DNA from: Frankiales bacterium
Lineage (GTDB): Bacteria; Actinomycetota; Actinomycetes; Mycobacteriales; SCTD01
Direction of reading: 5' to 3'
NCBI GenBank assembly: GCA_025965615.1
Contig: JAOPWP010000166.1
Location: 1-32,568, forward strand
Length of the DNA: 32,568 nucleotides
Shown one piece after another: positions 1-32,568 of the stretch. Every line of letters begins with the position of its first letter. Position 1 is the first letter of the stretch. Under the pieces are notes generated by a model. It saw only the letters and a list, made by a program, of their open reading frames with translations, was not told the DNA's origin and searched no databases. The position numbers and the translations under genes were made by a program.

Positions 1-120
1 GGCGACGACGACGCGGATGCGGCCGGGGCTGGTCACGGAGGCCTCCGAGGGGGTCAGGGACAGGGACGCAGGCAGAGTACGCGCGCCCGTGTCCAGCATC
101 ACTGCCAGCGCCTCTCGCAC
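1..120 (-). CDS. Unrecognised protein, N-terminal fragment (runs off left edge)
   Basis: An open frame enters the window from the left edge on the minus strand. From a GTG at 120 it reads about 40 residues, and 36 of its 40 codons end in G or C, which fits a real gene in this genome and differs from the other frames. An in-frame GTG at 102 has a GAGAGG eight bases upstream and may be the true start. The last visible residues (GRIRVVVA) resemble the first beta strand of a receiver domain, but the following Asp pair lies outside the window, so this is only a guess. The gene is divergent from the M23 peptidase gene. Function not assigned. Confidence 0.4.
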   Translation of the reverse strand, partial: MREALAVMLDTGARTLPASLSLTPSEASVTSPGRIRVVVA

Positions 121-190
121 GCTGAGAAGCGGCTTTCCGGGCCCAGCTCGTCCACGTATCGGTGTCCCGGGCTTTGCCCTCAACCGTCCA

Positions 191-212
191 TGACGATAAC
201 GTGACGGTAACG
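191..212 (+). promoter_or_regulatory. 11-bp tandem direct repeat, candidate MtrA-type site
   Basis: Two adjacent 11-base units, TGACGATAACG (191-201) and TGACGGTAACG (202-212), differ at one base. This gives RTAACG-N5-RTAACG, one helical turn apart, 115 bases before the M23 peptidase start. MtrA of the MtrAB two-component system is known in corynebacteria and mycobacteria to bind direct repeats of a GTAAC-like hexamer and to control cell-wall peptidase genes. Assignment to MtrA is inference; the repeat itself is plain in the sequence. Confidence 0.5.
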
Positions 213-326
213 ACCTGCCCGCATCTCGTGCCTGTCACGTGATCAGGCCGGCACGCACGACCCGGATCCTCGGCCCCAGAGCGGGCCTGGTTCGGCTGTC
301 CCGCCCCCGATGACGGAGCCTCTTCC

Positions 327-1076
327 TTGCCCTCGAAGCAGTCCCGAGCGCGGCATGCCGCCCCCAGAGACCCTTCCCGTACCCGCGCCGTGCTGCCCGG
401 CGTCCTGCTGGCCGCGGCCGGTACGGCCTTCGCCGGACTCGCGGTCATGCCCACGGCGGCGGCCGAGCCCGCGCCACGCGTCACGGTCGCCCAGGCCCTG
501 GCACCGGTGGAGCTGCCGACGATGCAGCTGGCCGCAGCGCCCTCGGCCAACGTCGCGCTGATGGACGCCCTGCAGAAGGGCTCCGACATCGCCAACGCCC
601 CGGCGCCACTGCCCGCGGCTGTGGAGCCTGCACCTGTGGACCCCCGGGTGCCGGTGAAGGCCTCCCGTGACCGGTCCGCAGCAGCGCCGGACGGCGACTA
701 CGTCCGTCCGGGCACCGGTCGCATGACGTCGGGCTACGGACGCCGGTGGGGACGCCTGCACGCGGGCATCGACCTCGCCGCCGGGACGGGCTCCCCGATC
801 CGCGCGGTCGCCGGCGGCACGGTCATCGCCGCCGGGAACGAGGGCGGCTACGGCAACTGCGTCCGGATCCAGCACGCAGACGGCAGCGTCTCGCTCTACG
901 GCCACATGAGCTCGCTCATGGTCCGCAAGGGCGCCAAGGTCGGCGCGGGCGACCAGATCGGCCGCGAGGGCAACACCGGGCAGTCCACGGGTCCGCACCT
1001 GCACTTCGAGATCCGGATCAACGACGTCCCGATCAACCCCGTGCCCTGGCTCGCCAAGCACGGCATCAACGTCTGA
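327..1076 (+). CDS. Secreted M23-family metallopeptidase (LytM type)
   Basis: A 249-residue exported zinc endopeptidase expected to cut peptide cross-bridges of peptidoglycan outside the membrane. The start is a TTG with GGAG (315-318) eight bases upstream. Residues 1-46 are a signal peptide: Arg-rich n-region, hydrophobic segment about 22-40, then Ala-rich cleavage region TAAAEP. A Pro/Ala-rich linker follows to about residue 125. The LytM domain covers about 126-245, with the Zn ligands H145 and D149 (HAGID) and H226 of the HLHFE motif, plus H193 in YGHMS. No LysM, SH3 or coiled-coil domain is visible, so it is a short single-domain member. An 11-bp tandem repeat upstream suggests MtrA control. 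The family and export are secure; the cleaved bond is not. Confidence 0.9.
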   Translation: MPSKQSRARHAAPRDPSRTRAVLPGVLLAAAGTAFAGLAVMPTAAAEPAPRVTVAQALAPVELPTMQLAAAPSANVALMDALQKGSDIANAPAPLPAAVEPAPVDPRVPVKASRDRSAAAPDGDYVRPGTGRMTSGYGRRWGRLHAGIDLAAGTGSPIRAVAGGTVIAAGNEGGYGNCVRIQHADGSVSLYGHMSSLMVRKGAKVGAGDQIGREGNTGQSTGPHLHFEIRINDVPINPVPWLAKHGINV

Positions 1077-1084
1077 CAGCCCCC

Positions 1085-1101
1085 CGCACGCGCGGCGTGC
1101 G
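1085..1101 (+). terminator. Hairpin after M23 peptidase gene
   Basis: A perfect 7-bp stem (CGCACGC, 1085-1091, with GCGTGCG, 1095-1101) and 3-base loop begins nine bases after the stop codon. There is no T tract, as is common for high-GC actinobacterial terminators. A second small stem, GGCCG-TACG-CGGCC, lies at 1265-1278 just before the end of the convergent helicase gene. The rest of 1077-1298 shows no gene that I can support. Confidence 0.4.
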
Positions 1102-1298
1102 CAGCTGGACCGGCAGGACCTGCGGTGACGGCTCTCGCAGGCAACCTCACCTGTGAGACCGGGACCCTCGGGCTCATCGCGGTAGGGGCGTTCTCGACCG
1201 CGGGGCCGTGGCGGCACTCGGATCGCGGCCGTCGCGCAGGCGTCCTCGGCCTGCTGCAGATCAAGGCCGTACGCGGCCGCTGACCCGGCGCAGCAGGC

Positions 1299-3662
1299 TC
1301 AGAGCTTCTCGAGCGGGGCGTAGCGCAGCAGGAGCCACTTGGCCCCGGTGGCCCCGCCGAAGTCGACCTCGGCCTGCGTGCTGTCACCGGACCCGCGCGT
1401 GGCCGTCACCCTCCCGAGGCCGAAGGCGTCGTGGCTGACCCGGTCGCCCACCTCGAGCGAGGGGATGGGGCGCAAGCCCGGTCCTGCGACCCGGCCCCGC
1501 GGCGTCCCGACGATGCGCTCGGCCGCACGTGAGAGGGCCGGCGCGGGGGCGCTGACCGACGACTCGGACCGCTGCCAGTCGACGAGGTGGGCGGGGATCT
1601 CGTCGAGGAACCGGGAGGCGGGGTTCGCCCGTAGCTGGCCCCACACGCTGCGCACGGCCGACCGGCTGAGGTAGAGCCGCTCCCGCGCCCGGGTGATCCC
1701 GACGTAGGCCAGGCGCCGCTCCTCCTCGAGCTCGGAGCTGTCGCCGAAGACCCGCTCGTGCGGGAAGACGCCGTCCTCGAGCCCGGCCAGGAAGACGACG
1801 GGGTACTCGAGGCCCTTGGCCGCGTGCAGGGTCATGAGGGTGACGACCCCGTCGCCGTTGCCGTCCGCGTCGGGGATCTGGTCGGCGTCGGCCACGAGCG
1901 ACACCCGCTCCAGGAACTCCGACACGCCGCCCTCGGGGTGGTCCTCGCTGAACTCCCGTGCCACGCCGACGAGCTCGGAGAGGTTCTCCACCCGCCCCTC
2001 GTCCTGCGGGTCCACGCTCGCGGAGAGCTCGGCGAGGTAGCCGGTGCGGTCGAGCACCGCCTCGAGCACCTCGGCCGGCGGCATGTTGCCCGCGACCAGG
2101 GCGCGCAGCTCGTCCATCAGGTCGGCGAACTCGCGCACTGCCTTGGCGCTGCGGGTCGCCATGCCGCCGACCTCGTCGCACCGGCGGAGCGCCTCGGCGA
2201 AGGGCACCCGCTCGCGGGACGCGAAGGCCTCGAGGCACGCCTCGGCCCGGTCACCGATGCCGCGCCGCGGGGTGTTCAGGATGCGCCGGAGGCTGACCGT
2301 GTCGGTGGGGTTGGCCAGCACCCGCAGGTACGACAGGGCATCTCGCACCTCCTTGCGCTCGTAGAAGCGCACGCCGCCGACCACCTTGTAGGGCAGGCCG
2401 ACCCGGATGAACACCTCCTCGAACGACCGGGACTGCGCGTTGGTGCGGTAGAAGACGGCGACCTGGTGGGGCCGGACGCCGTGCGCGTCGCCGAGCCGGT
2501 CGACCTCGCCGGCGATGAAGGCCGCCTCGTCGTGCTCGTTGTCGGCGACGTAGCCCACGATCGGGTCGCCGGCCCCCGAGTCGGTCCACAGCCGCTTGTC
2601 CTTGCGCCCCGGGTTCTTGGCGATCACGGCGTTGGCGGCCGACAAGATGGTCTGGGTCGACCGGTAGTTCTGCTCCAGCAGGACGGTCGTGGCGTCGGGG
2701 TAGTCGACCTCGAAGTCGAGGATGTTGCGGATGTCGGCGCCACGGAAGGCGTAGATGGACTGGTCGGCGTCGCCCACGACGCACAGCTCGGCCGGCGGCA
2801 GCGCCCCCGCCGCCGGCGGCTCGGCGTGCCGGACCAGCGGACCGTCGTCGCGACGGGCCACCGGACCCGGGGACCCGGCGAGCTCGCGCACCAGCACGTA
2901 CTGCGCGTGGTTGGTGTCCTGGTACTCGTCCACCAGGATGTGCCGGAACCGGCGCCGGTAGTGCTCGGCGACGTCGGGGAAGGCCTGCAGCAGCGACACC
3001 GTCGTCATGATCAGGTCGTCGAAGTCGAGCGCGTTGGCCTCGCGGAGCCGCTCCTGGTAGCGGGCGTAGACCTCGGCCACCTGCTTGTCGTGCTCGGTGA
3101 CGGCGTTGGCCCGGGCCGTCTCCCCGTCGATCAGCTCGTTCTTGAGGTCGCTGACCTTGTTGGACATGGCCCGCGCCGGGAAGCGCTTGCTGTCGAGGTC
3201 GAGGTCGCGGCACACGAGGGTCATCAGCCTGAGGGAGTCGGCTGCGTCGTAGATCGAGAACTGGCTGGTGAACCCGAGCTTCTTGGCCTCGGCGCGCAGG
3301 ATGCGGACGCACGCGGAGTGGAAGGTCAGCACCCACATGACCCGGGCCCGGCCGCCGACGAGGGCCGACACCCGCTCCTTCATCTCACCGGCGGCCTTGT
3401 TGGTGAAGGTGATCGCCAGCACCTCGCCGGGCTGCACCCCACGCGCGGCCAGCAGGTAGGCGATCCGCGTGGTGAGCGCCTTGGTCTTGCCCGAACCGGC
3501 CCCGGCGACGATCAGCAGGGGCCCGCCCTCGTGCACGACAGCGGCTCGCTGCTGGGGGTTCAGGCCCTTCAGCAGGCGCTCGACGTCGACCCGCGGAGCG
3601 GCCGCGGGAGCAGCCAGGACGGCGGGTGCGAAGTCGTCGGGGGCGAACAGGGTCACCTCCAC
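1299..3662 (-). CDS. pcrA: ATP-dependent DNA helicase UvrD/PcrA
   Basis: A superfamily 1A 3'-5' helicase of about 787 residues for nucleotide excision repair and removal of proteins or stalled RNA polymerase from DNA. It has the Q-motif region (LNPQQRAAV), Walker A GAGSGKT (residues 54-60), Walker B with DEYQDT, GDADQSIYAFRGA, QNYRST, and the late motifs TLHAAKGLEYPVVFLAGLEDG and VGITRARERL. The C-terminal tail (EVGDRVSHDAFGLGRV...) is the Tudor-like RNA-polymerase-binding module usual in Gram-positive PcrA. A Pro/Ala-rich insert of about 35 residues lies between DEYQDT and CVVGDADQ. The open frame extends to 3788, but that would overlap the divergent deacetylase gene. GTG at 3662 or at 3656 is the likely start; neither has a well-spaced Shine-Dalgarno, so leaderless translation is possible. 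Confidence 0.95.
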   Translation of the reverse strand: MEVTLFAPDDFAPAVLAAPAAAPRVDVERLLKGLNPQQRAAVVHEGGPLLIVAGAGSGKTKALTTRIAYLLAARGVQPGEVLAITFTNKAAGEMKERVSALVGGRARVMWVLTFHSACVRILRAEAKKLGFTSQFSIYDAADSLRLMTLVCRDLDLDSKRFPARAMSNKVSDLKNELIDGETARANAVTEHDKQVAEVYARYQERLREANALDFDDLIMTTVSLLQAFPDVAEHYRRRFRHILVDEYQDTNHAQYVLVRELAGSPGPVARRDDGPLVRHAEPPAAGALPPAELCVVGDADQSIYAFRGADIRNILDFEVDYPDATTVLLEQNYRSTQTILSAANAVIAKNPGRKDKRLWTDSGAGDPIVGYVADNEHDEAAFIAGEVDRLGDAHGVRPHQVAVFYRTNAQSRSFEEVFIRVGLPYKVVGGVRFYERKEVRDALSYLRVLANPTDTVSLRRILNTPRRGIGDRAEACLEAFASRERVPFAEALRRCDEVGGMATRSAKAVREFADLMDELRALVAGNMPPAEVLEAVLDRTGYLAELSASVDPQDEGRVENLSELVGVAREFSEDHPEGGVSEFLERVSLVADADQIPDADGNGDGVVTLMTLHAAKGLEYPVVFLAGLEDGVFPHERVFGDSSELEEERRLAYVGITRARERLYLSRSAVRSVWGQLRANPASRFLDEIPAHLVDWQRSESSVSAPAPALSRAAERIVGTPRGRVAGPGLRPIPSLEVGDRVSHDAFGLGRVTATRGSGDSTQAEVDFGGATGAKWLLLRYAPLEKL

Positions 3663-3737
3663 GAGTCTAGGTACGGGGTCCGACCGACCGGTGCCGCAGG
3701 ATGGTCCCGACGAGGACCACGTTCGAGAGGAACCGGC

Positions 3738-4460
3738 ATGACAGCGCCCGACAGGACGGTCGAGCGAGCGCTCGTCGTCGTCGCCCACCCTGACGACGCC
3801 GACTTCGGGGCCGCAGGAACCATCGCCAGCTGGACGGCGGCCGGCATCGACGTGTCGTACTGCCTGTGCACCGACGGTGACGCCGGCGGCTTCGACCCCG
3901 ACGTCCCCCGCAGCGACATCGCCGGGATCCGCCGGGCCGAGCAGCGGGCAGCGGCCAAGGAGGTCGGCGTCGAGGACGTCGTCTTCCTGGGCTACCCCGA
4001 CGGCCGGCTCACGCCGAGCATCGAGCTCCGGCGGGACATCTCACGGGTGATCCGCCAGCGTCGCCCGCAGCGCATGCTCGTCCAGTCGCCCGAGCGCAAC
4101 TGGGACCGCATCCACTCCTCGCACCCCGACCACCTGGCCGCCGGGGAGGCTGCGATGTGCGCCGTCTACCCCGACGCGCGCAACCCGTTCGCCCACCTCG
4201 AGCTCGCCGCGGAGGGTCACGAGGCCTGGACCGTCGAGGAGGTCTGGGTCATGACCGCCGGCGCCGAGGCCAACCGCTACGTCGACGTGACGGAGCTGTT
4301 CGACCGCAAGCTCGCCGCCCTGCACGCCCACGTCTCGCAGACCGCGCACATGGAGGACCTCGACGGGATGCTCCGGACCTGGCTGGGGGCCAACTCGCGG
4401 CGTGCCGGGTTCGGTGACGACCGCTTGGCGGAGGCGTTCCGGGTGGTCAGCACGGCCTGA
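3738..4460 (+). CDS. PIG-L / LmbE-family zinc deacetylase
   Basis: A 240-residue N-acetylglucosaminyl deacetylase-fold protein. The metal-binding signature AHPDD is at residues 16-20 (ligands H17 and D20) and the second signature HPDH is at 129-132. GAGAGGA precedes the ATG at 3738. The family includes MshB and Mca of mycothiol metabolism, the actinobacterial cysteine-protecting thiol, and enzymes of glycolipid and antibiotic synthesis. This protein is shorter than MshB or Mca (about 290-300 residues) and matches the compact group annotated simply as PIG-L deacetylase, so the substrate is open. It is transcribed alone, divergent from pcrA and convergent with the UbiA gene. Confidence 0.88.
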   Translation: MTAPDRTVERALVVVAHPDDADFGAAGTIASWTAAGIDVSYCLCTDGDAGGFDPDVPRSDIAGIRRAEQRAAAKEVGVEDVVFLGYPDGRLTPSIELRRDISRVIRQRRPQRMLVQSPERNWDRIHSSHPDHLAAGEAAMCAVYPDARNPFAHLELAAEGHEAWTVEEVWVMTAGAEANRYVDVTELFDRKLAALHAHVSQTAHMEDLDGMLRTWLGANSRRAGFGDDRLAEAFRVVSTA

Positions 4461-4518
4461 GCTTCAGCCGGCGCCTCGACGAGCCCGCCCTGCCGGACGA
4501 GGTACGCCGGTCAGGCCG
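4453..4518. terminator. Long imperfect hairpin between convergent genes (bidirectional terminator candidate)
   Basis: The left arm has three blocks, CGGCCTGA (4453-4460), CCGGCG (4468-4473) and CCTCG (4474-4478). The right arm has their exact complements in mirrored order, CGAGG (4498-4502), CGCCGG (4505-4510) and TCAGGCCG (4511-4518). That gives 19 pairs interrupted by a 7-base bulge on the left and a 2-base bulge on the right, with a 19-base loop. The outer arms contain the stop codons of both convergent genes (TGA ending at 4460, and the complement of TGA at 4511-4513). No T tract. Confidence 0.55.
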
Positions 4519-5584
4519 AGAGGGGCAGGCCGATGTCGGCGACTGCCGCCACCAGCAGCCCGAGGACCAGCAGGCCGCCGGCTCGGCGCACGTGCAGGAA
4601 ACAGATGGCGGCGAACCACAGGGGCCAGACCGGGAAGCCCGGGGGCGGCTCGTCCGGTCGCGGACGGCGCAGCGCGCCCGCAGCCTTGCGCAGCACCGGC
4701 AGGGCTCCCGCCACGAGCAGCACCGGCCACGGGAGGGCCCCGACCGCGACGGCCAGCCCGGTCGAGGCGTAGAAGGCGACGAGCAGAGTGATCGTGAGCC
4801 CGCGAGCCCGCCGCTCGCCGAGCACGACCGGGAGGGTGCGCGTGCCGGTGGCATCGTCGTACGCGATCTTGTCGATGTGCTTGCCCATCAGCACCGCGGT
4901 GCACAGCAGCCCGTACGGGACCGAGGCCAGCCAGACCTGCCACGGGAGCTCGCCGACAGCGGTGAAGGAGGTGCCCGCGATCATCAGGGGCCCCCACACG
5001 AGGAACACGTCGGCCTCGCCGAGACCGCGCGCCTTCAGCCGCAGCGGCGGCGCGGTGTAGGCCACCGACAGCACGATGCCGGCCACCGCGAAGGCGACGA
5101 CGGGCCAGCCCCGCTGCGTCGCCAACCCGATCATGATCAGGAAGCAGGCCGCGTTCAGAGCGATCACCGCGATCCCGAGCGACCGCCGCCGGACCATCCC
5201 GGACAGGAGCGGGTGCGGTGCGTACAGCGCGCGGGGGTAGGCGTCGGTGTCCAGCCCGACGTCGCTGTCCGACAGGTCGTTCATGATGTTGTTGCAGGCG
5301 TGGGCGAGCGTGATCCCGAGCACCGCCAGCAGGTAGAGCGGCCAGGAGAAGCCGTCCGCCCGCACGGACAGCAGGCCCGCGACGAGACCGGCGAGGACCG
5401 TCATCGGCAGCACGGCCGCCCGGGTGACGACCAGGCAGACGGTGACGACGTCGAGGGTGCGCAGGTCCGCGCCCGGAGGCGGGTTGGTGGTACGCAGCGC
5501 GTAGGCCCACGACCCCAGGCGGCCGGCGCGGGGCGGGGCCAGGAGCCGGCTGGTCCGAGCGCTCGTCCTCCCGTCCCGGCTCAC
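4511..5584 (-). CDS. UbiA-family membrane prenyltransferase
   Basis: An integral membrane protein of about 357 residues that joins a polyprenyl diphosphate to an acceptor, often a ring. Both Asp-rich, Mg-diphosphate-binding motifs are present: NDLSDSD within about residues 98-108, and DKIAYDD at about 238-244. Eight or nine hydrophobic helices surround them. Members acting on dihydroxynaphthoate (MenA) make menaquinone, but the sequence does not prove that substrate here. The open frame begins at 5650, inside the response-regulator gene. The GTG at 5584, 25 bases after that gene's stop, is the preferred start, though no clear Shine-Dalgarno is seen. It may be read from the upstream kinase/regulator transcript. 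Confidence 0.8.
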   Translation of the reverse strand: MSRDGRTSARTSRLLAPPRAGRLGSWAYALRTTNPPPGADLRTLDVVTVCLVVTRAAVLPMTVLAGLVAGLLSVRADGFSWPLYLLAVLGITLAHACNNIMNDLSDSDVGLDTDAYPRALYAPHPLLSGMVRRRSLGIAVIALNAACFLIMIGLATQRGWPVVAFAVAGIVLSVAYTAPPLRLKARGLGEADVFLVWGPLMIAGTSFTAVGELPWQVWLASVPYGLLCTAVLMGKHIDKIAYDDATGTRTLPVVLGERRARGLTITLLVAFYASTGLAVAVGALPWPVLLVAGALPVLRKAAGALRRPRPDEPPPGFPVWPLWFAAICFLHVRRAGGLLVLGLLVAAVADIGLPLSA

Positions 5585-5609
5585 GACGACGACGGTAGAC
5601 GGTGAGGCG

Positions 5610-6293
5610 TCAGACCAGCCGACGGTCGGCTGCCCACCGGGACAGCTCACGACGGTTCGACAGCTGCAGCTTGCGCAGCACCGACGAGACGTGGGTCTCC
5701 ACGGTCTTGCCGGAGATGAACAGCTCGGCCGCCACCTCCTTGTAGGTGTAGCCCCGGGCGATCAGCCGCAGGACGTCGCGCTCCCGCGCCGTCAGCCGGT
5801 CGAGGTCCGCGTGGTCGGCGGCCGGGGCGTCGTCGGGCACGGGCGGCGAGGACGAGAAGGCGTCGAGCACGAAACCGGCGAGGCGCGGCGAGAAGACCGC
5901 GTCCCCCCCGGCCACCCGTCGCACCGCGTCCGCGAGGTCCGTCCCGGAGATGCTCTTCGTCACGTAGCCCCGGGCCCCGCCGCGGATCACCCCGATGACG
6001 TCCTCGACGGCGTCGGACACCGACAGGGCGAGGAAGCGCGAGGACGGGGCGCCTGCGCCCACCCCGGACAGCACCGCCCGGCCACCCCCGTCGGGCATGT
6101 GCACGTCCAGGAGCACGACGTCGGGCTGCAGCGCCAGCACCATCGCGACGGCCTCCGCGACGGTCTCGGCCTCTCCGACCACGTCGAGCCCTGCGTCGGC
6201 GGAGGCCGCGAGCTCGCTGCGGACCCCCGCCCGGAACAGGCGGTGGTCGTCGACCAGGACCACCGTGAGCCGCCGCTCGGCCGGATCAGCCAC
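5610..6293 (-). CDS. NarL/LuxR-family response regulator of PspC sensor kinase
   Basis: A 227-residue cytoplasmic transcription factor. The receiver domain (about 9-125) has the acidic pair D15/D16, phospho-acceptor D63 in LLDVHMPDG, and K113. The C-terminal LuxR-type HTH (about 163-225) has LTARERDVLRLIARGYTYKEVA and the recognition helix SGKTVETHV. The GTG at 6293 has GGAGG six bases upstream and overlaps the kinase stop by eight bases, so the two are translationally coupled. Regulators of this type act as dimers on short inverted repeats. The twin palindromes at 7508-7548, in the promoter between the kinase and the divergent PspC gene, are the obvious target, implying autoregulation. Confidence 0.93.
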   Translation of the reverse strand: MADPAERRLTVVLVDDHRLFRAGVRSELAASADAGLDVVGEAETVAEAVAMVLALQPDVVLLDVHMPDGGGRAVLSGVGAGAPSSRFLALSVSDAVEDVIGVIRGGARGYVTKSISGTDLADAVRRVAGGDAVFSPRLAGFVLDAFSSSPPVPDDAPAADHADLDRLTARERDVLRLIARGYTYKEVAAELFISGKTVETHVSSVLRKLQLSNRRELSRWAADRRLV

Positions 6294-7473
6294 GCCGCAC
6301 CTCCAGTCGCACTTCCGTGCCCTCGGTCGAGCTGCGCACGACCGCCGTCCCGCCGTGGCGCTCCATCCGTCCGACGATCGACTGCGCGACGCCGAACCGG
6401 TCGTCGGGGATTGCGGCCGGGTCGAAGCCGTCGCCCCGGTCGCGCACGAAGACCTCGACGCACTCGGCCCCGACCTCGGCGTAGAGCGAGACCGAGGTGG
6501 CCCCGGAGTGGCGGGCCGCGTTGACGAGCGCCTCGCGCGCGGCGGCGACGAGGGCCAGAAGGGACGGGTCCGTCGCAGCGTCTCCCACGACGACCGTCTC
6601 CACCGTGACCCCGTGCACCTCCTCGACCTCGGCAGCGACCTGCTCCAGGGCAGCCGCCAGGGAGGCGTCGGCGCTCGCCGCCGACGGCGAGGCGTAGAGC
6701 CACCCCCGCAGCTCGCGCTCCTGCGTGCGGGCGAGCCGGTTCACCTCGCGCGGGTCGTCGGACGCCTTGCGGATCAGCGCGAGCGTCTGGAGCACGGAGT
6801 CGTGCACGTGCGCAGCCACCTCGGCCCGTTCCTGGGACCGGATCCGCTCCCGGCGCTCGGCGCGCAGGTCGGACGCCATCCGGAGCCACCACGGCCCCGT
6901 GAGCACGGCGAGGCCCAGCACGACCACGAAGGTGGAGAGCAACCCCTCGCGAGCCTGGCCGAGCTCGCCGATCGTGGCGAGGAACCCGATCAGCCCGAAG
7001 GCCAGCAGGATCCCGCCCCCGAAGAAGGCCAGCAGCCGCGTCCTCCTCGTCCCGCCAGCCGTGCGCCAGCGGGCGCGCTGCGCGGCGTCGGCCTGCTGCC
7101 ACACGAGCCCGATGCCGGCGGCGGCGAACAGCAGGGGGATGAGCGCCGGCGACGACAGCCCGAACCGCTGCAGCAGCAGGAGCCCGCCGACGGCGATGAC
7201 ACCGGCGGCGAGCAGCTGGGCCCGGTCCCGGTCCCGTGCCCGGGCAGGCGCCACCCCGCCGGCCCGGTCCGGGTCCTGGGGGACGACGACCCACAGCGCG
7301 CCGTACATCGCGAGACCCACCCCGTTGGCGAGGGTCAGGGCGAGGAAGGCGAGGCGCACGACCCGGGGAGGCAGCCCGAGGTGGGACGCCACACCGGCGG
7401 CCACGCCGCCGAGCAGGCGCCCCTCGCCGGCACGCACGACGCGCCGGTGCGCGAAGGGGGCGGCCGTGGTCAC
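6286..7473 (-). CDS. PspC-domain sensor histidine kinase
   Basis: A membrane sensor of about 395 residues. An N-terminal PspC domain (about 10-66, with GRLLGGVAAGVASHLGL and the helix ending in LWVVVPQDP) is followed by about four more hydrophobic helices (about 86-200). The HisKA_3 dimerisation box has phospho-acceptor H224 (HVHDSVLQTL), and the ATPase domain has REALVNAARHSGA (N box) and DRGDGFDP (G box). The open frame continues upstream through the operator to 7635; the GTG at 7473, just before the PspC homology, is the reasonable start. Its regulator follows with overlap, and a PspC protein is divergent. This matches the EsrISR cell-envelope-stress system reported in Corynebacterium and, more distantly, LiaFSR of Bacillota. 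The ligand is probably membrane or cell-wall damage (inference). Confidence 0.9.
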   Translation of the reverse strand: MTTAAPFAHRRVVRAGEGRLLGGVAAGVASHLGLPPRVVRLAFLALTLANGVGLAMYGALWVVVPQDPDRAGGVAPARARDRDRAQLLAAGVIAVGGLLLLQRFGLSSPALIPLLFAAAGIGLVWQQADAAQRARWRTAGGTRRTRLLAFFGGGILLAFGLIGFLATIGELGQAREGLLSTFVVVLGLAVLTGPWWLRMASDLRAERRERIRSQERAEVAAHVHDSVLQTLALIRKASDDPREVNRLARTQERELRGWLYASPSAASADASLAAALEQVAAEVEEVHGVTVETVVVGDAATDPSLLALVAAAREALVNAARHSGATSVSLYAEVGAECVEVFVRDRGDGFDPAAIPDDRFGVAQSIVGRMERHGGTAVVRSSTEGTEVRLEVRRG

Positions 7474-7507
7474 CTGACCAGCGTTCCACGTCCGCAGCGG
7501 ATCGGGC

Positions 7508-7548
7508 TCAGGGTTGGACCCTGCACGCGGTCCAGGGTCCAGCCCTGA
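7508..7548. promoter_or_regulatory. Twin 15-bp palindromes in divergent promoter, likely response-regulator operators
   Basis: Two copies of CAGGG-N5-CCCTG lie at 7509-7523 and 7533-7547, 24 bases apart. The whole block is also one larger inverted repeat: the 16-base arms 7508-7523 and 7533-7548 are complementary at 15 of 16 positions, with a 9-base spacer. It lies between the sensor kinase start (7473, minus) and the PspC protein start (7584, plus), so it can control both. Binding by the response regulator at 5610-6293 is inference. Confidence 0.7.
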
Positions 7549-7583
7549 TGTCGGACGGCGCGGACAGGACCATCGTCGACACC

Positions 7584-8687
7584 ATGACCGAGACGACGTA
7601 CGACTCCGCACCCCCGCCACCCCCTCCCCCGCCACCGGACGGCATCCCGCGCCGCCTGGTGCGCGACCCCGACGACAAGGTGCTCGCCGGGCTGTGCGCG
7701 GCAGCCGGCCGCTACACCGGCACCGACCCGGTGCTGTGGCGGGTCCTCGTCGCAGCTCTGGCGCTGTTCGGTGGCGCGGGCATCGCGCTGTACGCCCTGG
7801 CCTGGCTGCTCGTCCCTCGCGCCGACCAGCCGGCGTCGTTCGTCGAGCGGCACCTGCGCCGCGCGGACCACTCCGTCGACGCCGTGGGGGTCGTCCTGCT
7901 CGTGCTGATCACGCTGGTGCTGCTGGCCGTCCTCGACGAAGGCGCCGGCGTCGTGCTCCTCGTCGTCGTGGCGGTGCTGGCCTTCCTGACGGCGCGCGAA
8001 CGGGGCGGCCCCCTCCCCGCTACGACGGGGACCGGGTCCGTGCCGGCGTACGCGACGCCCACTGCGACGGACTCCCCGGCCCCGCGGCCGCCCAGGTCGG
8101 TGCTCGGGCCGGTCACGCTCAGCGTCGCGGCGCTCGTCACCGGGCTGCTCCTCCTGCTCCGCGAGCTGGGGGCCGACGGCATCACCGCCCCGCGGCTGGT
8201 CGCCGGCGCCCTGCTCGTCGTGGGAGCCGGGCTGGTGGTCGGCTGCTGGATCGGCCGGGCCCGCTGGTTGGCGGCGGTCGCCCTCGTGCTCGGCCTCCTG
8301 CTCGTCCCGCTGGCCCTCGTCGACGACCACGTCGCGGACGGCGCCGGCCAGCGGACCTGGGTGCCGACCGCCAGCGCGAACGAACCCTCCTACCGGCTCG
8401 GCGCAGGCGAGGCGACGCTCGACCTGCGTGACCTCGAGCCAGGGGCGATTGCCCGCCTGCGGGCCGAGGTCGGCTTCGGAGAGCTGACCGTGCTGGTCCC
8501 TGACGACCTGAGGGTCAGGGCACGGGCGAGGACCGGAGTGGGTGACGTGCGCGACGACCCGGGCACCACGTCCTCGTTCGAGGGTGACGCCGAGGTGCGT
8601 GAGCTGGGACCCGGGACCGGCCCCGTGCTCGACCTGGACCTCTACGTCGGGCTCGGAGAGATCGAGGTGCGTCGTGTCGCGGCATGA
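7584..8687 (+). CDS. PspC-domain multi-spanning membrane protein (LiaF/EsrI-like)
   Basis: A membrane protein of about 367 residues. After a run of nine prolines (residues 10-18) comes a PspC domain (about 24-80: RRLVRDPDDKVLAGLCAAAGRY ending in ALAWLLVPRAD). About six further hydrophobic helices follow, to about residue 250. The C-terminal domain (about 270-367) is soluble and beta-rich (GEATLDLRDL, GFGELTVLVPDD, GLGEIEVRRV), like the LiaF C-terminal domain that restrains the partner kinase. In EsrISR and LiaFSR such a protein holds the kinase off until stress. ATG 7584 is chosen because an in-frame ATG at 7548 lies inside the operator. The polyproline run would normally need elongation factor P. 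Confidence 0.85.
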   Translation: MTETTYDSAPPPPPPPPPDGIPRRLVRDPDDKVLAGLCAAAGRYTGTDPVLWRVLVAALALFGGAGIALYALAWLLVPRADQPASFVERHLRRADHSVDAVGVVLLVLITLVLLAVLDEGAGVVLLVVVAVLAFLTARERGGPLPATTGTGSVPAYATPTATDSPAPRPPRSVLGPVTLSVAALVTGLLLLLRELGADGITAPRLVAGALLVVGAGLVVGCWIGRARWLAAVALVLGLLLVPLALVDDHVADGAGQRTWVPTASANEPSYRLGAGEATLDLRDLEPGAIARLRAEVGFGELTVLVPDDLRVRARARTGVGDVRDDPGTTSSFEGDAEVRELGPGTGPVLDLDLYVGLGEIEVRRVAA

Positions 8688-8913
8688 GCGCGACCTGGTG
8701 TCGCTGATGCTGGGCCTGCTGACGGTGCTGCTGGCAGGGCTGTTCCTGGTGACCGACCTCGCCGACCTGTCCTTCGACGGGCGCTGGGTCTTCCCGGTCC
8801 TGCTCATCGGCGTGGGGGCCGTGGGCCTGCTCGGCACGCTCCGCTCCCGGACGAACCGGCCGGGCGCCGAGGCGAACGAGCAGGAGCAGGGTCTCTCTGG
8901 CCGTAGCGTCTGA
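8674..8913 (+). CDS. Small two-helix membrane protein (DUF5668/LiaI-like region)
   Basis: A 79-residue protein with two predicted membrane helices: about 10-30 (VSLMLGLLTVLLAGLFLVTDL) and about 40-58 (WVFPVLLIGVGAVGLLGTL), then a charged tail. The layout resembles the small helical-hairpin proteins found beside PspC/LiaF genes. The GTG at 8674 overlaps the end of the PspC gene by 14 bases and has GAGG a few bases upstream, which indicates coupled translation and a shared function in the envelope-stress module. Exact role unknown. Confidence 0.75.
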   Translation: MSRHERDLVSLMLGLLTVLLAGLFLVTDLADLSFDGRWVFPVLLIGVGAVGLLGTLRSRTNRPGAEANEQEQGLSGRSV

Positions 8914-8916
8914 AGC

Positions 8917-9564
8917 GTGGACGCTCCCGCTCGTGGCCGGCAGGCCGCGGGCGGGGGTCGTTGGGTGACGACGTCGCCCGAGCGCCTGCAGCGCTGGCTG
9001 GACGGCTTCGCCTCGAGGCACGGGCCGGTCGTACGGGTCGCCGACGAGCACGTCGTCCGGCTGACGGCTGAGGACGGCAGCGTGGCAGAGGTCGAGGTGC
9101 CCTTCCCCCCGCTGACCGGGGGGCTCGTCGAGCACGTGCTGCGAGACCGCAGGGTGGGCGTGCTGCTCGTCCGCCTCGGCGGCAGCGCCTGCGGCGTGTT
9201 CGACGGCCCGCAGCTCGTCGGGTCCAAGGTGACCACGCGTCAGGTGCACGGTCGCTCGGCAGCCGGCGGCCAGTCGCAGCAGCGCTTCGCCCGACGCCGC
9301 GAGGGGCAGGTGCGCGTCGCCCTCGCCGCGTTCGCCGACACCGCGGCGAAGGTGCTCGTGCCCGTCGCCCCGACGCTGGACGCCGTCGTCGTGGGAGGCG
9401 AGCGGACCGCGGTCGACGCGGTGCTCGCCGATCGTCGCCTCGCCGCCCTGCGGCCGCTGGTCACCGGGCGCCTGCTGGACGGTCCCGACCCCCGGCAGAG
9501 GGTGCTCGAGGCGTCGTACGAGCAGCTGCGAGCGGTGTGGATCCGGGTGGCGGACCCGGCCTGA
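8917..9564 (+). CDS. acVLRF1-family peptidyl-tRNA hydrolase / ribosome-rescue release factor
   Basis: A 215-residue protein of the actinobacterial Vms1-like release-factor group. In this family an eRF1-like fold with a catalytic Gln cleaves peptidyl-tRNA on stalled or split ribosomes. The signature is the loop GRSAAGGQSQQRFARRREG, with GGQ at residues 117-119 followed by the typical basic SQxRFxRRRE helix. Start GTG 8917 is three bases after the previous stop. An alternative GTG at 8965, preceded by GGGGG, would remove 16 residues lacking family homology and may be correct. The cytoplasmic enzyme follows the PspC genes on the same strand and could share their transcript. Confidence 0.85.
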   Translation: MDAPARGRQAAGGGRWVTTSPERLQRWLDGFASRHGPVVRVADEHVVRLTAEDGSVAEVEVPFPPLTGGLVEHVLRDRRVGVLLVRLGGSACGVFDGPQLVGSKVTTRQVHGRSAAGGQSQQRFARRREGQVRVALAAFADTAAKVLVPVAPTLDAVVVGGERTAVDAVLADRRLAALRPLVTGRLLDGPDPRQRVLEASYEQLRAVWIRVADPA

Positions 9565-9567
9565 CGC

Positions 9568-9957
9568 CTAACTCGGCGGCTCGTCCTTGCCGGCCTCCTC
9601 GAGGCGGTCGGCCTCCTCCTTGGTCTTGTGGACGGCGCCGTCCGCGTGGTCCGGAGGCCCGTAGACCGTGTAGAGCACCAGCGGCAGCGGTCCGGTGTTC
9701 ACGAAGTTGTGGGTCGTGCCGGCGGGGACGACGACGAGGTCACCGGCCGCCACCTTCCGCTTCTGACCGGAGACGGTGGCCTCACCCGTCCCGCTGACGA
9801 AGCTGAGGATCTGGTCGTTCTCGTCGTGCTTCTCGACGCCGATCTCCCCGCCCACCGGGATGGTCATGATGACCAGCTGGGTGTGCTCCCCGGTCCACAG
9901 GACTCGGCGGAAGTCGGCGCTCTGCGCGGCCACGGTCGCGATCGTGAAGTGCTCCAT
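9568..9957 (-). CDS. Single-domain cupin
   Basis: A 129-residue single-domain cupin. Motif 1 is GGEIGVEKHDENDQILSFVSG, with E and H ligands but Asp in place of the second His of the classic HxH. Motif 2 is GDLVVVPAGTTHNFVN, with the second-shell His and PAGTxH. The C-terminal end is charged (KTKEEADRLEEAGKDE). Such small cupins bind one metal and are found as isomerases, dioxygenases or non-enzymatic sugar or stress proteins, so the substrate is unknown. ATG 9957 gives the family-like start MEHFTI; the frame could begin at a GTG at 9990, which has GGAGGA directly against it. The gene converges with the acVLRF1 gene, three bases from its stop. Confidence 0.82.
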   Translation of the reverse strand: MEHFTIATVAAQSADFRRVLWTGEHTQLVIMTIPVGGEIGVEKHDENDQILSFVSGTGEATVSGQKRKVAAGDLVVVPAGTTHNFVNTGPLPLVLYTVYGPPDHADGAVHKTKEEADRLEEAGKDEPPS

Positions 9958-10000
9958 GGGTGCACGCTGCCCCGTCACGAGCCCTGGCACTCCTCCGACC

Positions 10001-10648
10001 TCAGAGCTCGTGCGTGGAGACCAGCCCGTGTCGCAGGGCCATCTCGGCCAGGCGCAGCCGCTTCTGGTTCTGGGCGAGGTCGTCGATGCCCAGCCGGTGG
10101 TAGAGGGCGCGCAGGTGCGCCTTGACCCCGTCCACGCTCAGGAACAGCTCGCGGGCGATCTCGAGGTTGGTCGCGGGGGTGGCGTAGTGCTGGCCCTGCT
10201 GAAGCGGCCGGCACAGGGCTACGAGCACCGCCCGCTGGGCCTGGGTGAGGGCTCCCGGGTCCACCAGGACCTCGCCGACGACCGTACGGGGTCCGGCCTC
10301 CTCGGCCGGTGCGCAGAAGGTGAGCAGCGAGGAGCCGATCCGCAGGACGTCGCGGTCGTGGAGGGCCACCCGCCCCACCAGGCGCCGACCGTTCACGTAG
10401 GTGCCGTTGCGCGAGAGCCCGTCGTCCACGACGGTCCAGGTGCCGGCGACGAGCTCCAGCCGGGTGTGCACCCGCGACACCAGCGGGTCGTCGACCACGA
10501 GGTCGGCGACGGGCGAGCGGCCGATGGTCAGGACCGGCCGGTCCAGCGACCAGCAGCGCTGGTCGGCTGCGGCGCCCCAGTGCGACAGGTAGGGGACGAC
10601 GCCGGCCTGCGTACCACCGCGTCCTGGAACCGCTGCTGTCGTCTCCAT
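10001..10648 (-). CDS. FHA domain plus C-terminal winged-helix regulator
   Basis: A 215-residue protein. An FHA phosphothreonine-binding domain lies at about 38-112, with GRSPVADLVVDD, SRVHTRLE and SRNGTYVNG, all the usual contacts. A C-terminal HTH lies at about 132-205 (ALTQAQRAVLVALCRPL ... NLEIARELFLSVDGVKAHLRALYHRLG). It is probably a DNA-binding regulator that reads Ser/Thr-kinase phosphorylation, with HTH logic similar to response-regulator output domains. ATG 10648 is chosen over the upstream frame extension because it opens just before the conserved part and has GGAG at suitable distance. It is divergent from the secreted AMIN-like protein, which may be its target. No kinase gene is in the window. 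Confidence 0.85.
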   Translation of the reverse strand: METTAAVPGRGGTQAGVVPYLSHWGAAADQRCWSLDRPVLTIGRSPVADLVVDDPLVSRVHTRLELVAGTWTVVDDGLSRNGTYVNGRRLVGRVALHDRDVLRIGSSLLTFCAPAEEAGPRTVVGEVLVDPGALTQAQRAVLVALCRPLQQGQHYATPATNLEIARELFLSVDGVKAHLRALYHRLGIDDLAQNQKRLRLAEMALRHGLVSTHEL

Positions 10649-10672
10649 CGCCTCGACTCCGTCGCGCCCGGA

Positions 10673-10704
10673 CTGCCTGCTGAGCCTGGGCCGGGCGCAG
10701 GCAG
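10673..10704. promoter_or_regulatory. 8-bp inverted repeat in FHA-regulator / AMIN-protein divergent promoter
   Basis: CTGCCTGC (10673-10680) and GCAGGCAG (10697-10704) are perfect complements with a 16-base spacer. They lie 25 bases upstream of the FHA-regulator start and about 127 bases upstream of the AMIN-like protein start. The repeat could be an operator or a leader hairpin of the regulator transcript. Which protein binds is not visible. Confidence 0.35.
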
Positions 10705-10830
10705 CCGTCAAGGACCGCGCGAGGGTGGGCAGGCCCGCCACCTTGGGTGAGGGACGCGGGGGCCGTACGAGGCTCAGCATCCGAGGTGCGGGACCGGCCC
10801 CCCGGCCGGCCCGGTCTGGAGGAGGACACC

Positions 10831-11376
10831 ATGAGGACCTCGATCAAGGCGCTGGGCACCCTGACGACGGCCACGGCGCTCGCGCTGACCACCGCAGCTC
10901 TCGGCTCCGCTCCCGCGCAAGCGGCCGGCTGCTCCGTGCGGTGGGGCTCCACGGCCAAGGCCGGCCCGAGCATGGCGGCAGCGGAGGTCGTCGACATCAG
11001 GGCCGGTCGCCACGCCTGCTTCGACCGGCTCGTCATCGACGTCGCCGGCGACGTCCGGGGCGCCTACGACGTGCGGTACGTCCGCTCGGTCACCAGGGAC
11101 GGCTCCGGCCAGCGGGTGCCGCTGCGAGGCGGGGCGGACCTCCAGGTGGTCGTCCGGGCGCCGGCGACCCCGACCGACTCGTTCTTCCACAGCAACGCCG
11201 AGCTGGTCGACGTGCAGCGCTACAGCACCTTCCGGCACGTCGCCTGGGCCGGGAGCTTCGAGGGGCAGACGACGGTGGGGCTGGGCGTGCGTGCCCGGCT
11301 GCCGTTCCGCGTCACGGTGCTGCAGGGTCCCGGCTCCGCGTCCCGCCTCGTCGTGGACGTCGCCCACCGCTGGTAG
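10831..11376 (+). CDS. Secreted AMIN-like domain protein
   Basis: A 181-residue exported protein. The signal peptide covers about residues 1-31 (MRTSIKALGT..., cleavage after APAQA). The mature part is one beta-rich domain with CFDRLVIDVAGDVRGAYDVRYV and LVVDVAHRW, the pattern of the actinobacterial AMIN-like (lipo)protein family. There is no lipobox cysteine, so it should be released or wall-associated. Two cysteines in the mature chain (GCSV and ACFD) may form a disulfide. Related AMIN domains bind peptidoglycan, but this family has no established function that I know of. A very strong GGAGGAGG precedes ATG 10831. Confidence 0.82.
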   Translation: MRTSIKALGTLTTATALALTTAALGSAPAQAAGCSVRWGSTAKAGPSMAAAEVVDIRAGRHACFDRLVIDVAGDVRGAYDVRYVRSVTRDGSGQRVPLRGGADLQVVVRAPATPTDSFFHSNAELVDVQRYSTFRHVAWAGSFEGQTTVGLGVRARLPFRVTVLQGPGSASRLVVDVAHRW

Positions 11377-11381
11377 GGGCG
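11361..11381. terminator. Stop-codon hairpin between convergent AMIN and GNAT genes
   Basis: CGCCC-ACC (11361-11368) pairs with GGT and GGGCG to 11381, giving about eight pairs with a 2-base bulge and a 3-base loop. The TAG stop of the AMIN-like gene is inside. The convergent GNAT gene ends at 11390. No T tract, so this is a weak call. Confidence 0.3.
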
Positions 11382-11389
11382 GGCCCGGA

Positions 11390-11917
11390 TCAGGACAGTG
11401 CGTCCTCGAGCCCGACCGTCGCCATCGCCGACCAGGTCCCCTCGACGAGGTGCGCCAGCACGACCAGGTCGTGGAGCTCGCCGGACTTGTCGCGCACGTG
11501 GTCACGGAGCAGGGCCTCGGGCTCGAACCCGAGCGCCTCGAACATCCCGATGGCAGGGACTGCGTCGACGACCACCTCGACGACGATCTTGGTGAGGCCG
11601 AGCTCGAGGGCGGCCATCAGGCCGTACCGCGACAGGGCCCGCCCCACCCCCTTGCCGCGGGCGGCCGGGTCGACCACGACGCGCAGGCTCCCGACGTGCG
11701 AGGACCACCCGACCAGGGGCAGCACTGCCACGTAGCCGTTGACGGCCCCCGCCTCGACGGCGACGGCACGGCGGTTGCGGCTGTCCTGCAGCCACGTCTG
11801 CACGATGCCCGGCTGCAGCACGTCCTCCGCGAAGCTGTTGTGGTCCGACTCGGGCACCCGGAGGAAGAACGCCTCCAGCGGCTCTGCGAGCTCCGGGCTC
11901 AGGGGCTGGACGTCCAT
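11390..11917 (-). CDS. GNAT-family N-acetyltransferase
   Basis: A 175-residue acetyl-CoA-dependent acyltransferase. Motif A is visible at about residues 80-97 (VVVDPAARGKGVGRALSRYGL, with the RGKGVG pyrophosphate loop), and motif B follows (IGMFEALGFEPEALLRDHV, as in many amine and aminoacyl-peptide acetyltransferases). ATG 11917 shares its A with the TGA of the upstream PHA synthase (TGATG) and has AGGAGA upstream, so the two are translationally coupled. The acceptor is unknown. A role in PHA metabolism is suggested only by position. Confidence 0.88.
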   Translation of the reverse strand: MDVQPLSPELAEPLEAFFLRVPESDHNSFAEDVLQPGIVQTWLQDSRNRRAVAVEAGAVNGYVAVLPLVGWSSHVGSLRVVVDPAARGKGVGRALSRYGLMAALELGLTKIVVEVVVDAVPAIGMFEALGFEPEALLRDHVRDKSGELHDLVVLAHLVEGTWSAMATVGLEDALS

Positions 11918-13047
11918 CAGGCGCTCTCCTGCTCGTGGGGTGGGGGGTCGGACTGGAGCACGTCGTCGTCAGCGGGGTCGCTGTGCTCGTGGAGCCAGTC
12001 GAAGATCTTGGGCATGGTGGTGGTGGCAGCCGCCTTCCCCATCACGAGACCGACGTGCCCGGCGGGGATCTCGAGCGTCTGAGCCCTCGACGAGCCGACC
12101 AGGTCGCACACCGGGCGAGCCGCGGCCGGGGGCACGATGTGGTCCTTGGCCGCGATGACGTTGAGCAGCGGCCACTCGATGTCGGTGAGGGACACCCGCC
12201 GTCCGCCGACCCGGACGCGGTCCTGCATGAGCGACTTGTCGCGCATCATCGCGACCGTCTCGCGGAAGGCTGCGCCGGGGAAGGGGATGTGGTCACGGGT
12301 CCACTGGCCCATGACCTGGAACCCCTCCATCTGCTTGTCGTCCCAGAGCTTCTCCCACAGGACGGCGTAGGCCGTGAGGTCCGCCGTCGGCTTGAGGACC
12401 CGGAACGCGTTGTGGATGACGTCCGGCGGGACGTTGCCCGTGTCGTCCACGAGGTCCTCCGGTGACAGCCGTCCGGTGTCGAACATCCGCCCGAACATGC
12501 CCATCTGGGCGAAGTCCACGGGAGTCGCCATGGTCAGCAGCGACGACACGGGGAGGCCCGGATGGGCCGCGCCGAGCAGCAGGGACAGCAACCCGCCGTA
12601 GCAGTAGCCGATGAGGTTCACCTGCCCGGCACCGGAGCTGTCGAGCACGGCGTCCACAGCCAGCGGGAGGAGCTCGTCGACGTAGGTGGACAGGTCGTTG
12701 CCCGCGTCACGCTCGTCCGGGATGCCCCAGTCCAGCATGTACGGGTCGAAGCCCTCGTCGCGCAGTGCTCCCACGAAGCTGCTGCTCGGGTGCAGGTCGA
12801 GGATGTAGCTCCGGCTGATCAGGCTCATGACGATCAGCACCGGGGTGCCGACGGTCTGCCTGTCGCTGCGGTAGCGCCACAGCTCGGTCTTGCCCCGCTT
12901 CCAGACCGTGTCCTTCGGCGTGAGTCCGACCTCAGGCCGGTCGATCCCGGTCACGTACTTGACGCCGTTGCGGGCCCGCAGCAGGTTGCGCCCGACGTCG
13001 CGGCGCACCCGTCCCACCAGGTCGGCTGGATCCGTCGTGAGAGCCAT
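11917..13047 (-). CDS. phaC: Polyhydroxyalkanoate synthase, class III PhaC-like
   Basis: A 376-residue alpha/beta-hydrolase-fold enzyme that polymerises 3-hydroxyacyl-CoA into polyester granules. The lipase-like box GYCYGG carries the nucleophile C149; D302 (AAKDHIVPP) and H331 (AGHVGLVMG) complete the triad. The length and triad numbering match those I recall for class III PhaC of Allochromatium vinosum (C149/D302/H331). Class III PhaC needs a PhaE partner, and a PhaE/phasin-like gene lies directly upstream. The start ATG 13047 has AGGAGG five bases before it. The PhaE-like frame runs 116 bases into this gene. GNAT follows with a TGATG overlap. Confidence 0.85.
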   Translation of the reverse strand: MALTTDPADLVGRVRRDVGRNLLRARNGVKYVTGIDRPEVGLTPKDTVWKRGKTELWRYRSDRQTVGTPVLIVMSLISRSYILDLHPSSSFVGALRDEGFDPYMLDWGIPDERDAGNDLSTYVDELLPLAVDAVLDSSGAGQVNLIGYCYGGLLSLLLGAAHPGLPVSSLLTMATPVDFAQMGMFGRMFDTGRLSPEDLVDDTGNVPPDVIHNAFRVLKPTADLTAYAVLWEKLWDDKQMEGFQVMGQWTRDHIPFPGAAFRETVAMMRDKSLMQDRVRVGGRRVSLTDIEWPLLNVIAAKDHIVPPAAARPVCDLVGSSRAQTLEIPAGHVGLVMGKAAATTTMPKIFDWLHEHSDPADDDVLQSDPPPHEQESA

Positions 13048-13393
13048 CGGCTCCTCCTGCTCGTCGTGTGCCTCCCGGCGACCCGGACGCCGGGCCGTCG
13101 GTCGGTGCTGCCTCTGCCGCCTTGCGGACCGCGTCGTCGAGCGAGCGCAAGGTGCGCTCCAGCGCGCTCACCTGGTCGCGCAGCCGTGCCACGTCGCTCG
13201 CGGCGGGGAGGTTGATCCGGTGCCAGGCGTGCCGGGTGCTGCGCTCGACCCGGCGGCCCAGGCCGGCCCGGGCGTGCACCAGGAGCCCCGCCACCTCGGC
13301 GAAGACGTCGGTCTGCACGGCGCTCTCGAGCCGGCTCCCGACCGGGCGCTCGACGCTGTCGTACGCCCGGCGCCACAGCGGCTTGCCGGCCAT
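12932..13393 (-). CDS. PhaE/phasin-like helical protein
   Basis: A 153-residue protein starting at ATG 13393 with a strong AGGAGG. Residues about 1-75 are amphipathic and helical (MAGKPLWRRAYDSVERPVGS ... GLGRRVERSTRHAWHRI). Residues about 76-105 (NLPAASDVARLRDQVSALER) form the coiled-coil-like tail that ends PhaE and some phasins. From about residue 116 the frame overlaps the PHA synthase gene, and the tail becomes Gly/Arg/Pro-rich without obvious structure. It probably binds PhaC or coats granules (inference from context and the tail motif). The long overlap is odd and could mean a sequence error, a frameshift or a simply tolerated C-terminal tail. Confidence 0.65.
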   Translation of the reverse strand: MAGKPLWRRAYDSVERPVGSRLESAVQTDVFAEVAGLLVHARAGLGRRVERSTRHAWHRINLPAASDVARLRDQVSALERTLRSLDDAVRKAAEAAPTDGPASGSPGGTRRAGGADGSHDGSSRPGGTGAPRRRAQPAAGPQRRQVRDRDRPA

Positions 13394-13439
13394 CGCGCTC
13401 CTCCTGCTCCCCTGCGGCGGCCCCGTCGGCCGTCCTACC

Positions 13440-13456
13440 CCGCCCCTCGGGGGCGG
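13440..13456. promoter_or_regulatory. Perfect stem-loop in divergent PHA promoter
   Basis: CCGCCCC (13440-13446) and GGGGCGG (13450-13456) form a 7-bp stem with a TCG loop in the 133-base region between the PhaE-like gene (minus) and the second PHA synthase gene (plus). It could act as an operator or as a leader structure for either transcript. No known regulator motif is recognised. Confidence 0.35.
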
Positions 13457-13526
13457 CACCACGAGACGAACGTACGGTGTGACCCAGATCTCCCCGCCGG
13501 GGGGCCGACCCGATCGGGAGGAAGCC

Positions 13527-15227
13527 TTGAGCGCCAGCCTGGACGATGCCGCGGTCCGGTCCCCGGCCGACGGCTCGCCGCTCGACGTCATGCTCACCGA
13601 CGCCGCGCTGGGACCCGTCCGCCGGCTGATGCCCGGACGGGCAGGCCTCAAGCTGTGGGCCCGGCTCGCCTCCCGGCCGGTCGACACGACCCTGCGCAAC
13701 CTGCGGACCACGGCGGAGCTGGCCAAGGTGGCGGTCGGGCGCTCGGACGTTGCTCCCGGCAGCCGCGACAAGCGCTTCGCCGACCCGGCCTGGACGACCA
13801 ACCCGGTGCTGCACCGCCTGTGCCAGGCCTACCTGGTCTGGGGGGCGGCCCTCGAGGAGGCGGTCGACCAGGCCGACCTCGACTGGCGCAGCGAGCAGCA
13901 GATGCGCTTCGTCGCGCAGATGGTCGTCGACGCCCTCGCCCCCTCGAACTCCCCGCTGCTCAACCCGGCTGCGCTCAAGCGGGCCGTCGACACGGGCGGC
14001 CGGAGCTACCTCGCCGGCGCCCGGCAGTTCGCGCACGACATGGCCACCCGGCCCCGCATCCCGTCCATGGTGGACAGCCGCGGGTTCGCCGTCGGGGGCA
14101 ACCTCGCGGTCAGCAAGGGCGCCGTCGTGCTGCGCACGCCGATCTTCGAGCTGCTGCAGTACGCCCCCCGGACGGCTCAGGTCCGCGAGGTCCCCCTGCT
14201 CGTCGTGCCCCCCATGATCAACAAGTTCTACATCGCGGACCTCGCTCCCGGTCGCAGCATGATCGAGCACTGGGTCGGCTCCGGGCAGCAGGTCTTCGCC
14301 ATGTCGTGGCGCAACCCGTCGGCCGAGCACCGGGACTGGGACCTCGACGCCTACGTCGGCTCGGTGCTCGAGGCGCTCGACGCGATCGAGGAGATCACCG
14401 GGAGCTCCCGGTCCCACGTGCTCGGCCTGTGCGCGGGTGGCATCGTCAGCAGCGTCGCCGTCGCACACCTGGCGTCGGCCGGAGGGCAGGACCGGATCGC
14501 AGGTCTGACCCTGGGCGTGACCCTGCTCGACCAGGAGCGCGCCGGGACCGTGGGCTCGATGGTCGACGCGAACACCGCGTCGATGGCCGTGGCCCAGTCG
14601 CAGCGCAAGGGCTACCTCGACGGCAAGGCCCTCGCCGGGGTGTTCGCCTGGCTGCGGCCCAACGACCTGATCTGGAACTACTGGGTCAACAACTACCTGA
14701 TGGGCAAGCGACCACCGGCCTTCGACGTGCTGGTGTGGAACGCCGACACCACCCGGATGCCGGCGGGCCTGCACCGCGACTTCATCCGGATGAGCCTCGA
14801 GAACGCCCTCACCGTCCCCGGTTCCCTGTCCGCCCTCGGCACTCCCATCGACCTGTCCGCCATCGAGGCGGACTCCTACGTCGTGGCGGGGAGCACCGAC
14901 CACATCTGCCCCTGGGAGAGCTGCTACCGCAGCACCGCCCTGCTCGGAGGCGACACGCGCTTCGTCCTGTCGACGGCCGGCCACATCGCCGCGCTGGTCA
15001 ACCCGCCGTCCAACGCGAAGTCGAACTTCCGGGTGAACGAAGCGCTGCCCGAATCGGCCGACGAGTGGAGGGCAGGGGCCGTCACCCACCCCGGCAGCTG
15101 GTGGGAGGACCACGTCCGGTGGCTGCAGGACCGCTCCGGCGCGCTGCGGGACGCGCCGTCCGAGCTGGGGAGCGAGCAGCACCCGCCGCTCGGCATCGCC
15201 CCCGGCACGTACGTGCTCCAGTCATGA
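13527..15227 (+). CDS. phaC: Polyhydroxyalkanoate synthase, class I/II-type PhaC
   Basis: A 566-residue synthase with an N-terminal helical domain (about 1-190) and a C-terminal alpha/beta-hydrolase catalytic domain. The nucleophile is C302 in GLCAGG, with D458 (AGSTDHICPW) and H486 (TAGHIAALVNPP). The size and the motifs NKFYIADLAPGRSMIEHWV and SWRNPSAEHRDWDLDAYV are those of single-subunit class I/II enzymes, unlike the shorter enzyme at 11917-13047. The start is TTG 13527 with GGAGGA five bases upstream; the frame runs further 5' but crosses the divergent gene. It heads a rightward run of acyl-CoA genes, and its stop overlaps the next start as ATGA. Confidence 0.92.
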   Translation: MSASLDDAAVRSPADGSPLDVMLTDAALGPVRRLMPGRAGLKLWARLASRPVDTTLRNLRTTAELAKVAVGRSDVAPGSRDKRFADPAWTTNPVLHRLCQAYLVWGAALEEAVDQADLDWRSEQQMRFVAQMVVDALAPSNSPLLNPAALKRAVDTGGRSYLAGARQFAHDMATRPRIPSMVDSRGFAVGGNLAVSKGAVVLRTPIFELLQYAPRTAQVREVPLLVVPPMINKFYIADLAPGRSMIEHWVGSGQQVFAMSWRNPSAEHRDWDLDAYVGSVLEALDAIEEITGSSRSHVLGLCAGGIVSSVAVAHLASAGGQDRIAGLTLGVTLLDQERAGTVGSMVDANTASMAVAQSQRKGYLDGKALAGVFAWLRPNDLIWNYWVNNYLMGKRPPAFDVLVWNADTTRMPAGLHRDFIRMSLENALTVPGSLSALGTPIDLSAIEADSYVVAGSTDHICPWESCYRSTALLGGDTRFVLSTAGHIAALVNPPSNAKSNFRVNEALPESADEWRAGAVTHPGSWWEDHVRWLQDRSGALRDAPSELGSEQHPPLGIAPGTYVLQS

Positions 15228-16165
15228 GTCTCGTCAGGATCGGCCGCGGTCCGACCGCCACCCGGCTGCACGTGCAGCGACAGGGTGACGGTGAGCCCCT
15301 GCTGTGGATCACCGGTTTCGCCATCAGCAGCGAGATCTTCTCGCCCGTGATCGACACCTACTCCGCCGACTTCGACTGCATCCGCTACGACAACCGGGGC
15401 GCCGGGCGCTCCGCAGCGCCCTGGCACGTCACCTCGATCCCCGAGCTGGCTGGTGACGCGGTCCGGCTGCTCGACGCGCTCGGCATCGACAGCGCGCACG
15501 TCTACGGGCTGTCGATGGGCGGGATGATCGCCCAGGAGGTCGCGATCCGCTTCCCCGACCGGGTGCGCGGGCTCGTCCTCGGGGCGACCAGCCACGGCGG
15601 GCCGCGCGCCGTCCTGCCCTCACCCAGGATCGCCGCCGCGCTGACCAGTCGGGGTGCTCCCGCTGCCCTGCGGGCCGAGCTCGTCGGCAAGGCGGTCTTC
15701 TCCGAACAGTTCCGCGAGCAGGAACCAGCCCTCGTCCTGCGCTACCTGAGGCTGCTGGGCCGGCACCGCACGTCGGCGCGCGGGCTGGTGAGCCACCTGA
15801 CGGCCTCGACCTACCACGACACGCGAGCGCGGCTGGGACGCATCACCGCTCCCACGCTGGTCATGCACGGCGAGGCCGACCAGCTCACCCCGGTGACCAA
15901 CGCCCGGCTGATCGCGGCTGCCGTTCCCGGCGCCGAACTCGCCGTGCTGCCCGGCGCCGGCCACGCCTACCTGCTCGAGCAGCCGGACCAGTCGCACCAG
16001 GTGTTCGACGAGTGGCTGACCCGCCGCTCCCCGATCCCCGCCGGCCCGCCCCTGACCGGGATCGCCGCCTCGACCGAGCCCCTCACGCGACATCTCGGCC
16101 TTGCTGTGGGCATGCTCCGCACAGGGCGCAGCCTGACCTCCGTCCGCCCCCGGCTCCGGCCCTGA
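15224..16165 (+). CDS. Alpha/beta-fold hydrolase
   Basis: A 313-residue serine hydrolase with nucleophile S97 in GLSMGG, D219 (HGEADQLTP) and H247 (GAGHAYLLEQP). The oxyanion region is near ITGFAIS (about 29-35), and the cap domain is about 125-205. The ATG at 15224 overlaps the PHA synthase TGA by four bases. The position immediately after phaC suggests an intracellular PHA depolymerase or a thioesterase, but the sequence is of the generic esterase/haloperoxidase-like group, so the substrate is inferred from context only. The C-terminal 45 residues extend past the fold and are Pro/Arg-rich. Confidence 0.85.
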   Translation: MSLVRIGRGPTATRLHVQRQGDGEPLLWITGFAISSEIFSPVIDTYSADFDCIRYDNRGAGRSAAPWHVTSIPELAGDAVRLLDALGIDSAHVYGLSMGGMIAQEVAIRFPDRVRGLVLGATSHGGPRAVLPSPRIAAALTSRGAPAALRAELVGKAVFSEQFREQEPALVLRYLRLLGRHRTSARGLVSHLTASTYHDTRARLGRITAPTLVMHGEADQLTPVTNARLIAAAVPGAELAVLPGAGHAYLLEQPDQSHQVFDEWLTRRSPIPAGPPLTGIAASTEPLTRHLGLAVGMLRTGRSLTSVRPRLRP

Positions 16166-16190
16166 ACCCCGACTCCTGAGGAGGCTCCAC

Positions 16191-16955
16191 GTGCGAGCCG
16201 AAGACGTGCGCAAGCAGCTGACGACGCCGATCGGCGCGCCGGCCTACCCGGCCGGCGGGGCGTACCGCTTCGTCGACCGCGAGTACCTCAACATCACCTA
16301 CCGCACCGATCCCGAGGCGATGCGGGCCGTCGTTCCCGAGCCCCTGACCGTCGGCGACCCGCTGGTGACGTTCGAGGTGATGAAGATGCCGGACGTCAGC
16401 GGACTCGGGGCGTTCACCGAGTCGGGGCTGGTGCTCACGGTCGAGCACGAGGGCGAGCCGGCGGCCTACCTGCACTCGATGTACGTCGACAACCTGGGGT
16501 CGATCGTCAGCGGCCGCGAGATCGGCGCGTTCCCCAAGAAGTTCGGCAGCGCCCGGCTGCACCTGGACGTGGACACCCTCGTCGGGACCCTCGACTACCG
16601 CAGTCTCCGGGTCGCCACCGCCACGATGGGCTACAAGCACAGGCGGCTCGACGAGGCCGACGCCCTCGCCGAGATCACCCGGCCGACCTACGCCCTCAAG
16701 CTGCTCCCCGGCTACGACCGCAAGCCGCGCATCTGCGAGCTGGTCAGGAGCCAGATCACCGACATCACCATCAAGGGCGCCTGGACCGGGCCGGCCCGGC
16801 TGCAGCTGTTCGACCACGTGATGGCCCCGCTGTCGGACCTGCCGGTCCTCGAGATCGTCTCGGCCAACCACATCCTGTGCGACCTGACCCTGGGCCGCTA
16901 CTCGCTCGTCCACGACTACCTGAACCCCGACGACAAGAGTGGAGACAGCGCATGA
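16191..16955 (+). CDS. Acetoacetate decarboxylase-family protein
   Basis: A 254-residue protein of the ADC fold, where acetoacetate decarboxylase removes CO2 through a Schiff base. The signature REIGAFPKKFG gives the lysine pair K116/K117, matching the catalytic K115 and its neighbour K116 of the clostridial enzyme. E77 (FTESG) matches the active-site Glu of that enzyme. So the decarboxylase machinery appears intact, but many ADC-fold members act on other keto acids or as aldolase-dehydratases. The GTG at 16191 has AGGAGG upstream. The 25-base gap from the hydrolase and the ATGA overlap into the hydratase place it in the same operon. Confidence 0.88.
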   Translation: MRAEDVRKQLTTPIGAPAYPAGGAYRFVDREYLNITYRTDPEAMRAVVPEPLTVGDPLVTFEVMKMPDVSGLGAFTESGLVLTVEHEGEPAAYLHSMYVDNLGSIVSGREIGAFPKKFGSARLHLDVDTLVGTLDYRSLRVATATMGYKHRRLDEADALAEITRPTYALKLLPGYDRKPRICELVRSQITDITIKGAWTGPARLQLFDHVMAPLSDLPVLEIVSANHILCDLTLGRYSLVHDYLNPDDKSGDSA

Positions 16956-17728
16956 CCGACGACACCCCGGTGCTGTACGCGGTCGACGGGCACGTCGCCA
17001 CGCTGACCCTCAACCGGCCCGACCAGCGCAACGCCGTGAGCCCCGAGCTGACCACGGCGATGGACGCAGCGCTGCAGCGGCTCGAGGCCGACGACGACGT
17101 GTGGGTCGGCATCCTGACCGCGAACGGGCCGAACTTCTGCGCCGGCGCCGACCTCAAGGCGATCGGCGCCGGGCGGTCGGCCGAGCTGTCCACCGAAGCG
17201 GGCGGGTTCGCCGGGTTCGTCCGCTACCCGCGCACCAAGCCGATGATCGCGGCGGTGCGCGGCTTCGCCCTTGCCGGCGGCACCGAGCTCGTGCTGGCCT
17301 GCGACCTCGTCGTCGCCGCGAAGGACTCGTTCTTCGGCCTGCCCGAGGTGACGCGGGGCATCGTCGCCGCGGCAGGCGGGCTGTTCCGGCTCCCCCGCGT
17401 CCTCGGCTCGGCGCGGGCGATCGAACTCATCCTCACCGCCGACCGGCTCGGCGCCGAGGAGGCCCACGCCCGGGGCATGGTCAACCACCTGGCGGACGCC
17501 GACGACGTCCTCTCTCGCGCCCGTGAGCTCGCTGACCGGATCTGCCAGAACGCCCCCCTCGCCGTGCGCGAGAGCCTCGCCATCGCCCGCGAGGCGCTGC
17601 TGCTGAGCGACGCCGACGCCTGGGAGCGCAGCGGCACGGCGATGGAGAAGGTCAAGGACAGCGCTGATGCCAAGGAGGGCGTGATGGCCTTCGTCGAGAA
17701 GCGACCCGCCCGGTGGACCGGGCGATGA
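16952..17728 (+). CDS. Enoyl-CoA hydratase/isomerase (crotonase family)
   Basis: A 258-residue crotonase-fold enzyme. The oxyanion-hole segments FCAGADLK (about 62-69) and ALAGGTE are present. The two acid/base glutamates of true hydratases are both there, E112 (GGTELVLACD) and E132 (LPEVTRGIV). It should add water across an enoyl-CoA double bond, producing a 3-hydroxyacyl-CoA. (S)- or (R)-specificity for PHA supply cannot be read, though the crotonase fold usually gives (S). The ATG at 16952 overlaps the ADC stop as ATGA, with GGAG seven bases upstream. Confidence 0.93.
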   Translation: MTDDTPVLYAVDGHVATLTLNRPDQRNAVSPELTTAMDAALQRLEADDDVWVGILTANGPNFCAGADLKAIGAGRSAELSTEAGGFAGFVRYPRTKPMIAAVRGFALAGGTELVLACDLVVAAKDSFFGLPEVTRGIVAAAGGLFRLPRVLGSARAIELILTADRLGAEEAHARGMVNHLADADDVLSRARELADRICQNAPLAVRESLAIAREALLLSDADAWERSGTAMEKVKDSADAKEGVMAFVEKRPARWTGR

Positions 17729-18981
17729 CCGGGGGCCAGTCGGGGACCGCGGACCGGGCGGGGACCGTGACGGCGATCGGGCGGCCGCTCGAGGGGGTGC
17801 GCGTCGTGGAGGTCGCCGGGTGGATGGCCGCTCCCGGCGCCGCCGCGATGATGTGCGACCTCGGGGCCGAGGTGGTCAAGGTCGAGCCCCTGCGCGGCGA
17901 CCCGATGCGGGGGGTCGTCCGCCGCGCCGACCTCGAGGACTTCGACCCTCCGTTCCAGATGGACAACCGGGGCAAGCGCGGGATCGCTCTCGCGCTGGAC
18001 CGTCCCGAGGGACAGGAGCTGGTGCGCCGGCTCGCCGACGGCGCCGACGTCTTCCTCAACAACCTCCTGGGCCGGCGGCAGCACAAGTTCGGCCTCGACG
18101 CCGACACCCTGCTCGCCCGCAACCCGCGGCTGGTCCACGGGACCCTCACCGGCTACGGCCTGGACGGTCCCGACTCGGCCCGGCCCGGGTTCGACATCAC
18201 GGCCTTCTTCGGCCGCGGCGGCATCACCCAGGCGATCACCGAACCGGGCAGCCAGGCTCCGAGGGCGCGACCGGCGCAGGGTGACCACGCCGCGGCCCTC
18301 GCCATGCTGGCCGCCGTGCTGACGGCGCTGCGCCTGGTGGAGCGCACCGGGCGGGGCCAGGTCATCGACGTGAACCTGCTCGCGACCGCCTCCTGGACGA
18401 TGGCCAGCGACCTGTCGTCCACCCTGGTCGACGGGCAGGACCCGCCGATGCTGGGTCGCCGAGGACGACGGCACGCCCTGCAGGAGAGCTTCCGGACGCA
18501 GGACGACCGGTGGGTCCTGCTGTTCATGCCCGAACCGCACTGGTGGCCGAAGTTCTGCAGCGCCGTGGGCCACCCCGAGTGGGCCGAGGACCCGCGCTTC
18601 GAGACGGTCGCGACGCGCTTCGAGAACATGCCCGTGATCACCGACCTGATGGACGAGCTGTTCGCCTCCAGGCCGCTGGCCGAGTGGGCTTCGCTGTTCG
18701 ACGAGGCCGGCTTCACCTGGGCTCCTGCGGCGACGCTCAGCGAGGTCGCCGCCGACCCGCACGCAGCAGCCGTCGGCACGTTCCCCGAGATCGAGCACCC
18801 GGTCCGCGGGACCTTCCGGACCGTCGCCCTGCCCATGACCCTGCGAGGCCAGGACCTCAGCCCGCGCGGCCCGGCCCCCGAACTGGGTCAGCACACCCGC
18901 GAGGTGCTCGCCGAGCTCGACCTGTCACCGGAGGAGATCGACCGGCTGGTCGCGGAGGGCACGGTGGCCGACGGGTCCTGA
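17725..18981 (+). CDS. Class III (CaiB/BaiF) CoA-transferase
   Basis: A 418-residue enzyme of the formyl-CoA/carnitine-CoA transferase family. N-terminal Rossmann-like fold: GRPLEGVRVVEVAGWMAAPG, then DLGAEVVKVEPLRGDPMR. The likely catalytic Asp is D157 in RPGFD. The later regions LPMTLRG and LGQHTREVLAELDLSPEEI are typical. Family members move CoA between carboxylates, or racemise 2-methylacyl-CoA. ATG 17725 overlaps the hydratase stop as ATGA; a GTG at 17713 is an alternative. It is the last gene of the rightward run and ends eight bases from the convergent dehydrogenase gene. Substrate unknown. Confidence 0.9.
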   Translation: MTGGQSGTADRAGTVTAIGRPLEGVRVVEVAGWMAAPGAAAMMCDLGAEVVKVEPLRGDPMRGVVRRADLEDFDPPFQMDNRGKRGIALALDRPEGQELVRRLADGADVFLNNLLGRRQHKFGLDADTLLARNPRLVHGTLTGYGLDGPDSARPGFDITAFFGRGGITQAITEPGSQAPRARPAQGDHAAALAMLAAVLTALRLVERTGRGQVIDVNLLATASWTMASDLSSTLVDGQDPPMLGRRGRRHALQESFRTQDDRWVLLFMPEPHWWPKFCSAVGHPEWAEDPRFETVATRFENMPVITDLMDELFASRPLAEWASLFDEAGFTWAPAATLSEVAADPHAAAVGTFPEIEHPVRGTFRTVALPMTLRGQDLSPRGPAPELGQHTREVLAELDLSPEEIDRLVAEGTVADGS

Positions 18982-18989
18982 CGCCGGCT

Positions 18990-19922
18990 TCAGCCGCCCG
19001 AGCGGAACCGCTCGCGGGCAGCCAGCACGGCCAGCTGGATCCCGTCGCGCTCCTCGGTGCGCTGGGCGTAGTCCTTGCCCGCGAAGCGCTGCTCGGTCGC
19101 CGTGCTGAGCTGGTCGACGACCTCGTCGGTGAGTTCGGGCTGCCCGAGGTCCTTCCACCGCTTCACCATGCCGGGACCGAGGTGCTCCAGCAGGTGCCGG
19201 ATGCCCCCCGGCCCCCCGCCGAGGTGGTAGCTCTCGAACGGGCCGGCGGTCGACCACCGGAGGCCGATCGACTCGGTCACGACCTGGTCGAGCTCCTCGG
19301 CCGAGACGACACCTGACATCACCAGGTGGACGCTCTCGCGGAACAGGGCCGACTGGAGGCGGTTGGCCACGAAGCCGCCGATCTCCTTGTGCAGGACGAC
19401 CGGGACCTTGCCCAGCGAGCGGTAGTGGGCGACGGCCGCCTCGACGGCCTCCGAGGTGGTCTGCGCACCCGGGACCACCTCGATGAGCGGTACGACGTGC
19501 GGCGGGTTGAACGGGTGACCCACGATGACCCGGCCCGGGTCGGTCATGTCGGCGGCCATGTCCGTCGGCATCAGCCCCGAGGTGGACGACAGCAGCAAGG
19601 CGCCCGGCGGGGCGGCCGCCTCGACCCGGGCGAACAGGTCGCGCTTGATCGCGAGGCGCTCCGGGCTGTTCTCCTGCACGACGTCGGCGCCGGTGACCGC
19701 CTGCTCGAGGTCAGCCGCCACGACGATCCGGCTCAGCAGGTCCTCGGCGTCGCGGGCTCCTCCTGGCACGGTGCGGGAGAACTGCCGCACGGTCTCGTCG
19801 ATCGTCTCCTGCAGGTCCTCTCGCGGGTCCTGCACGCGCACGTCCCACCCGTGCGCCGCCAGCAGCGTCGCCCACGACAGGCCGATGGTCCCGGCGCCGA
19901 GCAGCGCCGCGGTGCGGGTCAC
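18990..19922 (-). CDS. 3-hydroxyacyl-CoA dehydrogenase-family protein (carnitine/gulonate-type candidate)
   Basis: A 310-residue NAD-dependent dehydrogenase. The Rossmann site is GAGTIG (residues 9-14), the catalytic His-Glu pair is H136 (GHPFNPP) and E148 (LIEVV), and the C-terminal 6-phosphogluconate-dehydrogenase-like helical domain begins near residue 185. GLMPTDMAADM and GHPFNPPHVVPLIEVVPG resemble L-carnitine dehydrogenase and L-gulonate dehydrogenase more than the short butyryl-CoA enzymes, so the substrate may be a free hydroxy acid. GTG 19922 overlaps the upstream hydrolase's stop as GTGA. The longer frame upstream is antisense of no gene but lies within the hydrolase in another frame, so it is rejected. 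Confidence 0.88.
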   Translation of the reverse strand: MTRTAALLGAGTIGLSWATLLAAHGWDVRVQDPREDLQETIDETVRQFSRTVPGGARDAEDLLSRIVVAADLEQAVTGADVVQENSPERLAIKRDLFARVEAAAPPGALLLSSTSGLMPTDMAADMTDPGRVIVGHPFNPPHVVPLIEVVPGAQTTSEAVEAAVAHYRSLGKVPVVLHKEIGGFVANRLQSALFRESVHLVMSGVVSAEELDQVVTESIGLRWSTAGPFESYHLGGGPGGIRHLLEHLGPGMVKRWKDLGQPELTDEVVDQLSTATEQRFAGKDYAQRTEERDGIQLAVLAARERFRSGG

Positions 19923-20686
19923 GAGGACACCCCGGAAGGGGCGAGCCGGTTCGCGATCTCGCGGTAGGCATGACGGTTGAAGGCCATGCCCACGTGACTG
20001 CCTGTGAGCTCGACGCAGTCGGCGTACGGGACGACGCACGCCCTCCAGCGGACGACGCCGTCGCCCTTGCTGTAGAGGGAGGTCAGCGGGATCGAGGAGG
20101 GGAACGGCCGCCGGAAGTCGGTGGCGTACCGGCACACGCAGCTGTGCGTGAAGCAGCCCTTCGCGGCGCGGGCGGGGTCTCGGCGGGCGACCGCACGGCG
20201 GGCGCCCTTGATCGCGATCCGGGTCACCTCGGAGATGTCGAACGGGTCGTCCAGCCCTGCGCCCATCGAGATCACCTGCGACACCTGGTCGGGGCACCGG
20301 ATGGCGAGGCTCTTGGCGAAGTGGCCCCCTCGGCTGTGGCCGACGATCGCGACCCGACGCCCGGTCCGCAGGTGCACGTGGTGCAGGACCCGCTCGAGCC
20401 GGTCCATGGCGATGTCGGAGCACGCGACGTTGAACGAGATCCCGGCCCGGCGCGGGGCGTGCCCGAGGCGGCGCAGCCAGGCAGCCATCACCGACAACGA
20501 CTGGTCACCGGCGAGGAAGCCGGGGATCAGCAGCACAGGCGACCCGTCACCGCGGGGCAGCCCGACCCCGCGCCAGACCGGATCGGCCAGCAGCCGGGCC
20601 AGCTCGGCCTGCCAGCGCATCTCCCGCAGGTGGGTCCCCCACCACTTCGGCTCCGCCGGGACGGTCGCCGGTGATGCTCCTGTCAC
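19919..20686 (-). CDS. Alpha/beta hydrolase (triacylglycerol-lipase/PGAP1-like)
   Basis: A 255-residue serine hydrolase with GHSRGG (nucleophile S118), D209 (SKGDGVV) and H231 (GSHVGM). PVLLIPGFLAGDQSL at about 50-64 supplies the oxyanion region. There is no signal peptide, so it is probably cytoplasmic. Four cysteines at 178-185 and nearby (CFTHSCVC) are unusual. GTG 20686 with GGAGGA seven bases upstream is preferred; the open frame continues to 21178 only as a shadow of the glycosidase-like gene. The GTGA overlap with the dehydrogenase shows coupling. Substrate unknown. Confidence 0.85.
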   Translation of the reverse strand: MTGASPATVPAEPKWWGTHLREMRWQAELARLLADPVWRGVGLPRGDGSPVLLIPGFLAGDQSLSVMAAWLRRLGHAPRRAGISFNVACSDIAMDRLERVLHHVHLRTGRRVAIVGHSRGGHFAKSLAIRCPDQVSQVISMGAGLDDPFDISEVTRIAIKGARRAVARRDPARAAKGCFTHSCVCRYATDFRRPFPSSIPLTSLYSKGDGVVRWRACVVPYADCVELTGSHVGMAFNRHAYREIANRLAPSGVSS

Positions 20687-20700
20687 GGGTGCTCCTCCCG

Positions 20701-20714
20701 GGGCCGAACGGCCC
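20701..20714 (-). terminator. Near-perfect palindrome between glycosidase-like and hydrolase genes
   Basis: GGGCCGAACGGCCC is a 6-bp inverted repeat around AA, or a 5-bp stem with a GAAC tetraloop, in the 62-base gap between the two minus-strand genes. It could terminate the glycosidase-like transcript, which would separate it from the hydrolase-dehydrogenase pair. No T tract. Confidence 0.3.
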
Positions 20715-20748
20715 GTCCCCGACAGTGTGCCCCTCCCAGGCCGAGCTG

Positions 20749-22875
20749 CTACGCCGGTGGTGCCACCGGTCGGCTCAGCTGCGACCAGGCGTCGACCAGC
20801 GGCTGGATGCCGGGCTTCAAGCGCTCCCGGTGGGAGGCGATGTTCCAACCGTCCCAGCCCACGACCCCTGACACCGTCCCGGCCTTGCCCGCGTCGACGA
20901 GGACCTTGATCTCCGGAACCTGGACCGCGACCGGCTGCCCGTCGACCGGCTGCACCGCGGTGTGGCTCGTCGGGTCCCCCAAGGCGAGCATCGACCACGG
21001 GATCCGCAGCCGGAGCGTCGTCCCGTTCAGCTGCCAGGTCGCCCGCGAGTCCTGCTGCGTCGAGCGCCGGTCCCACACGCCCTCCTTCAGGTCGCCGATC
21101 GGCAGGAACTCCGCGTCGAGCTCGCGTCCGTCCCGCAGCGTGAAGGGCCGGTTCGTCGTCATCTGCTGGAAGCTCCACCCGTCCGGCCCCGGCTTGGGGA
21201 CCGCGTCGGGTGGCAGGCCGTCCAGCAGGATCGGGTCGAGGTCGCCCCGGATGCGAGCCGTCGCCGTGCGGCGGCCCGGGTCGACGACGACGGAGACGTC
21301 CGAGGCGGACCCGCCCCCGCCACCGGGCAGCGGCAACCCGCCCGGGAGCAGGTCGAAGCCCAGCCGCAGGCGTTCCTTCGGCTTCTTCGCCAGCGACACG
21401 TCGACGTGGAGGTAGGAGGCGTCGTGGTCGACGGCCACCTCACGCACCCCGGTCCTCGCCTCGTACACCACCCGGCGCCCAACCGGTACGGGGTCCTCGG
21501 CGTTCAGGCCGAACCACTGCTCGTTCGTCAGCGGGTCGTGCCACAGCGACCGCCGCTCGCTGTCGACGACGCCATGTCTCGGCAGGGTGTTCCAGGTGAA
21601 CTTGAACCACTCGTCCGACCACGCGAAGATCAGGGCGCCCGCGAGGTCGAGGTCGGAGATGAGCCGTACCAGGTCGGCGTCGGTCGCGAGCGCGTCCTGC
21701 TCGGAGTGGTCGCCCTGGTCTCGCCCCCGCGTGCCGTAGTGCGCCGACCCGAGCGAGGACGGCACACCGACCTCGGTGATCATCAACGGCATGTCGGCGA
21801 AGTGCCGGTCGAGGTCGGCAAGGTAGGCCGCGTAGGCGTCCGGCTCCCCACCCACGAGCCTCGTCTGGTAGCCCGGCTCGTGCCGCAGGAAGTCCGGGTA
21901 GTAGGGGTAGGCGTGGAAGCTGGCGAACGTGCCCCCCGGCCAGGCAGCCGTGGGGCGTACGTGGTTCGCGTCGACGCCGACCATGTCCTCCGAGGCGAGC
22001 GGCTCGTGCGGGTGCACCAGCGGGTCCGCCGTGGGCCAGTTCACCAGCGCGATCGGCGCGCTGAAGCCTCGAGCCACCTCGGCCGTGGCCAGCTCGTCCA
22101 TGCGGGCCGCGACCCACCGCTCCGTCGGTGTCGTCGGGGTGGCGTCCGCGACGCTCGAGAAGTAGGTGCCGCGGTGCTCGGGTGCAGCGGCGTTGAGCGC
22201 GTCGGACTCGAAGGTCGCGGCCGGGTCCCACTCGACCCCGATGATCCACGCGGCGACCCACCTGGAGACGTCGGCTGTCCAGGTCCCGCTCGACCGCCCG
22301 AGCACGGGCGCTCGGGTGAGGTCGCCGTGGACGGCGTCGCTGGCCGCCTTGAGCTCCACGGTGAACGCGTCCGTGGCCGGCTTCGCGTAGAGGTCGCGGG
22401 TGTGCACGTAGGACTCGTCCGGGATGTAGACGCCCTGCATGAGGTAGAGCGGCGCGTCGGGGTGCGCCTCGTTGTAGGACAGCAGTTCCTCGTACATGTG
22501 AGGCTTGTGGATCGTGTAGATGCGGAGCACCCGCACGCCCATGCGACCCATCTGGTCGAACCAGCGGCGGTAGTCCTCCCGGCTGATCTCGAGCTCGCCC
22601 GGGCTGTACCCGGGAGTCGTGCTGCCGAGGTTGACGCCGGTCCAGAACGTGACGTCGCCGGACACCGTGTGGAGGGCGATGCGCTTGCCCTGGCTCTCTG
22701 CGAGCGTCGTCAGACCTCCCCGCTGCACGGGGGCCGGTGCCCAGGACGGGCCGGCAGGCGGCGGCACGTAGGCGCTCGGATCGACCCAGGGCTCCACCCG
22801 CTCGTAGGTCGCGAGCCCGAGCCCCAGGACCAGCAGGAACAGCGCGACGACGAACGCGCTGGCACGGCGGAGCAT
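20749..22875 (-). CDS. Membrane-anchored TIM-barrel glycoside hydrolase-like protein
   Basis: A 708-residue protein with an N-terminal signal anchor (about 5-23, AFVVALFLLVLGLGLATY) that places the bulk outside the cell. Residues about 50-450 look like a clan GH-A (beta/alpha)8 barrel: FWTGVNLG, MGRMGVRVLRIYTIHKP, IIGVEWDP, SFHAYPYYPDF, and MITEVGVPSS, whose Glu is a likely nucleophile. The C-terminal about 240 residues are beta-rich and lack a barrel. I cannot name a GH family. The ATG at 22875 opens the signal anchor; AGGAGAGGA lies about 13 bases upstream. It is divergent from the Hpt-REC/HEAT/glycosyltransferase group, so it may trim or process the glycan made by that synthase. Confidence 0.75.
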   Translation of the reverse strand: MLRRASAFVVALFLLVLGLGLATYERVEPWVDPSAYVPPPAGPSWAPAPVQRGGLTTLAESQGKRIALHTVSGDVTFWTGVNLGSTTPGYSPGELEISREDYRRWFDQMGRMGVRVLRIYTIHKPHMYEELLSYNEAHPDAPLYLMQGVYIPDESYVHTRDLYAKPATDAFTVELKAASDAVHGDLTRAPVLGRSSGTWTADVSRWVAAWIIGVEWDPAATFESDALNAAAPEHRGTYFSSVADATPTTPTERWVAARMDELATAEVARGFSAPIALVNWPTADPLVHPHEPLASEDMVGVDANHVRPTAAWPGGTFASFHAYPYYPDFLRHEPGYQTRLVGGEPDAYAAYLADLDRHFADMPLMITEVGVPSSLGSAHYGTRGRDQGDHSEQDALATDADLVRLISDLDLAGALIFAWSDEWFKFTWNTLPRHGVVDSERRSLWHDPLTNEQWFGLNAEDPVPVGRRVVYEARTGVREVAVDHDASYLHVDVSLAKKPKERLRLGFDLLPGGLPLPGGGGGSASDVSVVVDPGRRTATARIRGDLDPILLDGLPPDAVPKPGPDGWSFQQMTTNRPFTLRDGRELDAEFLPIGDLKEGVWDRRSTQQDSRATWQLNGTTLRLRIPWSMLALGDPTSHTAVQPVDGQPVAVQVPEIKVLVDAGKAGTVSGVVGWDGWNIASHRERLKPGIQPLVDAWSQLSRPVAPPA

Positions 22876-23018
22876 GGTGGGGCGCTTCCTCTCCTGGCCC
22901 CGCGAGCGGACCGGCGTCGACGTCGCGGGAGCGAGGTGTGGGATGAGCCTCGGCGCGCGCACCCACGTCCTGAAGTCGCCGAACGGCCTAACCGGCGGCG
23001 TCCGGCGGCGTCGCGACG

Positions 23019-23048
23019 CTCAACCCGGCGCCCGAACGTACCGAGAAC
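23019..23048 (+). promoter_or_regulatory. Possible sigma-28 (FliA/WhiG-type) promoter
   Basis: CTCAA at 23019-23023 and CCGAGAA from 23041, 17 bases apart, resemble the -35 and -10 of motility-type sigma factors (TAAA and GCCGATAA in the textbook form). The element is 53 bases before the Hpt-REC start. The match is imperfect at both elements, and no sigma gene is in the window. A tandem GGCGGCGTC repeat lies just upstream at about 22995-23013. Confidence 0.25.
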
Positions 23049-23100
23049 AGCGGAGCAGGGAGCCCCCCTGCGCCGAACGGGATGCAGGAGGCCGGTGGGC

Positions 23101-23925
23101 ATGTCGCACGCTCCCGCCATGCCGGCGGCGATGGCCGCTGCGATGGCGGGCCTCGCCGTCGACGCCAAATCCTCTCTGATCGCGCAGGTCGACGCTGTCG
23201 AGGCGGTGGCCGTTCGCGCACTGCAGTCCCCGGTGCCCGTGCACGACCCCGAGCGGGTCGATGCCCTGCGCTGTGCTCATCGCGTGGCCGGGACGGCAGG
23301 AGCCTTCGGCTGGCACGAGGCGTCGGCGCTGCTGCGGGAGGCGGAGGCGCTCCTCGAGGCGGACGGACCGCTGGACGACGACGCTGCTGTGGCCTTGTGC
23401 GAGCTGGTCGAGACGGCACGCGGGGACCTCGCCCGGCCCCCCTCGCCTGGTGACGGCACGATCCCGCAGCAGCAGGGGCCCCCCGCCTTCGCGCCCCTCG
23501 AGCCCCTGGCCACGCCGCCTTCCGCTCCTGACGCCCAGGCTGCCACCGTCGACGTCGTCGTGGTGGAGGACGACCTGATCCTCGGGGCCCTGCTGTGCCA
23601 GGTCGTCACCGACATGGGGCTCTCGGTCCAGCACTGCGAGGACGGGGTCAGCGCCCTCGGGCTCCTGGCGGGCGCCGAACCGCTGGCGCGCCCGCGCCTG
23701 GTCCTGCTGGACATCGACCTGCCGGGGCGCTCGGGCCTGTCGGTCCTGCGGGTGCTCCAGCGGGACCGGGTCACGCGGTCGGCGTCGGTCATCATGCTCT
23801 CGTCCCGGTCCGGTGCCGACGACCGCGAGCTGGCCACGGAGCTCGGCGCGACGTCGTTCCTGTCCAAGCCGTTCGCCATCCGCGACGTGACAGACCACCT
23901 GCAGCTGCTGGTGCGATCGCCATGA
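23101..23925 (+). CDS. Hpt-REC phosphorelay protein
   Basis: A 274-residue cytoplasmic protein that fuses two phosphorelay parts. An Hpt-like histidine phosphotransfer domain lies at about 15-115, with H60 in AHRVAGTAGAFG, the normal HxxxGxAxxxG pattern with Ala for Lys. After a Pro/Gln-rich linker (about 113-148), a receiver domain at about 149-272 has E156/D157/D158, phospho-acceptor D204 (LLDIDLPGRSG) and K256. It has no output domain, so it probably signals by binding a partner. The ATG at 23101 has AGGAGG nine bases upstream. The HEAT-repeat and glycosyltransferase genes follow within 13 bases and by overlap, so the partner is likely that membrane pair (inference). Confidence 0.88.
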   Translation: MSHAPAMPAAMAAAMAGLAVDAKSSLIAQVDAVEAVAVRALQSPVPVHDPERVDALRCAHRVAGTAGAFGWHEASALLREAEALLEADGPLDDDAAVALCELVETARGDLARPPSPGDGTIPQQQGPPAFAPLEPLATPPSAPDAQAATVDVVVVEDDLILGALLCQVVTDMGLSVQHCEDGVSALGLLAGAEPLARPRLVLLDIDLPGRSGLSVLRVLQRDRVTRSASVIMLSSRSGADDRELATELGATSFLSKPFAIRDVTDHLQLLVRSP

Positions 23926-23938
23926 GCCGACAGCCGTC

Positions 23939-25012
23939 GTGACGCTGCTCGACCTGCTGGTCGCCGCAGCCGTCGCGCTGGCCGGCTCGCTGGTGCTGAT
24001 GGTGGTCGTGCTGCTGGTGCACGGCGCCTTGAAGGACGCCAGGGACGCGCGCGACCAGGTGTGGCTGGCGCGCGTGCACCAGGCCCTGCTCGCCCCGCAC
24101 GACGACAACCCGTTGCGGGCGGCGTCCCGGCGCCGGCACTCCCTCGCCCTCGCCACGCTCGGTCAGCACGTCACCGGGGGGCAGCGCGACCTGCTGCGTG
24201 CCTGGGCCGCCGACGTCGGTCTGGACCGCTGGGCCCGCCGCAGCACCCGGGCCCGGCGCGGGACGGTCCGGGTGGCTGCCGTGTCGGCGCTGAGCACGCT
24301 CGGGATCGAGGACGACGTCAGGGTCCGGGCCTGCCGGGACCGCAACGCGCGGGTACGGGGATGCGCCGCCGAGAGCGACTTCCTCAGCGCGTCGCACAGC
24401 CGGATCCTCGCCCTGATCGCCCTGACGACCGACCCGTCGCCGCGCGTGCGCTTCGCCGCCCGAGACAGCCTGGCCCGGCTGGGTGGGGTCGTCGCGCCGT
24501 CCCTGCTGCCCTACCTCGACAGCCCCGACCCCGCCGTCGCCGCAGCCGCTCTCGACGTCGCCCAGACGACCCCCCACCCGGTGCTCCTGCCGATGGCCCT
24601 GCGCCTGTCCGGGTCGGACCGGCCGGTGCCGGAGCGGTTGCAGGCGCTCCGGCTGCTGTCCCGCCTGGAGTGCCCCGAGCGGGTCGCCGTCCTCCGGGAG
24701 GCCCTCGCCGACGAGAGCGCCGACATCCGGGTGGCAGCCGCCGACGGGCTGCGCAGGGCCCAGGCGAAGGCAGCCGCCGGCGTGCTCGCCGAGCGGCTCC
24801 GCGATCCTGCCTGGGAAGTGCGGCGAGCGGCTGGGCAGGCCCTGGTGAGCCTCGGCGCCGTGGGCCTGGCGCTGCTGCGGGCGGCGGTGCGCAGCGACGA
24901 CCGGTACGCCGTCGACATGGCCCGCACGATGCTGAACCTGCCACCCGTCCCCGAGGAGGAGGAGGCACCGGCCGTCCTGGTTTCCGCATCGGGCTGGCAG
25001 GTGGCGTCCTGA
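23939..25012 (+). CDS. Membrane-anchored HEAT-repeat protein
   Basis: A 357-residue protein. One N-terminal membrane helix (about 5-29, LLVAAAVALAGSLVLMVVVLLV) is followed by a cytoplasmic solenoid of alpha-helical HEAT repeats. Several repeat units are recognisable, such as DPSPRVRFAARDSLARLG, ADESADIRVAAADGLRRAQ and DPAWEVRRAAGQALVSLG, and the chain ends in an acidic segment (EEEEAP). Such solenoids bind protein partners. GTG 23939 is the only reasonable start; no clear Shine-Dalgarno is seen. It lies between the Hpt-REC gene and the glycosyltransferase, whose start overlaps its stop. It may link the receiver to the synthase (inference). Confidence 0.85.
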   Translation: MTLLDLLVAAAVALAGSLVLMVVVLLVHGALKDARDARDQVWLARVHQALLAPHDDNPLRAASRRRHSLALATLGQHVTGGQRDLLRAWAADVGLDRWARRSTRARRGTVRVAAVSALSTLGIEDDVRVRACRDRNARVRGCAAESDFLSASHSRILALIALTTDPSPRVRFAARDSLARLGGVVAPSLLPYLDSPDPAVAAAALDVAQTTPHPVLLPMALRLSGSDRPVPERLQALRLLSRLECPERVAVLREALADESADIRVAAADGLRRAQAKAAAGVLAERLRDPAWEVRRAAGQALVSLGAVGLALLRAAVRSDDRYAVDMARTMLNLPPVPEEEEAPAVLVSASGWQVAS

Positions 25013-26493
25013 ACGTCCTCGAGGTCCTCCAGCAGGGGGCGATCCTCCTCACGCAGGCCCTGGCGTACGGCTTCGCGTTGTTCGTCCTCGTCTACTTCCT
25101 GTGCGTCAACGGGTTCACCACGCTGCTGCTCGCCTGCGCGACGGTGAACCTGCGCGTGCACTTCCTGGCAGCGAGCGCCCAGCGTCGCAACCTGCTGCTG
25201 TCCTCCCCCGTGCTGCCGAGGATCAGCGTGCTCGCCCCCGCCTACCGCGAGCAGGACACGCTCGTCGCGTCCGTGACGGCCCTGCTGACGCTGTCCTACC
25301 CGGCCCTCGAGGTCATCGTGGTGAACGACGGCAGTCCCGACCTCACCATGGAGCGGCTCAAGGAGGGCTTCGACCTGGAACAGGTCCCGTTCGCCTTCCG
25401 GCGGCAGGTGGACACCAAGGCGGTGCGCAGCGTCTGGCGGTCCCGGCAGGACCCCCAGCTGCTGGTGGTCGACAAGGAGAACGGCGGCAAGGCCGACGCG
25501 CTCAACGCCGGGCTGAACCTCGCCTCGGGAGACCTCGTGTGCGCCATCGACGCGGACACGCTCATCGAGCCCGACGCCCTGCTGCGCATGGTGCGCCCGT
25601 TCCTGAGCTACGACGGGTGCCTCGCCGTGGGCGGGACGATCCGGGTCGCGAACGGCAGCGCCGTCCGCGACGGCCGTGTCTTCGAGGTGCACACACCGCG
25701 GAACTGGCTGGCCGGCATCCAGAGCGTGGAGTACCTGCGGGCGTTCCTGCTCGGACGGCTCGGCTGGAACAGCCTGGGCGGGAACCTCATCATCTCCGGG
25801 GCGTTCGGCCTGTTCCGTCGCCAGGCGGTCCTCGACATCGGTGGCTACCTGCACGACACGGTCGGCGAGGACATGGAGCTGGTCGCCCGGCTGCGCAACC
25901 ACGCGCCGCGCGGGGGCCCCAGCACGGTGCGCTTCGTCCCGGACCCGGTCGCCTGGACCGAGGTGCCTGAGTCGCTGAAGGACCTGGGCCGGCAGCGCGA
26001 CCGCTGGCAGCGCGGTCTCACCGACGTGCTCCAGCGCTACCGGGGGTCGATCTTCAACCCCCGCAAGGGCCGGCTCGGGATGGTCATCTACCCGTACTTC
26101 CTGCTCGTGGAGTGGCTCGCCCCGTTGGTCGAGGGGCTGGGGCTGATCTTCCTGGCCGCCGCCCTGCCCTTCGGCATGATCAGCCCGCAGTTCGGCCTGG
26201 CGTTCTTCGTCGTCGCCTACTTCTACGGCATCCTGCTGTCGCTCTGGTCGGTGATGATCGACTCGATGGCCTTCCCCGACAAGCACACGCGCAAGGGCGA
26301 CCTGCTGCTCGTGCTGTGGGCCGTCCTGGAGCAGTTCGGCTACCGGCAGTTCACGATCGTCTGGCGGGTGCGGGGCATGTGGCGCCAGCTCCGCTCCCAG
26401 ACGCTCGAGTGGGGCGAGATGACCCGCAAGGGCTTCGGCCCGTCAGCCACGAGCGTCCCCGCGCCGCGCGCGCCGGCCGAAGCGCCGGGCTGA
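25009..26493 (+). CDS. Processive family 2 glycosyltransferase (polysaccharide synthase)
   Basis: A 494-residue membrane glycosyltransferase of the cellulose/hyaluronan synthase type. Two N-terminal hydrophobic segments lie at about 12-46. The GT-A domain has NDGS (D107), DAD (181-183), ED (287-288) and QRDRW (329-333), the D-DxD-ED-QxxRW set of processive enzymes. Three or four membrane helices follow from about 355 to 425. No PilZ domain is present, so any c-di-GMP control would be indirect. There is no ATG, GTG or TTG before the N-terminal helix. CTG 25009, overlapping the HEAT stop as CTGA and preceded by AGGTGG, is the best start; the next TTG at 25078 would cut into the helix. Confidence 0.88.
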   Translation: MNVLEVLQQGAILLTQALAYGFALFVLVYFLCVNGFTTLLLACATVNLRVHFLAASAQRRNLLLSSPVLPRISVLAPAYREQDTLVASVTALLTLSYPALEVIVVNDGSPDLTMERLKEGFDLEQVPFAFRRQVDTKAVRSVWRSRQDPQLLVVDKENGGKADALNAGLNLASGDLVCAIDADTLIEPDALLRMVRPFLSYDGCLAVGGTIRVANGSAVRDGRVFEVHTPRNWLAGIQSVEYLRAFLLGRLGWNSLGGNLIISGAFGLFRRQAVLDIGGYLHDTVGEDMELVARLRNHAPRGGPSTVRFVPDPVAWTEVPESLKDLGRQRDRWQRGLTDVLQRYRGSIFNPRKGRLGMVIYPYFLLVEWLAPLVEGLGLIFLAAALPFGMISPQFGLAFFVVAYFYGILLSLWSVMIDSMAFPDKHTRKGDLLLVLWAVLEQFGYRQFTIVWRVRGMWRQLRSQTLEWGEMTRKGFGPSATSVPAPRAPAEAPG

Positions 26494-26513
26494 CCCGCGG
26501 CGCTGCGGGGGTC
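26492..26513. terminator. Hairpin between convergent glycosyltransferase and guaA genes
   Basis: GACCCGC (26492-26498) can pair with GCGGG-GG-GTC (26505-26513), seven pairs with a 2-base bulge and a 6-base loop. It overlaps the synthase stop codon and ends five bases from the guaA stop. It could serve both directions. No T tract. Confidence 0.35.
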
Positions 26514-26518
26514 GGGAC

Positions 26519-28102
26519 CTACTCCCACTCGATCGTGCCAGGCGGCTTGCTCGTCACGTCGAGGACGACCCGGTTGACCTCGGGCACCTCGTTGGTGATC
26601 CGGGTCGAGATGCGGGCCAGGACGTCGTACGGCACGCGCGACCAGTCGGCGGTCATGGCGTCCTCGGACGACACGGGTCGAAGGACGACGGGGTGGCCGT
26701 AGGTGCGGCCGTCGCCCTGGACGCCCACGGAGCGGACGTCGGCGAGCAGGACCACCGGGCACTGCCACACGTCACGGTCGAGCCCGGCGGCCGACAGCTC
26801 CGCGCGGGCGATCGCATCGGCCTCGCGCAGCAGGTCGAGCCGCTCCTGGGTCACCTCGCCGATGATCCGGATGCCGAGGCCCGGGCCCGGGAACGGCTGT
26901 CGCCAGACGATCGCCTCAGGGAGGCCCAGCTCGATGCCGACCCGCCTGACCTCGTCCTTGAACAGGGTGCGCAGCGGCTCCACGAGGGCGAACTGCAGGT
27001 CGTCAGGCAGTCCCCCGACGTTGTGGTGGCTCTTGATGTTGGAGGTGCCCGCGCCCCCTCCGGACTCGACGACGTCGGGGTAGAGCGTGCCCTGCACGAG
27101 GAACTCGACGGGTTCGGCGGACTCGCCGACGATCGCCCGCGCCTCCTGCTCGAAGACCCGGATGAACTCGCGGCCGATCGCCTTGCGCTTGGCCTCGGGG
27201 TCCGTGAGACCGGCCAGGGCGTCCAGGAACCGCTTGCTGGCGTCGGCGACCCGCAGCTGCACCCCGGTCGAGGCCACGAAGTCCTCTTCGACCTGCTCGG
27301 CCTCGCCCTTGCGCAGCAGCCCGTGGTCCACGAACACGCAGGTCAGCTGGTCGCCCACGGCTCGCTGCACGAGGGCCGCCGCCACTGCCGAGTCCACGCC
27401 CCCCGACAGACCGCAGACCACGCGCTTGTCCCCGACCTGTGCGCGGATCCGGGCGACCTGGTCCTCGACGATGTTCACCATCGTCCAGGTCGGCCGGCAC
27501 CCCGCGCCCTCGATGAGGAAGCGCTTGAGCACCTGCTGACCGTGCTCGCTGTGCAGGACCTCCGGGTGGAACTGCACGCCGTACAGCCGGCGCTGGGTGT
27601 CCTCGAACGAGGCCACGGGGGTGGCACCGGTGGACGACGTCACGGTGAACCCAGGGGGCGCCTGCTCGACGGCGTCGCCGTGCGACATCCACACGTTCAT
27701 CGTGGCCGGCAGGCCGGACAGCAGCACCCCGGGGTCGACGACGGCCAGGGCGGTACGGCCGTACTCCGCGGTGCCGGTGCGGGCGACGACCCCTCCGAGG
27801 GCGCCGGCCATCGCCTGGAATCCGTAGCAGATGCCGAACGTCGGGACACCGGTGTCGAAGAAGCCCGCCGCGACCTGGGGGGCGCCCTCGGCGTAGACCG
27901 AGGACGGGCCTCCAGAGAGGATCACGGCCTTGGGTGCGCGCGCCCGGATCTCCTCAGCCGTGATCGTGTGCGGCACGATCTCGGAGTAGACGTGGCACTC
28001 GCGGACCCGGCGGGCGATCAGCTGTGCGTACTGGGCGCCGAAGTCGACGACAAGGACGACGTCCTCGTCGGCGGAGGTACTGGGTCCGGGGGGTGGCGTC
28101 AC
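26519..28102 (-). CDS. guaA: GMP synthase (glutamine-hydrolysing)
   Basis: A 527-residue enzyme converting XMP to GMP with ATP and glutamine. The N-terminal class I amidotransferase has C92 (GICYGFQAM) and the H179/E181 pair (QFHPEV). The ATP-pyrophosphatase domain has the PP loop SGGVDS (233-238), and the C-terminal dimerisation domain holds the XMP site ([11 protein letters not shown]). The length is normal and it ends in the conserved [11 protein letters not shown] 28102 has GAGG directly before it; no clear alternative is seen. The gene follows the c-di-GMP enzyme by 22 bases on the same strand, so they may be cotranscribed. Confidence 0.97.
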
Positions 28103-28124
28103 CCTCGACAGGCTACCGACGAGC

Positions 28125-30920
28125 TCACCCGAGCTCGGGCAGCCGCAGCTCGGTCGCCGGCACGGCCTGGCCGTAGAGCCAGCCCTGGGCCACGTCGACG
28201 CTCAGTGCCCGCAGGCGCTCCGCGACAGCCGCTGTCTCGACCCCCTCGGCAACGACGTCCAGACCGATCGAGTGCGCGAGGGCGACCACGCCGCCGACGA
28301 TCGCCGCGTCGCGCTCGTCGAGGTCGACGTCGCGGTTGAAGGCCCGGTCCAGCTTGAGCCGGGAGACGGGCAGCGTCTGCAGGTAGCTCAGGGCGGAGTA
28401 GCCGGTGCCGAAGTCGTCGATCGAGCAGCGGATCCCAGCCGCGGCAAGGCGCTCCACCGCCCTGCGGGCACGCTCGTCGACCAGCGCCGACTCGGTGAGC
28501 TCGACGGTCAACGTGCCGTCGGCTCGCAGCAGCTCCTCGCGGAGTTCCGAGATCCCGCCGGCTGGGCGCAGAGCCAGGGCCGAGATGTTGACGGCGACGG
28601 TCCCGGGCCAGCCCTGCGCGCGCCAGGTCCGCCCCTGCCGGGCGGCGGCGCGCACGACGTAGCGGGTGAGGCTGTGGACGAGGTCGGTCTGCTCGACGAT
28701 CGGCAGGAACTCCTCCGGGAGCAGCAGGCCCCGACTGGGGTGGTGCCAGCGCACCAGTGCCTCGACCTCGACCAGCCGCTCGGTCTCGAGGTCGACGAGG
28801 GGTTGGTAGAACAGCTCGAGCTGGCCCGCCGACAGCGCCGTGCGCAGCTCGGCGAGCAGGCTCAACCGCTCGGCTCGCTGGCTGTCGAGACCGCCGTCGA
28901 ACAGCGCCCAGCCGCCACGCTCCCCCTTCGCGCGGTACATGGCCATGTCGGCCGCCTGGAGCAGCTGCTCGACGTCCTCCCCGTCCTGCGGCGCCAGGGC
29001 GATGCCGATGCTCCCGGAGAGCGTCACCTCGATGCCCCTCAGCGTGAAGGGCTCTGCGACGGCGCCCACGACCTCCTCGGCGATCCGGGTGACAGCCGAG
29101 GCGTCACGGAAGTCGCTGATGCAGAGCCCGAACTCGTCCCCGCCCAGGCGGGTCACCGTGGTGCGCTCACCGCCCACCCCGCGCAGTCGCTGGCCGAGCT
29201 GCGCCAGCACCTGGTCGCCCGCGCCGTGCCCGAGGGCGTCGTTGACGTCCTTGAAGTCGTCCAGGTCGAGCAGCAGCAGGGCCAGCGGGCGGGGCCCGCT
29301 CTCGCTGGTGAGAGCGGCCGTCACCAGCTGGAGCAGGTGCAGCCGGTTCGGGAGTCCCGTGAGTGCATCGGTCGTGGCCTGGCGGAGCGTCCTCGCCGCC
29401 GCTTCGGCGCGTTCCACCGCAGCGGCGAGCAGGGTGGCCATCGTCTGGAGCAGGTCGACCTCGACGGTCGACCACTCGTCGACCCGGGGGCTGTGCGCGG
29501 TGACGGCCCCCCAGACCTGGCCGTGCACGATGACGGGCACGAGCACCCCGCTGCGCATGCCGTAGAGCTCGAACACCTCGGGGGCGTCGACGTCCCCTGG
29601 TTCCAGGTAGTCCCTCACCAGCACGGGGCGGGCTGTCTCGGCGAGCCGGGTGAGGCCCGAGACCGGCGTCGTGCCCAGCTGGCGTCCGAGGGAGCCGGAA
29701 TCGCTGCCGCCGAGGACCAGCCAGGTGCCGTCGTGCAGCCGCTGCAGGATGCCGGCAGCCGTCGAGGGGAGCAGCTCCGACACGGCCGTCCCGGCGCTGA
29801 CGAGCAGCTCCGGCAGCGAGGCGCTCAGAGCGGTCGCACTGACGCGGGCGAGGACGGCTTGCTGATGGGCGCGCATGGCCAGGCGCTCGTTGGTCTGCCG
29901 CTCCTCGGTGACGTCCCGGACGGTGATGACGACCCCCTCGACGGCGGGGTCGTGCAGGAGGTTGTTCGCGATGATCCAGAAGCGGCGCACCTCGCCGTGC
30001 CCGTTGACCGCCTTGACCTCACCCGGCGCCGACACCCCGGGCGTCTGCATCACCGCCTGCCACGCCTCGAGGGCTGAGGCGCGGTAGGGCTCCAGCACGT
30101 GCTGCATCAGGTCGGTGCTGACCTGCTGCCCGAAGGCCATCCGACCCGCAGGCGAGGCGTAGCGGACCCGCCCGTCGCGGTCGGTGAGCAGCAGGATGTC
30201 CGAACTGTGCTCGACCAGCGCCAGGGCCTGTGCCCGGCTCGCGCGGGCGGCCGCGAGCAGCGTGGCGTTGTCGACGGCGAGGGCGACCCGCTGGGCCAGG
30301 GCGTCGACGAGCCGGCGATCGTCCGCGCCGATGCGGGCGTTCCCGCGCGCCACGAGCATGAGCCCGAGCTCGTGGCCCCGGGCCGACAACGGCACGGCGT
30401 AGAGCGAGGTCGCGGAGAGGTTCGCGGCGCCGTCGCGCAGGACGGCGACCCGGGAGATCACCTCCGCGATCCGCTTGCGCCCCTCGAGGTGGAGCGGCCC
30501 CCACCCGAGGACCTCCCGCAGCCGTCGAAGCCCTTCGTCGGACGGTGACAGCGCCCCCACGAAGCCCCGGAGCAGCGCGTCGACCTCCTCGGTGGGGTGA
30601 GCCGCCGCCGCCTGCCCGACGTTCTCGGCGTCGGTCGGGTCGAACAGCCAGACGACGCAGCCCGCGGACAGCTCCCCGGCGACCGCGGCAGCGGCGGCGC
30701 GCAGCACGTCGGCCGGGCGGTCGATCGCCTCGTCGCACCCGGCACCGACCGCCAGGAGCGCGCGCTCACGGCGCGCAGCACTGCTCCTGGTCGACCGGTC
30801 GACCGACCGCCTGCCGTCCGACCTGAGGGCGTACGGGACGGGCGCGCCTTCGGGGGTCGGCCGCTGGAGGCCCGGATCCACCACGGGGACGCCGCCGCCT
30901 CCCGGGTGAGGCCGCCTCAT
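28125..30920 (-). CDS. GAF-PAS-GAF-GGDEF-EAL c-di-GMP signalling protein
   Basis: A 931-residue cytoplasmic protein without membrane helices. GAF-like region about 70-220, PAS about 230-345, second GAF about 365-505, GGDEF about 510-675, EAL about 685-925. The cyclase site GGDEF (593-597) is intact, with [10 protein letters not shown] before it. The inhibitory RxxD site five residues upstream is absent (R586 but Val at 589). The phosphodiesterase has EAL (720-722), [11 protein letters not shown] (856-858) and AEGVET, so both activities may work, or GGDEF may act as a GTP sensor. ATG 30920 has GAGGTGG upstream. It sits between guaB3 and guaA, the genes of GMP formation. The input domains probably bind a small ligand. 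Confidence 0.93.
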
Positions 30921-31020
30921 GTCGAACCACCTCGGTGCTCGTGCCCTGGACCCGGATCAGGGGGCGGTACCTGAAGGGACTCTAACCATGAGCCAGCGCC
31001 GTGCGATCAGCGGTGCACCG

Positions 31021-32150
31021 TCAGGGGCCGGACCGGCCCACCTCCGGAGCGAGCATGACCTCGACCTTCTGGAACTCCTTGATCGAGGAGTAGCCGGTCA
31101 TCGCCATCGCCCGCCGGAGCCCGCCGAAGACGTTCGTCGTGCCGTCGTCGGTGCGGGAGGGGCCCACGAGGACCTGCTCCAGCGTCCCGACCTGCTCGGT
31201 GCGGACCCGCGTGCCGCGCGGCAGCGAGGGGTGGGAGGAGCCGTGGCCCCAGTGCCAGCCCCGGCCAGGGGCCTCGGTCGCGCGGGCCAGCGGACCGCCC
31301 ATCATGACCGCGTCGGCGCCGCAGGCGATCGCCTTGGCGACGTCACCCCCCGTGCGCATGCTGCCGTCGGCGATGACGTGGACGTAGCGGCCGCCGGACT
31401 CGTCGAGGTAGTCGCGACGGGCGCCAGCCGCGTCGGCCACCGCGGTCGCCATCGGCACCCCGAGGCCCATCACGCGCCGCGTCGTGTTGGCGGAACCGCC
31501 ACCGACGCCGACGAGGACCCCGGCGGCACCGGTGCGCATGAGGTGTAGCGCCGACTGGTAGGTCGAGCACCCTCCGACCAGGACCGGGACGTCGAGGTCG
31601 GCGATGAAGCGCTTGAGGTTCAACGGCTCGGTCCGGCTGCTGACGTGCTCGGCCGAGACGACGGACCCCTGGATGACGAAGATGTCGACCCCGGAGTCGA
31701 GCACCGTCTGCGCGAACTGCACGGTGCGCTGGGGCGTGAGGGACGCCGCGACCGTGACCCCGGAGTCGCGGAGCTGCTTGACCCGGGCGAGGATCAGGTC
31801 GGCCTTCACCTGCTCTGCGTAGATCTCCTGCAGCCGTCGGGTGACCGCCTCGGGCTCGAGCGCGGCGATCTGCTCGAACAGCGGCTCGGGGTCGTCGTAC
31901 CGGGTCCACAGGCCCTCGAGGTCGAGGACGGCCAGCCCGCCGAGCCGGCCGATCTCGATGGCGGTCGACGGCGAGACCACGCCGTCCATCGGGCTCGCCA
32001 CCAGCGGCAGCTCGAACCGGTAGGCGTCGATCTCCCACGCGGTCGACACGTCCTCGGGATCGCGGGTGCGCCGGGACGGCGCGATGACGATGTCGTCGAA
32101 GCCGTACGCCCTGCGGCCGGACTTGCCGATCCCGATCTCGACGTCGGCCA

Positions 32151-32151
<1 letters not shown>
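31021..32151 (-). CDS. guaB3: GuaB3-family IMP dehydrogenase-related protein
   Basis: A 376-residue TIM-barrel protein without CBS domains, shorter than true IMP dehydrogenase (about 500). Family landmarks include MADVEIGIGKSGRRAYGFDD, LPLVASPMDGVVSPSTA and the phosphate-site segment VIADGSMRTGGDVAKAIACGADAVMMG. In the loop where IMP dehydrogenase has the catalytic Cys (GSICTTR), this protein reads GSANTTR, with N222 at the Cys position, so classic catalysis is unlikely. The gene is usually next to guaB in actinobacteria, as here; the ATG shares its A with the guaB TGA. Function of the actinobacterial group is unsettled. Confidence 0.93.

Positions 32152-32568
<417 letters not shown>

Follow-up and report, generated by a model that had tools for sequence, protein, structure and literature searches.

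The window analyzed here is a 32,568-nucleotide stretch of DNA from a Frankiales bacterium (contig JAOPWP010000166.1). Within it, three co-directional genes for an Hpt-receiver (Hpt-REC) protein, a HEAT-repeat protein and a GT2 glycan synthase face a gene for a GH-like protein on the opposite strand. The locus raises the question of whether these four neighboring genes form a functional unit and, if so, what the unit makes and how it is controlled. The genes, and a fifth one nearby, are as follows.

20749..22875, (-) strand: GH-like gene, 708 aa, with an N-terminal transmembrane (TM) segment
23101..23925, (+) strand: Hpt-REC gene, 274 aa, without an output domain
23939..25012, (+) strand: HEAT gene, 357 aa, with one N-terminal TM helix
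25009..26493, (+) strand: GT2 gene, processive polysaccharide synthase; CTG start at 25009 likely
28125..30920, (-) strand: GAF-PAS-GGDEF-EAL gene, on the far side of guaA; membership in the module uncertain

These coordinates bear out the first-pass annotation in its descriptions of the genes and in the 13 bases that it placed between the receiver stop and the HEAT start. It had also described a 4-base overlap of HEAT and GT2. The four bases (CTGA, 25009-25012) are present, and calling them an overlap presupposes a CTG start for GT2, which is likely and unproven. We consider translation from CTG 25009 likely because the next in-frame ATG, GTG or TTG codon (TTG 25078) falls within the first TM helix and because the start in a relative (L035) is a GTG at the same overlap.

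We found that the HEAT and GT2 genes adjoin far more often than chance would allow. A GT2 ortholog was present in 61 of 396 sampled Actinomycetota genomes. A gene for a membrane-anchored HEAT protein lay directly beside GT2, on the same strand, in 50 of the 52 Actinomycetota loci retrieved; at the other two the contig stops there, so the count is 50/50 where the flank suffices. The same adjacency was found in 30/30 and 22/22 additional loci, Bacillota included. All of these samples were chosen by the GT2 profile alone. In contrast, HEAT adjacency was seen in 0/27 control loci of unrelated GT2s. The first-pass annotation had named conserved neighbors beforehand as one check on its proposal, and the homologs do adjoin. 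HEAT-GT2 pairs occur in approximately 15% of the Actinomycetota genomes and 9% of the Bacillota genomes that were sampled. A receiver gene was found no more than 2 kb from the module in 38/52 loci, and in 28/30 loci of a further sample; about one quarter of the 52 loci had none inside 2 kb.

Some of these genes are also joined in single open frames: HEAT with GT2 (L176, L272 and L273), GT2 with GH (L078, L183 and L186) and GT2 with GGDEF (L191). Tree distances of HEAT and GT2 were correlated (r = 0.83), and those of GH and GT2 less so (0.45), both values being uncorrected for species relatedness. In genomes of the same genus, the whole block was missing between the same two genes.

The GH gene follows GT2 across genomes even where the two are unlinked. 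All 25 GH-containing genomes of the 396 also carried GT2 (25/25, P about 3e-23), including six in which the genes were unlinked. When genomes were selected by GH instead, 28/31 had GT2, again even when unlinked. GH is not obligatory, because it was missing from 36 of the 61 GT2 genomes. Together, the conserved neighbors, the co-occurrence of unlinked genes, the gene fusions and the absence of the block as a whole in relatives support the conclusion that the four genes are a single unit, widely conserved in Actinomycetota and Bacillota. The module is patchy within the family of its host, where it occupies a variable slot.

The GT2 protein is probably a membrane enzyme that exports a surface sugar polymer, as predicted from its motifs and fold. 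It matched Pfam Glyco_tranf_2_3 (4.8e-23), and its catalytic motifs (D107, D181/D183, D288 and Q329-R330-x-R332-W333) were invariant in a 23-member alignment. The best Foldseek matches of an AlphaFold2 model (pLDDT 88) were hyaluronan synthases (E about 1e-14), followed by BcsA and chitin synthases. These motifs and folds agree with the earlier call of a processive GT2. The chain continues for about 30 residues past the last helix, mostly at low confidence in the model. The best NCBIfam match was PgaC_IcaA (TIGR03937), at 145 bits against a cut-off of 422, and we rejected assignment as a PgaC/IcaA equivalog on this score.

The HEAT protein matched HEAT_2 (1.1e-14, 54.9 bits vs a cut-off of 27.7) and the Pfam HEAT model (48 bits vs 23.5), and the N-terminal TM helix fits the membrane-anchored solenoid described previously. 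The solenoid is predicted to be cytoplasmic, on the same side as the receiver and the GT2 catalytic domain; positive charges lie just after the TM segment in 50 of 53 TM-bearing relatives. Its PDB profile matches were artificial alphaRep scaffolds and the PP2A scaffold, which would fit a scaffold role. A bilin-lyase-type (NblB) enzyme was rejected (NblB score 27 vs a cut-off of 300).

The receiver half of the Hpt-REC protein is clear (Response_reg, 4.7e-18), and the Hpt half is weak (1.1e-4, 22.8 bits, under the 24.6 cut-off). The first-pass annotation had called an Hpt-receiver fusion without an output domain and had proposed looking for a conserved Hpt-REC gene in related neighborhoods. Its numbering of the phospho-acceptor (D204) and the Hpt histidine (H60) is correct, and the receiver is indeed kept in relatives. 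The same does not hold for the Hpt half: Pfam finds no Hpt match in L035, the nearest relative, which also lacks a histidine at the Hpt site, and many relatives have a lone receiver only. We therefore rejected a design centered on an Hpt-based phosphorelay. The acceptor Asp was retained in 50/57 receivers. Phosphorylation is not universal among them, because the site is Glu in 6/57 and Gly in 1/57.

Phosphorylation is also probably not the sole input to the module, because relatives often have c-di-GMP domains beside or inside the receiver protein. GGDEF/EAL genes occurred within about 3 kb of the module in 21/52 loci, a raw count uncorrected for background. Degenerate GGDEF domains were found inside the receiver proteins of L084, L097, L184, L185, L188 and L190. 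In one clade of relatives, the module adjoins a hybrid kinase (six PAS domains, HisKA, HATPase, two REC domains and Hpt) and an intact REC-GGEEF cyclase. In two Bacillota loci (L262 and L264), HEAT was preceded by a GGDEF domain, with no receiver detected in the flank. In the window, the GAF-PAS-GGDEF-EAL protein (Pfam GGDEF 9e-42, EAL 1e-63; GGDEF motif intact) is a possible c-di-GMP neighbor of the module.

The GH protein is predicted to be an outside-facing, membrane-anchored hydrolase with a GH-A fold. Enzymes of the GH-A clan have a barrel in which strands 4 and 7 each end in a catalytic Glu residue. The AlphaFold2 model of GH (pLDDT 90.5) was such a barrel, with E215 at the end of strand 4 and E368 at the end of strand 7 (numbered from the ATG). 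Both residues were invariant in a 42-member alignment and are probably the catalytic pair. What had been a guess of GH-A likeness from the sequence thus gains support from the model. Foldseek gave GH157 as the best match (E 5.5e-13), then GH2, GH5 and GH39 PslG. None of the 42 members had a Pfam or NCBIfam family match, and a search for profile-level PDB sequence matches to GH gave none. By these searches the likeness to GH157 is in fold only, and we did not file the protein there.

Our results are most consistent with a Gram-positive surface polysaccharide system of the synthase-dependent type, in which the receiver acts on HEAT, HEAT on GT2, and GH outside the cell; we favor this reading with reasonable confidence. 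As predicted from its motifs and fold, GT2 would polymerize sugar on the cytoplasmic side and thread the polymer through its own TM channel. HEAT would be its obligate partner on the membrane, with the cytoplasmic solenoid touching the GT2 catalytic domain; we infer this contact because the pairing is near-universal and the genes are sometimes fused. The receiver protein may dock on the solenoid, its phosphorylation state switching synthesis on or off, and in relatives a GGDEF domain may serve as an additional switch. Outside, judging by its fold, the membrane-anchored GH would cut or trim the polymer made by GT2.

Our results might also indicate that the HEAT-GT2 pair is a real unit under general c-di-GMP control, with the receiver as one of several interchangeable inputs; the signal in the window may then be c-di-GMP from the GGDEF-EAL protein and not phosphate. 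The GGDEF/EAL genes around the 21 loci, the degenerate GGDEF domains in receiver proteins of six loci, the intact REC-GGEEF protein, the GT2-GGDEF frame and the two Bacillota loci all point this way. However, the receiver protein in the window has no GGDEF domain, guaA stands between the module and the GGDEF-EAL gene, and across loci a receiver is commoner than GGDEF, whose count is a raw one. We regard this as a serious possibility, somewhat short of an even chance.

The other alternatives seem to us considerably weaker. GH could stand outside the pathway, as an independent hydrolase of the wall or matrix whose gene accompanies the cluster. Its absence from many GT2 genomes, its unlinked copies and its lower tree correlation would fit, but the nesting of GH genomes within GT2 genomes and the GT2-GH fusions make this unlikely. 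Slightly less probable still is that GT2 makes a short glycolipid or wall-polymer decoration and not a long secreted polysaccharide; this would suit the weak PgaC_IcaA match, but not the invariant Q-R-x-R-W motif or a fold nearest those of hyaluronan and cellulose synthases. Finally, the genes could share a chance or mobile-island neighborhood without functional coupling. The patchy distribution and variable slot are what such an island might give, but the neighbors shared by Actinomycetota and Bacillota, together with fusions of three kinds, leave this very improbable, and the neighborhood counts reject chance.

The polysaccharide system that we favor resembles several known ones in part. The ydaJKLMN operon of B. 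subtilis and pssA-E of Listeria are c-di-GMP-dependent exopolysaccharide operons in which YdaK has a degenerate GGDEF domain and PssE binds c-di-GMP (PMC7064775, PMC4125290). Like the module, they have a putative Gram-positive exopolysaccharide synthase, and many relatives of the module have a degenerate GGDEF beside the synthase. In contrast, excerpts of those papers describe neither a HEAT partner nor receiver control, and the receiver protein in the window has only Hpt and REC, GGDEF being present in several relatives. In the clostridial ccsZABHI genes, a Gram-positive cellulose synthase GT2 is accompanied by CcsZ, its cognate hydrolase, which is a GH-A enzyme of GH5 (PMC7710045); our GH belongs to another family by sequence, and HEAT is absent from the ccsZABHI genes named in the abstract. 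BcsA/BcsB/BcsZ cellulose synthase shares the processive GT2 fold and an associated hydrolase, whereas a Pfam scan of our GT2 found no PilZ domain, none of the four genes is BcsB-like, and GH is of GH-A and not GH8. PgaC/IcaA, the poly-N-acetylglucosamine synthase, is similar in size to GT2 and its best NCBIfam match, albeit far under the cut-off, and no PgaB-, PgaD- or IcaB-like gene is among the four.

The HEAT-GT2 pair itself has probably been listed before. In the NELoc-2 gene table of Clostridium perfringens, CP4_0467 (HEAT, 377 aa) and CP4_0468 ("chitin synthase" GT2, 466 aa) are adjacent, beside CotH/VTC genes, and their relevance was called unclear (PMC2879425). We judge by adjacency and matching size that they are probably the same pair. 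Our literature search found no description of a system with HEAT, a synthase and a receiver, in line with the earlier statement that no named system has this composition; only the C. perfringens table gives the pair. For GH, the nearest solved fold is LaGH157, a GH157 endo-beta-1,3-glucanase, but identity is about 10%, with no profile-level sequence match.

To our knowledge, the synthase-dependent systems described to date are gated by c-di-GMP, which acts through partners of the PilZ, PgaD-like or degenerate GGDEF kind. In the module, instead, a HEAT solenoid accompanies the synthase almost invariably, and the neighbor seen most often is a receiver without a DNA-binding output, which would put phospho-signaling directly on polymer synthesis. 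The module may represent an unnamed family of polysaccharide systems in Actinomycetota and Bacillota, with a membrane-tethered HEAT solenoid as an obligatory regulatory subunit of the synthase. A stand-alone receiver would act on this subunit directly and post-translationally, c-di-GMP modules would be interchangeable, and the hydrolase would belong to a new GH-A family specific to these systems; we are evenly balanced on this broader proposal. The findings highlight a family of hydrolases that no Pfam model covers, and they suggest a function for the pairs annotated as "HEAT repeat protein" and "chitin synthase/glycosyltransferase" in Gram-positive genomes, probably including the pair in C. 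perfringens.

We found all four genes of the module, matching the account in the first-pass annotation:

20749-22875, minus strand, GH-A-like hydrolase gene (GH); no domain match above threshold (Pfam)
23101-23925, plus strand, Hpt-REC gene; Response_reg and a sub-threshold Hpt match (Pfam)
23939-25012, plus strand, HEAT gene; HEAT_2/HEAT (Pfam)
25009 (likely CTG start) to 26493, plus strand, GT2 gene; GT2 domains (Pfam)

The 4-base overlap reported between HEAT and GT2 holds if GT2 starts at CTG 25009 and is lost with any other start. The nearest relative has a GTG start for GT2 at the same overlap position.

A genome-collection scan with the GH protein yielded 66 loci in Actinomycetota and Bacillota. 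GT2 and HEAT, usually with the receiver, adjoined GH in about 20 of them. To avoid selecting on the answer, we surveyed genomes with a GT2 profile, its source sequences coming mostly from GH-chosen loci. GT2 was found in 61 of 396 Actinomycetota genomes and GH in 25, all 25 being among the 61 (hypergeometric P ~3e-23). In those 25 genomes, GH and GT2 were adjacent in 19 and unlinked in 6. GT2 was also present in 28 of 31 genomes searched for carrying GH, most of them without an adjoining GT2. The remaining three, syntrophic Firmicutes (L094, L096, L104), had a GH relative, no GT2 ortholog and a different GT2 nearby, with multi-TM proteins in L096 and L104. One Micrococcales metagenome genome carried a tandem pair of GH genes (L044, 4464-9266).

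HEAT-GT2 adjacency proved highly conserved in the neighbourhood survey that the annotation had called for. In 50 of the 52 Actinomycetota loci fetched, HEAT was the immediate same-strand neighbour of GT2 (a contig end cuts the other two); it was also present in 30/30 loci from genomes picked by GH and 22/22 from Bacillota; these sets overlap in part and their counts are not additive. In contrast, 27 loci encoding unrelated GT2 enzymes within the same bacterial family had no HEAT match, though their flanks spanned only 1.5 kb. A receiver lay within 2 kb of GT2 in 38/52 Actinomycetota loci, and was found in 28/30 and 12/22 of the other two sets. The receiver is a conserved neighbour, but the Hpt part is not: its histidine is missing in the nearest relative. 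GH was nearby in 16/52 Actinomycetota loci, and a GGDEF or EAL gene in 21/52. In G013, a same-family relative, only GT2 and GH fragments with internal stops were found (L036, 9384-9953; L037, 7425-7772); the module there seems to be decaying, or the draft assembly faulty.

Both flanks of the block are conserved in two same-genus genomes:

match ending near 20657, left flank, alpha/beta-hydrolase gene
from 26518, right flank, guaA

Other DNA fills the slot in these genomes (1.4 kb in L284, 6.0 kb in L286). Five window proteins, the GGDEF-EAL protein included, had no matches in six same-genus stretches. Because conserved flanks enclose other DNA, the four genes, divergent GH included, are on sequence comparison a block gained or lost as one at a variable site. 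The genes at 3504-9253 of L286, one resembling a DNA cytosine methyltransferase by eye, occupy this slot, which looks like a hot spot for insertions. Beside the module, enoyl-CoA hydratase-like, CoA-transferase-like and 3-hydroxyacyl-CoA dehydrogenase genes (window 16152-19951) are missing in two same-genus genomes, where their flanking matches nearly abut; as judged from these alignments, this is a second lineage-specific insertion.

Some relatives have module genes in one open frame, part of them on draft metagenome contigs: HEAT-GT2 (L176, and L272 and L273 from Bacillota), GT2-GH (L078, L183, L186) and GT2 with a degenerate GGDEF domain (L191). These fusions are the best hints to hand of physical partnership.

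The D, DxD, D and QRxRW residues of GT2 are invariant among aligned members. Among solved structures, its AlphaFold2 model (pLDDT 88) most resembles hyaluronan synthases, with BcsA and chitin synthases next. A PgaC/IcaA identity was rejected (score under the family cut-off), and a Pfam scan found no PilZ domain in GT2. None of the GH members matches a Pfam or NCBIfam model. The GH model (pLDDT 90.5) is closest to GH157 endo-beta-1,3-glucanase, followed by GH2, GH5 and PslG. All 42 aligned members share E215 and E368, which in the model lie where strands 4 and 7 end, the clan GH-A pattern. The GH157-like predicted fold weakly hints at a beta-glucan product. In L196, a DUF5719 and GH17-like protein (10156-12390) adjoins HEAT-GT2-GH genes lacking a receiver, possibly another beta-1,3-glucan link.

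HEAT has a single TM helix, and 50 of the 53 TM-bearing relatives carry positive charges after it. The positively charged flank of a TM lies on the cytoplasmic side (positive-inside rule), so the solenoid is predicted to be cytoplasmic. A profile search of the PDB matched HEAT to alphaRep and PP2A scaffolds. Among 57 receivers the Lys is invariant, and the acceptor is Asp in 50, Glu in 6 (L073, L076, L085, L101, L109, L203) and Gly in 1; the Glu-bearing receivers are possibly locked in an active-like state. Architectures range from lone receivers through Hpt-REC (the short form in the window) and GGDEF-REC to longer forms. In one Actinomycetota clade (L168, 290-5948), a hybrid kinase (six PAS, HisKA, HATPase, two REC, Hpt) and a REC-GGEEF cyclase adjoin the module; the kinase is a candidate cognate kinase of the receiver.

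The module appears to resemble synthase-dependent exopolysaccharide systems in working mode. The closest Gram-positive models are ydaJKLMN and pssA-E (PMC7064775, PMC4125290) and the clostridial ccs operon (PMC7710045). Unlike the module, these have no HEAT partner or receiver control described in the available portions of the open-access accounts; an earlier description elsewhere is possible. For C. perfringens NELoc-2, a HEAT gene adjoining a 'chitin synthase' is listed and left unexplained (PMC2879425).

Based on co-conservation, fusions, motifs and predicted folds, we suggest that synthase, HEAT, receiver and GH probably form one system; we infer the protein contacts, direction of control, product and GH substrate. 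GT2, a processive synthase, would build and export a polysaccharide, with HEAT as its membrane-tethered cytoplasmic partner. A kinase or phosphorelay encoded elsewhere would phosphorylate the receiver, which would act on the synthase via HEAT, and c-di-GMP may be an added input in many relatives. GH would cleave the polysaccharide product outside the cell.
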